DNA of 64,000 nucleotides from a virus: IMG/VR virus record IMGVR_UViG_3300030104_004245, positions 57,759 through 121,758 of that record, one strand, 5' to 3'. Below are positions 1-64,000 of the stretch, in pieces (the first letter of the stretch is position 1; each line of letters starts with the position of its first letter). The notes under the pieces are model-generated. The model did no database searches, was not told where the DNA came from, and saw only the letters and a list, made by a program, of their open reading frames with translations. Made by a program: the position numbers and the translations under genes.

Positions 1-2
1 TA

Positions 3-281
3 TGGAAACTAGCAAAAGAGACAAGTGGTTATATGTATAGGTTTAATAGAGATAAAGATTTAAATTATTGGGCAGATAAAGCTCGGTTTCATACATATGG
101 ACGCCATAATGCTGAGGACATGATTAAACAGTTAGAGGAAGAAGAATGTCTTGATGCAGAATCATTTAGATATCTTGAACCTATTGTTCGTAAAGAGATT
201 AGTATTAATAATAGAGAACTATATACCTTTAAAGTGCAAGTTAAAGAGGAGTATAGAAAATATTTAAAAATTAAAAAATGA
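3..281 (+). CDS. Hypothetical protein, probably cut at the N-terminus by the window edge
   Basis: I do not recognise this protein. The frame is open to the left edge: codons from base 3 read W-K-L-A-K-E-T-S-G-Y before the first ATG at 33. The gene may therefore begin outside the window, or at 33 with 82 residues. The visible part is charged and mostly helical, with an acidic EEEE stretch and a Lys-rich C-terminus. Its stop overlaps the ATG of the next gene (ATGA at 278), so the two are probably co-translated. It opens the plus-strand replication block, which suggests an early role, but nothing in the sequence shows a function. Confidence 0.6.
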   Translation, partial: WKLAKETSGYMYRFNRDKDLNYWADKARFHTYGRHNAEDMIKQLEEEECLDAESFRYLEPIVRKEISINNRELYTFKVQVKEEYRKYLKIKK

Positions 282-1546
282 CAGATTTAAAACAAATATG
301 GTTAATTAGTATTGACCCAAGTAAAGTAGATAAAGTAAGTAACGCTTTGGTAATGCAAAATGGTAGTGTTAAAGTAAAACAATTGGGTCATTATATAGAA
401 TCAGGTGATAATAGTGGTAGGTATAGAAATAAAACTAATAACACAAAGATTAAAGAAATAATGGATGATATTCCTACTATTACATCTGATGATCTTAAAA
501 ATGCCACGGCACTATTTAGATTTCCTAGACTTAGTTTATCAAGAGATAAGGTAAAAATACTACAAGAAAAGTTTGATCTTAAGTTGAAAAGAGATTTTCA
601 CCAGGCAGACTATGGTATTGTATCTGAAAAGTATTTTGATGGATTATTTGTTACTAGATGGTTAGCATCAGCAGATCCTGCAGATGTACTTTCTTGGGCA
701 CAAGTTTATCAAGATTGTTTTGAAGAGGATCTTTTTGATGAAATTGTAAATGAATTAAATAAGATACCTGCAGATGCTCATGTTGTATATGAATCAGAAT
801 GGTTTAGTTCATATTACCACGAGGGTGCTAGTAATCTTGATAGATATTCTAAGATGTCAGAAAAAGTAAGAAATGTAGGAGGTAGTAGTAAGTATCATTA
901 TTACATTGAATCATTAGATCAATGGAATGATATACAAGCTAATTTACCTAAACTTGTTTGGGATAGTAATATTAATGAACTTGCTACAGAAGACTCTGAA
1001 GTATTAACAGAAGAAATGTATATACAACTTAAAACTATGCTTGGTTGGGAAAAGACCGAAAGTGGTTGTGGTTGGCAAGGTACTAGAGACAAAGAGAATA
1101 TGAATCTAGCTTTGAGCATTATTGCTAATTGTAATATTCAAAAGTCTCATACATATTTAGCACTATTATTTTCATTCTTAAGTGACTCTATGAAAGATTC
1201 ATCTGTTTGGAATACTGTTAACTTTAAGTCCGTAAGGAAGAAGTTTGAAAAGTATATACAAATGAATGGTTGGAACTGGTGTCATAATTATAATTATTTA
1301 ATTGAATATTTAGTTAAAGATAATGCATTAACTAAAATTGCTTGGAAAGAAGTTGCTCAAAAAATGTATGATGATGTATTGTCATCTCAAATGGGTGTTG
1401 ATAGTAAAAATGTATTTAGTATCAGTCCTGAGAGTATCCAATTAAAACCGGAACTTAAAAAAAGAGTAATGCCAAGTCAAGAAGATCTACAATATATGGA
1501 AGATCTTGTTGATATGCACACTGAATCACATGATTATGCAAGATAA
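278..1546 (+). CDS. Hypothetical protein of the replication module (422 aa)
   Basis: The product is not recognised. It is a soluble protein of 422 residues with no signal peptide or membrane segment. The middle holds a Trp- and Gly-containing stretch (GWEKTESGCGWQG), followed by helical segments rich in Lys and Asn. No nucleotide-binding P-loop, primase or helicase motif is visible. It overlaps the previous gene by 4 bases and the following nuclease gene by about 17 bases, so it sits in a tight early operon. The position next to a nuclease and a DNA polymerase suggests a role in replication or recombination, by context only. Confidence 0.75.
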   Translation: MTDLKQIWLISIDPSKVDKVSNALVMQNGSVKVKQLGHYIESGDNSGRYRNKTNNTKIKEIMDDIPTITSDDLKNATALFRFPRLSLSRDKVKILQEKFDLKLKRDFHQADYGIVSEKYFDGLFVTRWLASADPADVLSWAQVYQDCFEEDLFDEIVNELNKIPADAHVVYESEWFSSYYHEGASNLDRYSKMSEKVRNVGGSSKYHYYIESLDQWNDIQANLPKLVWDSNINELATEDSEVLTEEMYIQLKTMLGWEKTESGCGWQGTRDKENMNLALSIIANCNIQKSHTYLALLFSFLSDSMKDSSVWNTVNFKSVRKKFEKYIQMNGWNWCHNYNYLIEYLVKDNALTKIAWKEVAQKMYDDVLSSQMGVDSKNVFSISPESIQLKPELKKRVMPSQEDLQYMEDLVDMHTESHDYAR

Positions 1547-2528
1547 AATTAAAGAAGGCTTGTTTTACAAGGAAGAGTTTAACTTCAGTTACTCTTCCTT
1601 AAACAGGTTATTATTTTCACCAAAACTTTTTTATAAAGATTATATCCTTAAAGAAAGGGAAACCAAAATGGAAAAACATCTAATAGAAGGTAGGTTAATA
1701 CACCTGCTACTATTAGAACCAAATAGGTTTGAAGAAGAATTTGTTATGTCACCATTAAAAATGCCAACAGATTCAGTCAAAAAAGTATTAAGAAATGTCA
1801 GCAGTAAAATTGTTGACCCAAATAATTATATGAAGTTAAAAGATTTAGATGTTCAGATACTAGAAGCTTTAAAAGAAGAGAACTTGTATCAATCATTTAA
1901 GGAAGACCAAAAAAGATTAGATAAAATAATAACAGAAGAGAGTGAAGCGTATTTTAAATTCTTACAAACAACAGGTAAAACTATAATTGATGCAGATACA
2001 TTTGCACGTTGTATGGATCGTGTTGTTATAATCCGGGCTAATAATGAAGTAAATAACTTATTGATGGAAGAAGGCACTGATTGGGATTTAGATCATATTC
2101 AAGTATACAATGAAAAGAAATTAGAGTGTAAATTAAATAACTATAAATTTGGATTAAAAGGTATAATAGATAAATATATAATAGATGATGAAGAAAAGAC
2201 AATAACCATTGTAGATCTTAAAACAACAGCAAAACCATTAGAAAATTTTGCTGAAACAGTAGATTTTTACAATTATTGGTTACAAGCGGCTGTATATTCA
2301 CTACTTGTCATGAAAAATGTTGATGAAAATCAACAAGATTACAAAATTATTTTTAAATTTGTTGTGATAGACAAGTATGACCAGGTCTACGTCTTTCCTG
2401 TATCGGAAGAAACCTTACTAAAATGGACAAACGGATTAAGAGAAGCATTAACTGAAGCAAATTATCATTACAGTGAAAGAAAATATGAACTGCCATATGT
2501 ATTTGCTAACGGTAATGTAACCTTATGA
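1530..2528 (+). CDS. PD-(D/E)XK nuclease (RecB/Cas4-like exonuclease domain)
   Basis: The core signature of a PD-(D/E)XK nuclease is visible: G-I-I-D (D214), then the strand ending in V-D-L-K (D229, K231), then W-L-Q-A-A-V-Y, which fits the conserved Gln/Tyr helix of the RecB/Cas4 branch. The N-terminal half (S-Y-S-S-L-N-R-L-L-F-S-P) resembles the start of the PDDEXK-like family found beside phage recombinases and polymerases. Such enzymes cut or resect DNA using metal ions. The start is uncertain: ATG at 1530 or 1536, or a TTG at 1506. The ATG codons overlap the upstream gene by only 11-17 bases. It ends in an ATGA overlap with the next gene. No annealing protein or recombinase partner is recognised beside it. 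Confidence 0.85.
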   Translation: MIMQDKIKEGLFYKEEFNFSYSSLNRLLFSPKLFYKDYILKERETKMEKHLIEGRLIHLLLLEPNRFEEEFVMSPLKMPTDSVKKVLRNVSSKIVDPNNYMKLKDLDVQILEALKEENLYQSFKEDQKRLDKIITEESEAYFKFLQTTGKTIIDADTFARCMDRVVIIRANNEVNNLLMEEGTDWDLDHIQVYNEKKLECKLNNYKFGLKGIIDKYIIDDEEKTITIVDLKTTAKPLENFAETVDFYNYWLQAAVYSLLVMKNVDENQQDYKIIFKFVVIDKYDQVYVFPVSEETLLKWTNGLREALTEANYHYSERKYELPYVFANGNVTL

Positions 2529-3085
2529 AAAAAATTTATGCAGATTATTTCCAAAAGAGCAAAGTATTCTTATACCCTTTGATAGGAATAAAAAAGGGTG
2601 TAAGATTCGTGCCTATAGAAACATATATAGAGTGGGATCAATTAAACAATCCTAATACTTTGTATTGTTTATACATGGTTCCTAAAAAAGAACAAGACAA
2701 AAAAGTATTTCAAGTATTTATTGAAATGCATGTAAAAAATAGAGAATTTTTTGATCAATATTTTTATTTAAATAATGATAAATATATTCTTTGTAGTTTT
2801 AATTTAAGTTTATTCAAAAAAGATTTAAAAAAATTTAGAAATGGAAAGTATTCAGAATTTTCAGAATACACCAAAAATATTATTATTAAATTTTTTGGAA
2901 ATAAAGGAACAATTTCTGAATATATTGAAAGTTATTTATATCCTGAATATTATCATGAAACATATTCTAAAATATTAAACATTGATGTAAGTGTTTTAAA
3001 AGAAGTAAATGAATTGTGTGATATACCAGATATAGCTAGAGAAACTTTTATAAAAGAATCAATTGAAATTAAATTATTTAAATAA
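2525..3085 (+). CDS. Hypothetical protein (186 aa)
   Basis: The product is unrecognised. The sequence is rich in aromatic residues and lysine (many Phe, Tyr, Lys, Ile), typical of this AT-rich genome. It has no clear catalytic motif, signal peptide or membrane segment. The ATG overlaps the stop of the nuclease gene by 4 bases, so it is the last gene of the first plus-strand operon. A promoter-like element follows directly after its stop. Close association with the nuclease may mean a shared role, but that is only context. Confidence 0.7.
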   Translation: MKKIYADYFQKSKVFLYPLIGIKKGVRFVPIETYIEWDQLNNPNTLYCLYMVPKKEQDKKVFQVFIEMHVKNREFFDQYFYLNNDKYILCSFNLSLFKKDLKKFRNGKYSEFSEYTKNIIIKFFGNKGTISEYIESYLYPEYYHETYSKILNIDVSVLKEVNELCDIPDIARETFIKESIEIKLFK

Positions 3086-3091
3086 ATATTA

Positions 3092-3099
3092 TATATTTG
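3092..3099 (+). promoter_or_regulatory. Candidate Bacteroidota-type -7 element (TATATTTG)
   Basis: TATATTTG matches the Bacteroidota vegetative-sigma -7 consensus TAnnTTTG. It lies 22 bases upstream of the ATG at 3122. No TTTG/TTG sits at the ideal 19-base spacing; the nearest TTG (3063) is 26 bases away, so the match is partial. The same octamer occurs at 5587 with a well-placed partner. Confidence 0.4.
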
Positions 3100-3121
3100 T
3101 GTTTTTAAAATATTATTAATT

Positions 3122-3559
3122 ATGAGTATAGGAAAAAATATGATTATTGTAAATGCTCCAGATTTTCAGAGCATGGAAAAATCTTTTAAGTTAGTCCCTA
3201 TAACAATGGACTGCCCTTATGTTGAATGTTTATTTTCAGCAAAAGATAAAGTTTTAGCTGTTATAAGTAAGACTATGAAACAAACTTATCACATGGTCCC
3301 TAAGTTAGATGACAATGGAGATCAAGTACCTGTTAAAGGTAAAAGGCCTGGAAACAAGCCACCATACAAAGAAGAGAGGAGATTAGTAGATACATTTTCA
3401 GAATTCTACTTAATGACTCCTGAAGAAATTAATGGATTTATTGAATCATTTGCAGTTAATGCAAAAGAATTTGATTATAAGTCTTTTACACAACCAAAAG
3501 AAGACAAAGAAAAAATCATTCAAATGAAAAAACCTGATTTAGTAACTAAACCAGAATAA
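3122..3559 (+). CDS. Conserved-looking phage protein of unknown function (145 aa), single-gene unit
   Basis: I recall similar short proteins from Bacteroidota phages but cannot name a family. The N-terminal two thirds is mixed alpha/beta, with the phrases VNAPDF, VPITMDCPYVE and YHMVPKLDDNG. The middle is a basic, Pro/Gly-rich stretch (KGKRPGNKPPYKEER) and the tail is charged. The gene has its own candidate promoter upstream and a strong terminator downstream (3625-3659), so it may be transcribed alone and highly in the early phase. It lies between the nuclease operon and the DNA polymerase. A DNA-binding or replication-accessory role is possible but not shown. Confidence 0.75.
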   Translation: MSIGKNMIIVNAPDFQSMEKSFKLVPITMDCPYVECLFSAKDKVLAVISKTMKQTYHMVPKLDDNGDQVPVKGKRPGNKPPYKEERRLVDTFSEFYLMTPEEINGFIESFAVNAKEFDYKSFTQPKEDKEKIIQMKKPDLVTKPE

Positions 3560-3594
3560 GTTTGGTCAACTATAATGACTTTGTTTTGAGTGGG

Positions 3595-3659
3595 CCTTAG
3601 ATCAGCCTTAATGATCTTTTCTAAGGGAGCTGGTTTGTGTGACAGCTCCCTTTTTTTTT
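3595..3659 (+). terminator. Rho-independent terminator preceded by a second hairpin
   Basis: GGGAGCTG (3625-3632) pairs perfectly with CAGCTCCC (3643-3650) across a 10-base loop and is followed by nine T (3651-3659). Immediately upstream, CCTTAG plus ATCA (3595-3604) can pair with TGAT plus CTAAGG (3612-3626) with a TTTT bulge. The two stems share only bases 3625-3626, so they probably stack rather than compete. The polymerase gene starts 13 bases after the T-run. Confidence 0.85.
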
Positions 3660-3671
3660 AAATTAAATTAT

Positions 3672-5576
3672 ATGAATCACTGGGTAATGGATTATGAAAC
3701 ATTATCTAATTGTTTTGTGGGCGTATTTACACATTACAAAACTGAAGAGACTAAGATCTTTTCAATATGTAAACTGCAGAATGATTTTGATAAGTTCATA
3801 GAATTCTTAAAAGAAAACATACGGAATAAAGAGTGGCATATATCCTACAACGGATTGGCATTTGATGCACAGATCACTCATTATATAATAAAAGAATATG
3901 GGAATTTAAAACTCATGGATGGAGAAGAAATTGCTCAAGAGATTTATGGTTGTGCACAAAAATGCATAGAAAAAAGTAATGCTCATGAATTTCAAGAGTT
4001 TCCTGAGTGGCATATGTCTATCAAACAAATAGATGTATTTAAATTAAACCATTGGGATAACATGGCTAAGAGATCTAGTCTTAAATGGATAGAATATACT
4101 ATGGACTGGGATAATATTTTAGATATGCCTATACATCATGAAACATTAATAGAAACTCAAGGTCAATTAGACCTTGTTATTGAATACTGTATTAATGATG
4201 TAGAAGCAACTAAAGAGATCTTTAATAGATGTAAACCTTTAATAGCATTAAGAAAGAACTTAACTGAAAAATATAATATTAACTTGTTTAGTGCATCTGA
4301 ACCAAGAATAAGTAAAGAGATCTTTGCTTACTATCTTAGTAAAGAGCTAGACATGCCAAAATATGAAGTTAAAAAATTAAGAACTTTTAGAAATGTAATT
4401 AAAGTAAATGATCTTATACTAGACTATATTAAATTTGAGACACCTGAATTTAAAACTTTATTAGAAAAGTTTAGGACAGTAGAAGTAAATCCTAATTACA
4501 CTAAAGGAGGGTTTAAATCTTCTGTAAAATATAAAGGTGTAAAAACTGATTTCGGATTAGGTGGTGCCCATGGTGCTACTAAAGCTGGAGTGTATGAGTC
4601 TGATAATGAGAAAGTTATAATGTCTTCAGATGTTACTAGCTTTTATCCTAATTTAGCTATTGTTAATCAATATGCACCGGCTCATATACCTAAAGAAAAG
4701 TTTTGTGAATTATATAAATGGTTCTTTGATGAAAGAAAGAAAATACCAAAGAGTGATCCAATGAACTATGTATATAAAATTATCTTAAACTCAACTTACG
4801 GGTTAAGTAATGATAAGAACTCTTTTCTATATGATCCACAGTTTACTATGTTTATTACAGTTAATGGTCAACTTACATTAATGATGTTGTATGAGATGAT
4901 TATGACCAGAATACCAGATGCTGTTGCTTTAATGCAAAATACTGATGGTGTTGAAACCATCATACCAAAAGAATATGTTAATACATATATGGAGGTATGT
5001 AAAGAATGGGAACAAATAACCGGTCTTAATCTTGAACATGATCAATATAGTAAACTAGTATTAGCTGATGTCAATAATTATATAGCTGTTGACACTAATG
5101 GTAAAGCTAAATGTAAAGGTAGATTTGAATATGACGGGTTAGCTCTTCATAAAAACAAGTCTAAACTGATCATTCCAAAAGCATTGTATGCGTACTTTGT
5201 TGATGGAACTTTACCAGAATATACATTAAAACATAATAGAAATATTCTTGATTATTGTATAGGAGCTAAATCTAAAGGTGCATGGAGGCAACATGCTATA
5301 TATGTTAAAGATAAAATTGCACAAAAAGATGAACTTCAAAAAATTAATAGATATTATATTTCAAATAAAGGTTGTAAAATTGTTAAGATAAATAAGAATG
5401 ATCAAAGAGAAATACAGTTAGAATCTGGGCAATGGGTTCAAACTGTAATGAATAAGATAGAAGATAAAAAATGGTCAGACTATGACATTAACGAGAAATA
5501 TTATCTTAATGCAATTGAGAAAGAAATAAATAACATAATTGGTGTAAAAAACAACCAATTGTTATTGTTTCAATAA
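3672..5576 (+). CDS. Family B DNA polymerase with 3'-5' exonuclease, compact form
   Basis: This is the replicative DNA polymerase. Exonuclease motifs are present: Exo I D7-Y-E9, Exo II Y-N-G-L-A-F-D65, Exo III Y172-C-I-N-D176. Polymerase motifs follow: A, D320-V-T-S-F-Y-P; B, K369-I-I-L-N373-S-T-Y-G; C, N-T-D425-G in place of DTD. Spacing between motifs A and B is only about 50 residues, far shorter than in T4 or phi29 enzymes, so the fingers region is reduced and there is no room for the TPR1 insertion of protein-primed enzymes. Total length is 634 residues. The ATG at 3672 is chosen because a longer frame would begin with a GTG inside the terminator hairpin. Crassvirales members carry either a family A or family B polymerase. 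Confidence 0.9.
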   Translation: MNHWVMDYETLSNCFVGVFTHYKTEETKIFSICKLQNDFDKFIEFLKENIRNKEWHISYNGLAFDAQITHYIIKEYGNLKLMDGEEIAQEIYGCAQKCIEKSNAHEFQEFPEWHMSIKQIDVFKLNHWDNMAKRSSLKWIEYTMDWDNILDMPIHHETLIETQGQLDLVIEYCINDVEATKEIFNRCKPLIALRKNLTEKYNINLFSASEPRISKEIFAYYLSKELDMPKYEVKKLRTFRNVIKVNDLILDYIKFETPEFKTLLEKFRTVEVNPNYTKGGFKSSVKYKGVKTDFGLGGAHGATKAGVYESDNEKVIMSSDVTSFYPNLAIVNQYAPAHIPKEKFCELYKWFFDERKKIPKSDPMNYVYKIILNSTYGLSNDKNSFLYDPQFTMFITVNGQLTLMMLYEMIMTRIPDAVALMQNTDGVETIIPKEYVNTYMEVCKEWEQITGLNLEHDQYSKLVLADVNNYIAVDTNGKAKCKGRFEYDGLALHKNKSKLIIPKALYAYFVDGTLPEYTLKHNRNILDYCIGAKSKGAWRQHAIYVKDKIAQKDELQKINRYYISNKGCKIVKINKNDQREIQLESGQWVQTVMNKIEDKKWSDYDINEKYYLNAIEKEINNIIGVKNNQLLLFQ

Positions 5577-5594
5577 GTTTTATTATTATATTTG
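5565..5594 (+). promoter_or_regulatory. Bacteroidota-type promoter, TTG-N19-TATATTTG
   Basis: TTG (5565-5567) and TATATTTG (5587-5594) are separated by 19 bases, matching the Bacteroidota consensus (TTTG, about 19 bases, TAnnTTTG). It overlaps the end of the polymerase gene and would start transcription near 5601, just before a stem-loop and the DUF932 gene. It indicates that host RNA polymerase reads at least part of the plus-strand module. Confidence 0.6.
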
Positions 5595-5603
5595 TAATTA
5601 AGT

Positions 5604-5645
5604 CCAAGGGGGTCAAGGTTCCATTCGTGCATGGCCCCCCTCTGG
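5604..5645 (+). other. GC-rich stem-loop in the 5' leader of the DUF932 mRNA
   Basis: AGGGGG (5607-5612) pairs with CCCCCT (5636-5641), flanked by CCA/TGG (5604-5606/5643-5645) and extended inward by TCA/TGG with one bulged C. This is a strikingly GC-rich hairpin in AT-rich surroundings. There is no T-run, so it is not a standard terminator. From the predicted start near 5601 it would cap the transcript 5' end and could stabilise it or act on translation of the gene at 5665. Confidence 0.5.
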
Positions 5646-5664
5646 CAATTTAAACCAATAAATT

Positions 5665-6552
5665 ATGGGATACACAAGACCAACAACTACTACAAGAGAT
5701 ATGTTAGTGGCAGCACCACTACCTAATCATGGAAAAACTTACACAGTTATTCCTCATAAAGATGTCATAGATGTTACTAAAACTCTATTAGGCAATAGCG
5801 GATTTACAATTACAAAAGAACTTTACAGAGCAAATATGAATGCTAAAGTAGCACAAGGAGTATATCACCTTGCTTCAGATCAAGATCCAGAAATGGGCAT
5901 GATGTTTGCTTGGACCAACTCTTATGATAAAAGTACACGTTTTCAGTGTGCTGTAGGAGCTTTTGTAAATGTATGCAGCAATGGTATGTTATGTGGAGAC
6001 ATGGCAAATTACGCTAGAAAACATACAGGTAAAGCAGATCATGATATTCATGCTCAAATAAGTTCACAAATTAAATCAGCTAATAAGTACTATACCAAGT
6101 TAATTGATGATAAGAATAATATGAGAAAAATATTCTTACCTAAGAAAAGTCAAGCTGAATTAGTGGGCAGATTATTTTTAGATGAAGAAATCATTGATGC
6201 ATCACAGGTTTCTATTATTAAAGCAGAAATGAAAGATCCATCATATCATTATTCAGCAGATCTTAATAATGCATGGACATTTTATAATCATGTTACACAT
6301 TCTTTTAAAAAGTCTCACCCAAGAACATGGATGAGTGATCAAGTTAAGTTTCATGAATTTATGACTGCAGAATTATTAAGTCAATCCGGTTTACATCAAG
6401 CAGATAAAAATTGGATAGATGAAAATGGTAACGGACATATACCTGGACCACAATCTGCAGGTGTATGGAGTCAAGCTATTATGACAGGAGGAGATTTTGA
6501 TGCTGATATGGAAGCTCAAGATTATGATACATTTGAAGAGTTTAAAATATGA
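5665..6552 (+). CDS. DUF932-family phage/plasmid-like protein
   Basis: The segment F-V-N-V-C-S-N-G-M-L-C-G-D, following an R-F-Q-C-A-V-G strand, is the hallmark of the DUF932 family (phage/plasmid-like proteins), whose biochemical role is unknown. The 295-residue length is typical. The N-terminus has a Thr-rich stretch, and a helical C-terminal half ends in an acidic tail. No catalytic motif is apparent. It is the first gene after its own promoter and leader hairpin, and its stop overlaps the radical SAM gene (ATGA at 6549), so the two are co-translated. DUF932 genes often sit in phage replication regions, which agrees with the context. Confidence 0.8.
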   Translation: MGYTRPTTTTRDMLVAAPLPNHGKTYTVIPHKDVIDVTKTLLGNSGFTITKELYRANMNAKVAQGVYHLASDQDPEMGMMFAWTNSYDKSTRFQCAVGAFVNVCSNGMLCGDMANYARKHTGKADHDIHAQISSQIKSANKYYTKLIDDKNNMRKIFLPKKSQAELVGRLFLDEEIIDASQVSIIKAEMKDPSYHYSADLNNAWTFYNHVTHSFKKSHPRTWMSDQVKFHEFMTAELLSQSGLHQADKNWIDENGNGHIPGPQSAGVWSQAIMTGGDFDADMEAQDYDTFEEFKI

Positions 6553-7409
6553 TAACTAAAGATATAAGAAAAAGTCTGAAGATTAGACCCTCTGGTAGGT
6601 CTTCAGACTTTATATCTCCTAGCTTTGGATGGGGCTGTCTATATGACTGTTCCTATTGTTATATGAAAAGGCACAAACCTGAAGGTTTATCTATAGCCAC
6701 AAACACAAATCAAATTTTAACAGAAATAAATACTCATGCAGTATTTGCTAAACACGAAATAAAAAAACCAAATCAAACACATCCAAAATATTTAACATAT
6801 GATATAAGTTGTAATGAAGACTTTGCTCTTCATGCTAAACATCATGAGTGGGAAAAAATATTTGATTTCTTCAAACATCATGATGATATACTAGGAACAT
6901 TTGCAACTAAATATGTTAATAACAACTTACTCAAATATAATCCAAAAGAAAAAATAAGAATAAGGTTTAGTATGATGCCTGAAAACAAGCGTCAAATACA
7001 TGAGCCAAACACATCAACAATATTAGAAAGAATACAAGCAATAGATAAATTTAAAGAAGCTGGTTATGATGTTCATCTTAATTTTAGTCCTATCATAGTA
7101 TATGAAGGATGGTTAGATGATTATGAAGAACTATTTTCTTTAATTAATAATAATGTAAGAAATGAAGAAGGAGTTTTTGCTGAGTGTATATTTTTAACAC
7201 ATAATGTAAATAGACATTTTAAAAATCAACATGAAAGACCTGAAGTTGAAGAAGATTTATGGATTCCTCAATTTCAAGAAAGTAAAATGTCACAATATGG
7301 AGGTAAAAATATTAGATATAAATATAAGATTAAAAATCAACTCATAGAAGCTTTTATAAAAGAACATGATAATGTAATTCCATGGAATAGAATTAGATAT
7401 ATATTTTAA
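6549..7409 (+). CDS. Radical SAM enzyme resembling spore photoproduct lyase
   Basis: The CX3CX2C cluster motif (C30, C34, C37 in G-W-G-C-L-Y-D-C-S-Y-C-Y) binds a 4Fe-4S cluster and S-adenosylmethionine. Downstream order matches spore photoproduct lyase (SplB): a Cys in D-I-S-C88-N-E-D at the place of the lyase H-atom donor Cys, F-A-T-K-Y, R-I-R-F-S-M, H-E-P-N-T-S-T, E-A-G-Y-D-V and P-I-I-V-Y-E-G-W. Its closest functional model repairs UV thymine dimers, so the likely substrate is DNA or a modified base. The 286-residue length is slightly shorter than SplB, lacking much of its N-terminal domain. Whether it repairs, edits or makes a modified base is inference. It follows DUF932 with a 4-base overlap. 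Confidence 0.85.
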   Translation: MITKDIRKSLKIRPSGRSSDFISPSFGWGCLYDCSYCYMKRHKPEGLSIATNTNQILTEINTHAVFAKHEIKKPNQTHPKYLTYDISCNEDFALHAKHHEWEKIFDFFKHHDDILGTFATKYVNNNLLKYNPKEKIRIRFSMMPENKRQIHEPNTSTILERIQAIDKFKEAGYDVHLNFSPIIVYEGWLDDYEELFSLINNNVRNEEGVFAECIFLTHNVNRHFKNQHERPEVEEDLWIPQFQESKMSQYGGKNIRYKYKIKNQLIEAFIKEHDNVIPWNRIRYIF

Positions 7410-7412
7410 ATT

Positions 7413-7592
7413 ATGAAAAAATTTATAAAATTTTTATTAACTTGCATTAAGATTACAAGTGGTACAATATTACTTTTGATCGTTATATTATTTTGGGCAA
7501 CAGCCCTTGTGTTAACCACATTAACTGAACTTATTACATGGGTTGAGTTAAAATTAACAAAATTAATGAAGAAATGTTATGGCGAATTATGA
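7413..7592 (+). CDS. Small membrane protein (59 aa)
   Basis: A 60-codon frame starts three bases after the radical SAM stop and overlaps the dUTPase start by 14 bases, filling an otherwise empty gap. The predicted product starts M-K-K-F-I-K-F-L-L, has a hydrophobic core ([17 protein letters not shown]) of about 20 residues, and ends with a basic tail. It would be a single-span inner-membrane protein. No family is recognised. Position between an early enzyme and dUTPase suggests early expression. Confidence 0.55.
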
Positions 7593-8040
7593 ACTTTGGA
7601 CTTTATTTAGACCAAAAATAAAAATAATTAATAAATCTAAAAATCCTAACCCTAGTTATGAAACATCTGATTCAGCAGGTATGGATATTAGATCTAATGT
7701 AAACATTACTATTAAACCTGGATCTTGTGAAATTATATCTACTGGACTGTTTATACAACTTCCTAGTGGTTATGAAGCACAAATTAGATCTCGCAGTGGT
7801 TTAGCTGCTAAAAATCAAGTAATTGTTCTTAATGCTCCTGGCACTATTGATGCTGATTATAGAGGAGAAGTTAAGATTATATTAGCTAATTTTTCTGCAA
7901 AAGATTTTGATGTAAAAAAAGGAGATAGAATAGCTCAAATGGTAATTGCTGAATATGAGCAAGCACATTTTGAGAATGTTGATTTTCTTGACACTACTGA
8001 TAGAGGAGCAGGCGGATTTGGAAGCACAGGTATTAAATAA
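7579..8040 (+). CDS. dut: dUTP diphosphatase (trimeric dUTPase)
   Basis: Hydrolyses dUTP to dUMP and pyrophosphate, keeping uracil out of DNA and feeding dTMP synthesis. All five motifs of trimeric dUTPases are present in order: S-A-G-M-D-I (32-37), R-S-R-S-G-L-A (70-76), [10 protein letters not shown] (88-97), K-G-D-R-I-A-Q (114-120) and the C-terminal [10 protein letters not shown] arm (142-151). The 153-residue length is normal and the protein looks intact. It overlaps the small membrane protein by 14 bases. Together with the class II ribonucleotide reductase and the DUF1599-like protein it forms the nucleotide-supply set of the phage. Confidence 0.97.
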
Positions 8041-8041
8041 G

Positions 8042-8095
8042 CTATAGGGATCTTCCCTTTTGGTTTGTTTTCCGTTTTCCATTAGGGCCCTATAG
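8042..8095 (+). repeat. Inverted repeat CTATAGGG/CCCTATAG after dUTPase
   Basis: CTATAGGG (8042-8049) and CCCTATAG (8088-8095) are perfect 8-base arms with a 38-base T-rich loop that can itself fold (GGG-ATCT-TCCC). It lies between dUTPase and the 38-aa gene. There is no T-run after the second arm, so it may be an RNA-processing or stability hairpin, or a weak terminator. Confidence 0.4.
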
Positions 8096-8124
8096 TATTT
8101 ATTAACGGAAAAAAATTATTAAAA

Positions 8125-8241
8125 ATGAAAAAAAACATTGAAATAGTTGACAATACTATTGATCCAACAAAAACTACTAACGTAGATAACTTTATTGTAG
8201 AAGATGAAATGGAAACTTTAGATAAAGTCAATGACAATTAA
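8125..8241 (+). CDS. Small acidic protein (38 aa)
   Basis: A 39-codon frame begins 84 bases after the dUTPase stop and overlaps the following gene by 11 bases. After a short basic start (M-K-K-N-I-E-I-V-D-N) the predicted product is acidic (V-E-D-E-M-E-T-L-D). It is too short for any family call. The overlap with the next gene and the lack of another candidate in the gap support it being real. Confidence 0.4.
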   Translation: MKKNIEIVDNTIDPTKTTNVDNFIVEDEMETLDKVNDN

Positions 8242-8548
8242 GGAGTTTAAAAAACTTCTTGAAAATACATTTGAGAAGAGTAGAAAAACTTATGACTACA
8301 AAATGAACGAATATGCTACTGACCTAGATGTATTCCAATCATTTAAAAAAGGAGTGGGTTTTTCTTTTCAAAATACACCAGAAGGTGTAGCATGGGAGTA
8401 TGCTTGTAAACATTTTGAGTCAATCAAAAATATTATTAGCAAATGTCCAGGTGAAGTCCCAACAGATGAACTCTTAGATGAGAAAATAGGAGATGCCATA
8501 AATTATCTTATAATCATTAAAGGACTCATCAAAGAGAGAGGTGATTAA
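8231..8548 (+). CDS. DUF1599-like (nucleotide modification associated domain 1) protein
   Basis: The 105-residue helical protein has the pattern of DUF1599, now called nucleotide modification associated domain 1, a relative of MazG-like all-alpha hydrolases: a basic start with R-K-T-Y-D-Y-K, F-Q-S-F, T-P-E-G-V-A-W, K-H-F-E-S-I and an acidic E-K-I-G-D-A-I-N-Y-L near the C-terminus. Acidic residues in the last two blocks would bind metal in a pyrophosphohydrolase. Family members often occur near genes for modified or restricted nucleotides. It is the last protein gene before the terminator. The family call is from remembered pattern, so moderate. Confidence 0.6.
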   Translation: MTIKEFKKLLENTFEKSRKTYDYKMNEYATDLDVFQSFKKGVGFSFQNTPEGVAWEYACKHFESIKNIISKCPGEVPTDELLDEKIGDAINYLIIIKGLIKERGD

Positions 8549-8571
8549 AACCAATACCTCCATATATGAAG

Positions 8572-8597
8572 AGAGGGACGTATGTCCCTCTTTTTTT
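8572..8597 (+). terminator. Rho-independent terminator of the plus-strand module
   Basis: AGAGGGAC (8572-8579) and GTCCCTCT (8584-8591) form a perfect 8-base-pair stem with a GTAT loop, followed by an uninterrupted T-run to 8597. It ends the early module 24 bases after the stop at 8548 and directly precedes the tRNA gene. Confidence 0.9.
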
Positions 8598-8599
8598 AT

Positions 8600-8673
8600 G
8601 CACCCATAGCTCAACTGGATAGAGCAACAGCCTTCTAAGCTGTAGGTTGTAGGTTCAAGTCCTACTGGGTGTA
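8600..8673 (+). tRNA. tRNA-Arg (anticodon UCU)
   Basis: A 74-base cloverleaf. The acceptor stem GCACCCA/TGGGTGT has one G-U pair at its end. It has the D-arm GCTC/GAGC, the anticodon stem ACAGC/GCTGT with loop CTTCTAA giving anticodon TCT, and the T-arm GTAGG-TTCAAGT-CCTAC, with A as discriminator. CCA is not encoded. It decodes AGA, the main arginine codon in this AT-rich genome. It sits after a strong terminator and its last base abuts the stop codon of the convergent gene at 8674. Expression therefore needs read-through or its own promoter, which I do not see. Confidence 0.95.
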
Positions 8674-8802
8674 CTATCTACCTTGTCCTCTGTATGGTTT
8701 TTTATAACCATTTTGAGATTTACTAGCATTTTTGCTATGTACACCTTTTCTTTTCTTAGTAGCGTTAGATCCTCTAAATACAAATGTGTTTCTTACTGCC
8801 AT
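8674..8802 (-). CDS. Small basic protein (42 aa)
   Basis: A 43-codon frame starts inside the stop of the upstream 211-aa gene (TAATG at 8802), indicating translational coupling. It begins M-A-V-R-N-T-F-V-F-R-G-S-N and ends K-P-Y-R-G-Q-G-R. About a third of its residues are Lys or Arg, with no acidic residue, suggesting nucleic-acid binding or a positively charged virion peptide. It is the last gene of the minus-strand late block and touches the tRNA. I think similar short proteins exist in Bacteroidota phages but cannot name a family. Confidence 0.6.
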   Translation of the reverse strand: MAVRNTFVFRGSNATKKRKGVHSKNASKSQNGYKKPYRGQGR

Positions 8803-9437
8803 TATAATATTCCGTTAGGACCTCTACCTGTTGAACCGCCTTTTCTTTTTGAACCTGACTTTAATTTTTCAATTTGTGAATCATAGTCTTTCATTTCTCT
8901 ATAACTAGCTATTTTAGGACTAGAAGTATTATATTTATTACCCATAGAAAAATCCTCATCAAATTCACTCATTTCTTCTTCTGACATGTTAAGAGGATCA
9001 ATTGGAGTATCAGGATCATAACTAGGATTTACATCATATATTTCTTCCATAGAAAGACCTGGAACATTAACTTCATTACCTGGGGTTCTTTCATACATAT
9101 TTGGATTACCAGGATAATTTGGTATGTCAGATAAAACATTACGTACTGAATCAGACTTAGCTTGTAGATCTGCTATACGTGGATCAGGAAGATTTTTTAA
9201 TTCATCACCATCTTGAGCATACATACCAGGAACTTCCTGACCTTTAGCATTTTTAAAGTTTTTATAATTGTATGTACCACCTTTACCATATTTTATTTCA
9301 GAACCTTTTTTTACATAACCCATTTTGTTACGTACTGCTCTAGGTAATTTTGGTAATCCTTTGTTTCCTTGTGGAATAGATTTAAGGCTTCCGCCTGTGT
9401 TATATTTTATTCCAGCTTTTTTCATATTTGCAGGCAT
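8802..9437 (-). CDS. Late protein with GG motifs and C-terminal GPNGIL tag (211 aa)
   Basis: The function is unknown; it is likely virion- or lysis-associated. The N-terminus has K-Y-N-T-G-G-S-L-K-S-I and L-P-R-A-V-R-N-K-M-G-Y, a phrase I associate with small structural proteins of marine phages. Next come K-Y-G-K-G-G and P-G-M-Y-A-Q-D-G, which recur in other late proteins here. The middle is acidic and Pro-rich and looks disordered. The C-terminus, G-R-G-P-N-G-I-L, is shared with the proteins at 9836 and 10759. It lies six bases downstream of the holin gene and overlaps the next gene by one base. Confidence 0.7.
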   Translation of the reverse strand: MPANMKKAGIKYNTGGSLKSIPQGNKGLPKLPRAVRNKMGYVKKGSEIKYGKGGTYNYKNFKNAKGQEVPGMYAQDGDELKNLPDPRIADLQAKSDSVRNVLSDIPNYPGNPNMYERTPGNEVNVPGLSMEEIYDVNPSYDPDTPIDPLNMSEEEMSEFDEDFSMGNKYNTSSPKIASYREMKDYDSQIEKLKSGSKRKGGSTGRGPNGIL

Positions 9438-9442
9438 AGTTA

Positions 9443-9835
9443 TTACTTTTTAAATTTTTCAACTGACCTACCACCAAAGTAGGCTCCAATTACTGTTATT
9501 AATACTAATTGTAGAAGATCAGTCCACTTTTCTTCTACTGTAAAGGTTAGTGCACCAGCATCAATAAAGATTAATAGCATAGTACACACAATTAAAAATA
9601 TAAGAACCATTGGTCTTACATTTTTACTCAACCAAGAATCAGAATTCATATCTGCCGTCCAGCGGTCAGTAATCTGTTTCTCCATTTGAGCTTCATGATT
9701 TAAGATAAGTTCTTTGAGCTTCCTCTTAGCTTCTTTTCTTTCATCATCTGTTGTTATTAAATCATCTAATACACCACCAACTGATTCAACCAAAGTGCTT
9801 CCGGCACCTGAAAAAATCTTCTTTAATATACTCAT
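9443..9835 (-). CDS. Holin of the 3TM/GTA-type family
   Basis: Makes holes in the inner membrane at lysis. The 130-residue protein has an amphipathic N-terminus (residues 1-25), a charged coiled stretch, the conserved phrase D-R-W-T-A-D-M-N-S-D-S-W-L-S-K-N-V-R-P-M typical of the GTA_holin_3TM family, then two clear membrane segments (about 76-94 and 105-122) and a basic tail. No endolysin is recognised next to it; muralytic activity might reside in one of the large proteins. It sits one base from the stop of the upstream gene in the promoter-distal late unit, as expected for lysis functions. Confidence 0.8.
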   Translation of the reverse strand: MSILKKIFSGAGSTLVESVGGVLDDLITTDDERKEAKRKLKELILNHEAQMEKQITDRWTADMNSDSWLSKNVRPMVLIFLIVCTMLLIFIDAGALTFTVEEKWTDLLQLVLITVIGAYFGGRSVEKFKK

Positions 9836-10732
9836 TTACAAAATACCATTTGGTCCAACACTACCTCCGTGTTTATATTTAGGTCCGCTATAAATATTTG
9901 GAGTTCTTACATTAGTCTTTTTCTTTGTCTCCTTAGGTTTAGAAATTTCTGTCTTAACATTTTTAGACATATTTTGAATTCCAGCTTCTATTTGTTCAAT
10001 ATCATCAAACTGTTTTGTATTATAAGACTTAGATGTTAAGCTTGTATCTACAGTATTAACTTTAGGTGTACTTGCATCTACTGAAGTACTAGTCTTATTT
10101 ACGTTTACTTTTGGTGTAGGAGGATTTAATCTTGCAGCTTTTTCTTCTTTAAGTTCAGTGTTATATTGCTTACCTTTCCACTCAAAATAACCCTTTTCAT
10201 CACCAATGTGAGATATACCCTTTTCAATATTCTTTTTTCTTGCTGCTTTAAAAGCATCTGAGAAAGAAGTTTCTTTCTTAACATTAGGTGTAACAACTTT
10301 TTCTGTTTCTTTCTTTGTTACTGAAGGCGGTTTAGTATTATTTTTTTGCGTATTATCCCCTTTAATCTGATCTTTTTGAACTATTTTTTGTGTATCAGTA
10401 CCTTTGTTAATCATATCATTTCTTTTTTGATTAAGAATAGGGTTTGTAGATACTTTACCAGCCATTTGCTGATTACGTGCAAAAACACTTTGATCAAAGT
10501 TAGGATCACTAGTCTTAGCTTTAAACCTTTTTATGTATTTACCTTTAGCTTTTCTTTTAATAAGATCACCAGCTCTGTTATACCTTTCTTTGGTAGTAAT
10601 CTGATTTTTCTTATCTTTAACTTTAGTTTTACGCACTGTTCCTCGGTGGTCAGTAACTGTAACTTTCTTTACACCAGTAACAGGATCTTTTTCTTTTGTT
10701 CTTTTTCTGAATACTTTTCTAAATATGCTCAT
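9836..10732 (-). CDS. Basic, largely disordered late protein with GPNGIL tag (298 aa)
   Basis: The function is unknown. The N-terminal third is strongly basic (R-K-V-F-R-K-R-T-K-E-K) and could bind DNA. Residues about 157-192 contain the motif F-S-D-A-F-K-A-A-R ... Y-F-E-W-K-G-K-Q-Y-N-T, a short W-x-G-x-x-Y-x-T element found in many phage virion proteins and also in the 1129-aa protein at 56898. Thr/Lys/Pro-rich linkers follow. The end, K-Y-K-H-G-G-S-V-G-P-N-G-I-L, carries the shared tag. Directly adjacent to the holin gene. A virion location is inferred from the motifs. Confidence 0.65.
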   Translation of the reverse strand: MSIFRKVFRKRTKEKDPVTGVKKVTVTDHRGTVRKTKVKDKKNQITTKERYNRAGDLIKRKAKGKYIKRFKAKTSDPNFDQSVFARNQQMAGKVSTNPILNQKRNDMINKGTDTQKIVQKDQIKGDNTQKNNTKPPSVTKKETEKVVTPNVKKETSFSDAFKAARKKNIEKGISHIGDEKGYFEWKGKQYNTELKEEKAARLNPPTPKVNVNKTSTSVDASTPKVNTVDTSLTSKSYNTKQFDDIEQIEAGIQNMSKNVKTEISKPKETKKKTNVRTPNIYSGPKYKHGGSVGPNGIL

Positions 10733-10758
10733 GACAATTTAATTTAATTTATTAGTAA

Positions 10759-10968
10759 CTATAATATACCGTTAGGCCCCACAGCTCCACCACACTGGAA
10801 GCCTCCGCCACATTGTTTTTTATTTTTAGCCATTTTTTTAAAGGTTTTGGCTAAATTATACCTTTTACTTCCTGGGGGACACGTTGGGCCACCAAATTTA
10901 TCACCAGTACAAACACCTTCAGTGCCTCTTTTTTTTATACTAGCAGTAGCCTCTTGTATCCAACCCAT
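10759..10968 (-). CDS. Small Cys/Gly-rich late protein with GPNGIL tag (69 aa)
   Basis: The first 55 residues (W-I-Q-E-A-T-A-S-I-K-K-R-G-T-E-G-V-C, then C-P-P-G-S-K-R-Y-N-L-A-K-T) resemble a small protein I have seen in several aquatic phages, but I cannot name it. Two further Cys lie in C-G-G-G-F-Q-C-G-G near the end, giving four Cys in all, possibly a metal site or disulfides. The C-terminus is G-G-A-V-G-P-N-G-I-L. Its ATG overlaps the stop of the upstream membrane-protein gene (TAATG at 10968). Confidence 0.65.
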   Translation of the reverse strand: MGWIQEATASIKKRGTEGVCTGDKFGGPTCPPGSKRYNLAKTFKKMAKNKKQCGGGFQCGGAVGPNGIL

Positions 10969-11219
10969 TATATTTCTATCTCCGAAAAGCCTAGCTTACT
11001 TAATAACCATAAAGCCGGTTCAGTTTTAAAGAATGCACATATAAAGAAATATGCAAACCCGTACCAGCATGTATATATTAAGCTTAAAATAGCACATATC
11101 ACATATAGTGCTCTTAAAGCAGTCCAAGCTCTCCAATTTTTAAAGTTTATCCATTCCAACTTTAATAAACCTTTTAAAGTTGTCCATCCGTTATTTATTA
11201 ATTCTTTTATTTTTTTCAT
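10968..11219 (-). CDS. Small membrane protein (83 aa)
   Basis: The N-terminal half is amphipathic with four Trp (W-T-T-L-K-G, E-W-I-N-F-K-N-W-R-A-W). The middle holds a hydrophobic segment of some 30 residues (about 37-65, V-I-C-A-I-L-S-L-I-Y-T-C-W-Y-G-F-A-Y-F-F) that fits one long or two short membrane spans. The family is not recognised. Lying between the holin cluster and the CDGSH-like gene, it may help in lysis or membrane perturbation, by context only. The stop overlaps the ATG of the 69-aa gene. Confidence 0.6.
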   Translation of the reverse strand: MKKIKELINNGWTTLKGLLKLEWINFKNWRAWTALRALYVICAILSLIYTCWYGFAYFFICAFFKTEPALWLLSKLGFSEIEI

Positions 11220-11220
11220 A

Positions 11221-11358
11221 TTATTTTATTAGTTTATCAGCAAATGGTACATCTTCATTTTGATCCAACCTGTCATCATCACACACATTAGAGTGAGATC
11301 CATCACAAGATCCATCATTGTTAGATGTTTGACCGCATATGCAATCTTTATCAATCAT
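11221..11358 (-). CDS. CDGSH-like iron-sulfur mini-protein (45 aa)
   Basis: A 46-codon frame fills the gap between two genes exactly: its ATG follows the upstream stop with no spacing and its stop is one base before the next ATG. The product contains C6-I-C8-G-Q-T ... C18-D-G-S-H22. This is the CDGSH motif (CxC, then CDGSH), which binds a 2Fe-2S cluster through three Cys and one His, but with one extra residue and no Pro between the Cys pairs. Another Cys follows (C25), then an acidic tail. Families with this motif act in redox or iron handling. At 45 residues it is about the minimum for one motif. Confidence 0.6.
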   Translation of the reverse strand: MIDKDCICGQTSNNDGSCDGSHSNVCDDDRLDQNEDVPFADKLIK

Positions 11359-11586
11359 TTACTTACTTTTAAAGAATCTATCAAAAGCACCTTCTTTAAC
11401 TGTTTTTACAAAAAGTTCAAATTGATCTTTTGTAAATTCAGTATATCCTTCATCTTCTCCTCCTACCACTACTTTATCAGATTCAGTTGAGATGTCAATT
11501 GCTGGACAGCTCTTACAGCTTGCACAAAAGGTCATCTGTGATCTATGCGCAGTTACTTTTACATTTTTTAATCCTTCTAGTTCCAT
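11359..11586 (-). CDS. Small CxxCxxC protein, DUF397-like tail (75 aa)
   Basis: The N-terminal half has C-A-S-C-K-S-C, three closely spaced Cys that could bind metal or a cluster. The C-terminal half (T-E-F-T-K-D-Q-F-E-L-F-V-K-T-V-K-E-G-A-F-D) resembles the end of DUF397 proteins, a small family known mainly from actinobacteria; the likeness is from memory and weak. It directly abuts the CDGSH-like gene, so two Cys-rich small proteins lie side by side. Five bases separate it from the upstream beta-rich protein gene. Confidence 0.6.
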   Translation of the reverse strand: MELEGLKNVKVTAHRSQMTFCASCKSCPAIDISTESDKVVVGGEDEGYTEFTKDQFELFVKTVKEGAFDRFFKSK

Positions 11587-11590
11587 TGGT

Positions 11591-11965
11591 TTATGCTTTC
11601 TTAAAGGTTACATATTCAACAACACATGCTGCAGTATTTGCTTGTACTTCAAGTCCATCACTAGGATTAACACAAAAGAAAGCAAACTCTCCAGGGTGTA
11701 ATATTCCCCAAACATTTCCTGCATCATTTTTTAAATCAACAAAATTAGCAGCATCTGTATTCTTAATATATACATATGTAGCATCTGTCACAGCAGCAGC
11801 TACAATAACACTTGCAGATGAGTGAGATACAGAAACACTACTTCCTGTTACACCAGCATCATCAAATGATAATACATCACTAGGGTTAGCATCAATTTCA
11901 AATACTCCATTGACTCTAGCATCAGAGGTTATACTAAGACTTACATTTAGTGCTTGTGTTGCCAT
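11591..11965 (-). CDS. Beta-rich small late protein, paralogue 1 of 3 (124 aa)
   Basis: Similar in plan to the proteins at 16708 and 17870: a start of the type M-A-x-x-x-x-L, alternating short beta strands, the phrase Y-V-Y-I-K-N-T-D, then L-H-P-G-E-F-A-F-F, and a last strand C-V-V-E-Y-V-T-F. I associate this pattern with small virion surface or fibre-associated proteins of aquatic phages; no formal family name comes to mind. It contains no enzymatic motif. Its ATG overlaps the stop of the 49-aa gene upstream (TAATG at 11965). Confidence 0.7.
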   Translation of the reverse strand: MATQALNVSLSITSDARVNGVFEIDANPSDVLSFDDAGVTGSSVSVSHSSASVIVAAAVTDATYVYIKNTDAANFVDLKNDAGNVWGILHPGEFAFFCVNPSDGLEVQANTAACVVEYVTFKKA

Positions 11966-12114
11966 TATATTTCAAATCCAAAATTTAATATCATGAACCT
12001 AAACTTTACGCCCGGGTTCCATTTTACTTGTATTAGGGTAAAATACCCTACTCTATGCGTTATTTCAATAATATTTTTCTTATTGCCTTCACGCCAACTG
12101 TTTATCCAGTTCAT
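11965..12114 (-). CDS. Small protein (49 aa), first gene of a late unit
   Basis: A 50-codon frame starts 18 bases after the palindromic promoter motif at 12132 and ends in a TAATG overlap with the 124-aa gene, so both borders support a real gene in what would otherwise be a 198-base gap. The product begins M-N-W-I-N-S-W-R-E-G-N-K-K and ends with alternating hydrophobic residues (K-F-R-F-M-I-L-N-F-G-F-E-I), as in a beta hairpin or the last strand of a barrel. No family is recognised. Confidence 0.6.
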   Translation of the reverse strand: MNWINSWREGNKKNIIEITHRVGYFTLIQVKWNPGVKFRFMILNFGFEI

Positions 12115-12131
12115 AGTTTTACGTTATTGGT

Positions 12132-12146
12132 TATATTATAATATAC
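12132..12146 (-). promoter_or_regulatory. Palindromic late-promoter motif, copy 4
   Basis: On the minus strand it reads GTATATTATAATATA, preceded by a run of eight T. The core TATATTATAATATA is a perfect palindrome. It lies between the stop of the beta-barrel gene (12164) and the ATG of the 49-aa gene (12114), 18 bases before that ATG. Copies at 18800, 25043 and 60305 have the same placement. Confidence 0.65.
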
Positions 12147-12163
12147 AAAAAAAATACTAGAAA

Positions 12164-13222
12164 TTAAAGTATGATGTAGTTTATTCCAAACTTGAAATCA
12201 TGCCAGTCCCTGTTCCAATATTTGTTGTATTTACCTTCAACAAAGACACCAAGGTTCTTATTTATCTTATATCCAAAGATTAATCCCCCTGAATAATCTA
12301 TCCAATTGCCTCCATTGAAGTTATGGTATGAATAGTTTCCTCCAGTATTAAGATGATAAGGAAGTATGTTGGCCCATGAGTGTAGCCAGATCTTTTTAGT
12401 GTAATAGTAATAGTCTGCACCAATCACTACAGAGTGACACCATTGCACCGGTAATGCATCTTTACTTGATTTAACATAGTCATTAAGAACTTGTGGTATA
12501 ACAACCTCTTCCCAAATTTCTGAGCTTGTAGCTACAACAGCTCCACTAGGGTCATAATAACTTATTCCTGTTGGGTCAAACCCAATTGAATATCCTTCCT
12601 CTAAAGCAAGGCTTGTGTAATGTAGGTTCCCGTTGGATAACACCCATTCTGCTAAAGGATCAAACCCATATGGTTCAGATATTCGTTGTGCAATTCCTGC
12701 AGTAAGTGATAATCTTTTTCCAAGTTTATGTCTGTATCGTTGAGACGCTTCCATGTATTCTACATCAGCAAAACCATCTTGTAAGTACTCTACCTTAACA
12801 ACCCATTTGTCTGCTAAGTATCGTAAGAAATGATGTTGGTCTATATATGTATTTCCAAACCTTCTTGAATAATCTGCTTCAAATAAAAACTCAAAACCTT
12901 TAGTTCGTCCTATTGTGGCTCCATCAGAATAAGATGATTCAGTTCCATCTTTAAAACTCTTAGCCTTGTTTTCGTATCCAAATCTCTGTATCTTTCTTAT
13001 ACCTAGGGTAAGTGCGTAATCAAAAGGAGTTTCTACTATATCTGTTTCTAAACCGTTAGTAACAGAATATACATCTACATCAGAAATGGATGTACCACCG
13101 TTAACTGCAGCATAAAATGTAGAAAACTTGAAAGTCTTTTTAAGTTCTTTCTTAAACTTACTTTCTTCTTGTGCGTTTATCGTAAATGATAGGAGTAATA
13201 GTATATAAAGCAGTGCTTTCAT
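12164..13222 (-). CDS. Outer-membrane beta-barrel protein with signal peptide
   Basis: The N-terminus is a Sec signal peptide (M-K-A-L-L-Y-I-L-L-L-L-S-F-T-I-N-A, cleavage before Q-E-E). The mature part alternates amphipathic strands rich in Tyr, Trp and Phe with polar loops, and the last strand ends in F-K-F-G-I-N-Y-I-I-L, an aromatic/hydrophobic C-terminus as in outer-membrane barrels. Length 352 suits a 12-16 strand barrel. Sequence such as Y-N-K-Y-W-N-R-D-W-H-D-F resembles barrel proteins I believe occur in other flavobacterial phages, but no family name is certain. The ATG overlaps the stop of the T9SS repeat protein (TAATG at 13222), so the two are translationally coupled. It may anchor, export or display that partner, or alter host receptors. 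Confidence 0.75.
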   Translation of the reverse strand: MKALLYILLLLSFTINAQEESKFKKELKKTFKFSTFYAAVNGGTSISDVDVYSVTNGLETDIVETPFDYALTLGIRKIQRFGYENKAKSFKDGTESSYSDGATIGRTKGFEFLFEADYSRRFGNTYIDQHHFLRYLADKWVVKVEYLQDGFADVEYMEASQRYRHKLGKRLSLTAGIAQRISEPYGFDPLAEWVLSNGNLHYTSLALEEGYSIGFDPTGISYYDPSGAVVATSSEIWEEVVIPQVLNDYVKSSKDALPVQWCHSVVIGADYYYYTKKIWLHSWANILPYHLNTGGNYSYHNFNGGNWIDYSGGLIFGYKINKNLGVFVEGKYNKYWNRDWHDFKFGINYIIL

Positions 13223-16200
13223 TATAATTTGATTATCTTTTTAGTTATTCGTATTTTATCATATGTAATAATCAGATTATACATTCCGTTAGGGTAATCT
13301 GATAAATCTATTCTCTTTATATTGTCTATATTAATAATTTCTCCTATCATATTATATAGTTCTACATCAACATTTAATCTTGTTTCTATAGTAAATGTAT
13401 TTGCTGTAGGATTAGGATAAACAGCTATATCACTACCTGATAATTCATCTATATTAACAGGCCAACCATCTTCACAATAGTTATACATAGACTGACAAGT
13501 TTCATCCCATATAGAAGTACAACAATAACTATCTATATCTATAACCCAAGCATAGCAAGGATCATTTAACCAATAAGGTTCACCCGGTCCACCATAACAA
13601 CCAGCATCATAAAGACAAGTAGAATTATCTGGTAAATTAACCAAAGGATCATAGTTGTATGCATTAGGATCTGCACATCCTTCTATAACTTCAATACATG
13701 ACCCATCATCATAACAGGCATTTATGTTATAATTTAATGCAGCTGAGTCAGTACAACCACTAACATAACAACACGGTACATCAGGATCTAAAGTATTTGC
13801 AGAAGCATCATAATTAAGAGCATCTGAATCAATACAACCATATGCAAAGTCTATACAACTTTCATTATCTACATTAGCTAGTTCATTATAGTTAAAAGAA
13901 TTAGGATCTGTACATCCATATACTGGATCAATACAACTAAAATCATCTAAATTAGCCAGCTCATTATAATTAAGAGCATTTGGATCAGTACAACCTTCTA
14001 TTATTTCTATACATGAATCATTGTCTGTATTAGCTAATTCATTGTAATTTAACGCATTAGGATCTGTGCAACCGTATATATAATCTACACATGAAAAATC
14101 ATCAACGTTTGCATTTTCATTATAATTTATAGCTGTACTGTCTGTGCAACCATAAACAATAGCAATACAAGAGCCATTATCTGTATTTGCTAGCTCATTA
14201 TAGTTTAAAGCAGTACTATCAGTACATCCGTATACTATGTCTATACAACTGCCATCTTCTACATTTGCATTTTCATTGTAATTAAGTGCTGCAGAATCTG
14301 TACATCCTGTTACTATTGCAATACATGACCCATTATCTGTGTTAGCGAATGCATCATAATTTAGTGCAGTAGAATCTGTACAACCAAATGTAACTGGTAC
14401 ACAAGAACCGTTATCTGTGTTAGCAGTTTCATCATAATTAAACGCTACTGGATCTGTACATCCATAAACTATACCTATACAACTACCGTCATTATCAGTT
14501 GCTTCTGGATTGTAGTTAATAGCAGCTACACTAGTACAACCTAGTATTTCAAGCTCATCACATACTCCGTCTGCGTCAGCATCATTTATACATATATCAC
14601 TACAGTTATAGTAATCATCAGGATAAGTACAACCTCCACTATCTGCATTAGCATTAGCATTATAGTTACATGCATTAATATCTGTACATCCTAAGTATAT
14701 ACAATCACCACCATCTGTATTAGCATCCTCATTATAATTCCAAGCTATCTCATCCATACATCCAACAACTACAGCTTCACATGACCCATCATCATAGTTA
14801 GCTTCTTCGTCATAGTTGAAAGCTAATTCATTAGTACAACCCTCTATAATCTCTATACAACTACCGTCATCTGTATTAGCCTCTTCGTTATAGTTCAGTG
14901 CTGTAGCATCTAAACAACCTTCTACTGTAGGAATACAGAGTGTACCACAGAAAGGCATTGCTTGATATGTTTGAAAGAATGGAGGTTCAAAAGCTTGAAG
15001 TGCACCTTGACCATTATCTGCAAAAGGATTCCATCCTTCATATAATAACACAGTCCCATTGTCATTAGTTAACTTAAATGAATTATGTAGTGTTTGAAAA
15101 GCCACTTCTTCTGGAGGAGTTTGTGCTCCACCTACTTCAAAGTAAAATATTTTTACAGGTTTATCTGTTTCTAACCAAATAGGAAAAGTTTGTTCATATT
15201 CTCCTGGACCCATTGTAAATGTCCATTGATTGTCACCTTGTACAACTCCTAAGAATGAATTACCCCAACCATCAGCAGCTGCATCTCCTATCCACAGTTC
15301 ATAGTTACAATTAGGATATATATCCATTGCTGTTGCATTCTCATCATAGTTAAAGGCATTTTCATTTATACAACCGTATATATGCTCTGTAACACATGAG
15401 TAATCATCTATAACAGCTTCTGGATTAAATTCTTGATATGCTGGATCAGTACATCCTGCAACATCATCTGTCTCACATATAATAGCTTGTTGCCATCCTG
15501 AATAAGCTACACTACCAAAACCAACTCCTACATTTTCTTGTGCTGCATTTAACCAGGTTCCAGAAGATAGTTGAGTTATTGTATCTCCATTACAGCCTCT
15601 AATAAGAACATCTCCATCTAAGTTACCACCTGAAGTAGAACCTGCTAGTCCATCACCATATGTATCTGATATGATAAATTCAAATCCAGCTTCCATTACA
15701 CAATAAGAATATGAAAATGTTTGACCTATATCTTGATAGTCATAATCTCCATCAGCATGTTCATCTATTACACCACCACTAATTATTGACCATCCTGTTT
15801 CACCTGGCCAGTTATCTAGAGTTATATCTACTGTTATAGAAGTGTATCCTGCATCACATGCTTGACCTCCACAAGATCCGTCATCTACTGTAGCCCATGG
15901 ATTATAATTAGGAGCATTATCATCTGTACATCCTTGTGTACATGGATATGGTGTATGAAATAATGTATCTGACATAGTACTATCAGCAAACATTGCTTGG
16001 AATGAATATTCTTCTTCCCAGTTAGGAGGCATCTGACCATTACCAGTATAAACACCCCATATACCATTGTCTATATCAACATCAAAGTTGTAAGAATTAG
16101 TATTTTCACCGCTATAAGTTATTTGAATTACATTACAATTAGGATTATCTGAAGCTTCCCAATTCCAATAAAGAAGTGCTTGACCACCATCACATATTTG

Positions 16201-16704
16201 ATCTACAAAAGGCTCACCCCAACCTTCACATGGTGGATATTCACACAAAGACTGATCATTTACATCAGCATCTGGGTTATAGTTTGTTGCGTTTTCATCC
16301 ATACAATCAATTACTGCAGGCTCTGGAGGAGCACAGGGAGCAATTGTAAGAGACTCAATTAAACCCATACCGTAATCACCTTCTACAAAAAATAAAGTGT
16401 CTTGACACTCATTAGTTATTAGACACCAACCATCTTCAGGATATGATAAACCATCACCCCATGAATCCATTAATTGAAATGTATAATCTCCTGAATTTAA
16501 TTCTATAAATTCATATGCATTAGGTTGTCCTTCTGAATAAAAACCTGTATCAACAGAAATAGTATCAGTAGAGCTATAAAAACCCCATGATACTTCTTCA
16601 GCATACCCATCAAATTGAAACTCCATTTCAATCCATGAGTCATTAGATTGTGAGTACGCTATACTTGATAGCATACACACAATCAATATTATATACCTAG
16701 TCAT
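13222..16704 (-). CDS. T9SS-type secreted repeat protein (phage-encoded surface protein)
   Basis: A Sec signal peptide (residues 1-18, ending S-S-I-A-Y-S before Q-S-N) starts the protein. At least 20 units of the form G-C-T-D-x-x-A-x-N-Y-N-x-x-A-x-x-D-D-G-S-C follow, four scattered between beta-rich domains and sixteen in tandem. A Cys-rich block with Y-C-C-T-S-I-W-D-E-T-C comes next, and the last ~70 residues form a type A T9SS sorting domain: V-Y-P-N-P-T, L-Y-N-M-I-G-E-I-I, L-S-D-Y-P-N-G-M-Y. In Bacteroidota this domain sends proteins through the type IX secretion system to the cell surface. A phage protein with a full host export address implies surface display on the infected cell, unless the repeat protein is used in the virion. 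It is co-translated with the barrel gene downstream. Confidence 0.88.
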   Translation of the reverse strand: MTRYIILIVCMLSSIAYSQSNDSWIEMEFQFDGYAEEVSWGFYSSTDTISVDTGFYSEGQPNAYEFIELNSGDYTFQLMDSWGDGLSYPEDGWCLITNECQDTLFFVEGDYGMGLIESLTIAPCAPPEPAVIDCMDENATNYNPDADVNDQSLCEYPPCEGWGEPFVDQICDGGQALLYWNWEASDNPNCNVIQITYSGENTNSYNFDVDIDNGIWGVYTGNGQMPPNWEEEYSFQAMFADSTMSDTLFHTPYPCTQGCTDDNAPNYNPWATVDDGSCGGQACDAGYTSITVDITLDNWPGETGWSIISGGVIDEHADGDYDYQDIGQTFSYSYCVMEAGFEFIISDTYGDGLAGSTSGGNLDGDVLIRGCNGDTITQLSSGTWLNAAQENVGVGFGSVAYSGWQQAIICETDDVAGCTDPAYQEFNPEAVIDDYSCVTEHIYGCINENAFNYDENATAMDIYPNCNYELWIGDAAADGWGNSFLGVVQGDNQWTFTMGPGEYEQTFPIWLETDKPVKIFYFEVGGAQTPPEEVAFQTLHNSFKLTNDNGTVLLYEGWNPFADNGQGALQAFEPPFFQTYQAMPFCGTLCIPTVEGCLDATALNYNEEANTDDGSCIEIIEGCTNELAFNYDEEANYDDGSCEAVVVGCMDEIAWNYNEDANTDGGDCIYLGCTDINACNYNANANADSGGCTYPDDYYNCSDICINDADADGVCDELEILGCTSVAAINYNPEATDNDGSCIGIVYGCTDPVAFNYDETANTDNGSCVPVTFGCTDSTALNYDAFANTDNGSCIAIVTGCTDSAALNYNENANVEDGSCIDIVYGCTDSTALNYNELANTDNGSCIAIVYGCTDSTAINYNENANVDDFSCVDYIYGCTDPNALNYNELANTDNDSCIEIIEGCTDPNALNYNELANLDDFSCIDPVYGCTDPNSFNYNELANVDNESCIDFAYGCIDSDALNYDASANTLDPDVPCCYVSGCTDSAALNYNINACYDDGSCIEVIEGCADPNAYNYDPLVNLPDNSTCLYDAGCYGGPGEPYWLNDPCYAWVIDIDSYCCTSIWDETCQSMYNYCEDGWPVNIDELSGSDIAVYPNPTANTFTIETRLNVDVELYNMIGEIINIDNIKRIDLSDYPNGMYNLIITYDKIRITKKIIKL
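13603..14919 (-). repeat. Sixteen tandem ~27-residue GCTDxxAxNYN repeats
   Basis: This is the coding region of the sixteen consecutive repeats in the T9SS protein. Each unit has two Cys about 19 residues apart, with acidic/Asn residues between them like a calcium-binding loop. Units differ in codons and loop residues, so the array is diverged at DNA level but conserved in protein. One unit (at about 14560-14680) carries a D-A-D-A-D-G-V-C-D insertion, a thrombospondin-type-3-like calcium loop. Confidence 0.85.
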
Positions 16705-16707
16705 GTC

Positions 16708-17073
16708 CTAAGTCTTAGCAAAGTAAGCGTATTCTACCAAAACGTCATGTCCAGAACCGTGAACAGACATACCTGTACCTGCAGGCCATGGGAAAAAAGC
16801 AAACTCACCTGGTCCTAACTGCGCAACTTCTGTTCCAGCAGCAAGTTCAAGTGCAACAGAATTACTTCCATCTGTATTTTTAGCATATACATAAACTACA
16901 GGTGTAACTGTAGCTGGAAAAACTGCAACTGCAGCTGATGATGTAGCTAAAACTGATCCTGAATTTACCAAAGGCTTGTTTACAGTAAGATCTTTGCTTA
17001 ACGTTAAAGATAACGCTTCATTACTTACTGTATCTTGACTTCCTAAAGTTATAGTAGCTGTTAATGTAGCCAT
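16708..17073 (-). CDS. Beta-rich small late protein, paralogue 2 of 3 (121 aa)
   Basis: Shares plan and phrases with the proteins at 11591 and 17870: the start M-A-T-L-T-A-T-I-T-L, then Y-V-Y-A-K-N-T-D-G, L-G-P-G-E-F-A-F-F-P-W and the closing strand V-L-V-E-Y-A-Y-F. The sequence is almost all short beta strands and small residues, as expected for a trimeric surface or decoration protein. It lies just upstream of the T9SS gene (3-base gap) and downstream of a 46-base AT-rich spacer. Function is not established. Confidence 0.7.
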   Translation of the reverse strand: MATLTATITLGSQDTVSNEALSLTLSKDLTVNKPLVNSGSVLATSSAAVAVFPATVTPVVYVYAKNTDGSNSVALELAAGTEVAQLGPGEFAFFPWPAGTGMSVHGSGHDVLVEYAYFAKT

Positions 17074-17119
17074 AATTTAATTCTTTTAAATATTAATATT
17101 AATTGTCAATAGGTTTTTT

Positions 17120-17209
17120 TTATTTTTTACAGCATGATTTACCACACCATTTCATACATATAGTATTAAAACTAACTGTACATAATAATTTACATAATAA
17201 TTTTTTCAT
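17120..17209 (-). CDS. Very small Cys-rich peptide (29 aa)
   Basis: A 30-codon frame begins one base after the stop of the thioredoxin-fold gene. The product starts M-K-K-L-L-C-K-L-L-C and ends C-M-K-W-C-G-K-S-C-C-K-K: six Cys and eight Lys in 29 residues, so it could bind metal or membranes. It fills most of a 137-base gap. The short length keeps confidence low, but the composition is unlike random translation of AT-rich DNA. Confidence 0.4.
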   Translation of the reverse strand: MKKLLCKLLCTVSFNTICMKWCGKSCCKK

Positions 17210-17210
17210 T

Positions 17211-17579
17211 TTAAAATTTGTTTGCAACTAGTTTATCTATTTCTTTTTGAACTTTAACTGGAGTTTTTTCTGGACATAAACTAAAAGTTATATCTCCTTC
17301 AAACCTTTCTATTTCTTCTCCTTCATCAAATATAACAACTGTAGGCAATACAGTTACTTTATTTTTTTTAGCTGCATCTGTACTAAGATCTACTCTGTAT
17401 ACTTCTGCATCTGCTATATTCTCTAACCAAACACATTCATTTTTTGAATTCCAATCAGCCCAAAACTCTACAACAGTTACACCTTCTTGAGACATATCAA
17501 AATCTTTATCTGTGAGCATCTGCTGACCGTTACAAACTGCTGATAAACAAAACAATAATGTTATCAAGAGCCATTTCAT
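17211..17579 (-). CDS. Exported thioredoxin-fold protein lacking the CXXC site
   Basis: An N-terminal signal peptide (about 18 residues, ending V-C-N-G before Q-Q) sends it to the periplasm. The rest follows the thioredoxin fold: V-V-E-F-W-A-D-W, a cis-Pro loop V-T-V-L-P-T-V-V-I-F, and a final helix. At the active site the usual W-C-x-x-C reads W43-N-S-K-N-E-C49, so the nucleophilic Cys is gone and one Cys remains further on. It cannot run the normal dithiol reaction and may serve as a binding scaffold or have a single-Cys role. The ATG overlaps the stop of the upstream gene by four bases. Confidence 0.75.
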   Translation of the reverse strand: MKWLLITLLFCLSAVCNGQQMLTDKDFDMSQEGVTVVEFWADWNSKNECVWLENIADAEVYRVDLSTDAAKKNKVTVLPTVVIFDEGEEIERFEGDITFSLCPEKTPVKVQKEIDKLVANKF

Positions 17580-17857
17580 TTTAAGTCATCTATTTTATCC
17601 TCTATCCTAATTAAACGGTTTTCTAAAGAGTTTACTTTATCCTCAGTATTCTTTATAGAAAGTCTAATGTTTTCATCCTTCATCTGAAATTCCATTCTTG
17701 TTACTTCAGGATCAGGAGGCATTGGTAATTCTTTAGCTTCTGCTATATCAGCTTGTAGCATAAACCACATACTAATAATAGTAGTCATTCCAAAACCTAT
17801 ACCTATAAGAGTTTTAATACTAACTTTAAATCCAGTATCTTCATTTAATTCTTTCAT
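17576..17857 (-). CDS. Single-span membrane protein with C-terminal coiled coil (93 aa)
   Basis: Residues about 14-34 form one hydrophobic span (T-L-I-G-I-G-F-G-M-T-T-I-I-S-M-W-F-M-L). A Pro-rich hinge (P-M-P-P-D-P-E) and then a heptad-patterned charged helix follow (residues 50-93). This layout is common in small phage membrane proteins, including some spanin or holin-accessory candidates, but no family is recognised. Translational coupling to the thioredoxin-fold protein (ATGA overlap) suggests joint action at the envelope. Confidence 0.6.
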   Translation of the reverse strand: MKELNEDTGFKVSIKTLIGIGFGMTTIISMWFMLQADIAEAKELPMPPDPEVTRMEFQMKDENIRLSIKNTEDKVNSLENRLIRIEDKIDDLK

Positions 17858-17869
17858 AATTTAAAAGAA

Positions 17870-18241
17870 TTAAGAAGTGAATATACCCCACTCTAATGTC
17901 ATGTTAGCCTGAGAACCAAATACTGCAACATCACCTGTACCAGTCCATGGAATCCATGTAAATTCTCCTGCTTTTAATATTGATATAGCTGTACCATCTG
18001 GAATTTCAATAGTAATAGTATTACCACCTGTATCTTTATTTCTCATATAGATATATGCAGGTGTAGTATAATTTGCTGCTAGTGCTACTACTCTTGCTGT
18101 ACCAGTGTTAACTGCAGTTGTTAAATCAATTGTAGAAACACCACCAACACCAACAGTTAGAAGATTCTCTACTGTTATAGACATATCATCTGTTGTTACA
18201 TTAGGACTAGTTAAAACTAGTTTTGCTGTTACGCTTGCCAT
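17870..18241 (-). CDS. Beta-rich small late protein, paralogue 3 of 3 (123 aa)
   Basis: Same plan as the proteins at 11591 and 16708: M-A-S-V-T-A-K-L-V-L, then Y-I-Y-M-R-N-K-D-T-G-G, L-K-A-G-E-F-T-W-I-P-W and a last strand M-T-L-E-W-G-I-F. The three copies probably arose by duplication within phages of this lineage and have diverged well apart. They may form distinct surface knobs. No enzyme motif is visible. It lies between the membrane protein and the GG-motif protein. Confidence 0.7.
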   Translation of the reverse strand: MASVTAKLVLTSPNVTTDDMSITVENLLTVGVGGVSTIDLTTAVNTGTARVVALAANYTTPAYIYMRNKDTGGNTITIEIPDGTAISILKAGEFTWIPWTGTGDVAVFGSQANMTLEWGIFTS

Positions 18242-18263
18242 AATTTCAAAATTTATTAATTAA

Positions 18264-18785
18264 TTACTTTTTTCTTTTCTTATGAGATCCTCCATACTTT
18301 TTAGGGCTTGGTTTAGAATCTCCGTCTTGTTGTTTTTGAATCATGGTTTTGTTATTTAGACTATTTATAAGATCTAATTTTTTCATTCTTGCTGCTAAAA
18401 GTTTTGTAGTATCTTTTAACAATTTATTTTCATCTTGGATACCATCTAAAGCTTGCATTAATTCCATAGGGCTATGGTTTAACATCATTTCTTTTTTTGC
18501 ATTTAATAAAGCATCTTTTCTTTGTTTAAACAGCATAGCTTTTTTTCTCATCATCATAGAATCCATCATAAGCTTTTTTTCAGCATCAGTTAATTCTTTT
18601 TGAGTCATATTAGAAGGCTTCATTGGACCAGATCTAGAACCACCAGGTGCAGGAGAAGAACCTCCTTCTTGAAATTTAGGTTTACGCATTGGTCTTCCAC
18701 CACCCATTGAATTACCAAATGCTCCACCTTCTTCATACATTCCTGGAACTGAGTGACCACCAAATTTATATTTTTTATATTTCAT
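18264..18785 (-). CDS. GG-motif and coiled-coil late protein (173 aa)
   Basis: The N-terminal 60 residues are Gly/Pro-rich, with Y-K-F-G-G, P-G-M-Y-E-E-G-G, M-G-G-G-R-P and P-K-F-Q-E-G-G, the same short phrases found in other late proteins of this phage. Residues 60-150 form a Met- and Lys-rich helical region fit for a coiled coil. The C-terminus is basic (K-K-Y-G-G-S-H-K-K-R-K-K). No family is recognised. It is the first gene after the palindromic promoter motif (15 bases upstream of its ATG). Confidence 0.65.
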   Translation of the reverse strand: MKYKKYKFGGHSVPGMYEEGGAFGNSMGGGRPMRKPKFQEGGSSPAPGGSRSGPMKPSNMTQKELTDAEKKLMMDSMMMRKKAMLFKQRKDALLNAKKEMMLNHSPMELMQALDGIQDENKLLKDTTKLLAARMKKLDLINSLNNKTMIQKQQDGDSKPSPKKYGGSHKKRKK

Positions 18786-18799
18786 AATTAAAACCTTCT

Positions 18800-18814
18800 T
18801 ATATTATAATATAG
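18800..18814 (-). promoter_or_regulatory. Palindromic late-promoter motif, copy 3
   Basis: It reads CTATATTATAATATA on the minus strand, 15 bases before the ATG at 18785 and after the stop of the 1204-aa fibre gene at 18863. The 14-base core is identical to the copies at 12132 and 60305, although the flanks differ. It would drive the unit from 18785 to 12164. Confidence 0.65.
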
Positions 18815-18862
18815 TAAATTTTCATAGGATTAACAACTGTTAATAGAATTAATTAAACTATC

Positions 18863-21800
18863 CTACCATATGAATCCTATACCTGTTGCACTATCCTCTA
18901 CATCATAACTATCAACACCCCAACCATGCATTGTGCCATATTCAGCTATAACGTCTGGATATTTAAAGTCTAAATAACTTTTTACTTGAGCCTCTTCTTC
19001 TTCATTTAAAGCTTTATTAAAAACTATAATCTCAAATATTCTACTTTCAGTGTTTGCTGAGTTTGTACCCCAACCATATTTTGTAAATCCATTACCTCCT
19101 GATGAATTTGCTCCTATACTTACTCTAGGTTCTCCACTTACAACACTGCCGGTTCCCAGTGTATTAAGACCTATTTTTATTTCAAAACTTCCACTATTTC
19201 TTTCTGATGTAGCAGTCATTTTATTTTGATTATGTGCATAAGTTTCCGTATAACCAGATCTAGGAACGTATCCATTTCCTACAGTATCAGTTACCCATAT
19301 TGGCATACGTGCTCTTATATTACTGGGATCTGCTTCGGGACCATTATTATGTGAGGTATAAATAACTCTATTACCAGAAGCAAGATAATTTGTTTGAACA
19401 TGATTAAACCTAAAAGCATGATTTTTATTAGTACCCCCAAGTTCTGCATGATTAGAAATATCAAATGCAGGACCCCATATTCCATTAGAATTGGTAGCAT
19501 GTCTATACGCAGACCACCATGAATGACAAACTGCATTTCCGCTCATATCATTACCTTCTATTCTAAATAAAGTTCTTGCACCTAATGTATTAGAATCAGA
19601 ACCATCAATATCAAAAGAAGCTGCAGTAGCAATTATAAATACAGTCATATTTTCCTGTTCTAAAATTAAATCAGAAAACTTATTGGTTGCTACACCTCCC
19701 CAATCTGTCATATTTCCATTGTTATTCATATGACCACCTATTAAACCCTTATTTTGAGTATTTGAATCCATATTTGGTTGAGTTGTATCTTGACAATCAA
19801 TATAACCCAACCCTGCTCTTTTTCCACTAGTTAGTGTTCTATACGTAGGTTTATATTGATCTTGATCTGCTAGTGCGGGGAATCCAAAAGATCTTAAAAA
19901 AGATCCCATCTTATCTCCATTAGCATCACCTGGAGCTTTATTATTTACTCTACCCACAAGCTGACCTGAAGTAGTAACAGGCGTTGAACCTAATACATCT
20001 TGAAATAAAGTTGATTTATCATTAAAATCCCACCAACCAACTAAGTTATCTATATTTGATAACCAGCCTGAAGCTCTAAATGGATATCTATATTTATTAG
20101 CAAGATAGTTAAACAACCAGTTTCTTTGACCAAATGTAAATCCTGATAGTCTTCTTCTTTCATGTCCAGTATTAAATGCTAATATTTCATATATTCTTCC
20201 AGGAAAAGTATTTACACCTGTTGTTATATCTGCACCTGAGCCAACATCTTTATTTGTAATTCTTCCACCAAAACTTATTTGTGGTCCATATGCAGAACCA
20301 CTAGAAGTAGATCCTGTAGACCAATTAAGAATATGTTGAGGTAAAGTTCCTCTACAAACTACTTTTTGATTTACATATAAAGCAGTTGCTTTAGTACCTG
20401 GTCTAGCATCAAAAACAATCCAATAATAATGAGCTGCAGATAACCATGAACAATTTGTACAATCTTCTTGAGTGAAAACTCCTACTGATGACATTTTTGT
20501 AAAGGCACCTAGATTACCAGCATTATCTCTTTCTTGAAATTTAACAACTAATTTTCCTGTATCCTTTTCTACATATAAAGTAAGAGTGACCTTACCTATA
20601 TTAGTAATAGAAATCCATCTAGGAACATCTGCTTCAAAAATTACCCAGTCTTCAGAAGGCATTGCTCCTGTTATAATTCTATTATCCGGCTTTACAACTA
20701 CCGCAAAACTAAATTCATGAGATGTTTGATGTCTGCCTGAACCACTAGTAAATTGTGTATATCTATTATATCCACCGGTACTATAATTTTCTCCTCCCCA
20801 AGTTAATATGTTATTGTTAATATCTCCTGATGCAACTCCTGTTCCAGCATAATCATCAAACATACCAGTAACCAAAATACCTTTTCCAGATGTTGTAACA
20901 GAAGGTAATTCTTTTTCACAATTTTGACATACTGTATATATATTTGGAATTGAAGTTGTATTAGTATTTAAGGTAGGTCTATATCCAGCAGCATCTTTTT
21001 GTGCTCTAACAAAAGAACCAAGAGCATATTTAGTTTCCGCAGAAGCAGTTCCACCAGTATAACTAAACCCTGGAAAAGAATCAAAATTTGGAGCAATCCT
21101 CCAATAATGTGGAGATCTTTGAAAAGGACTTTTACTGTTTCCAGCTTTATTAAAACAATAAGCAATTGAACTTCCATGATCATCTTGGTCTACATATCCT
21201 GCACAAGTCTCAGGACCTTGACCTGCTCCTGGAGCACATGTTGTATCAACAGTTTTCCATAAAGTATTTAAATCAGTAAAGTCATACCACATTAAACAAT
21301 TTCCCCATGAATTAGGATTTAAACCTCCAGTTCCTACATCCCAACATCCATTTTGTTCACTTCGCAATTTTACAGAATTTGATGCTGTAAACCATGTTCC
21401 ATTTGATCTATATTTTTCTTGAAAGTATAAGTTAAATTGCTCTAATTCACCCTTACTTAATGTTCTATCTATTACAATAATTTCGTATATGACTTCTTGT
21501 GCGTTTGTTTCTTGATCTTGTGTGCTACATGTATTATTTGCACAAGCAGATCCTATATTAAGCCATCCTGCTTCATAATTAAAGTTAAGAGGTGTTCCTA
21601 TACTTTTTTTATTTCCTAATGCTTCTTTACTTTGTGAATATAATTTTAAATAATGTGTTTTAAAACCACCTTCATAAGTTGTAGCAGGATGATCTTCTTC
21701 CCCTTCCATAATAGTATGAACCATTATTGCATTTCCAAGATCATATTTTTTATCATTTACAAGTTCACTATTAGCACCAAGATGTGCATCTCTAACAGAA

Positions 21801-22477
21801 AGAATATTATCTTGATCAGGATCAGCGGTTTTTGTATTATTATTAGTAAAAAGAGATTCCTCTTTAAAAAAATTAATTTTTTTAAGGGTGCTGTCTGCTG
21901 TATTTGTTCTGTGAATACCAAATATTTCCATTTCAGATGTTGGTGTGGCCGTACCAGTAGTAACTGTTAATCTTTTCTTTACAACAAAAGTTGTCATTCC
22001 TCTTGCAGTACCTCCTGTTAAAGTTGACCATTTAACACCATCTTGAACTCCTCCAAATCCTGCAGCAGCAGAAGAAACCAAAGCTTCATAACGCTTAGTA
22101 GCCCAAGTTGATTCTCCATAAAATGTTGCTCCTTTAGGATCGTGTCTTGCTTGAAATGTATCAGAATATCTGGGAGTATCTGTTGTGTTTGGATCACTAT
22201 TTAAATAAGTTCTTGCAAAATTTCCAAGTCTTTTTGTTGATGTAGATTTGTTATCTACCCTTCTAAAAGCTTTATCTGCACCTGTAATAGCACCTGTTCC
22301 ATCCGCATATTGCCACAAAGTACTTTGATCTCCAAAGTCATACCACAATACAAGTTCTTCTGGATCTACAATTGTACTTGGACCAAATAATTCTGCACTA
22401 CCTTTTCTTTTTGCATATTGATTAGTAGTATGACCTGACTTTAAAACCTTTGAACTTCCTGCTGATATATTTGGCAT
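18863..22477 (-). CDS. Large fibre/adhesin with three LamG-like modules (1204 aa)
   Basis: The protein begins with a ~34-residue segment (M-P-N-I-S-A-G-S-S, then T-T-N-Q-Y-A-K-R-K-G) almost identical to that of the neighbour at 22480, probably the virion anchor. Three repeats follow, each opening with W-Y-D-F-x-D or W-W-D-F-N-D (near residues 44, 394 and 816). A strand-rich body follows each opening, and each ends with an F-E-I-I-V-F-N or Y-E-I-I-V-I-D strand and a helix. This is the layout of LamG/concanavalin-A-like modules, which bind glycans. It is probably a receptor-binding tail or head fibre. No enzymatic residues are recognised. It lies 3 bases from its two-module paralogue. Confidence 0.75.
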   Translation of the reverse strand: MPNISAGSSKVLKSGHTTNQYAKRKGSAELFGPSTIVDPEELVLWYDFGDQSTLWQYADGTGAITGADKAFRRVDNKSTSTKRLGNFARTYLNSDPNTTDTPRYSDTFQARHDPKGATFYGESTWATKRYEALVSSAAAGFGGVQDGVKWSTLTGGTARGMTTFVVKKRLTVTTGTATPTSEMEIFGIHRTNTADSTLKKINFFKEESLFTNNNTKTADPDQDNILSVRDAHLGANSELVNDKKYDLGNAIMVHTIMEGEEDHPATTYEGGFKTHYLKLYSQSKEALGNKKSIGTPLNFNYEAGWLNIGSACANNTCSTQDQETNAQEVIYEIIVIDRTLSKGELEQFNLYFQEKYRSNGTWFTASNSVKLRSEQNGCWDVGTGGLNPNSWGNCLMWYDFTDLNTLWKTVDTTCAPGAGQGPETCAGYVDQDDHGSSIAYCFNKAGNSKSPFQRSPHYWRIAPNFDSFPGFSYTGGTASAETKYALGSFVRAQKDAAGYRPTLNTNTTSIPNIYTVCQNCEKELPSVTTSGKGILVTGMFDDYAGTGVASGDINNNILTWGGENYSTGGYNRYTQFTSGSGRHQTSHEFSFAVVVKPDNRIITGAMPSEDWVIFEADVPRWISITNIGKVTLTLYVEKDTGKLVVKFQERDNAGNLGAFTKMSSVGVFTQEDCTNCSWLSAAHYYWIVFDARPGTKATALYVNQKVVCRGTLPQHILNWSTGSTSSGSAYGPQISFGGRITNKDVGSGADITTGVNTFPGRIYEILAFNTGHERRRLSGFTFGQRNWLFNYLANKYRYPFRASGWLSNIDNLVGWWDFNDKSTLFQDVLGSTPVTTSGQLVGRVNNKAPGDANGDKMGSFLRSFGFPALADQDQYKPTYRTLTSGKRAGLGYIDCQDTTQPNMDSNTQNKGLIGGHMNNNGNMTDWGGVATNKFSDLILEQENMTVFIIATAASFDIDGSDSNTLGARTLFRIEGNDMSGNAVCHSWWSAYRHATNSNGIWGPAFDISNHAELGGTNKNHAFRFNHVQTNYLASGNRVIYTSHNNGPEADPSNIRARMPIWVTDTVGNGYVPRSGYTETYAHNQNKMTATSERNSGSFEIKIGLNTLGTGSVVSGEPRVSIGANSSGGNGFTKYGWGTNSANTESRIFEIIVFNKALNEEEEAQVKSYLDFKYPDVIAEYGTMHGWGVDSYDVEDSATGIGFIW

Positions 22478-22479
22478 AA

Positions 22480-24585
22480 TTATGTTACTATTTTTAAACC
22501 AACGTCTATATTATTAACAGCTGGTGATTGATTATATTTCCACATAATATATTGTACTATATGATTTTGTTGATTAATATGCAATGCATTCATATTAGCG
22601 GTTTCAAATATCATAACTTCATATATTCTCCCAGTCCATTGATTAGTTGTGACAGGACTTACAGCTTGGTCAGCAGTAACATCAAAGTTAGCAATTTTAC
22701 CACCTATAGCCATCATAGCTTCACCAGCAGTTGTTGAATTAAGAGAAATTATACTAACAGGATTTAGAGTACCTGTATCTTTTACAGTTGAATTAAGAGT
22801 TACTTCTCCATTCCCAGGTATATACATATAAAGTTTATTATTATCAGTTCCTGCAACCATTTCTACCTTCATTACTGTTAAAGCACCTCCCGAGTTTCCT
22901 CCTTGATCTAAAGTTAATGTACCCAATCCACAACCATTTTCTATAAAGTTAGTCTTATAATGAGCAGGTAATGGTGCACCTCCCCCGGTTAAACTAGGTT
23001 CTTTTATAATATTATATTCATTTAAAGTAGTACCACAAAATCCTTTTCCTTTTGCATTAAACAAATACCGGTCATCTTGATGAACTCCAATATTACTGTA
23101 AATAATATACATAGTAAAACGGTTAGTTAAGGCACTACCATTATTAAATTGAGTAGCTGAAATACCTCCCCAATCTGCAGCAGAAACTCCTCCTGTTGGA
23201 TAGCCACCAATAAGTGCTTGTTGAAATCCATTAAATCGTAAATAACCTTGACCTGAAGCAACATTACCAGTATTACCTGTAGGACCATACCAAGTTCCTT
23301 TGTTATTAGCACTATCATTGATTGTTCTTAAAAAATTACCATATCTCATAGGGTAATCTACACAATTACCACAATTACTAGCAGCTGCTTTATTATATAC
23401 ACGTCCAACTTTACTACCATTTGTTACAGCACCACCTGTCCCATCAGCATTTTGTGTCATCCAACTTGGATCAGTAAAGTCATACCAACCAAGCATGTTT
23501 CCCCATAAATTGGGACCACCTAGATTAGCTGGATAATCTTGGTTCTGAGCATATTGGTCTGTAGCACATTTATATTTATCTAATAAATAATTGTGTACAT
23601 CTTCTAATTCTGCTTTAGATAATATTTTATTATAAATTATAACTTCAAAAATACAACCATTAAGTTGTGTATTTGCGGTTTCTGATGTACAAACATTATC
23701 AGTGCAATCTGCACCAAATTCCATCCATCCCCCACCATGGTTTTGAGTTTGAAGTTTTGAAGTAGTTCCACTAACTCCTATAGTTCTATTACCACTTTTA
23801 TACATGTAGTATTGGTCATTAGGACTACCAGCAACACTTTCAGATCCTTGTTCTACTGTCCATATTTGAGTAGCAGATTGTAAAGGCATTCTAACAGAAC
23901 TTGACTCTAATACGGTATTTGAAGCACCATTGCTATGTTTAACATCTAACTGTATTTCATCATTACCAGGAGATTGAGCAAAATATCCAATATCAAATTC
24001 ATCTTCATAATATGTAGCACCGCTTGAATTGTTAGCAACAGCAACAATCCTCATATCAACAGTGTGACCTTCTTTAGTTGGTCCATCATTAGGTTGAAAC
24101 ACATAAAAAGAAGTTATAGCTCCTGTGTTTGTTGTTTGCCTTGTCCATATTCCTGGTGACATTCCTCCAAAGCCAGGTGCTGCAGAGGTAATAAGCCCTT
24201 TATCTGCACCTACACTCCATCTAACAGAACCATTACCATTACAAGTAAAGCTGTTAATCTTGTATAAAGGACCCCCTAATCCATTAGCATCAAATGTTCT
24301 TGCAAATTTTCCAAATTTATCTGGTTGATTGGCAGTTTCACCAAGAGTAAATGCTTTGTTATCTATTCTAGCAACTCTATCATCATGCGTAGTAACAGCA
24401 ACTGTTCCTGCAGCATCTTTCCATAAAGTACTTGTATCACCAAAATCATACCACGCTAATAAATATTTTTCGTCCACAATAGTATTAGGATTAACAGCAT
24501 CAGCTGCACCCTTTCTCTTTGCGTACTGATTAGTGGTAAAGCCACTTTTGGCTATTTCTGAACTTCCAGCACTTATATTAGGCAT
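22480..24585 (-). CDS. Fibre/adhesin with two LamG-like modules (701 aa)
   Basis: A paralogue of the 1204-aa protein, with the same N-terminal anchor (M-P-N-I-S-A-G-S-S-E ... N-Q-Y-A-K-R-K-G-A). Two LamG-like modules open with A-W-Y-D-F-G-D-T-S-T-L-W (near residue 44) and G-W-Y-D-F-T-D (near 365), and close with F-E-V-I-I-Y-N-K-I-L-S and Y-E-V-M-I-F strands. Carbohydrate or receptor binding is likely. The two genes probably arose by duplication followed by gain or loss of one module. Fifteen bases separate it from the upstream 137-aa gene. Confidence 0.75.
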   Translation of the reverse strand: MPNISAGSSEIAKSGFTTNQYAKRKGAADAVNPNTIVDEKYLLAWYDFGDTSTLWKDAAGTVAVTTHDDRVARIDNKAFTLGETANQPDKFGKFARTFDANGLGGPLYKINSFTCNGNGSVRWSVGADKGLITSAAPGFGGMSPGIWTRQTTNTGAITSFYVFQPNDGPTKEGHTVDMRIVAVANNSSGATYYEDEFDIGYFAQSPGNDEIQLDVKHSNGASNTVLESSSVRMPLQSATQIWTVEQGSESVAGSPNDQYYMYKSGNRTIGVSGTTSKLQTQNHGGGWMEFGADCTDNVCTSETANTQLNGCIFEVIIYNKILSKAELEDVHNYLLDKYKCATDQYAQNQDYPANLGGPNLWGNMLGWYDFTDPSWMTQNADGTGGAVTNGSKVGRVYNKAAASNCGNCVDYPMRYGNFLRTINDSANNKGTWYGPTGNTGNVASGQGYLRFNGFQQALIGGYPTGGVSAADWGGISATQFNNGSALTNRFTMYIIYSNIGVHQDDRYLFNAKGKGFCGTTLNEYNIIKEPSLTGGGAPLPAHYKTNFIENGCGLGTLTLDQGGNSGGALTVMKVEMVAGTDNNKLYMYIPGNGEVTLNSTVKDTGTLNPVSIISLNSTTAGEAMMAIGGKIANFDVTADQAVSPVTTNQWTGRIYEVMIFETANMNALHINQQNHIVQYIMWKYNQSPAVNNIDVGLKIVT

Positions 24586-24600
24586 GATAAATTAATTTAT

Positions 24601-25014
24601 TTAAACTATGTCTTCACTTCTATTAGGTCTTCCAATTGTACCAGATACATGAACTTTACCTGTAGATGTTGCTATTATAACTTTTATGTGTTCTTTTGGA
24701 AACATATTACCATGACCCCCTGCATCAAATGTATATGCAACTCCTGTAGGAATTGTTACTGCTGTTGCTAAAGATCCATTAGGTTTTAATGTTTGAACTG
24801 TAACAACATCTGTACCAGCACTTCCTCCTATATTATATATTGTAACATTGTGCCATGCATTACCTAACACATGGGTTCCTACTGCAGAATACTCTTTAAA
24901 ATAAGGATATCTATACTGATCATCAGCAGCATTTACTAGAGTTTTTAGTCTATCTATAATATAATTTATAGCCCAAGGCCAATTTAAATTTTGTGATTGT
25001 CCACCTTTTCCCAT
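24601..25014 (-). CDS. Small beta-rich structural protein (137 aa)
   Basis: Starts with M-G-K-G-G-Q-S-Q-N-L-N-W-P-W and a short helix, then a beta-sandwich-like stretch (N-V-T-I-Y-N-I-G-G-S-A-G, V-V-T-V-Q-T-L, G-V-A-Y-T-F-D-A-G-G, I-K-V-I-I-A-T). It is the first gene of the fibre unit, 29 bases from the palindromic promoter motif. Location suggests a baseplate- or fibre-connecting role. No named family is recognised. Confidence 0.65.
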   Translation of the reverse strand: MGKGGQSQNLNWPWAINYIIDRLKTLVNAADDQYRYPYFKEYSAVGTHVLGNAWHNVTIYNIGGSAGTDVVTVQTLKPNGSLATAVTIPTGVAYTFDAGGHGNMFPKEHIKVIIATSTGKVHVSGTIGRPNRSEDIV

Positions 25015-25042
25015 AATTTTTATATCTTTGTAGTTAATACTT

Positions 25043-25057
25043 TATAGTATAATATAC
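25043..25057. promoter_or_regulatory. Palindromic late-promoter motif, copy 2, between divergent genes
   Basis: The minus strand reads GTATATTATACTATA, one mismatch from the core. As in copy 4, eight T precede it. It lies 29 bases from the minus-strand ATG at 25014 and 16 bases from the plus-strand ATG at 25074. Because the core is a near-palindrome, it could fire in both directions, coupling the fibre genes and the reductase island. Confidence 0.55.
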
Positions 25058-25073
25058 AAAAAAAATTGTTCAT

Positions 25074-25268
25074 ATGAAAAAACTTCAACAGCTATTAAAT
25101 CATTTTCATTTACAATTTCTTCCTGAAGAACCTCTTTTAGGTATATCAACAGAGACAGGAGGAATAGAACTTGAAACTGATATTTATAGACCTTATTGGC
25201 AAATACACTTTGGTTTAATATTTTTTAAACTTTCTTATTCAAATATTGATTACAACAGTAGGTTATAA
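25074..25268 (+). CDS. Hypothetical protein (64 aa) upstream of the reductase
   Basis: A 65-codon plus-strand frame lies between the divergent promoter region and the ribonucleotide reductase gene. The product begins M-K-K-L-Q-Q-L-L-N-H-F-H-L-Q and includes I-G-G-I-like strands and many aromatics, with no recognised family. Its start sits 16 bases from the palindromic motif, which supports expression. A 76-base gap with no clear promoter separates it from the reductase. Confidence 0.5.
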   Translation: MKKLQQLLNHFHLQFLPEEPLLGISTETGGIELETDIYRPYWQIHFGLIFFKLSYSNIDYNSRL

Positions 25269-25344
25269 TCTAAACTTTGACTATATTATTATTACCTGTC
25301 TATCTCAGGGAAATACATTTATTAACTACTAAATAACAAAAAAC

Positions 25345-27204
25345 ATGGAACTAAATAACAAGATCCTGAGTGATATCACTGTCCATATGAAATATGCACG
25401 GTATAATCCAGAAAAGAAAAGAAGAGAGACCTGGAATGAGTTGGTCACTAGAAATATGGAAATGCATATTAAATCATATCCAAAGTTAATGAATGAAATC
25501 ATAGCTGCTTATAGTTATGTAGAAGAAAAAAAAGTATTACCATCTATGAGATCAATGCAGTTTGGTGGTAAACCAATTGAGATTAGTCCTAATAGAATAT
25601 ATAACTGCGCATACCTTCCTATAGATCATATAGATGCTTTTAGTGAAACCATGTTCTTGTTACTTGGTGGAACAGGTGTAGGATACTCTGTACAAAAACA
25701 TCATGTAGATAAACTCCCATTAATTAATAAACCATATCCAAAAAGATCAAGACGTTATTTAATTAGTGACTCTATTGAAGGTTGGGCAGATGCTATTAAG
25801 ATGTTAATGAAGTCTTACTTAAATGGTAAAAGTTCACGTATAGTATTTGACTATTCAGACATCAGACCTAAAGGTGCTAGACTTGTAACATCAGGTGGTA
25901 AAGCTCCTGGACCACAACCATTAAAAGAATGTATACTTAAAATAACAGGTATACTAGATAGCAAAGAAGATGGAGATTCATTATCTACATTAGAAACACA
26001 TGATATTGTTTGTCACATTGCTGATGCTGTGTTAGCTGGTGGTATTAGACGCGCTGCTCTTATTAGTTTATTTAGTGCTGCTGATGATGAAATGATATCT
26101 TGTAAAGCTGGTGCTTGGTGGGAACTAAATCCACAACGTGGTAGAGCTAACAACTCTGCTGTGCTTATGAGACATAAGATAACTAAGTCTTTCTTTATGG
26201 ATCTGTGGAAAAGAGTAGAGTTAAGTAAAGCCGGTGAACCTGGTATATACTTTAACAATGATAAAGACTGGGGAACTAATCCTTGTTGTGAGATTGCTTT
26301 ACGTCCTTTTCAATTCTGTAACCTTTGTGAAGTTAATGTAAGTAATATTGAATCTCAAGAAGACTTAGAGTCAAGAGTTAAAGCTGCTGCATTTATAGGA
26401 ACACTTCAAGCAGGATACACTAACTTCCACTATCTCAGACCAGTATGGCAAGAGACTACAGAAAAAGATGCATTGATTGGTGTGTCTATGACTGGTATAG
26501 GATCTGGTAGAATACTTGGTTATGATATGGAAGCTGCTGCTAAAGTAGTAAAGAAAGAGAATGCACGTGTTGCTAAATTAATTGGAATTAAAAAGGCTGC
26601 TAGATGCACAACAGTAAAACCTGCTGGTACAACATCATTAACACTAGGAACTAGTTCTGGTATTCATGCTTGGCATAATGACTACTATGTAAGAAGAATC
26701 CGTGTAGGAAAAAATGAAGCTATATATGGATATCTTGCTAAGAATCATCCTGACCTAGTAGAAGACTGTGTATTCCGTGGTCATGACACTGCAGTTATAA
26801 GTATACCCCAAAAAGCCCCGGAAGGCTCTATCTTAAGAACTGAATCTGCCTTTCAACTATTAGAAAGAGTAAAGAAGGTAGCAAATGAATGGGTAAAAAC
26901 TGGACATAGAACTGGGTCTAATACTCATAATGTTTCTGCTACAATTAGTTTAAAAGATGAAGACTGGGAGTTAGCTGGTGACTGGATGTGGAAAAACAGA
27001 GATCACTACAATGGTTTAGCTGTTCTTCCATATGATGGTGGTACATATACACAAGCTCCGTTTGAAGATATTGATAAAAAGAAGTTTAATCAAATGGCTA
27101 AGTCACTAATGGACATTGATCTTTCTAAGGTCATTGAAGAAGATGATGAAACCAATCTAACTGGAGAGCTGGCATGTGCTGGAGGAGCATGTGAAGTCAA
27201 GTAA
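25345..27204 (+). CDS. Class II (adenosylcobalamin-dependent) ribonucleotide reductase
   Basis: Reduces ribonucleotides to deoxyribonucleotides for phage DNA synthesis, using a cobalamin-generated thiyl radical. Recognised parts are: the redox Cys in I-Y-N-C88-A-Y; the active-site N312-P-C314-C-E316-I with F-C-N-L-C-E-V-N downstream; K-P-A-G-T-T-S-L-T-L-G-T-S-S-G-I-H, the radical-enzyme substrate loop; and a C-terminal C611-x4-C616 pair that re-reduces the active site. The C-terminal pair and absence of an N-terminal ATP cone fit the single-chain class II type (as in Lactobacillus), though 619 residues is short for it. No NrdB partner or thioredoxin gene is next to it. It is on the plus strand inside a minus-strand late region, as an island. 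Confidence 0.9.
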   Translation: MELNNKILSDITVHMKYARYNPEKKRRETWNELVTRNMEMHIKSYPKLMNEIIAAYSYVEEKKVLPSMRSMQFGGKPIEISPNRIYNCAYLPIDHIDAFSETMFLLLGGTGVGYSVQKHHVDKLPLINKPYPKRSRRYLISDSIEGWADAIKMLMKSYLNGKSSRIVFDYSDIRPKGARLVTSGGKAPGPQPLKECILKITGILDSKEDGDSLSTLETHDIVCHIADAVLAGGIRRAALISLFSAADDEMISCKAGAWWELNPQRGRANNSAVLMRHKITKSFFMDLWKRVELSKAGEPGIYFNNDKDWGTNPCCEIALRPFQFCNLCEVNVSNIESQEDLESRVKAAAFIGTLQAGYTNFHYLRPVWQETTEKDALIGVSMTGIGSGRILGYDMEAAAKVVKKENARVAKLIGIKKAARCTTVKPAGTTSLTLGTSSGIHAWHNDYYVRRIRVGKNEAIYGYLAKNHPDLVEDCVFRGHDTAVISIPQKAPEGSILRTESAFQLLERVKKVANEWVKTGHRTGSNTHNVSATISLKDEDWELAGDWMWKNRDHYNGLAVLPYDGGTYTQAPFEDIDKKKFNQMAKSLMDIDLSKVIEEDDETNLTGELACAGGACEVK

Positions 27205-27340
27205 GTATTATTATTTTGAAAAAGGAAAGGTAATCTTTACTGCAGCATACCTTCGTAAAAGAGGGTATTGCTGTGGTAATGGTTGTAGGCATTGCCCTTT
27301 TAAACAAATGGAACGCCAGGATCAAGACCCACGCTCTTAA
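27191..27340 (+). CDS. DUF5522-like Cys-rich mini-protein (49 aa)
   Basis: A GTG-started frame overlaps the reductase stop by 14 bases. The product reads K-Y-Y-Y-F-E-K-G-K-V-I-F-T-A-A-Y-L, then R-G-Y-C-C-G-N-G-C-R-H-C-P-F, the signature I know from DUF5522, a small bacterial family of unknown function common in Bacteroidota. The four Cys and the His could bind a metal. Its 3' end overlaps the 3' end of the convergent gene at 27300 by 41 bases. It was probably picked up from a host; GTG is the only start in range. Confidence 0.65.
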   Translation: MKSSKYYYFEKGKVIFTAAYLRKRGYCCGNGCRHCPFKQMERQDQDPRS

Positions 27341-27557
27341 GATCCTCAAAAGTTCCAATGACATAATATGTATTATCTGACATATATAAATCTAAGATGT
27401 ATGAATATTCTTTATTAAGTTCATCATACTCTTCTTTAGTTATTTTAAGAATCTTTTTGTTTACAGGCATATCCCCAATGTAAAAACTGATACTATCAGC
27501 AGTATATAAATATAAGGAGTTACATCTATCTTCATATATATAAGATAGTAAACTCAT
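27300..27557 (-). CDS. Hypothetical protein (85 aa)
   Basis: An unrecognised, mostly beta/alpha small protein (Y-I-Y-E-D-R-C-N-S-L-Y-L-Y at the start, K-K-I-L-K-I-T-K-E-E-Y-D-E-L in the middle). It follows the 2070-aa gene on the minus strand after 39 bases and may be the last gene of that long late unit. Its C-terminal coding region overlaps the convergent DUF5522-like gene by 41 bases, so one of the two might be dispensable or regulated by antisense reading. Confidence 0.55.
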   Translation of the reverse strand: MSLLSYIYEDRCNSLYLYTADSISFYIGDMPVNKKILKITKEEYDELNKEYSYILDLYMSDNTYYVIGTFEDLKSVGLDPGVPFV

Positions 27558-27596
27558 GTTAATTAACTGTAAGTTTTATGTTAAGCTTATGTTAAA

Positions 27597-30500
27597 TTAT
27601 TTTACCCAGAAGTTTCTTACGGTATCATAACTTTTAAATCTTTCTATTGTATATAGTATTGGTAATGCGTCATACCAATTTTTCTTTACTTTCCATTCAC
27701 CTTTTCTAGCACCTCTTTGATACACATATGTACTGTTTGTATTAAACTTTACAGTATCACCCTTAACCCATGCTATAGTATATGCTGCTGGAGTCATAAC
27801 TGTTGAACCAACTGCTTCAGTTATTTCAGCTACCCATCTAGAAGATGCAAAAGGAGACTTAACTAAATTCCAAGCTTCTTTCCAACCAAACACAGGTACA
27901 AATTGAACAAATTCTCTTTGTTGTCTGTGTAACTGATACAATATTAAATTTTCTAATCTTTTTCTAGTTTTACTTTTATCATCATCATCTTCCCACACTT
28001 TGCTTAATATATCTCTAGTAAGAAGAGATAAACTAATTACAGCAGCTTCTCCTGCTATTTTCCACATGTTCTTCATTCTAACTTGACCTTCAGGTCCGTT
28101 AAAGTAATCTTTCTTTAATGAATTTTTTTCAATATGATTTTTAATTTGATACATATATTTCATGTAGTTCCATAAACTTATATATCTTCCTTCCATCCAT
28201 CCTAAGTTTTCATCAAAGTATGATTTTCTAAATCTTGCATCATAAGCAGGAACAACCCATTTATGAAACTGTGCTGCTAATTGTCCTAACCAATGAGACT
28301 GTATAACCATTCTATCTTCATGAGCATAGTTACCATGAATTTGTTTATTTGTTTCACGTATATAATTTCTTATCTCATATCTAGTTTGATCATTCCATTC
28401 TCTTTCTTCACCAGTTCGGTAGTCAATTACTGAAAATTTATTTCCATCTAGACTTGCTTCTCCATCCTTAGTGTTCCAATTAAATGCATCTAACATTGAC
28501 ATTGTTTCTCCTGTTTCTTTATCTTTAACCATCCATGAGTCTAGAATAGCCATACCAACTTTAGTTTGTACATTATACTCCATACCATCTTGAACTGCAA
28601 ACCCCCATTCAGATGCTCTTCTTAACCAACTTTTTTTATTTGCTGAATCAGGACCTTGCTCACGTAAATCTGACTTTGCATCCATCATTCTAAATAAATC
28701 AACTAATGCTTCATATTTACTTATAGCTTGATGCTTATCATATCTTGTTAATCTACCGGCACCTGTTAAATCATTAAATGCTGTTCTTCCACCAAGTCTG
28801 TGTAATAAGTCAGGAAGCAATCTTTCATTAAATAGTCTTTCTGCTTTATAGTAAGATTCTCTTCTAAAATAATGACCCTGTCCTCTACCAAAAGTTTCAA
28901 CAAAATTATTTAATCTACCAACCATATAGTTATTAATATTACCCCAAGTATTCCAACCAACATAAACAAGAGATGATTTAGATATAAGTTCACCAACAAG
29001 TTTATCCATATATCCTCTAGTTTGCTGATCGTTATCATAATAAACCATATGCATCCATTTTTTTACTCTTGCTATCATTCTTGGCTCTCTAGCTGTACCT
29101 TGTTTTCTAAATGCATCAACTACCTTTCCACCAATTCTTGTGTATATATTTCCATCTGGTTCTCTATATTCTCTTCTTGATATTGTATCAATAAACGCTT
29201 TCATTGTATGCTCAATCTCATACATTGTATCATAGTTTTGAGCCATAGTTCCAAACTTTAAAAGACTATCTGCTAGATCAAGACTAATTTCATCTCTTGA
29301 AGGAGACATTTGAAGTTTTATTATTTGTTCTTTTATTCTTTTTCTTTCTTTATTATATTCTGCCTTTTGTTCTTTACTGTTTAAAGTTCTTCCATCTTTT
29401 CCTTTTAAATTTCCAGAATTCCATTGTTGTTCTAATTCTTTTAATCTTTTATTTAATCCTTCTAAGTATTTTTCTTGTCTAGGTGATCCTGTATAATAAA
29501 TAGGAAGTGAGTCTATAAAGTCTCCATTTTCATTAGTGTATACGTGTTTACTACTACTAGTACTATTTATAAACTGATCCCAAGCTTTCTTTGGATTTAA
29601 TTTTGCAAACAACTTTGCTTTAGCTCCTGTATCAGATTGTGCAAGCTGTTGAGTAAATGTATCTAAAATTAAAGGAAGTCTTCCTGTCATTTGACTTCTG
29701 TCATCTGCAGGAAGCATTTCTAAATACTTATCCCAGTATTGAACATAAGTTAAATAAAAAGTTAATTCAGCTTGCTTTAGTTCATTAGACATATCTGGAT
29801 TAATAATGTCTTCATATCTTTTACTTAATAAACTTTCTCCTGTAGACTTAACAAAATCATTTGCTTCTCTATAATCATTTTTTACAAACCAATCTGTATC
29901 TTTAACAACAGTACCACTTGGATTACCAAACTGATCAGGAATCATTCTGTATATAGTCTTTTTACTCATATACTTATTCCTAAAAGATCTATAGTCATCT
30001 TCTGTAACACCATCTTTTTTTTCCCATCTTTTATATTTTCCTGTAACAATAATTTCTTGAACTTGATTTCTAGCATCTATAAAATCTTGTGTGTAATGGT
30101 GATACTCTCCTTGTTCTGATACACCTTCATCAGTAATTTCTTCTGCATTAAAAAATGCACCAAATTCTTTTTTTATTTGTTTTAGTTTTATATTGTATTT
30201 TACTTCTTCATCTGTTAGCTCTCTGCCATCTTCATAAAGTTTATATTCCATTAAGTTACCTTCAGCATCAAACATTTTTTGCCTTAAACTTTCTTGTAGT
30301 TCCTCATACTCTTCTCCAATTTTTTGAACGTATTGATTTTTAAATTTACCATCTTTATCAAATCTTAACATATATGAATACATTGATTTAGCATCTGTAG
30401 GTAATCCTAATCTTTTACGCACTCTTAATAAATTTCCTGCAGCTCCGCCTATATCTTGAGAATCAATATTTATCCTATCTAAAAGCTCTTGCTTTTTAGC

Positions 30501-33500
30501 TTTCTGCATCTTCTCCATTATCTGAACTAAAGTATCATCTGTAACTGCCAAACTTCTAACAGAAGCGGATATAGCTCCTATATCAGTACCATACTTCATA
30601 ATGTTATCCATTTCTATTCTAGAATCTAACCATTCTTTTTGAGTTTCATTTAAACCATCAATGAACTCTTGCTTTTCTCCAGGTAATAAAGTTTTATATT
30701 CTTCCCAAAGAGGAGCAAAATCTTTTTGTTTTTCTTTTCTTAAAGGTGCTAGCTCAGGTTTAATAGACCATTCTACAATTTTTTCTGATACATAATTATC
30801 TATTGCTTCAGATATTGCACCTGTTGAAACTTGTTCTACCCCGTCTACAATTCTTCTTGTACCATTTAATTTATTAATATTATTTATTAATCTAAATATA
30901 GCATCTTTTGTTTTTGGAGCTAACTTTGAATATATAGATTCTTTATCAGATATCCCATCTGCAATTTTAGATAAACCTGCGTAAGACTCAATTATACTTG
31001 GGTAATTTAATACTTTCCTTATATACTCTTCTTTGTTCCAGTTATCAGGATTCTCAACATATTCATAAAATCTCTCTATTGTAGCAGACGTTTTATTTAA
31101 AATTTCTTGATATCCTTCTTCCATATACTCTTCTTGCTCATTAACAATGTGATTAATTAAATTAACACTTGTTTGAATATCATGAACAATTTCTTGATCT
31201 CCTTCTAATAGCTTTACCTTATCTCTTTCTTTTTGTAGTACATCTCTTTTCTTTATAAGAGTTCCTTGGTGTACCATTAATACATTGTATATTGCATCAT
31301 ATATTATACTTGAATCGGCATCATCTAAAGGAGTTTCAATTCCATCAACAAAGTCTTCACTCATAATACTATCATCAGTTTTATCTTGTTTAGCAAACTC
31401 TTCTGCTTGTTGTACTAATTTTGCATTTGGATTTAAAATAAGAATCTTATCTAATAGATCTCTGTTTTCACTATCTCTATGTAACCTTTGAAGTGGTAAT
31501 CCAAATTTTCCTGAAAATTCTTGTGTTTCTTTGTCTATATTAAAAACATCAGCATGAATATGGATTGTTTCCATTTCATCAAAGTTAACTTTTAATCCAA
31601 GATTAGCAGCTAATCTACCATACATAAATAGTTGCATGCTGTGTTGTTGTTTAGGTGTAAGTTCAAACTGATGAATTTTTGGATCATACTTAACACCTTG
31701 AGCTTTTTCTTTTTTAGTTCTTTCTCTGTAGTTTCCTGTTTTCCAAAATTTACTTTCAGGGCCTACTGCAAAACCTTCAGTTTCATATATTTTTTTTCTT
31801 TTTTTATTTCCAACTACATCGTGCTTACTTACTTTTAAATCTTTAATGCTTACACTTCCGTCTGGTTTAATAATAAAAATATCTGAAGCACCAGCTATTC
31901 CCGCTCTAGTGTCTCCAAGAATTACCTGAGGTACTACAATTGATCTATTATTTTTTTCACTCATTCCTCTGAGGTTTGCAACTAATTGTGACATAGATTG
32001 ATATGCAGCATATAAAGTTCCTTTTTCAGAAAGATATTTAAAATCTAACTTTCCATCATTCATATCTTTTTCAATATCATTAAAGCTTCTGTATAAACTT
32101 ATTTGCCCCATGAGAGTATCAAATTCATTTCCTATATCTCTATTTATAGTAAATCTTTCATCTGGAAGATATAAATCTTTTAATCTTGATCCTGTAGAGT
32201 TTTTTAAATTTTCAATATCTGCTAAAGAATCGTTCAATGCTTTAATTTCATTTATTCTATCTTCTTTAATTTTATACTTTTTTAAAATACTTTTAAAAGT
32301 TTCCCCAGGTTTAACATTGTGTTTTACTTTCATTGTACCTTTAATGATAGTAGTAACAGATTTAAAGTTTTGTTTTGGATCTAATAAATTATTATATGTA
32401 TGAGTCTCTTCATCTAATGTTATTATACCCCCTTCTCCTTTTTCACCAGATACATTATAATTTTCTATCATTTCTTGATGAGCTTCACTTATTTGAGATA
32501 TAACATCTAATGTTCTTTTTTGTTCTGGTGTTGCTCTTTCTTTGTATTTTTTTAATGCTGCAGCCAACTTGGGTTCTAAAGAAAATTTTATTCTTTCTTC
32601 TGCAGGAATAGTTGCTTCTTGTTTTTTAAATGTAAAACCTATATTAGTAGTATTTAATACTTTAGCAATATCAGACAAAGTAGTGTTATAATTAATATCA
32701 CTAACTTTTATTTTTAAATCAGTTCCTGTAAGATATTTAAACCATTCTTTTATTAAGTTTGCAAACCATTTCATAAACTTAAATCCTAGCTGATCCCATT
32801 TTTTTCTTGGTTTATCTGAGTCTTCAATTTCTTTATAGTCTTTTAAAAAGTTTACAGATAATGCTTGAGTAACTAGCTCTCTATTTTGATCTTCTACTCT
32901 AAAACCTTTATCCTCATTATACGTATCTTTAATTTGCTGATGTAAAATAGGAAAACTTAATTTAGCTTCTTCTAATAAATTATCATATAACTTAGGATTG
33001 TCTTTTGCAAGAGCATCAACAAAAGGATGTAATACTTCTTCTACAGCAGAACTATCAGTTATCTTATTGCCTATAAGCATTATCTTATTTGCTTTAGGAT
33101 CATAAAAAGAATTTACTCTTCTCCAGTCTATTTTTTTCTTTTTCTTAACTGTACCCTGTGCAGTATATTCATAAGGAGCATCTGGTCTTTGCTTTGCATC
33201 TAATTTATTATAATATTTTTTAGCTTGTTCTTCAGTAACAAATTCTGTATCTGTTAATGGAAACTTTTTTTGTAGAAAGTTTAGTACGCTCTTTATGTAT
33301 GTTTTATCTTTAGAAGGTTCAGTAGATATAACATCTTTATTTCTAATTTGAGAAGGATCTAATTTAAAGATGAAAGTTTTTCCATTTTTCATAAAGATAG
33401 CAGCATTAGTATTAACACCCCATAGCTGCAATTGTTTTAATATTCTAATTCTATGATTGTCAGCAACTTTAGCACTTCCTTTAAATTCATACTTTTGATT

Positions 33501-33809
33501 TCCTAAATATCTCAACCTCATACTTTTATCTGTACTATTAACAGTAAAGTTATTGGTACCACCTATTCTTCTTATAAGCTTTTGTCTTCTTAAGTTAGAA
33601 TATAATGCGTCAATATATTTTTGTTTCCTTATAGAAAATAATATTCTTTTTTCTTCTAAATATTCTTCAACCTGATCAATAGATGGGTATATTTCTACAT
33701 TGTTTTGATTTTGCCAATCTTCAATTATAGAGTCAACTAATATAGGAGAACCATATTTGTTTTCTAAATTTTTATAAGCTTCCGTATTTCTATTAAAACA
33801 TTTTGCCAT
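27597..33809 (-). CDS. Giant cargo protein with PD-(D/E)XK-like domain (2070 aa)
   Basis: A very large protein, likely packaged in the virion and ejected with the DNA, as proposed for crAss-like giant proteins. Residues about 255-390 resemble the zincin module of the 5292-aa neighbour, but the HExxH site is replaced by E-E-V-L-H261-P-F, so it is probably inactive. Residues 470-760 carry a RecB/Cas4-like nuclease core: G-I-A-G-A-S-D643 then I-K-D657-L-K659 and Q-Q-H-S-M-Q-L-F-M-Y. Within its N-terminal part a LysM-like stretch occurs (about 495-525, V-K-P-G-E-T-F-K-S-I-L-K-K-Y). The rest is long charged helices, and the C-terminal ~250 residues hold hydrophobic helices. Its ATG overlaps the stop of the RNA polymerase gene (TAATG at 33809). 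Confidence 0.75.
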   Translation of the reverse strand: MAKCFNRNTEAYKNLENKYGSPILVDSIIEDWQNQNNVEIYPSIDQVEEYLEEKRILFSIRKQKYIDALYSNLRRQKLIRRIGGTNNFTVNSTDKSMRLRYLGNQKYEFKGSAKVADNHRIRILKQLQLWGVNTNAAIFMKNGKTFIFKLDPSQIRNKDVISTEPSKDKTYIKSVLNFLQKKFPLTDTEFVTEEQAKKYYNKLDAKQRPDAPYEYTAQGTVKKKKKIDWRRVNSFYDPKANKIMLIGNKITDSSAVEEVLHPFVDALAKDNPKLYDNLLEEAKLSFPILHQQIKDTYNEDKGFRVEDQNRELVTQALSVNFLKDYKEIEDSDKPRKKWDQLGFKFMKWFANLIKEWFKYLTGTDLKIKVSDINYNTTLSDIAKVLNTTNIGFTFKKQEATIPAEERIKFSLEPKLAAALKKYKERATPEQKRTLDVISQISEAHQEMIENYNVSGEKGEGGIITLDEETHTYNNLLDPKQNFKSVTTIIKGTMKVKHNVKPGETFKSILKKYKIKEDRINEIKALNDSLADIENLKNSTGSRLKDLYLPDERFTINRDIGNEFDTLMGQISLYRSFNDIEKDMNDGKLDFKYLSEKGTLYAAYQSMSQLVANLRGMSEKNNRSIVVPQVILGDTRAGIAGASDIFIIKPDGSVSIKDLKVSKHDVVGNKKRKKIYETEGFAVGPESKFWKTGNYRERTKKEKAQGVKYDPKIHQFELTPKQQHSMQLFMYGRLAANLGLKVNFDEMETIHIHADVFNIDKETQEFSGKFGLPLQRLHRDSENRDLLDKILILNPNAKLVQQAEEFAKQDKTDDSIMSEDFVDGIETPLDDADSSIIYDAIYNVLMVHQGTLIKKRDVLQKERDKVKLLEGDQEIVHDIQTSVNLINHIVNEQEEYMEEGYQEILNKTSATIERFYEYVENPDNWNKEEYIRKVLNYPSIIESYAGLSKIADGISDKESIYSKLAPKTKDAIFRLINNINKLNGTRRIVDGVEQVSTGAISEAIDNYVSEKIVEWSIKPELAPLRKEKQKDFAPLWEEYKTLLPGEKQEFIDGLNETQKEWLDSRIEMDNIMKYGTDIGAISASVRSLAVTDDTLVQIMEKMQKAKKQELLDRINIDSQDIGGAAGNLLRVRKRLGLPTDAKSMYSYMLRFDKDGKFKNQYVQKIGEEYEELQESLRQKMFDAEGNLMEYKLYEDGRELTDEEVKYNIKLKQIKKEFGAFFNAEEITDEGVSEQGEYHHYTQDFIDARNQVQEIIVTGKYKRWEKKDGVTEDDYRSFRNKYMSKKTIYRMIPDQFGNPSGTVVKDTDWFVKNDYREANDFVKSTGESLLSKRYEDIINPDMSNELKQAELTFYLTYVQYWDKYLEMLPADDRSQMTGRLPLILDTFTQQLAQSDTGAKAKLFAKLNPKKAWDQFINSTSSSKHVYTNENGDFIDSLPIYYTGSPRQEKYLEGLNKRLKELEQQWNSGNLKGKDGRTLNSKEQKAEYNKERKRIKEQIIKLQMSPSRDEISLDLADSLLKFGTMAQNYDTMYEIEHTMKAFIDTISRREYREPDGNIYTRIGGKVVDAFRKQGTAREPRMIARVKKWMHMVYYDNDQQTRGYMDKLVGELISKSSLVYVGWNTWGNINNYMVGRLNNFVETFGRGQGHYFRRESYYKAERLFNERLLPDLLHRLGGRTAFNDLTGAGRLTRYDKHQAISKYEALVDLFRMMDAKSDLREQGPDSANKKSWLRRASEWGFAVQDGMEYNVQTKVGMAILDSWMVKDKETGETMSMLDAFNWNTKDGEASLDGNKFSVIDYRTGEEREWNDQTRYEIRNYIRETNKQIHGNYAHEDRMVIQSHWLGQLAAQFHKWVVPAYDARFRKSYFDENLGWMEGRYISLWNYMKYMYQIKNHIEKNSLKKDYFNGPEGQVRMKNMWKIAGEAAVISLSLLTRDILSKVWEDDDDKSKTRKRLENLILYQLHRQQREFVQFVPVFGWKEAWNLVKSPFASSRWVAEITEAVGSTVMTPAAYTIAWVKGDTVKFNTNSTYVYQRGARKGEWKVKKNWYDALPILYTIERFKSYDTVRNFWVK

Positions 33810-36800
33810 TACTTACATTTCTTTTTTATTTCTTTCATAAAATCTTCTAAATCCATTTCGTTATATATCTCTATATATCTATCAAATCCTTCTTTAAGTT
33901 CTTTTAAAGTAACTTTTTTAATCCCTAAGTTTCCTTTTATGTTTTCTATATTTTCTGTAGATAAGTTTTTTAATTGCTCATTAAAAAAGTCTGTTATCAT
34001 TTTATCATCTACAATATCTTCTTCTTCATAAAATATATCTTCTGCATCATCATCATAATCCATTTCATCTCCAACCTCATCCATGCTTAAACTTTGTACA
34101 GACTCATCTACATTTTCAGGATCTGTTGTTGTTAAATCATTTTCTGATGAATCGTTTGCATCATCCCATGTAGCTTCATCATCTGCTTCATCCATAGATA
34201 GCCTGTTTGCTTTATCTTCTAAGGATTCAAACTCATTCATTGTACCATCTTTCTTAAGACTGTCAATATATTTTTTAATTTCTTCATATGCAGGAAGCTG
34301 ACCATCTAATACATGTGAAGTAGAAAATGTTGATGTACTTCCCACCGGTTTATATTCTATATATTTAAACCTTGTTCCAAATATATTCCCTCCTCTTTTT
34401 TTAATTTCTTCATTATCTATATCATAAATATTATTCATGTTTATACCTAAAGGTGTATCAATTTCTGCTAAGATAAAAGTTTTTCTTCTATACTCTCCTG
34501 ATTCAGTATATTTTTTTGGTATATCTAATTTAAAAACTATAGGAGCTCCTATAAGTTTAACACTTTGAGTGCCTTTTGATCCTGGAGCAATAACATTTGT
34601 ACTACTAAATATTGGTTTATTAGAAGATTGTGCTTTAAGTATTTTTTCAATATTATCATTTATCCTTTCTTGGTTTTCTATTTCTAAACGTTTTAATTTT
34701 TTATACTGATCTTTTTTAGGAACATATCCTATACTATCATTTCCTTTTATATTTTTCAAAATGTTTATTTCTAATTCAGCCAATTTATATTCATCTTCAG
34801 ATGCGTTTTGATAATTGTTTTTAGCATCATAAACTATTGGTTCTTGCTCACCTAAGAATTGTCTTCCTGCTTTTTCAGTTTCTCTTTGTCTAGTTTCTAT
34901 ATCCCATCCAAATGCATATATTAATTTGTTTCTTAAATACGCATAAGTTTTTGGACTTTGTTCTTTTACAGACTTTAACCTATTAACATAAGGACCTTCA
35001 GTATAAAATACAACATCTTTACCATACCTTACTATATCATTTATTATTGTATCAAAAAAATCTTTGTTATCATTTAATGAATCATCTGACCAATACCTAC
35101 CTTTTTCAAACATTACTGGAATTTGAATAATATCTCCTGTAAGTTTATCTCCAAGCACTTTTTCTAATCTATGTTCTCCAGTACTTACACCTTCAAATAC
35201 ATGAAGTTTTTTACCAGTATTTATTGAAGGTAATATATTATCCCAATTACCTTTACCTTTTACAACTTCAATGTTTTCATCTTTTAGTTGACTTGGTACA
35301 ACATTCTCATAACTTACAAAGTATTCTTTTCTTTCTGTTTGACTATTATACTTTGATCCAATTAAAGGTTTAATATATTTTTGAGTATTTATATGTTTAT
35401 AAAATCCAACAGTTAAATCTTCAATCAAAGCTTTTTTAGTCATCCCTTTACCAAATACATTTTCAAATGCTGCATCTGTTTGTGCTGTTGATTTAAATAA
35501 CTGATGTACAGTTTCTAAAACTCCTGTGTTTGCATCTATAATATCTCTATATAATATTGGTAAAATAGCTTGCATGAATGAACCTCTAGAAAATTGCATT
35601 CCGTCTTTTACAATAGAGTAGTTTACAAGAGCTTGTGCATCTTGCATTGTGTGAGGATCTTCAAACAATAATAATAAATCTCTTTGCATATCTTGAAGGT
35701 AATCATCATGTACTTCTGCAAATGAATTAAATTCAAGTAAATCTAATCCTGTCTTGTTAGATCTGTTAGATCTTGTTTTTACAAATAAACCATCAATAAA
35801 TGTATTCTTTTTATTATTTTCATTTAAGTATTTTGTAATTTTATCATATGCTTCAATGGCTTTATAACCACCTACTTGATCATATATTAATCCATTATTT
35901 AAAGATGCTTTAACCATAGCACCATTAGTTTGTTGTGTATCTAAATAATTTTTATAAGCTTTAATCATTAGATAACTAACTATATCTTTACTATTCTTAT
36001 CAATAAACTCTTCTTTATCATAAACATATAATTGTGAGTTTATTTTATTTTGAATATCTTTAAATGTATCTGTAAATGCAAGATGTAATGCAGGTAAAAC
36101 ATTGTCATTTATATCATTAAATATATCCCAATACATGTGATACATATTAGAAAAACCTTCTTTAGATTTGTATTTAAATATAGGTCTAACATCAAACGGA
36201 ATCTTATGTTTGCTCATTTCTTTATCATTCATTTCAACACCCAAATACTCTGCAGCTTCTGTAAATTTATTTATATCAGCTTGATTTGTACCAGTACCTG
36301 CTGTTAATGAAAGCATTGTTGATAAGTTTCTTATTGCTTCAGCAAATTCATCTGCAATCATCCACTGATTTAGTATAGCTAATTCTCTACGTATTAAAGC
36401 TTCTGCATTTTCTTTTTCTGTTATATCAGAAAGTTCATATAGATTAAGATCTATCTGTTCTTGTAGGTTTGATAATAATACACTAGTATTTTCCATTTCA
36501 TTTGTTCTTGCTTTCTTTAAAGCTTTTTTTCTTTTTTCTGAAGCGTTTTCAGGCATATTAGCATTTAATAAAGATTTTATTCTTTCTTCAACTAATTTTG
36601 TAGTTCCTGGGTCATAAAAACTAGCCTTATCTGTATAACCTGCTCTATATGCTACTCTAATGCTTGGTTGTTGTACCATTAATAATGATGTGTCAATATC
36701 AACACCCATAGCAATTAAAGTTCCAACAAGTCCTAATGCCTTCTTGTTTAGGTTATGTTTATGAGCTAATCTATCTTTTGCATTATCTACAATAACACTT

Positions 36801-39800
36801 ACTAATGCTGAAACTAAATATTGAGTTCTATATCCTGTTTTATCAATCTTACCTGTATCAGGATTTATTGAATATCTATTGTTAAACACTGCTCCTTTAA
36901 ATTTATAATTATTAAAGTTTAATGGAGATTGATTTTTATGAACAGAAATATTAAACTTACCTAAAGTATTAAAGCTAATATTACTTAATGCTATTGCTCC
37001 AATAGAATTTATTGCAATATGATTAGCATCCCATGATAATATTTTTCCTAATATATCATTAATATCTAAACCTTCTTCTTTTACAATTTCTTTTATTGAT
37101 GGAAAAGCATTTGAAATTTTTTCCCAAGCTATGTCAAAAGGTGTGTTAACAGCAGGTTCATAAGCAATTGGAACAGTTCTTCCTTCTTGTACTTCTGTTA
37201 TTCCTTTATTTCCCAGTAATGCATATTTTAAATCTAATATTTTATTATCTAATGCAGCCTTATAAGGTTCTGGAGTATTATCTATTTGACCTATAGATTC
37301 TTTTCTATTTTTTTTCCATTCTTTATATTCTTTGAAGTTTTTAGGTAAATTTAAAATCTCAAGAGATCCTTGTATCATAGAATCATCTTCCATATATTTT
37401 AATATTTCTTCCCTTGTATAATTTTCATCTGGAATAATAACATGTTCATAGTAATCTTCAAAAGCTTTTTCTTCTCTATTATACCAAAAACCTTTTGCAT
37501 TAGCATATTCTCTTTTAGATCTTTCTTCATTAAAATCTTCTAAGTCAAATCTTTTTATATATTGTTTAGCTCTAGGAGACCATTGTTTAGTAGCAGCCCA
37601 AACAAACCACATTTTTTCTAGCTCTCCTGAAGTATATACAGGCTTAACTTCTTCTTCTTTCTGAGCCATTTTATTAGACTTCCATGTTTGTATAGCATAA
37701 TGCATGTCATGCTTTTTATTTTTAGTATTACCAAACATGTATCTCATATAATCATAATACTTATCTTTTTCTTTTGTAGCATCACCATATCTATGAAAAC
37801 CTAGTTCATCATAATAGAAATCTGACATTTGTGCATAAATTTTATCAATATCAAAGTCAGATCCTGATATCTCTATTAACTCATATGCTGTCATTATAGT
37901 TGAACTATACATTGGTGGTAAGAAATCTACAATTTTTATATTAGCTGCAGAGTGTTTATCTTGTGTAGGAATACGTATAGCAAATGCTTTTGAAAATACT
38001 GATGGTAAAGGGTCTTCAGGTTTAATATTAATAGCTGAAGAATGATGAGCAGCCATCATTGATTCCATATATTTTCTATCTAATTTTTTACCTTTCTCAT
38101 CATACTCTTCTATATTAGCTCTAAGTCTATCTAAAACTATTTCACCTGGACTTACTTGATAATCATTAGGAAGCATTGATACATTGGTCATATCTTTTAA
38201 TGCTGGAGCTGTTCCCTCATCAAACTTTTTATCCCATTCATCCATTCTCATTATTTTAGCTTTTCCAAGTATAGCTATTCCATCTTTATCTATAGAATTT
38301 TTATCAAACACTCTAATGATTCTACCTTCATCTGGCATAAGAGCTGCAGCAACACCAGGTTGTCTTTCTGCTGTAACACCTTTTGTAAAAAAGTTTAAAG
38401 TAAACTTTAGAAAATCACCCATTGCTTCTGGGTTATTAAGATTAAATTTAGGATTTCCTTGCTCATCAACGTCAAACATTTCTAGCATATGGGATTTAGC
38501 TTGACTTGCTGCTAAAGATATTCTAGCATATTTTATAAATGCTGTTAACTTTGGTGTAAGTTGATCAGCGTGTTTACTTTTTTCTATTTCATTAACTACT
38601 TGAGAAAAAGTTAAATTCTTTTTACCTAGATACCCAGCCAATATTCTATTAGCTGTAGTTTTTTGATATGCTCCTCTTATGTCTCCAACTTTATAAGCTA
38701 TAGGATCTTCTGATCCAACCCAAACTTTTACATCATCAGATTGCTCAGAATCAATTAAAGCTTTTATTTGTCTTGGGTCTACAATTTCTGTTTTACCTCC
38801 TGGATTACGTACTTGTAAACCTAACCAACTAGCATCTAATTCTGTATATTGATCTTCATTAAGTTCTACATTATCAAATACATTTTTAACATCTAGTAGT
38901 TTTGGTTTAATAGTTTTTAATGCTGATCTTGGAACAACCATTGCAACTGCATCTGGATACTTAGCTTCTTGTGCTTCTAATTTTTCTAACAGATTATGAA
39001 GTCTTACCATTTGAGGTTTAGCTACCCAACTTTTATTTTTCTTATCCCATTTAGATGTAAGTTGTCTACTTAATATAAACGAAGCTGTTTTAATCATTAT
39101 TCCATCAGAACCTCTATAAACATACTTCTTAGCATTAATCATTGCTCCTAAATGTTTTAATCCTTGTTTTTTAGTTACAGTTCCTAAAAATTCTGTTAAG
39201 TTTATATCTTCACCTTTTCTTACTTTCTCCATCATTTTCTTTACAACCGGTGTTCTATATCCCATTGCATACCATGTTGCCTCAAAAGCTTTTGGAGTCA
39301 TCCATGTACCAGCATCACCTCTTTCTGCTGATTGCTCTTCTATCTTACCTTCTTTAGTTAGCTTTTGATCAACTATATATTTTTTTGTATACATCTCATC
39401 ATTCCAAGCAAACATGTGAACTTTTTTAACTGGAGCATTTACACCTTGATCTATTGTTGCATTTTTATCTGTAAATTCTGCACCTGCATTTTCAAAACCT
39501 GCAACTTTAGATTTACCTCTTTTAATAGGATCTTTAATAGGGTCTCCATATAACCTTTCTTGTCTTTGTTCTTCAAGAGTTCTATTTAAAGCTATACCCA
39601 TTAATCTTTCAGAAAAAACTATTTGTCTATAGTTATATTGCGGATTGTCATTAAGATTTAATTTAGACATGGCTAAATCTAAACCTTTATTGTTTTGTTC
39701 TTTTCCGTGATTTGTAAGATTATCTTTAAGTCTTGCATTGATTCTATCAAGCATGTTATTTTCAAGAAGATATGAGTATAAATCTTCATATCCTGATTCT

Positions 39801-42800
39801 AAAGATTCTTCTATAACTACATCTAATGTTCTTCCAAGTTCTTTTTTAATTTGTGCCTTTGCCTCTTTAAAAGATTTTTTATTCTTTGCTGCTTCTATTA
39901 ATATTTCTTCTGCAGATTTTGCAGGCACTTCTTCAAGAAGTGTTTCTTCTTCTACAACATCAAAAGATACAAACTCACCTGTAGGTAGTTCAACCCATTC
40001 TTTTTCAGTATCTTTTGCAAGCTCAAATGTATATATATATTTATTTATTTCTTCATTAAAGAAGAAGTCTCCATATTGTTTTCTTTGTGCATATGGTATA
40101 TAACCATATATAGTATCTGTTTTATCACCTTTTCTTTTTAACCAAGAAGTATTCTTTTTTTCTACTTTATCTTTAGTAACAAACTGATTTCCTAAATCTT
40201 TTATAAATTTTTCTTTTCCGTATTGTATTATATTCTTTTTAACAACACCAACTACAAATTTTTTATTATCTAATTCTACTATTTTTTTCTCTCCTAGTTT
40301 TATTCCTATTTTTTCATAAGCTTTAATATCTCTTAAAATTATTTTTTGGCTTCCAGAAAGTATTCTTTCTTTATCAGCCGTAGATAATATAGGAGCTTTT
40401 TTAGCAGATATATCTTCTTTTGCTACAATAGACTTTCTTAATAATTCCTTTACATCAAATATTTTAAATGCATTTCCATTTGGAGTATCATTATAACCTG
40501 CTTCATCACCTGCTTTATCAGGTTGCCACATTCCGTTTGAAAAATGAGCATCAAAACTTTCCCTTAAAGAATTATAACTATCAAGTATTAATTGTTCAGC
40601 AAAATCTTTTGCTTTCTTAGTCATAACTACATCACCATCATCATTTATTTCAACAGACTTTAAAACAGGAGCTGGTTGAAAATCAACAGTATTTGCTGAC
40701 TCAGGAACATTAAGCATATAAGGAACCTCAGCATAAGTATTAGATTTATTATTTTTATCTTGATAAGGTATTAAAGTAAGATTACCACTTTTAGAATTAA
40801 AGTTCCATAGGTATTTAGAAAATAATATACCTGCTATTTCAGCTTTAGGTAAAGATCCAAACTTATAATTTTCTACAGTATCTCCAGAAATCAATTCATT
40901 TTCTTTACTTAAATGTGTTTCTCCTAATGATACACCTCCCATTCTAACAATTCTATTTCTGTTAGATTGTGTCATATGTTGGTATTCCTCCATAGCAAAA
41001 AGAGGATTATTTGCATTAATAGTAAATTGTTTTAAGTTATCTATATATGTTTGGCTATTTTGTTTAGCTATTTGACGTAAATGATAACTTCCAATTTGAT
41101 GTCTCCAAACTCTATCTCCATTTGCATTAACATAAGATGATAACGCAACTTCAGGATCTAAATATGAATTAGATTCTGCTATCTCTAACAATCTTCCAGC
41201 AGCACCATCAAAATTTGTTTCTATAACTTTTTGTTCTTCATCAAGAATAACTTCATTATTAAATAAGTTTTCATGTTTTCCGTCTATGTTTCTTTGTAAT
41301 ATATCCCAAATTATTTTCCAAGTATCTTTTAAAACAGGTTGATGGTCTTTTGCTTGTTGACTTAAAACTAAAATCTTTTGTATAGGCGTCTTCTTTGCTA
41401 AACCAGATGAAATCCAATATTGAAGTGTAATAGGTGAAAGTTTAATACCTATAGTGTCATACATTCTTTGAGAAATATCAAGAGTTTTCTTTTCTAAAAC
41501 AGATTGTGTAAAGCTTTTTTGATTATACATAGCTTGAAGGTCTTCAAATATTGCTTCAGCTTCATCATATCTTAATAGTCTGTAATTTACATCAACATTT
41601 TGTCTATATTTTTCTGCCCATTTATTTACTTGATCTATTTTTTTATCAACAGCTGTTGGATCAAAAAATTCTACCATTCCTGTAGAAGGACTTCTTAAAG
41701 CGTTTCTAACTTCAAAAGAATAAGTTTGAAGAGGTTTAACTATAGTATAGTACCATGCAGGTCTAGATAACATAGCATTGCTTACTTCAAAATCTTCATT
41801 TGCTAATTCATCTGCATTTACACCTATATCATTAAAGAATCTAGAAACAAAAGCTCTAATGTCTGGATTAGCTCTACTTTGAATATATAAATTTCTTAAC
41901 ATTGATTTGTCATCTTGAACTCCAACTAATGCATTTAATATATAATTATAAACAGCAATATGATCTACAGATTTTCTAAGTCTTTCACCGGTAGGTAAAT
42001 ATTCATTACCAAATCTATCTTTAACAGGTACAGTTGTAGAAGAAATGTATTGTCTTATTTCTTCTCTTTGATGTACATATCCACCATATTCATCAAATGA
42101 CTTACCATATTCATCAGTTGTTATTCCACCTTCTGCTTCTTTTAAGCTTCCTTCAGTATTAATAGGGTCATTAAGTTCATCATCCATTCTAGCTATTCTT
42201 TCATCTTCTGCCTCTATCATATCACTCAAAGCTTTTTGAATATCAACCAGTCCATTATCTCTTAAGCCATTATATATAGATGTAAGTTCTGGCTCTATTT
42301 TTTCAAATTTTTCTGCAGGTAATCTTTTATATCTATTATCATCAGGATTAAAGTTTTCTATACCTTTAGCAATTGCTTCATTTTTTAATGTATCATAATC
42401 AACAGGTGCTTCTGCATTTTGAACAGCTTCATTATATATACTATGAATGGTTGACATTAAAATTCTTGTATCATGTGATCCTAGAATTTTATCTTGAATC
42501 ATTTGTTTTACTTTAGTTTCACCATTTTCAAAATAAGGTATCTCAAATTTAGCACTATCATATGCAATTCTATTAGGAGCTATTATTGTTGTTCCTACAC
42601 CATTTTCTAATATATGTCTTGTGTGTGGGTTGTTTGCTATTCTTGTTGTAGAATATTTACCCATATCAATATCTCTAAATAAGATATCTACTTTATTTCC
42701 TCTAATATAGTCTATTATATTTTTAATAAGGTCTGCTAAAAATTCAAAGAAAGATCTTATAACTCCTTTTGTATATTTATCTTTTCTATTTTCAGAAAAC

Positions 42801-45800
42801 TTATCAAACATTTGAGCAAGTGTTTCTTCATATAATTCTTTTTTCAATTCCTCAGTAGTCATTTTATAATACTTAGGAGATGAATTTTTCAAACTTTCTA
42901 ATGCTTCTTTTACAGAATTAACAGTTTTATAATTACCTTTTGCATCTATTACTTGAATCCCTTCTTTATTTCTTATTTTAGAATTAATTATTTTTTTAGC
43001 TTCATTGTAATAAGAAGTTTGTTCAGCTTCTGGTAACAACGCTCTAAATACAATATGAAATGGTTCATGACGTTTTTGAGGTGATTCAGGTGCTATAAGT
43101 ATTTTTCCAGGAACATCTTTAGAAAGCATTTCAAAACTCATTTGCATAAGTCCTGCTGTATATCCTGAGCCAATCATATTATTTTGCAATGTATTCCAGG
43201 ATACTGTTTCTACTGTTGCTTGAGGAAGAACTCTTTTCATGTAATCAACAAAAGACTTAACATCTTCTATATCATTCCATGTAAAATTTTTACCAATAAA
43301 ATTAGGAGTAGATGTATCAGTTGGATTGTTTATATCCATCTTTGCTTGATCTAATCTCTTTTTAAAATCTTTTATTTTATTTGCTATAACAGGATTTCTT
43401 TTTTCTCTTATAAGACTTCCGTTAGCTTTTATATTTTCATCAGGTGTAAAATCTTGTTTAGATTTATTAAATGTTTTTTCCCATTTAGAATAAACTTTAT
43501 CTGCTACTTCTTTTAAATATGTTTTATATTCTTGCTCAATTGCTTCATATCTTTTTAAAGGTTCTGGATTAGTAACTCTAAATGATCTATCACCTTCAAC
43601 TTCTAAAACAAGTGTATTAACATCTTCTTTTCTTGCATTAAATATTGATGTTTCATGTGGTTCTAATTTTATTCCATCAACTATTTTTATAGCAATACCT
43701 TTTAATTGTTTATCTGTTATTGTTGTAAAATTAGGATCTTCTATAAATGCTTCAGCTGCATCATCTTGTGAAGTAATTTCTGCTTCTTCCTCTATACCTT
43801 CATCCATAGAAATACTTTCAGCTCTTTTTGATATATCATCATCTAAAGCAACTGCATTATCAATTATAGAATCTATATTTTCTTTTTCAATTGTTTCTTG
43901 AGAGCTTTCTTCAAAAGTAATTACTAACTTTTGATTTTTAATTACTTCAGGACTAGCTCCTACTGAAAGACTTTCTAAATCACTATCTCCTTCTTCAGGA
44001 TCTAAATTTAATACAGTTGGTAAATGATTTCTAAAATTTTCTATTCCAAGATGTGATCCAAAATCTTCCCAGCTTTTATTTTCTTTTATAGATGCTACTC
44101 TTTTTAAATTATTAGCTTGATCTAATCTTGTATTAAATAAAGCTAATGCATTTTCTGCAAAGTTTCCTTCTTTCTGTTTTAAAGTGTTTATATCTCCACG
44201 AGATAAAATTGTTTTGTAACCTATTTCAGGACGCAACCTATCTTTAAATTTCATTAATAATTGCCCATCATTAGTAACTTGAAGATCAATTAAACTACCT
44301 GGAACATTAGCAATATAAAAATCATCACTAAACTGATCATTCCATTCTGTATTATATGCTTTACTTTTTATTTGATTTTCTACTACGTTTTCTTCTAATG
44401 TTTTGTCTGCTCTTTCTAATGCTTTATTAAATATATCATTTACTTCATTAGCAGTTTTAGGGCCACCTTTTAATTCTATGAAGATATATTTATTCATAGG
44501 TGTTTTAACAACTAAACTATATCTTCCTAATTTTCCAGGAACAACTCTTCCGTTTCTTTCTATAACGCTAAATCCTTTTTCTGCATTAGCTCTTAAAGAG
44601 TTTTCTATTTCTCCTCTTACTTCTCTAAATCTATCAAGTTGTTCAGAATTATAATTATGATGATAATCAATAGTAATACTACTATCTCCATCATTATCCC
44701 AATAAGTTTTCTTTTCTATTATAATATATTTGTTTTCATCTTCAAATTTATCTGCCCACTTAAATTCTAAACTTTGCCAATTGTATACTCCTTTTTTGAC
44801 ATCTTCTAATCTGTAAGTCAATTGCCCTGGTGATACAGATAAATTAAAACCTTTTAGTTTATCATCATTTACAGCTAATGTAATATTTTCTCCAGGCTTT
44901 AAGTCAAGATCTTGAAAAAGCTCGTTTACTTTTTCAGCTTGCTTATAATTGTCTATTACATCTAAATATGTTTTACCATCAGGAAGTATAAACATTTTAT
45001 CTACTAGTTCTGGAGTTAAGTCTTTAGCTTCTATAACTGAACCAGTATCATCAGGATTAGATAATAATTTTATAGAGTTTAATCCTTGTAATCTAGCAAC
45101 TGGTTTATTATTTGATAGTAAAGTAACTATGGTATCCGTATAACCTCTTCTTAAATAAGGGTTTTGTTCACTAGCTGTAAATCCAAAAGCTGCTCCTATT
45201 GTTTTATCTTCTTCATTTAACTTGGGTTTGTATATGTTTATTGTTAGATTGCTTACACCTTCTGGTGTTAATTTTCTAACCCATGTATCAAATAAATCTC
45301 TAGATTTTTTTTGAGCCTTTAAATATGCATCATTATTTGTAAATTTACTTTCAGTATAAAATGGATCTTGTTTTTTTAAATCTCTATGTCCTGGAAAAAA
45401 TCCATAGAATTGTATTGGTTCACTTATTCTTAATTTACTTACCTTTCTTTCAGGTTCATTAATTTTTACACTCTTTGGATTAAACTTTTTAAATCCTTGA
45501 TCTTTAAAGTCTTGTAAATCTTTAAACCAAACCCATTCACTTTCATTTTGTAAATCACTTGCTAAACCTGCTAAAAGACTTTTATTATCTTTAATAGTAG
45601 CTGGAGTTGATAATACTTGATAAGCTCTTCCTTTTTTATCATATATCTCTTCTCCTTTAGTTAATTCTAATACACCTCCTTTTTTTTCTTGTCCTTTTTG
45701 CATAGGTGTTGAAAGTAAAACTTCACGGTTAATGTGTCTTTGCAACGCTTGAGCAACATTTTTTGCTTCATTTGAATCAGTGTATTCTTTTTGTAACGGT

Positions 45801-48800
45801 AGAGTAGTATTACCTTTTTTAATAACATTTCTATAGTCATCATATATGTTTATAGGATTACCTGCTCCAACTTTTATCATAACTTTGTATCCTTCAAAAT
45901 CTTCTGTTACATCTCCTTGACGTATTTTTCCTGATATCTTATATATATAAACAGTTTTTTCAGGATCGTTTGTAGTAAGTGTGTCAAACAAATTTTGATT
46001 TTTAGAAAGCTTTCTTTCTTCTCCTATTTTTTTATTTGTTATTTCATTATAAGCAAGTTGATAATTTTTACCATTAGATTCTATATTCTTAATAACATCT
46101 TTTATTTCTACATTTTTATCTTTTATTTCTCCTAATAACCAACTATCAAAATCTACAGGTTTAATTTCTTGCCTAGATAACAAACTATCATATATTAATT
46201 TTAATCTATGTCTTGCTCTTAATATAGCACCACCTCTTCCATTTTTTATATACTCTTCTCTATTTTGTTTACCATTTCTACTTTTATATTGTTTCCAATT
46301 AGTTTCTATAACCTCTTGAGTTTTTAAATCTTTTTGATAAAAATTTTGTAAATCTTTTAAATCTTCAGAATATGTTTCTTTTTTAACTTCTTTTTGCTCA
46401 GGTACTTTTCTTTCTTCTTTAGCTTCTTCTTGTGCTTTTATTTTTCTCATATATCCAGAAAGCATGTTAGATAGAAATTCAAACTTAGCGTTATTTGTTT
46501 GCTCACCTATTTGACCATTCTCATCATACCAAGCAATATCTGTAGGCATAAGTGTATCTGATTCTAAAAATTCTAATATATCTGATTTTTCTCCGTATAT
46601 ATCTTTATCAGCTAAAAGTTTTATAAATGTAACTTTATCATTTTGATCAATAAATTTTCTTATTAGTTGTGGTGTTGCATTTTTAGACTCTTGCCATACA
46701 TTACGTAATACACCTGCTATTCTTTCTTGATAGCTTTTTAAGTATCCAGGATCTTCTAAAACTCTTGCTGCAGAATTAAATTTTTCTGCTCTTACTCTTA
46801 ACCAATTATTATCAATTATTGTTTCTATGAAGTTATCTATATTATCATAGTTTATAAAGTCATCATTATATCTAGCTAAATACTTTAAATAATTTTCTAT
46901 AGGTTGCTTAAGCAAATGTTTTTTACTTTTATCAAATACTCCTGAAAGTTTACCATCTTCTTCTTTTAACTGATTTTTATCATTATATAAAACATCTTTA
47001 ATCTTTGTTAAAAGTTTTAATCTTTGAAGTTTATCTTTTTGTGCAGCTATTAATTCTGGTGTATCTGCTTCTTGTTGAGCTTGTACTCCTAGTAAATTTA
47101 TCTCTTGATCTAAATCACTCCTTGTAAGTAAAGGTAATACATCTCTTTCAGTAGCTTTACTTACAGGTTTTTCATTTGCTGTAATATCTTTAATTGTAGA
47201 ATCTATTCTTTTAATTGCGTTTTCAAACATGTCTTCTACAAATAATTTCATTTGCATTGCATGTTCATGAGCCCAATACCTTTCTACTTCTCTTTCATAT
47301 TCTGGAGTTCCTTTTTTAAACTTTTTAGGATTATTTGGATTTGGATTTTTATCCTGTTGTTTTTCTATCTTTAACTTTAATCTATCTAAGTATTCAATAG
47401 TTTCACCTAATCTTTCTTTCATTTTTTCTGGAGAATCATCAACTTCTTTAAATGATGCTTTTAATTCATCATTATCCATTTTTTGAAGATCTTGTAACCA
47501 ACTTTTTACATCACCATACTTATTTAAAGTAATAGCATTAGAAAGACCTGTGTATAGCTTCATGTGTTTTTCATCATAAAAGATAAATTTATCTCCAGCC
47601 TTTTGTGCCATATATTGATTTTGATCATGCATCTGCATAGCAGTTGCTCTAATTCTACTAGGATCTAACATTACAAAAGGATCACTAGTTAAGTCATTTA
47701 ATGATTCTTCATACTTATCAACCATTTCATGAACCTTAGCTTCTCTTTTTTTCCATTCTTTTTTATTAGCAAATCTTTGGTATAGTTGAGGAGTTAACTC
47801 CATTGTAAGATATGAATAAGGTCTAACCAATCCCCCCATCATAAAACCAGACATAAATACATGAAACCCTTCTTTAGTCATCATGGAATTTATACCTTCT
47901 TTTACAGCTGCTTTCTTTAAGTTTTTTCTACCTTCTTCAAATGCAGATTCTGAAAAACCAGTATTCATTAATTGTGCTATATGAGAATTACTTTTATATA
48001 AGTCTGTGTAATATTTATGAACCCAATGTGATGTTGCTTCTTGAGATACTTCTTGTAAACCTTCAGCTATATTACCACTTAAAAATAAAAGACTTCTTCC
48101 AGTTAAATATCTTGCTCCACCTTTAAATCCCATTTTATAAGCTCTTCTAAGAAGATTATCTTTTGACCCTTCAAAGATTTGTTTTACTGAATTTTTATTT
48201 CTAAATATTCTATTAGCATAACTATCTAGCGTTTCATTCATCATTCTTCCTAAAGGCTTGAATCCTCTAAGAGCTCCATCTAATAATAATCTATTACTTG
48301 CTAGTATAATAGGAAAGTTATTCCAAGTTGTTCTAGCACCTGCTTGTAAAGCATGACTTGATATTTCTTCTAGTTCTGATTGTGAAGGTGCATCTCCTCC
48401 ATTCATTTGTTTTTGATAAGAGTAAAGATCGTTATATACATCATTTTCAACTAATGATCCTTCCATTTTAGATTCAGATAAAGCTAAATTTAAAGCTCTA
48501 AAATCTCTATACAAACTAGCAGCACCATATTTAAGTTTTGACATATTAGTTAAAGCTTTTGTAGTACCTCTAGTACTTGCAAAATGCTTCATAGCATATA
48601 AAGTTTCAGGAGCAAATGCAAAACCAAAAGCATTCAAACCTCCTTGTCCAGCTCTTCCAGCCATTCTTGTAGCACCTCTTCCCATAGCACCTATAGCTCT
48701 AATTGCTTTAAAGTTATTCATATTATTCATTAACTTTCTAGCAGGACCTGTTGTAGTTCTCCACGCTTTTCCTAATCTACTTAATTTTCTAACTTGATTT

Positions 48801-49687
48801 GCCTGAACTGCAGGAGCTGCTACTGAAGCATATCCACCAGTAAGACCTATTGCAGCTGCTAATGCTAGTTCTTCTAATACTATATTTGTTATAATGCCAA
48901 ATGTATATGCGCTATTTAAAGCTAAGTCATTCCAAAATTGTGTAGAACCACCTCTTTGTGATCCTCCAATTCTCATAGCTTCTCTCATGGCATACCCTCC
49001 TTCATAGTCTGATTCAGAAACTCTATTACCAAATATATCAGAATAAGATCTATAACTTGATGTCAATGCAGGACCAAACATATTTTTAAATTGCCCCCAA
49101 GATCTTGACCAATCATCCCAACCTGTAGAGTTTCTATTATAATAACTTTCATTATCTATAAAAGGATGAAACCCTAATTTATCATATGCTTCATGTAAAT
49201 AATATCTATCTAAATTAGTTTGTTTTACACCAAATGGTATAGGTTCTTGATATAAAGCTTCTTGGGGATCTAAAGGTTTCCTTATATTAGTTCTAGTATC
49301 TGCTGTTGCTAAAGCTTTTCTTTGACCTTCTGGTGTACTTAAATCAAAATCTTTAGTTGCATCTTCATAAGGATTAAAATTAGCAGTAGAATTTTCTGGA
49401 CGCTCTCCAAAGCTAAAACCGCCATCTACAGCAAAAGGTTGTATTGAACTAGCATTAAAATCAATCATTGTTTTTAATACTTGATTTGGTTCACCTGTTT
49501 GTTGTAGAGATATATCTATATCATTTTGAATTTGACCCCAATCTATATTAATTGATCCTCCAGGTGTATTATTAATTGGAGTAATAGGATTTTCAACTAA
49601 ATCTTCTGTACCAATTTGATCTACACTTTGATTAGGCATAGTTTCATTAGCTTCAGTAAGTGATGATATATTAAGTTCTTCAGCCAT
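33809..49687 (-). CDS. Giant virion RNA polymerase polyprotein-like protein (5292 aa)
   Basis: Contains the crAss-like, single-chain, two-barrel RNA polymerase, which is packaged in the virion and enters the host to transcribe early genes. The metal-binding loop is G-S-D3944-F-D-I-D3948-K-I-Y, preceded by A-I-R-I-P-T-Q (about 3903) and I-V-D-F-L-P-P. A zincin-type peptidase site H2207-E-P-F-H2211 lies in the middle, with a possible third ligand in the E-E-T-L-A-Q-M-F helix, then a hydrophobic helix pair. The N-terminal part has W-D-D-W-S-R-S-W-G-Q-F and a hydrophobic segment near 250-295, features I recall from crAss giant proteins. Acidic L-S-M-D-E-like phrases occur at M1961, M5165 and M5202. 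Several times longer than the 2180-aa phi14:2 enzyme, so it fuses functions usually on separate proteins. It may be cleaved into parts. Confidence 0.9.
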   Translation of the reverse strand: MAEELNISSLTEANETMPNQSVDQIGTEDLVENPITPINNTPGGSINIDWGQIQNDIDISLQQTGEPNQVLKTMIDFNASSIQPFAVDGGFSFGERPENSTANFNPYEDATKDFDLSTPEGQRKALATADTRTNIRKPLDPQEALYQEPIPFGVKQTNLDRYYLHEAYDKLGFHPFIDNESYYNRNSTGWDDWSRSWGQFKNMFGPALTSSYRSYSDIFGNRVSESDYEGGYAMREAMRIGGSQRGGSTQFWNDLALNSAYTFGIITNIVLEELALAAAIGLTGGYASVAAPAVQANQVRKLSRLGKAWRTTTGPARKLMNNMNNFKAIRAIGAMGRGATRMAGRAGQGGLNAFGFAFAPETLYAMKHFASTRGTTKALTNMSKLKYGAASLYRDFRALNLALSESKMEGSLVENDVYNDLYSYQKQMNGGDAPSQSELEEISSHALQAGARTTWNNFPIILASNRLLLDGALRGFKPLGRMMNETLDSYANRIFRNKNSVKQIFEGSKDNLLRRAYKMGFKGGARYLTGRSLLFLSGNIAEGLQEVSQEATSHWVHKYYTDLYKSNSHIAQLMNTGFSESAFEEGRKNLKKAAVKEGINSMMTKEGFHVFMSGFMMGGLVRPYSYLTMELTPQLYQRFANKKEWKKREAKVHEMVDKYEESLNDLTSDPFVMLDPSRIRATAMQMHDQNQYMAQKAGDKFIFYDEKHMKLYTGLSNAITLNKYGDVKSWLQDLQKMDNDELKASFKEVDDSPEKMKERLGETIEYLDRLKLKIEKQQDKNPNPNNPKKFKKGTPEYEREVERYWAHEHAMQMKLFVEDMFENAIKRIDSTIKDITANEKPVSKATERDVLPLLTRSDLDQEINLLGVQAQQEADTPELIAAQKDKLQRLKLLTKIKDVLYNDKNQLKEEDGKLSGVFDKSKKHLLKQPIENYLKYLARYNDDFINYDNIDNFIETIIDNNWLRVRAEKFNSAARVLEDPGYLKSYQERIAGVLRNVWQESKNATPQLIRKFIDQNDKVTFIKLLADKDIYGEKSDILEFLESDTLMPTDIAWYDENGQIGEQTNNAKFEFLSNMLSGYMRKIKAQEEAKEERKVPEQKEVKKETYSEDLKDLQNFYQKDLKTQEVIETNWKQYKSRNGKQNREEYIKNGRGGAILRARHRLKLIYDSLLSRQEIKPVDFDSWLLGEIKDKNVEIKDVIKNIESNGKNYQLAYNEITNKKIGEERKLSKNQNLFDTLTTNDPEKTVYIYKISGKIRQGDVTEDFEGYKVMIKVGAGNPINIYDDYRNVIKKGNTTLPLQKEYTDSNEAKNVAQALQRHINREVLLSTPMQKGQEKKGGVLELTKGEEIYDKKGRAYQVLSTPATIKDNKSLLAGLASDLQNESEWVWFKDLQDFKDQGFKKFNPKSVKINEPERKVSKLRISEPIQFYGFFPGHRDLKKQDPFYTESKFTNNDAYLKAQKKSRDLFDTWVRKLTPEGVSNLTINIYKPKLNEEDKTIGAAFGFTASEQNPYLRRGYTDTIVTLLSNNKPVARLQGLNSIKLLSNPDDTGSVIEAKDLTPELVDKMFILPDGKTYLDVIDNYKQAEKVNELFQDLDLKPGENITLAVNDDKLKGFNLSVSPGQLTYRLEDVKKGVYNWQSLEFKWADKFEDENKYIIIEKKTYWDNDGDSSITIDYHHNYNSEQLDRFREVRGEIENSLRANAEKGFSVIERNGRVVPGKLGRYSLVVKTPMNKYIFIELKGGPKTANEVNDIFNKALERADKTLEENVVENQIKSKAYNTEWNDQFSDDFYIANVPGSLIDLQVTNDGQLLMKFKDRLRPEIGYKTILSRGDINTLKQKEGNFAENALALFNTRLDQANNLKRVASIKENKSWEDFGSHLGIENFRNHLPTVLNLDPEEGDSDLESLSVGASPEVIKNQKLVITFEESSQETIEKENIDSIIDNAVALDDDISKRAESISMDEGIEEEAEITSQDDAAEAFIEDPNFTTITDKQLKGIAIKIVDGIKLEPHETSIFNARKEDVNTLVLEVEGDRSFRVTNPEPLKRYEAIEQEYKTYLKEVADKVYSKWEKTFNKSKQDFTPDENIKANGSLIREKRNPVIANKIKDFKKRLDQAKMDINNPTDTSTPNFIGKNFTWNDIEDVKSFVDYMKRVLPQATVETVSWNTLQNNMIGSGYTAGLMQMSFEMLSKDVPGKILIAPESPQKRHEPFHIVFRALLPEAEQTSYYNEAKKIINSKIRNKEGIQVIDAKGNYKTVNSVKEALESLKNSSPKYYKMTTEELKKELYEETLAQMFDKFSENRKDKYTKGVIRSFFEFLADLIKNIIDYIRGNKVDILFRDIDMGKYSTTRIANNPHTRHILENGVGTTIIAPNRIAYDSAKFEIPYFENGETKVKQMIQDKILGSHDTRILMSTIHSIYNEAVQNAEAPVDYDTLKNEAIAKGIENFNPDDNRYKRLPAEKFEKIEPELTSIYNGLRDNGLVDIQKALSDMIEAEDERIARMDDELNDPINTEGSLKEAEGGITTDEYGKSFDEYGGYVHQREEIRQYISSTTVPVKDRFGNEYLPTGERLRKSVDHIAVYNYILNALVGVQDDKSMLRNLYIQSRANPDIRAFVSRFFNDIGVNADELANEDFEVSNAMLSRPAWYYTIVKPLQTYSFEVRNALRSPSTGMVEFFDPTAVDKKIDQVNKWAEKYRQNVDVNYRLLRYDEAEAIFEDLQAMYNQKSFTQSVLEKKTLDISQRMYDTIGIKLSPITLQYWISSGLAKKTPIQKILVLSQQAKDHQPVLKDTWKIIWDILQRNIDGKHENLFNNEVILDEEQKVIETNFDGAAGRLLEIAESNSYLDPEVALSSYVNANGDRVWRHQIGSYHLRQIAKQNSQTYIDNLKQFTINANNPLFAMEEYQHMTQSNRNRIVRMGGVSLGETHLSKENELISGDTVENYKFGSLPKAEIAGILFSKYLWNFNSKSGNLTLIPYQDKNNKSNTYAEVPYMLNVPESANTVDFQPAPVLKSVEINDDGDVVMTKKAKDFAEQLILDSYNSLRESFDAHFSNGMWQPDKAGDEAGYNDTPNGNAFKIFDVKELLRKSIVAKEDISAKKAPILSTADKERILSGSQKIILRDIKAYEKIGIKLGEKKIVELDNKKFVVGVVKKNIIQYGKEKFIKDLGNQFVTKDKVEKKNTSWLKRKGDKTDTIYGYIPYAQRKQYGDFFFNEEINKYIYTFELAKDTEKEWVELPTGEFVSFDVVEEETLLEEVPAKSAEEILIEAAKNKKSFKEAKAQIKKELGRTLDVVIEESLESGYEDLYSYLLENNMLDRINARLKDNLTNHGKEQNNKGLDLAMSKLNLNDNPQYNYRQIVFSERLMGIALNRTLEEQRQERLYGDPIKDPIKRGKSKVAGFENAGAEFTDKNATIDQGVNAPVKKVHMFAWNDEMYTKKYIVDQKLTKEGKIEEQSAERGDAGTWMTPKAFEATWYAMGYRTPVVKKMMEKVRKGEDINLTEFLGTVTKKQGLKHLGAMINAKKYVYRGSDGIMIKTASFILSRQLTSKWDKKNKSWVAKPQMVRLHNLLEKLEAQEAKYPDAVAMVVPRSALKTIKPKLLDVKNVFDNVELNEDQYTELDASWLGLQVRNPGGKTEIVDPRQIKALIDSEQSDDVKVWVGSEDPIAYKVGDIRGAYQKTTANRILAGYLGKKNLTFSQVVNEIEKSKHADQLTPKLTAFIKYARISLAASQAKSHMLEMFDVDEQGNPKFNLNNPEAMGDFLKFTLNFFTKGVTAERQPGVAAALMPDEGRIIRVFDKNSIDKDGIAILGKAKIMRMDEWDKKFDEGTAPALKDMTNVSMLPNDYQVSPGEIVLDRLRANIEEYDEKGKKLDRKYMESMMAAHHSSAINIKPEDPLPSVFSKAFAIRIPTQDKHSAANIKIVDFLPPMYSSTIMTAYELIEISGSDFDIDKIYAQMSDFYYDELGFHRYGDATKEKDKYYDYMRYMFGNTKNKKHDMHYAIQTWKSNKMAQKEEEVKPVYTSGELEKMWFVWAATKQWSPRAKQYIKRFDLEDFNEERSKREYANAKGFWYNREEKAFEDYYEHVIIPDENYTREEILKYMEDDSMIQGSLEILNLPKNFKEYKEWKKNRKESIGQIDNTPEPYKAALDNKILDLKYALLGNKGITEVQEGRTVPIAYEPAVNTPFDIAWEKISNAFPSIKEIVKEEGLDINDILGKILSWDANHIAINSIGAIALSNISFNTLGKFNISVHKNQSPLNFNNYKFKGAVFNNRYSINPDTGKIDKTGYRTQYLVSALVSVIVDNAKDRLAHKHNLNKKALGLVGTLIAMGVDIDTSLLMVQQPSIRVAYRAGYTDKASFYDPGTTKLVEERIKSLLNANMPENASEKRKKALKKARTNEMENTSVLLSNLQEQIDLNLYELSDITEKENAEALIRRELAILNQWMIADEFAEAIRNLSTMLSLTAGTGTNQADINKFTEAAEYLGVEMNDKEMSKHKIPFDVRPIFKYKSKEGFSNMYHMYWDIFNDINDNVLPALHLAFTDTFKDIQNKINSQLYVYDKEEFIDKNSKDIVSYLMIKAYKNYLDTQQTNGAMVKASLNNGLIYDQVGGYKAIEAYDKITKYLNENNKKNTFIDGLFVKTRSNRSNKTGLDLLEFNSFAEVHDDYLQDMQRDLLLLFEDPHTMQDAQALVNYSIVKDGMQFSRGSFMQAILPILYRDIIDANTGVLETVHQLFKSTAQTDAAFENVFGKGMTKKALIEDLTVGFYKHINTQKYIKPLIGSKYNSQTERKEYFVSYENVVPSQLKDENIEVVKGKGNWDNILPSINTGKKLHVFEGVSTGEHRLEKVLGDKLTGDIIQIPVMFEKGRYWSDDSLNDNKDFFDTIINDIVRYGKDVVFYTEGPYVNRLKSVKEQSPKTYAYLRNKLIYAFGWDIETRQRETEKAGRQFLGEQEPIVYDAKNNYQNASEDEYKLAELEINILKNIKGNDSIGYVPKKDQYKKLKRLEIENQERINDNIEKILKAQSSNKPIFSSTNVIAPGSKGTQSVKLIGAPIVFKLDIPKKYTESGEYRRKTFILAEIDTPLGINMNNIYDIDNEEIKKRGGNIFGTRFKYIEYKPVGSTSTFSTSHVLDGQLPAYEEIKKYIDSLKKDGTMNEFESLEDKANRLSMDEADDEATWDDANDSSENDLTTTDPENVDESVQSLSMDEVGDEMDYDDDAEDIFYEEEDIVDDKMITDFFNEQLKNLSTENIENIKGNLGIKKVTLKELKEGFDRYIEIYNEMDLEDFMKEIKKKCK

Positions 49688-49700
49688 TTGTTAGTTTTTA

Positions 49701-52700
49701 TTAATTTTGCACAGCACCACCCATAGATTTTTTATATTGATTTTTAGATTGTATTGTTGTATTTGCTATACCTGTTAATATTTCTAATCTATCAAATAAG
49801 TTATCTTGTAATTGTTTATTGCTTACACCAGCCATTTCAGTGTAATTATTAGAAAGAACTACATTACCGCTTTCTTCATCAAATCTATATGTTTGCATAT
49901 CTATCATAGTTCCATCTGGACTATTTCTGTAAGTAACTGTTCCACCATTTGGTATTGATGCTGTAAAATGTCCATAATGATTCATTATTGAATTGATGTA
50001 ATCTTGACCTTGATTAGAACTCTTTAAAGGATTATTATCTAAATCTTTTTCAACAAATATCATAATAGAATTTTTTTGCCAAAAATCACTATCTTGGTTT
50101 ACAGCACCTCCTTTAGGTGAAGCAGTGCTGTTATCTGCTGGTGTTACAGCTTTACTAATTAAATTATTAGCAACTTTATTTGTAAAGCTTAATTCATAAG
50201 CAGCATATTTATTTTCTGCATCTTGACCTCCTGCACCATCTGGTATATATTTTAATTGAAATTGTGCTCTTGCAGCATCAGAATTTGTTTTAGGATCATA
50301 TGCTAAAGTTTTTTTCCATGCCTCTAAAACATTTTCTGCTTCTGGATCACTTATAAATGTACCTAAGTCTTCTTCTTCATCAGTCATTTCATCTTCATCA
50401 AAACTATAAGACTGATCTCCAATTCTTGTAATATAATTATTAGGTATTTTTGTCACATCTAAAAGTGATGCTATATGAGGAACAGCCATTTTTGCTGATT
50501 GTTTTCCCTTTTTTAAGTCCCATGCATCATAGTCAAAGTTGTATACATAACCTGCTGTTGCACCAGTTCCTAATTGAGGTAAACCTGCTGTAAAAGAACG
50601 TACATCAAATGTTGGAAGTCCGCCACCCCAATTAGCATCAGGATCCATAGCTAATCTATTTTGAAAAAATCTTAAATCTTCATATACTTCTTTTGCATCT
50701 TTTCTAGCTTTTTCTTCATTAAAAACAATTTGCCCTCCACTACCTTCTCCATAGTTTGTAGGTGTACGAAATTCATAACCTTTAGAAGATCCTAAATCAA
50801 TTTTAGGAGATATAACTCCCCAATATGGATAATTTTTCTTTAAAGTTTTTGGGTTCATTTTATCCCTATCTTCTTTACTAGGTGCTATACTCTTATAATA
50901 GTTTACCCAGTTGTCTATATAAGATTGTTCATCAAAAGTAATAATATTTGCACTATTAAAGTTTTTACCTTCTTTTGAATCTTTTAGTCTTTTTGCAAGC
51001 ACTTGATCCCAAGTAACACGTTGACCACTATTTAAAAGTTCAAGTTCATGTTCATACATAGCTAAGGGCAACTTCCCATTTAAAGATGGAACTTTACCTG
51101 GTATAACATTAGAAAGGTTAAATTTAGTTTTATTAAGTTCTTCTGTAGCTGAATTTGTAATAGAAGTTAATCCTTCAACTTCTAATTGATTTTCAACCAT
51201 TTGTCTAGAAAAGGCAGGATTATCTGCACCATTTGCATTTTGCCAAACATAAGCATTTATTTGTCTGCCATTAAAATCAACAGGTTGCACTTGAAATTGA
51301 TTGCTACTTTCAAAAACACTTTGATATAATCTATCTAACTCATCACTATTTTCTGGCATGCTCATGTATTGCTTAAATGTAGCTAGATCTGTACTGACTT
51401 GTTCTTTTTCTAAATCATTAGCAGCAGATATAACTGATTCAGCCATAACTCCATCTAGATTTCCATAAATATTTTCAACACTTGAAACCAATGGGTTTTG
51501 ACGGCTGTATGTGATTTGACCAGGTTGACCTGTTAAATTATTATTTTGAGAAAATCCTGTATCTTTATTATTATAAGCATCTAAAATAGTTTTAATTTTA
51601 GCATCTGTTGTTTTGTTAGCTAGATCAGCAATTCCATCATTTTGTATTTTATCCCAATATACATTTTCAAACTTTTTCCTATCTTTACTCTCTTTAATAT
51701 TTTCCCAATCAATACCTGGATAATTGTATTGTGAAACTTGAGGATCTGCAAAAGGATTCCAAGGTTCTCCTCCTCCAATCTCTCCTTTTTTCATTGCTAG
51801 TATTTCATCTAACCGTGCTTTATGAGCTTGTTGTGCTAATTTATGACGGTGTTGCATAAGAAGCTTTTCTCTTTCATTAAATTTAACATCTGTCTTTTTA
51901 CCTATAGTAGCATAAAGACTTGAAGCATTTGAAATATCTCTAGCAATATTATCTACAGCAATTGCTTTATAAGCTAAACCTTCTAATTGTCTCATGTTTT
52001 CTACTGGTGATTTTAAATCTGTAACATTTTTAGACATGCTACGTTTTGTTTCTTCTAATAATTGCAATTGATCTAAAATTCCTGTATAGTATTGATACTC
52101 ACCAGTTCCTGGAACTATACCAGTTTTTTCCATATATGCTTGCCAATTTTGTGAAGTAGTTTCTAATCCCTTCATTTCACTGTCAAGTCTTACTATTTGT
52201 TGTACTTGATTATCAACTGACTGTCTTACTATATCTTGCAACCACCATTGTTTTGCTTTTTCTTCATTACCATATGTTTTAATGTTTTCTGGATTACTCC
52301 ACCAGTTTCTTCCTTCTACATATGCAGATGTGGCATAATAATCTTGTACTCTAGGATCTTGTAATAATGTTTGATTTAAATAATCTGCAGCTCTATTTAC
52401 AGTAATAGGTTTTAATTTACCATTTTCTTTTATAAGTCTGCCTTGACTATCTCTTTCATATCCTACAACATCTGCAGTTATAGCTGTACCATTTGTAGTA
52501 GTTATTTCTAAACCTTGATCTGTCATCTCCCAAGATGAAATATCTTTATTACCTGTCCATTCTTTTAACTTTTCTATACCTAAATCTATCATATTAACAT
52601 TAGGAACATACTTTGGAATAGGAACTGACATAGCTTGATCAGGAGTCATTTTAGAAAAGTCTTCTAAATGCCATTGTAATCTTTGCATTCCTTGATTCCA

Positions 52701-53111
52701 ATACATTTCTCTTTGCTTTTCATCATTTGAATACCTTAACTTTTCAGCTTCTTTCATTTGTTTTTTTACTGATGCAGTATATCCCATATCATATAGGATT
52801 TTATCATCTTCATAAAACGGTCTAAATAAAGCTTTAGCTTGTTCTACATTACCTTGTAAAGAAAGATCTTTTCCGCTGACTTGTTTTAATTTTTCACTTA
52901 AATTTTTAGCATATGAATCTCTAGTTTTTCTGTTGGCATCAATACTAAGATCTGCATTAACTACCTGATTATACAAACTGTTTAATTGCTTAAAATTGCT
53001 TGTATATCTATCCTGCCTAACTTCTAGGACATCTTGTAAAAACTTATAATTTGGTGTAAAAGGTTTTAATTTTGGAATATAATCTTTAACACCTGGTATA
53101 TATGTAGCCAT
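49701..53111 (-). CDS. crAss-like virion cargo protein (1136 aa)
   Basis: The start (M-A-T-Y-I-P-G-V-K-D-Y-I-P-K, then T-P-N-Y-K-F-L-Q-D-V-L, R-Q-D-R-Y) matches what I recall of a conserved crAss-like protein encoded next to the RNA polymerase. The body is mostly charged helix with coiled-coil stretches. The C-terminal part has Asn/Asp/Gly-rich loops and ends S-M-G-G-A-V-Q-N. No catalytic motif is visible. It is probably an internal virion protein ejected with the polymerase. It lies 13 bases upstream of the giant polymerase gene, in the same unit. Confidence 0.75.
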   Translation of the reverse strand: MATYIPGVKDYIPKLKPFTPNYKFLQDVLEVRQDRYTSNFKQLNSLYNQVVNADLSIDANRKTRDSYAKNLSEKLKQVSGKDLSLQGNVEQAKALFRPFYEDDKILYDMGYTASVKKQMKEAEKLRYSNDEKQREMYWNQGMQRLQWHLEDFSKMTPDQAMSVPIPKYVPNVNMIDLGIEKLKEWTGNKDISSWEMTDQGLEITTTNGTAITADVVGYERDSQGRLIKENGKLKPITVNRAADYLNQTLLQDPRVQDYYATSAYVEGRNWWSNPENIKTYGNEEKAKQWWLQDIVRQSVDNQVQQIVRLDSEMKGLETTSQNWQAYMEKTGIVPGTGEYQYYTGILDQLQLLEETKRSMSKNVTDLKSPVENMRQLEGLAYKAIAVDNIARDISNASSLYATIGKKTDVKFNEREKLLMQHRHKLAQQAHKARLDEILAMKKGEIGGGEPWNPFADPQVSQYNYPGIDWENIKESKDRKKFENVYWDKIQNDGIADLANKTTDAKIKTILDAYNNKDTGFSQNNNLTGQPGQITYSRQNPLVSSVENIYGNLDGVMAESVISAANDLEKEQVSTDLATFKQYMSMPENSDELDRLYQSVFESSNQFQVQPVDFNGRQINAYVWQNANGADNPAFSRQMVENQLEVEGLTSITNSATEELNKTKFNLSNVIPGKVPSLNGKLPLAMYEHELELLNSGQRVTWDQVLAKRLKDSKEGKNFNSANIITFDEQSYIDNWVNYYKSIAPSKEDRDKMNPKTLKKNYPYWGVISPKIDLGSSKGYEFRTPTNYGEGSGGQIVFNEEKARKDAKEVYEDLRFFQNRLAMDPDANWGGGLPTFDVRSFTAGLPQLGTGATAGYVYNFDYDAWDLKKGKQSAKMAVPHIASLLDVTKIPNNYITRIGDQSYSFDEDEMTDEEEDLGTFISDPEAENVLEAWKKTLAYDPKTNSDAARAQFQLKYIPDGAGGQDAENKYAAYELSFTNKVANNLISKAVTPADNSTASPKGGAVNQDSDFWQKNSIMIFVEKDLDNNPLKSSNQGQDYINSIMNHYGHFTASIPNGGTVTYRNSPDGTMIDMQTYRFDEESGNVVLSNNYTEMAGVSNKQLQDNLFDRLEILTGIANTTIQSKNQYKKSMGGAVQN

Positions 53112-53170
53112 AATTTAAAATTACTAAAATTTTTTAAGTTTTAAAAGTGAATAAACTAAACTTTTAATGT

Positions 53171-56100
53171 TTAATCTACCCATTTTCCACGTAAAGGAGA
53201 AAACCATTTTCTCAATTCTGCTCCTTTATTTGCTATTCTTTGTCTTTTATTTTCACCTCCTCTTTGTGACTTTACACCACCAGGGTAATTCATCATGTTT
53301 AACATAGCTTGTCTATTATCAAAATGATGTGCACCTTGATGTTGATTAGGTGCATCAAATCCCTGACTTTTATACAATGCTAATCTTTCTTCTGCAGTTA
53401 ATTTATCTTTATCAATATTATACATTGCTAAATAATTGTCAACATTTGTACCTTGACTAGAAGTTCCATCCATAGCTGTAGTTGATCTTGTTAAGTCTCC
53501 TTGATAACTTGGATCAAATTGAGCAATACCACCTGTTGCTGGATTAATATTAAACTCAGGATACAATTGATTAAGATTATGAGTGTATGCTCTATTGGTA
53601 TACATGTTCTGCATTTGCTTTGTTATTTCAGCATTAGCTTCTTTTAAAGCATTATCATAATTTTGGTCTGTTAAAATAGTATCATCATATAATTTTTTCA
53701 AAGATTCTTTGTTTACTATATCTGCTGTTTGTGATAATTCAACATTTTTAGAATTTACAATATTAGCAGTTTGAACATTTGCTCCTTGAGTTCTAGCCAT
53801 GGTATCTGCAATCTGTTGTGCAGCAACACCTTGTGCTTTTGCTTGTACAGCAGCAGCTCTTTGAGGTCCAGAAAATGCTGTAGCTGTTTGAGCAGCTATA
53901 GCAGCTTGTTCTCCAATAGCAGCAATCTCTCTTGTAGGATCTTGGAATACAGCATCAATTTGTTCTTTTTCAATTCTAGGTGCCCATGGATAATATTTTT
54001 TTAATTGGAATTTATTATCTATAGCATTCATTAATCCTAATTGATCTTGTAACCAAAACTCTGGATCAGCTTCTTCTGTAGGTTGTACTTCATCTGGTTC
54101 ATCTAATTCTCTTACCTCTTCAACAGGAGGTGCACAATCTAATGCAGTTCCTTCTGTAAACCATCCAGGACCGCAACCATCTTTTTTACTAAAGACTTGT
54201 GATATTTGTTTTCCTTCTTCAGAACATTTTATACAAACAACTTCCATTGGACTTTTCTTAAAGTCTGAAACTCCTTGTGTAAAAACTCCATGTTTATTAT
54301 CTTTTCCAAATGGATTACCTTTACCATGATCACCAAATGTTACAGATTGCATGTAAGCTTGTTTAGCAGTTTCTTCATCACCATATGCTGCTATCATTTT
54401 TTCTCTTAGTTCAGCATCACTATCCCAAGCGTTTAAAGCACCTTTAGCATGTTGTGATTGGAAGTCTAGAACCATAGTACTATCATTACCTCTACCAACG
54501 TATTGATCTTGATACTCTTCATAATTCATAATACCCATATTAGCAAATGACTGCTTGTTGTTTTCATAATGCCATTTTTGTCCTTCAGGACTCATCATCC
54601 ATTTACTTGTTGCTTCTTCATCAGCAAAATATTCAGAATCTGGTATTCCTGATTGTTGATCTATTCCTTGTATAGAACCAAGATCATCCATATCTTGAAT
54701 GTTATATCCTAGATCCCTCATCATATCTCTAATCCATTTTGCATCTTCATCATATTGGAATTCTCCTTGTTTTCTAGGTGCTACATTAACACCTTCTTCT
54801 TGCTGTTCTTGATCTTCATCTGATAACTCATCTTCATCTGTTTCTCCAGCAAGTTGATACATATCAAGTTCTTCTCCATCAACAAAGGCTTTTAATTCAC
54901 TAAATGGATCTCCCCCATAACGTGCCTCTTCTTCAGCAGGCTCTTCTGCAGGTTCTGCTTCAGCTACTGGCTCTTCTTCTACTGCTGGCTCTTCTACATC
55001 TGCTGTCACTGGTGCTTCATCTACTGTTGCAGTTTCTGTTGGTGGTTCTAATGGTGAAGGTGCTGCATTTGCTGCAGCTGTTGCTGCTCCTGTTGCTCCT
55101 GGAGCTGATTCTGTAGCTCCTGTTGCTCCTGCTGCACTTGCAATTGAACCACCTGGTGTAGTACTAGGTGTAATTGAACCACCTGGTGTGGTAGTGCTTG
55201 CTGTAGTTGTAGTACTAGTAGGTGTAGTTACACTAGGTCCAGTAGTTGTACTAGGTGGAGTAATGTTACTAGCTGTAGTAGTTGCAGTTGGTGCCGCTTG
55301 AGGACCCATAGCTGGCATTCCTGGTATTCCTCCTGGCATTCCTGGTATTGCTGATGTTACTGGCGGTGGAGCTGTAGGATTTGTAGGTGTAGTAGCTTGT
55401 GCCAACTGATCTGCAGGTGGAGTAGTTGGTATTGCTCCTGGCTCTTCTTTTGTTTTATTATTTTTTCCAACTACTTCATTTTTAACATTAGATCCTGTAA
55501 CAAAATCCGCTTTCTTAGCCAAGTTAGTTCCTTGTCCAATTTGCCCTGCTTGTTTAAGACCAGTACCTGTTAAACCTGCTTGATTTTTTACTCCAACAGT
55601 TTTTAAACCTTTAGCTTTATACGCATTTCCAACATTTTTCATTGTATCTACAACGCCTTTACCAGCTAAACCTGCGGTTTCATCTATTGCGCCTTTACCT
55701 ATAGCCTTAACTATATTTGTAGCACCTTTAGCACCTCTTGCTGCTTGACTCATTTGGCCAACACCTGGTATCATAGCTACAGCATTAAGCCCCATCTCTT
55801 TAGTGTATTGTGCAGCTCCTGCATCATCTCCGGTTGCTTTAGCATAAGCAGCTCTACCTCCTGATATAGCAACATTAGCTGCATCAGCAAGATTTCCAAC
55901 ACCTGGAATCATACCTGCAACAGCTAAACCTTTTTGACTCCAATCTAAAAAGCTTTTACCCCATCCTGCTTGTGGAAGTTCTTTACCATATCTAGCCATC
56001 ATTTCTAAATTCTGTTGTTCCATAGGAGGAACAGGTATAGGATTTAATTGTGGTGGAGATTGTTCTTGATGAGGAGCAATTTCTTGTCTATTTGCTTTAT

Positions 56101-56896
56101 CAATATCTGCTTGATTAGGATCTTTTATAGCATCTATTTGATCAAATATTTGTTGAAGTTGCATTACTTTTTCTTGCATGCTTGCTGGCATTTGCATCAT
56201 TGATTTTGCAATTGCCTCTTCTTTACTTATATTTTCTACAGCTTGAGAAAATTCAATAGGATCAGCACCTTTCTTTTTTATATAAGGGTATGCTGCCATA
56301 GGTACACCTTCATCAAATTCTTTTTTTCTTTCTTGAATAAATGCTAGTTGAGATAATTTATTTTTATTTTTATCTAACATATATTCAGCAGTATCTACAG
56401 TTATATGATCTGAATTAGGATCATTTAATAATGCTATATAGTCATTTAAATCATATTTTTTTGAAACCTTAGCGGGAGTTATTTTCTTTTTAGACTGAAT
56501 ACCCATTTCTAATAATTCATTCTTGTTAAGCTTCATGCTTCTTGTATCAGAATAAATAAAAGATTGTGGAGGAAGATTTAACGGAGTACCACCACTACTA
56601 TGTCTATTACCACCAATGTTATATAATTCAAAAGCACCGTCATTGTTAAGATCTGTTAAAGCAGTTTCTCCTCTTTCAGCCTCAAGATTTGATCTGTCTC
56701 TAGGTTCTGGTGATAAAGTTTTATTAACTGTAGAAAATGGTCCAGAGTTATCAACATTAGAATTACCAGTAAACGTTACTAAACCAAAATCTGATTGATC
56801 TCCTGTTCTAGATACAACAGGAGAAGAAGTTTTAGTAATTTTACCACCTTTAATTTTATAACCTTCTGGTAATTTTTTTATTCTAACTTTTGCCAT
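53171..56896 (-). CDS. crAss-like virion protein with Pro/Thr linker and membrane hairpin (1241 aa)
   Basis: The N-terminal ~130 residues carry the crAss-like signature L-E-A-E-R-G-E-T, then G-G-N-R-H-S-S-G-G-T-P-L-N-L-P-P and S-F-I-Y-S-D. Residues about 322-385 form a hydrophobic Gly-rich double hairpin (A-G-M-I-P-G-V-G, then A-M-I-P-G-V-G-Q) of the type that can insert in membranes. Residues ~482-650 are a Pro/Thr/Ala/Glu-rich low-complexity linker. A Cys cluster near 886-921 (C-I-K-C ... C-G-P-G-W ... C) could bind zinc. A-R-Y-G-K-E-L and A-R-Y-G-G phrases occur. Likely an ejected internal or tail protein. Confidence 0.75.
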   Translation of the reverse strand: MAKVRIKKLPEGYKIKGGKITKTSSPVVSRTGDQSDFGLVTFTGNSNVDNSGPFSTVNKTLSPEPRDRSNLEAERGETALTDLNNDGAFELYNIGGNRHSSGGTPLNLPPQSFIYSDTRSMKLNKNELLEMGIQSKKKITPAKVSKKYDLNDYIALLNDPNSDHITVDTAEYMLDKNKNKLSQLAFIQERKKEFDEGVPMAAYPYIKKKGADPIEFSQAVENISKEEAIAKSMMQMPASMQEKVMQLQQIFDQIDAIKDPNQADIDKANRQEIAPHQEQSPPQLNPIPVPPMEQQNLEMMARYGKELPQAGWGKSFLDWSQKGLAVAGMIPGVGNLADAANVAISGGRAAYAKATGDDAGAAQYTKEMGLNAVAMIPGVGQMSQAARGAKGATNIVKAIGKGAIDETAGLAGKGVVDTMKNVGNAYKAKGLKTVGVKNQAGLTGTGLKQAGQIGQGTNLAKKADFVTGSNVKNEVVGKNNKTKEEPGAIPTTPPADQLAQATTPTNPTAPPPVTSAIPGMPGGIPGMPAMGPQAAPTATTTASNITPPSTTTGPSVTTPTSTTTTASTTTPGGSITPSTTPGGSIASAAGATGATESAPGATGAATAAANAAPSPLEPPTETATVDEAPVTADVEEPAVEEEPVAEAEPAEEPAEEEARYGGDPFSELKAFVDGEELDMYQLAGETDEDELSDEDQEQQEEGVNVAPRKQGEFQYDEDAKWIRDMMRDLGYNIQDMDDLGSIQGIDQQSGIPDSEYFADEEATSKWMMSPEGQKWHYENNKQSFANMGIMNYEEYQDQYVGRGNDSTMVLDFQSQHAKGALNAWDSDAELREKMIAAYGDEETAKQAYMQSVTFGDHGKGNPFGKDNKHGVFTQGVSDFKKSPMEVVCIKCSEEGKQISQVFSKKDGCGPGWFTEGTALDCAPPVEEVRELDEPDEVQPTEEADPEFWLQDQLGLMNAIDNKFQLKKYYPWAPRIEKEQIDAVFQDPTREIAAIGEQAAIAAQTATAFSGPQRAAAVQAKAQGVAAQQIADTMARTQGANVQTANIVNSKNVELSQTADIVNKESLKKLYDDTILTDQNYDNALKEANAEITKQMQNMYTNRAYTHNLNQLYPEFNINPATGGIAQFDPSYQGDLTRSTTAMDGTSSQGTNVDNYLAMYNIDKDKLTAEERLALYKSQGFDAPNQHQGAHHFDNRQAMLNMMNYPGGVKSQRGGENKRQRIANKGAELRKWFSPLRGKWVD

Positions 56897-56897
56897 A

Positions 56898-59800
56898 TTA
56901 TAAATATTCTATCTCTGCGCCCAGAGCCATTAGTTCATTAATTGTTGATTCATCTAAATCTATAGTTGTATCTATATCATCATATTGTCTACCTCTTAAC
57001 TGTTCTGTTCTTCCACCCATTTCTTTTATGGTATCTTTTAATATTGTCTTTTTACCCCCGCAAGCTGCTTTACAACATTCTGCATCAGTTCTAGTAGGTG
57101 GACATGGATAATAACTTTTATTACAAGAACTACAAAATACAGATCTTGCAGATCCTCCTGATTGCATTTCTGGTAATTGTGGATTATTAAAGATGTCTCC
57201 GCCAGCTTGTAAAAATCTAGAAATTTCTTTTCCATATCTTCCTGTTGAACTTACTTCTTCTTTACCAATTTCTTCATTTGGTGTTTTTGAAATTAATTTT
57301 TCAGTTTCAGTTGTACCACGTACATTATCTCTTATAGATTCTAGTCTATTGCTTGCATATTCTTTACTACTATCCCATGCATCAGCAATTGGTTTATCTA
57401 GTCCGCTTTGTTTAGAAAGTTCCTGTGCTATTTTTATTTGTTTTGGTGTTAACATTTTATTTGCAAACTTTGTATGACCTTCCAACATGTGATTACTTGC
57501 ATCTCTTATTTGACTAGAAGTTTCTTCTTTTGATTGATTCATATAGTCTATTTGTGATAGCTTATGTGTACCTTGTACAGTTCCTATTCCTGCACTCAAA
57601 CCAGTTGCTAATTTACCAATAGGACCTATAGGATCTTTTTTAGCAACTTTATCTAATCCTTCTCTCATATCATCTGTTAAATCATAAGTACTTTGACCAT
57701 AAAAATCTGGAATCATTCCTTGCTCTCCTGCTCTATATCCTTCTAAATCTACAGCTTCATTAAACTCATCTTTTACTGGATTTACAATTTCATCTCTTGT
57801 CCAATTTTTAGCTTGATCAATTTTTGAACTAGCATAGTTAGCTGCTTGATCCCACCAAGGAGTACCTCCTTCTTGAGCTATAAATATTTCTTTTCCATAT
57901 TTACCACTTGCTGATTGAGGTGTTGAAGCATCTGCAAACATAGCTTCTCTCTTACGTCTTTTTTCTTCCCATCTATCTACAACAGGTTCTTCTTCATAAT
58001 TGTTTTCTGTACTACTAAGTAATGATTCAGTAACTGTATTAGATGGATAGATTAAATTATCATTAGAGCTGCTTGGAAGCTTATTAATAGTTTTAGTAGG
58101 TAAACTTATTGAAGTAATATTCTGATCTTTAATATCATTAGAAGCATTTTCAAGTTTATCTTCTTCAGTTAAAAAGTTTTGATTAGGATTATTTATTCTA
58201 TCAGCATATATAGCATCACCATAATCAGTCCAAACACTTGGATCATTTATATAATCTTGAGGTCTTGGTAAACCTTCTGCAAATATAGGTTGTTGATTAA
58301 CTCCTGATCCCCATCCTCCTCTAGTACTTTTTCTTTTTAAAGCCCATGCTGCATCTGCAAGCTGCATATCATTCCACGTATGTCCAGAATTTCTTTCCAT
58401 TACTTCTTTAAACATAACATAATCATCTATGTGTCTGTTATCATCATATGTTCCACTACCTTTAGGTCCTGGTCCAGAATTTTGATTAGGAAAGGGATCT
58501 TTTATTCTTCTTGTTTTTCCTTTTCTATCTAATAATTTAGGATTATAATTCATTGTATCAATTAAAATCTTATAATCTTTTTCACTAAAGTTTAAAGGTT
58601 CATCTAAACTCCATTGTTGTCCTGAATAATATCCTTCCCATGGTCCTTTTTTATAATGAGTTAAATTTCCTTCAGAATCAAGAACTCTACTTCCAGAAGA
58701 ATCACCTGCATCATACCAGTTTTGATACTTTTCACTTTTACCATAAGGATGCGTTCCTTCTGGATTCCAATATTCTACATCATAATTATAATCTTGAAAA
58801 GGGTCTTGATTAGAACCAGAGGGCATAAACTCATCAGAATTAGGATTATTATTTCTATCTCTTGTTTGCCATGTTCTTTCTATATCTTTATCTCTTACAG
58901 TTTGAGGAATCCAATCAGCATTACTCCAAGATCCTCCACTTTGCATAAGAGTTTGTATTTCTGTTCCGTATTTCCCTTGTCTTGACATAACTTTATCATC
59001 TTGTCTAAATATTCCTGTGTTAGGATCATAGTCTCCTTTTTGGCCTGATATATCAGCTTCTGTAGTTTGATAAACATTATCAGCCATTGTTTTTTTCATT
59101 TGCTCTCTTTTCTGCCTTTTTGCTTCTCTTTTTTCTAAAGTAGCATTTAATACTCTAGATATATCTACAGCACCTTGAGCAATTTTTTCAGCAGTCTGAA
59201 CTCCTTTGCTATCTTTAAAGTCCTTCCATCCTGATTTTTTTCCTTCACCATCATCTGATCCTTTTGGTTGTCCCTCACTATCATCTTCTGGATCACTATC
59301 TCCTTCAGCTTGTGGATCTCCTCCTGCATCATCTTCAGTAGTTGTTGGAGTATTACCAGGATCATCTTGACCAGGATCTTCATCAGCTGGATTTTCAGTA
59401 GCTGGATCTGTATTTTCTCCAGGTTGTCCTTCATTACTAGGTGCTTCTTCATCACCTCCTTGATCATCAAATGGAAAATCCTCTTGATTAGTTCCTTCTG
59501 GTAATTGAGGACCAATTTGAGGTTGAGCCATGCTTGCTGTATCTGCATCAACTGAATTAGGAATACCATCACTATCAGCATCTTGTCCCATAAAACTAAA
59601 ATCAGTTTCTTGAGGAGCTTGTTGTCCAGGTACGCCAGTTGAAACAGGACTTTGCATATTTTGACCTTCCTGTCCCATATTAACATTAGCTTCAGGTTGA
59701 TTATTCATTTGTTGAAGTGTAGCCCAATCTCTTTCCATTGGCCAAACATGACCGGTTCCTTGATCAGCTTTTTTTAATTCTCTTCCATACTTTACATAGT

Positions 59801-60287
59801 TTTCTGCTTTAAATCTATCTGCAACTCCTTTTAATGTAAATACCCAATCCATTAAATCTCCAGGTTCACCAACACCAGCTGTAGGAGATACGCCTGTTGA
59901 GTGACCTGCTATAGGGTAAGGAATTTTATTACTTGGTTTATCAGTCATTCTTGGAGGTGCATGTGTTGCATGATCCTCTGTTGTTTCTTCTTGTTTAGTT
60001 TCTTGATTTACAACTTGTCCATTTGCTGTACTATACTGTTCTCCTTGCCACCAAAAATTTTCTAATCCTTGAGATTTTGCTTGTTGAAGAGCTTCTTCAA
60101 ATTTTAAAGATTGTCCTTCACCGTGTGTAAAGGTTTCTAAAGACTCTTGATCATTCCATTGTACATTAGGATCCATATTCATTTCATTCATGTCTATGCC
60201 TAAATAGTTTGCATCAGGATCATACATGCCTGGTTCAACACCTCCTGTTTGATAACGTGGAATAAAATATTGTTTGTTGAAATTCAT
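56898..60287 (-). CDS. Virion-associated protein with repeated K/RYGxEI motifs (1129 aa)
   Basis: The N-terminus reads Y-F-I-P-R-Y-Q-T-G-G-V-E-P-G-M-Y. Residues 63-87 hold the F-x-x-A-L-x-x-A-K ... F-W-W-Q-G-E-Q-Y-S-T element shared with the 298-aa protein at 9836. A long acidic, Gly/Asp/Pro-rich linker follows. Three K/R-Y-G-K/T-E-I motifs at Y440, Y797 and Y1018 are each followed within 10 residues by Q-x-G-G. A Cys cluster (about 1051-1077, C-S-S-C ... C-C-K-A-A-C) looks metal-binding. The C-terminus ends N-E-L-M-A-L-G-A-E-I-E-Y-L. It is the first gene of the long late unit after the palindromic motif. Function unknown; virion location inferred. Confidence 0.7.
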   Translation of the reverse strand: MNFNKQYFIPRYQTGGVEPGMYDPDANYLGIDMNEMNMDPNVQWNDQESLETFTHGEGQSLKFEEALQQAKSQGLENFWWQGEQYSTANGQVVNQETKQEETTEDHATHAPPRMTDKPSNKIPYPIAGHSTGVSPTAGVGEPGDLMDWVFTLKGVADRFKAENYVKYGRELKKADQGTGHVWPMERDWATLQQMNNQPEANVNMGQEGQNMQSPVSTGVPGQQAPQETDFSFMGQDADSDGIPNSVDADTASMAQPQIGPQLPEGTNQEDFPFDDQGGDEEAPSNEGQPGENTDPATENPADEDPGQDDPGNTPTTTEDDAGGDPQAEGDSDPEDDSEGQPKGSDDGEGKKSGWKDFKDSKGVQTAEKIAQGAVDISRVLNATLEKREAKRQKREQMKKTMADNVYQTTEADISGQKGDYDPNTGIFRQDDKVMSRQGKYGTEIQTLMQSGGSWSNADWIPQTVRDKDIERTWQTRDRNNNPNSDEFMPSGSNQDPFQDYNYDVEYWNPEGTHPYGKSEKYQNWYDAGDSSGSRVLDSEGNLTHYKKGPWEGYYSGQQWSLDEPLNFSEKDYKILIDTMNYNPKLLDRKGKTRRIKDPFPNQNSGPGPKGSGTYDDNRHIDDYVMFKEVMERNSGHTWNDMQLADAAWALKRKSTRGGWGSGVNQQPIFAEGLPRPQDYINDPSVWTDYGDAIYADRINNPNQNFLTEEDKLENASNDIKDQNITSISLPTKTINKLPSSSNDNLIYPSNTVTESLLSSTENNYEEEPVVDRWEEKRRKREAMFADASTPQSASGKYGKEIFIAQEGGTPWWDQAANYASSKIDQAKNWTRDEIVNPVKDEFNEAVDLEGYRAGEQGMIPDFYGQSTYDLTDDMREGLDKVAKKDPIGPIGKLATGLSAGIGTVQGTHKLSQIDYMNQSKEETSSQIRDASNHMLEGHTKFANKMLTPKQIKIAQELSKQSGLDKPIADAWDSSKEYASNRLESIRDNVRGTTETEKLISKTPNEEIGKEEVSSTGRYGKEISRFLQAGGDIFNNPQLPEMQSGGSARSVFCSSCNKSYYPCPPTRTDAECCKAACGGKKTILKDTIKEMGGRTEQLRGRQYDDIDTTIDLDESTINELMALGAEIEYL

Positions 60288-60304
60288 TTTAAAATTTTAC
60301 ACTA

Positions 60305-60319
60305 TATATTATAATATAC
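60305..60319 (-). promoter_or_regulatory. Palindromic late-promoter motif, copy 1
   Basis: It reads GTATATTATAATATA on the minus strand, 18 bases before the ATG at 60287 and 42 bases after the stop of the 1202-aa gene. No similar element is found in the intergenic gaps down to 27300, so it may drive a unit of about 33 kb holding the giant proteins. Confidence 0.65.
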
Positions 60320-60360
60320 TAAATTAAAGCCACATAATCTAATGATTATATAGCTATTGA

Positions 60361-63300
60361 TTATATTAAACCCATACTCATTAATTCATCCATAGCAACC
60401 TTAGAAATTTTATTACCTTTCCTATATTCTAATAATTGCTGTCTTAATCTGTTATTCTTTTTATCCACTCTTAAAACCTCACCACCTTTTTCTTCTAAAG
60501 GTATATCAAACTTTTTCATAAATATTTCTTTAAATTCTGGATTTTTTTCCATATCTAAACTAAGTGATTCTAAAACTGAATTAAGATTTTCTGTTTGAAT
60601 TTTTCTATAGTCATTTACACCTTCTCTAAATATTTTAATATATTCATCAGGTGTTTTATTTTGTTGTTTTTTTCTTTTACCATATATTCTAGGTAACGCT
60701 TCTTCTAAAGGTTTACCATCTCTTAAATGATATCCTAAGTATTCTCTTGTTCCTTTTCTACCTAACATGTTAGATAATGCAGCAATATCAACAGGACTAT
60801 AACCATGTTTATCAGCTACTTCTTGATATTCCCAATATAACTCATATCCTGTTTGTTGCATGCCTTTTTCATTTTTAAATAAAGTACCGTTAAACTTTTT
60901 TTCAAAAAATTTATTTTGTGCATCTCCGTCTTTTGCAAAAGAGTTTCTATTACCTTTATATTGTTTTCTTATTTGATTAAATAGTTGTCCATATCTTCCT
61001 GTAGCTGAAGATTGAGGATTCTTCATTAATTGACCATCTAAACTTTCAACTCTTTGAATACCAGCTTTCATATCATTTAATCTAATAGAATATCTATCAA
61101 CAACTTCATTTGGTATTCTTCTAGGATTACCATCTTTATCTTTATACTTTTTATCATAATACATTCTACCATATATTTCATAAGGTTCACCAGCAATTCT
61201 TTCTCCTTTAATATTACCAATAGCTGTAGGTATATCAAAATCAAATTCATCATAGTAAGAAATATAATCAAGTTTTGTATTAGGGTCATATTTATTTTCT
61301 ACTGTAAAGTCTTTCATTGTATATCCTCCTGCATCAGAATCTTTAATAAGCACAGACTCTTCTGAATCAAGATATTGAGATGCTGCATCCCATATGTCAT
61401 CATCATTGCTAAAACTCCAATAGTTTTGTGTACCTTTTTTATCTTCTTTTCTTATTGTTGGTTTAAAGTCAGACTGAACAAATGTTTCATTCTCTTGTGG
61501 AAAACCTAAATATTTAAGCCATGCATCCATAGAACTACTTTTAATATGCTGTGCTTGATCTTTAGACATATCAAGGTTATTACCAAATGTATCAAAAGTT
61601 TGTTCTGTACCATTCCACATAAAAGGTTGTCTCTTACCTTTAACAAATCCACTAACAGCATTCTTTATATTGTAACCTATTGGATTAACTGTTTTACGTA
61701 ATCTATTAGCAACCCATCCTGGATTTTGTTTCTTTTTTTCTAACTCTTCAAAGTCTACATCACCACCTTCTTGTTTATTTGGTAATTTACTAACTGGTTT
61801 ATATCCTCTTAACCAATCTTCTTTATATAATGTTAATCTTGGATCATTAAGTTTTATATTACCCAAGCTAGGATGTTGCCAAACATCATTGTGTTTATTC
61901 ATAGATTTTAATGTCTCAAGCATATCCCCTGTAGCTCCATCAGTCATACGTTTCCAATTTCCATGTGTCATTTCGGCCATATATGGACCTTTATATCCCA
62001 TTGGGCTACCTAACTCAATTAATTCTTCAACAGACAGTCTATTAGGATTTAAAGGCATTCCTATATTAAAATGAGCATGATCATACATACTTGTTGGCCT
62101 TATCTCTCCAGATTTAATTGCATCAGAGTAACCTTTTTCATCACCAATCATTCTGTATCCAGCATTAGATTTAGGTTTAAATGCCCAAGGGTTATATTTA
62201 TAAATAGGAGGAGCATTTTTATTCATCCATTTTTTAATACTTTTTACGCCTTTAGTTAAAACCTTACTTGGTATAAATGGTATCATAAATCCTGCTGCAT
62301 TTAATACAGCATCTCCATATCTACCTTCATACGTAGCTTTTATTGTATTTTTTGCATCTATAAATTCACCAACAAATGGAAAAAAACTAGCTCCTAATTC
62401 TATTTGATCTGCTGTTAGTGGTTTTTGCATTTGTGGTTTTATACCTAAATTTCTTTTTACTTGAGCATCTTGTAATATTTCAGCACCTCTTTGAAAATCT
62501 TCTAATAACTCAGGATTCTTTTTGACATCAAGTATTTCTACTTTATCTGGATCTATCATTTGTTTTCCCGGTTCACCTACCATATGTGTTGTTCTGTCTG
62601 AAATATCTACTCCTGCTTTATTCATTCCTTTTGGACTTTTAACCAAATAACCTGATTTTAAATCTTTTGCTAGATTAGGATTTTTTTGTAAATCAGTTGC
62701 ATGAAGAGCGTCTTTATACTTTATTCTATTGATCATTTGTATATCAGTTAGATCTTTAATATCATCTTGATATGCAGGAAACTTTGCAAGATTTGGATAT
62801 CTTTTAGCATAACTATCAAGAGCCCATTGTTTATGAGGTTTTGTAGTAGAAAACATAAAGTCTCTATTTGGTGCTTCTGTTAATAAACCACTAGTAGCTC
62901 TGTTTGCAGTAGTTAATGAACGTAATGGTATTGAGCTTCCCATAAACTTTTTAAGAGCTGTAGGATCATTGATATCTACTCCTGCATCAGTAGCAGCTTT
63001 TAAAAACTTAGGACTGCTAAGTATATTAGGATCAGCATCAAAAGCTCTATATCTATTATTAGATTTACCATATAGACCAACAAGATTATTACGGGTTCCA
63101 TCTAAATCTGTAATACCTAAGTCTCTAGCATAATTCATATCTTCTGGACTCAACATTTGTGCTGTTTCTTCTGAAGGACCCTTCCACCAATCTTTAAATT
63201 TTTTTAATTGTTTTCCAGGTTTAACATAATTTTTTACAACTTTTTTAAGAGCTCTTCCTGGAACAAATGGTATAAATGCAGCTGCACCATACATGGCCGC

Positions 63301-63999
63301 ATCACCCCATTCACCTTTTCTTGCATGACTTAATGCACTACGAGTGTCAAGAATTTCTCCTGCTATTGGAAAAAATTCTGCAGTTTTTGCTACATCAGAG
63401 TCTACTGTTGCATCTTTTATAAATTCTTTTTGATTATCCTTACTTCTAAAATAATCATACACAGGACCAAACATTTGTTGAAGTTCATTTCCTCCAGCTC
63501 CTCCACCTCTTTGTTTATCTGGAAGTTCATCAAGATAAACTCTTCCATAAATTTCAGGAGATTTTAAACCTAAAGTTTTGTCAATAAGCTTATCACTTAT
63601 TTTATCTTTAGTTGGATTTATATTCCATTTGTCATAATAACTTATATATTCTCTATCATCTTCATCTGTACCATAATCTAATGTATAATTACCCAGAACG
63701 CTTCCATAAGGATACGCATTACCCTTTTCCCATTCTCCTCTAATAAATTCTGATTTAAAATTATTTCTATCTTTATTTAGCTCTTTGTTACTTCTTAGAT
63801 TTTCTAAAAGATTTGCATATTGTCCAGTAGTATCATTAATTAAGTGATTGATTATATCTTTTTCTGTTTGTTCTGAACGGTAATACACAGCATCTTTATT
63901 TTTAGATTTTGTAGGGCGGTATTGTGATTTTTTTATAGTCCCATATTTTTGAGGTTTGCCTAAAACCATAGATAATAAATCTTGTCTTTCTTTATACTT
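60361..63999 (-). CDS. Virion-associated protein with duplicated membrane-hairpin modules, cut by the window edge
   Basis: From the ATG at 63969 the protein has 1202 residues, but the frame stays open to the right edge (K-Y-K-E-R-Q-D-L-L-S before that Met), so the true start may lie outside. Two copies of one layout are seen: F-F-P-I-A-G-E-I-L-D ... F-I-P-F-V-P-G (about 197-237) and F-F-P-F-V-G-E-F-I-D ... F-I-P-F-I-P-S (about 528-568). Also doubled are Y-I-S-Y-Y-D and E-I-Y-G-R-x-Y (107/140 and 901/935). The hydrophobic hairpins resemble pre-toxin or membrane-penetrating segments. The C-terminus ends A-M-D-E-L-M-S-M-G-L-I. Probably an ejected protein that forms part of a membrane channel; that role is inference. 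Confidence 0.7.
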   Translation of the reverse strand, partial: KYKERQDLLSMVLGKPQKYGTIKKSQYRPTKSKNKDAVYYRSEQTEKDIINHLINDTTGQYANLLENLRSNKELNKDRNNFKSEFIRGEWEKGNAYPYGSVLGNYTLDYGTDEDDREYISYYDKWNINPTKDKISDKLIDKTLGLKSPEIYGRVYLDELPDKQRGGGAGGNELQQMFGPVYDYFRSKDNQKEFIKDATVDSDVAKTAEFFPIAGEILDTRSALSHARKGEWGDAAMYGAAAFIPFVPGRALKKVVKNYVKPGKQLKKFKDWWKGPSEETAQMLSPEDMNYARDLGITDLDGTRNNLVGLYGKSNNRYRAFDADPNILSSPKFLKAATDAGVDINDPTALKKFMGSSIPLRSLTTANRATSGLLTEAPNRDFMFSTTKPHKQWALDSYAKRYPNLAKFPAYQDDIKDLTDIQMINRIKYKDALHATDLQKNPNLAKDLKSGYLVKSPKGMNKAGVDISDRTTHMVGEPGKQMIDPDKVEILDVKKNPELLEDFQRGAEILQDAQVKRNLGIKPQMQKPLTADQIELGASFFPFVGEFIDAKNTIKATYEGRYGDAVLNAAGFMIPFIPSKVLTKGVKSIKKWMNKNAPPIYKYNPWAFKPKSNAGYRMIGDEKGYSDAIKSGEIRPTSMYDHAHFNIGMPLNPNRLSVEELIELGSPMGYKGPYMAEMTHGNWKRMTDGATGDMLETLKSMNKHNDVWQHPSLGNIKLNDPRLTLYKEDWLRGYKPVSKLPNKQEGGDVDFEELEKKKQNPGWVANRLRKTVNPIGYNIKNAVSGFVKGKRQPFMWNGTEQTFDTFGNNLDMSKDQAQHIKSSSMDAWLKYLGFPQENETFVQSDFKPTIRKEDKKGTQNYWSFSNDDDIWDAASQYLDSEESVLIKDSDAGGYTMKDFTVENKYDPNTKLDYISYYDEFDFDIPTAIGNIKGERIAGEPYEIYGRMYYDKKYKDKDGNPRRIPNEVVDRYSIRLNDMKAGIQRVESLDGQLMKNPQSSATGRYGQLFNQIRKQYKGNRNSFAKDGDAQNKFFEKKFNGTLFKNEKGMQQTGYELYWEYQEVADKHGYSPVDIAALSNMLGRKGTREYLGYHLRDGKPLEEALPRIYGKRKKQQNKTPDEYIKIFREGVNDYRKIQTENLNSVLESLSLDMEKNPEFKEIFMKKFDIPLEEKGGEVLRVDKKNNRLRQQLLEYRKGNKISKVAMDELMSMGLI

Positions 64000-64000
64000 C

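Follow-up and report, generated by a model that had tools for sequence, protein, structure and literature searches.

A giant gp47-like/RNA polymerase fusion protein of a divergent crAss-like phage and its conservation among relatives

Which functions can be combined in one phage protein of more than five thousand residues, and is so long a reading frame a genuine gene? These questions are raised by a locus in the 64,000-base stretch of DNA analyzed here (the window), which corresponds to bases 57759-121758 of an IMG/VR virus record of 121,758 bases. The giant gene accounts for 15,879 of these 64,000 bases (24.8%, the quarter of the window given in an earlier note on this DNA). No internal stop codon interrupts the minus-strand frame 33809-49687, no group I intron was found in the gene, and the frame is located at about 91.6-107.4 kb of the contig, away from the contig ends. 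Because dozens of homologs have equal length and architecture, the frame is far beyond what chance would produce. Searches of Pfam, PHROGs and, with the single sequence, PDB yielded nothing significant for the giant protein, and only profile comparisons were productive (Table 1). Two candidate matches, to a MerR regulator (phmmer, E 0.2) and, weakly, to a PRO-PRO endopeptidase (E 0.27), were dismissed as not significant.

Table 1. Features of the giant gene and of the genes that flank it (window coordinates)
Feature	Residues	Position	Strand	Basis or remark
Whole gene, giant fused virion RNA polymerase	5292 aa	33809..49687	-	ATG start, single open frame
phiCrAss001 gp47-like module	1-~2360	42608..49687	-	hhalign
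Conserved hydrophobic/amphipathic segment	264-282	48842..48898	-	
EGxxExxQ motif	542-549	48041..48064	-	common to several gp47-like modules
Zincin-type domain	2137-2330	42698..43279	-	homology, conserved site, model
HEPFH (HExxH site)	2207-2211	43055..43069	-	
E2287-E2288, candidate third metal ligand	2287-2288	42824..42829	-	invariant, 49/49
Junction of gp47-like and gp50-like halves	2330-2368	42584..42700	-	low AlphaFold2 confidence
gp50-like RNA polymerase half	~2369-5292	33812..42583	-	hhalign
Modelled polymerase core	3289-4480	36248..39823	-	AlphaFold2, Foldseek, profile
DFDID metal-binding catalytic loop	3944-3948	37844..37858	-	three Asp invariant
gp49-like RNAP-associated protein	2070 aa	27597..33809	-	start overlaps stop of giant gene
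Gene directly upstream of giant gene	1136 aa	49701..53111	-	cargo/ejection-gene position only

Sequence profiles and structural modelling identify the C-terminal half of the protein as a crAss-type virion RNA polymerase. Direct tblastn searches matched annotated phages over residues 3871-3957 alone (extending to 3985 for one relative), the targets being proteins annotated as 'putative RNA polymerase' in phiCrAss001 and its kin (about 40% identity, E 2e-8); outside this catalytic block, identity to annotated Crassvirales is low. When a query profile of 21 full-length relatives was compared using hhalign, residues ~2522-4726 aligned nearly end to end with the phiCrAss001 gp50 family (prob 100, E 4.5e-48), and the giant-protein profile also matched gp66 of Cellulophaga phage phi14:2 (E 1.4e-19). 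The catalytic block, RIPT..S..FLP..S.I..E..SGSDFDIDK.Y, aligns with eight Crassvirales polymerases, and the three aspartates of the DFDID loop, found at D3944-D3948 as the earlier note had indicated, are invariant in both of our alignments (A1 and A2). Among PDB entries, the phi14:2 polymerase (6VR4) was the sole convincing sequence match of the core profile, in two segments (E 2.8e-23). The AlphaFold2 model of the core (pLDDT 79, pTM 0.81) likewise retrieved 6VR4 as the top Foldseek match (E 7.4e-23, probability 1.00, TMq 0.54, 1230 columns) and as the only one below E 0.001; the next matches, to QDE-1 and to the non-virion RNA polymerases of phiKZ and AR9, were weak. Thus, the region around D3944 matches a two-barrel enzyme, as the earlier proposal of a crAss-type core had anticipated. 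The two double-psi barrels are both predicted from the long match to 6VR4 taken as a whole, not barrel by barrel, and the TM value of 0.54 indicates that peripheral domains differ or sit differently.

The N-terminal half, searched as a single sequence, matched no database entry. As a profile, it aligned with phiCrAss001 gp47 in two collinear segments, namely residues 437-741 with gp47 357-633 (prob 96.7, E 4.1e-10) and residues 2145-2356 with gp47 2101-2301 (prob 93.7, E 1.9e-7), the second of which carries the HExxH site. The same profile gave no match to phiCrAss001 gp45, gp46 and gp50, which served as negative controls, and nothing matched the middle of this half (about residues 1000-2100). 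For lack of gp45/gp46 homology, the idea that the phiCrAss001 channel protein forms part of this half was abandoned. By sequence comparison, then, the giant gene is a head-to-tail fusion of gp47-like and gp50-like parts with a gp49 homolog next to it, so that the other virion function to which the core had been proposed to be joined is a gp47-like module that carries a zincin-type site. An N-terminal hydrophobic segment had also been noted. Such a segment is present at residues 264-282 and is kept in most relatives, but with a Kyte-Doolittle mean of 1.72 and two conserved glutamates it is only moderately hydrophobic and is not to be taken for a proven transmembrane helix.

The peptidase-like HEPFH motif is where it had been reported and corresponds to HEAFH in gp47. 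HE.FH and the downstream EE are invariant in the 49 aligned relatives (H2207, E2208, H2211, E2287 and E2288), and a glutamate is the candidate third metal ligand. Immediately around the site, 48 of the 49 sequences have YHE[AG]FH and the window phage alone has RHEPFH in place of the near-invariant YHEAFH, so that the activity of the site may differ in this phage. In the AlphaFold2 model of the domain, the site helices are well defined (pLDDT 82-93; whole-model pTM 0.47). Foldseek searches with this model retrieved no zincin, and the assignment as a zincin-type, putative metallopeptidase domain therefore rests on motif and homology. The model falls below pLDDT 50 across most of residues 2330-2368 (model residues 251-289), after which the polymerase half follows.

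The genomic context points in the same direction. Residues 1499-2010 of the adjacent 2070 aa protein match phiCrAss001 gp49 (tblastn E 4e-20, blastp E 7e-26); for the 1136 aa protein encoded on the other side (49701..53111), no homology was detected. The best listed matches of the terminase large subunit (TerL) are crAss-like phages, with 24-27% identity across some 85% of its length; in PHROGs, phage head families are matched by the portal (E 1.4e-99) and by the major head protein (E 8.4e-26). Taken together, the crAss-like TerL and the matches to portal and head families assign the phage, on sequence grounds, to a divergent lineage of crAss-like phages (Crassvirales). Elsewhere in the window, a gene for a 1160 aa protein (13222-16704, minus strand) ends in a Por_Secre_tail type IX secretion C-terminal sorting domain (residues 1095-1158, E 7e-10), which suggests that this phage protein is exported by the own system of a Bacteroidota host; it adjoins a gene whose product has a signal-peptide-like N-terminus (12164-13222, minus strand). 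Two adjacent genes (18863-22477 and 22480-24585, both minus strand) encode large proteins with a common N-terminus, MPNISAGSS...TTNQYAKRKG, and are probably paralogous tail or fiber proteins. Three plus-strand genes (6549-7409, 25345-27204 and 5665-6552) encode a spore-photoproduct-lyase-like radical SAM protein (E 4e-26), pieces of a B12-dependent ribonucleotide reductase and a DUF932 protein.

Exact peptide patterns revealed no close relatives. An alignment-based scan of IMG/VR with the catalytic block recovered at least 545, of which 80 were kept; five of these loci are cut by a contig end upstream, leaving 75 testable. Zincin and polymerase motifs share one frame in 72 of the 75, and every one of the 20 full-length relatives has the fusion, with lengths of 4491-5705 aa (median 5003). 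Two exceptions, L034 and L059, have a short break in the frame (L034:8144-8246 and L059:9791-10091; no Rfam intron was found at the latter). The third, L016, is a close polymerase relative (52% identity in the core) with a different N-terminal half: in its gene (L016:3278-13144), the HExxH site is HEYQH at residue 1673, and apart from the short EGxxExxQ motif the N-terminal 1700 residues have no detectable relationship with the usual gp47-like half.

Among annotated Crassvirales, the zincin-polymerase fusion is found in cr55_1, cr4_1, cr273_1 and cr108_1. In Suoliviridae cr55_1 (YP_010110313.1, 4551 aa), an HExxH domain precedes a DFDxD polymerase in one CDS, and cr4_1 (YP_010112556.1, 4491 aa) and cr273_1 (YP_010113556.1, 5794 aa) have the same layout with TAG recoded; all their in-frame stops are TAG read as sense, whereas the window gene has no TAG recoding. 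As in the window, a gp49-like gene follows the fusion in these three phages, whose giant proteins are about 37-40% identical to the window protein only around the catalytic block. The fused gene of cr108_1 contains a group I intron within the DFDID codons (L011:20442-20760; Rfam E 1.3e-20), and its RefSeq annotation consists of two separate proteins. The halves are encoded by separate genes in phiCrAss001, cr111_1 and phi14:2. PhiCrAss001 has the same three components (gp47, gp50 and gp49), but its gp47 and gp50 genes lie on opposite strands. With phi14:2 (gp66, g067 and g065), the window phage shares the polymerase fold, DFDID and the one-strand gene order; gp66 is unfused and has the 2180 residues quoted in the earlier note (DFDID at 1361), and g067 has no HExxH. 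In p-crAssphage (BK010471) and cr3_1, the polymerase is instead joined to the gp49-like partner. According to the annotation of the former, KP06_gp44 and gp45 comprise a giant fused polymerase of 4070 aa and a separate zincin-bearing RNAP-associated protein (1957 aa), the latter described as 'fused to zincin protease'.

In the polymerase tree, the window gene and its environmental relatives form one long branch (100/100), a clade separate from Steigviridae, Intestiviridae and Suoliviridae. On this tree, the fused state must have changed three times, which implies recurrent fusion or fission; the long branches of several sequences call for caution here. Giant fused RNA polymerases are thus common in Crassvirales, and the fusion is neither an assembly error nor unusual. 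The rarity implied by the earlier comparison, which was with phi14:2 only, was overstated, given that polymerases of up to ~6000 aa were named a hallmark of crAss-like phages in a 2023 review (PMC10136315), and virion RNA polymerases joined to large proteins of unknown function are described in crAss-like and N4-like phages (PMC10770324). Outside the crAss-like phages, the resemblance is one of layout only: the N4 virion RNA polymerase (vRNAP; 3500 aa) is a giant virion enzyme of the T7-like single-subunit type whose N-terminal domain has putative membrane-spanning helices at 224-278 and which also carries an HExxH domain (PMC12633501), and the P23-45 vRNAP (5002 aa) is fused to the tape measure protein (PMC10770324).

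Given the gp50 and 6VR4 matches, the homology to gp47, the gp49-like neighbor, the crAss-like TerL and the conserved fusion, we consider it very likely that the giant gene of this divergent crAss-like phage encodes a virion-packaged, two-barrel, DNA-dependent RNA polymerase in one chain with a virion protein whose phiCrAss001 counterpart, gp47, is encoded separately. Counting against this reading are the low identity to annotated Crassvirales beyond the catalytic block, the long branch of the clade, the TM value of 0.54 and the unmatched middle of the N-terminal half. In phiCrAss001, gp47, gp49 and gp50 have been detected in the virion by mass spectrometry and are regarded as cargo, with extrusion in a partly unfolded state expected (PMC10172136). 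Virion presence has been reported for the polymerases of both phi14:2 and phiCrAss001, and early-gene transcription for that of phi14:2 (PMC7886860, PMC10172136). By analogy with these relatives, the giant chain would be made late in infection, packaged in the head as cargo and extruded through the tail partly unfolded, probably N-terminus first. The N-terminal half would engage the envelope during passage; once in the cytoplasm, the chain would refold along with the gp49-like protein, and the C-terminal polymerase half would then transcribe the early phage genes with the same partner.

The chain might instead be a polyprotein, cleaved around residues 2330-2370, perhaps by the zincin-type domain that it carries, into gp47-like and gp50-like proteins, either in the virion or after ejection. 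The zincin-type site, with its invariant HExxH and EE, adjoins the low-confidence junction, which is where phiCrAss001, cr111_1 and phi14:2 split their genes, and L016, with its different N-terminal half, has an HExxH of its own beside the polymerase. Nevertheless, we regard such processing as unlikely: gp47 of phiCrAss001 retains the zincin motif despite being a protein separate from the polymerase, g067 of phi14:2 lacks HExxH, no conserved cleavage motif was found, the fold search retrieved no zincin, and the N4 vRNAP, which also has an HExxH domain, shows no evidence of degradation (PMC12633501). It appears quite improbable to us that a large crAss-like clade delivers its polymerase in the form of a polyprotein that processes itself, with the N-terminal half building or entering an envelope channel and the zincin-type domain at the junction cutting to free the polymerase into the cytoplasm.

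A polymerase produced inside the cell and absent from the virion, like the non-virion enzymes of phiKZ-like jumbo phages, would be consistent with the weak fold similarity to the phiKZ and AR9 enzymes; however, the virion polymerase 6VR4 is the best match by far, the gene lies on the same strand as gp49 and other large genes, and its fusion partner is homologous to gp47, which phiCrAss001 carries in its virion, all of which renders this explanation very hard to credit. Although the two halves are neighboring but distinct genes in several Crassvirales, an assembly error or frameshift artifact joining neighbors, raised beforehand as a possible refutation, is refuted with near certainty because the fusion is conserved, in independent contigs from many samples as well as in annotated Suoliviridae.

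The gene is real, and the giant fused protein is a further example of a known crAss-like polymerase type; by itself, the window gene adds little that is new, fused polymerases of such size being a stated hallmark of the group. The value of the very likely one-chain virion polymerase lies in its clade, where dozens of naturally occurring proteins unite a polymerase with a protease-like domain and a candidate delivery module in a single chain, with split relatives alongside. The co-occurrence of one-chain and split forms makes these phages a good system for studying how giant proteins pass through a tail and whether the protease-like domain acts.
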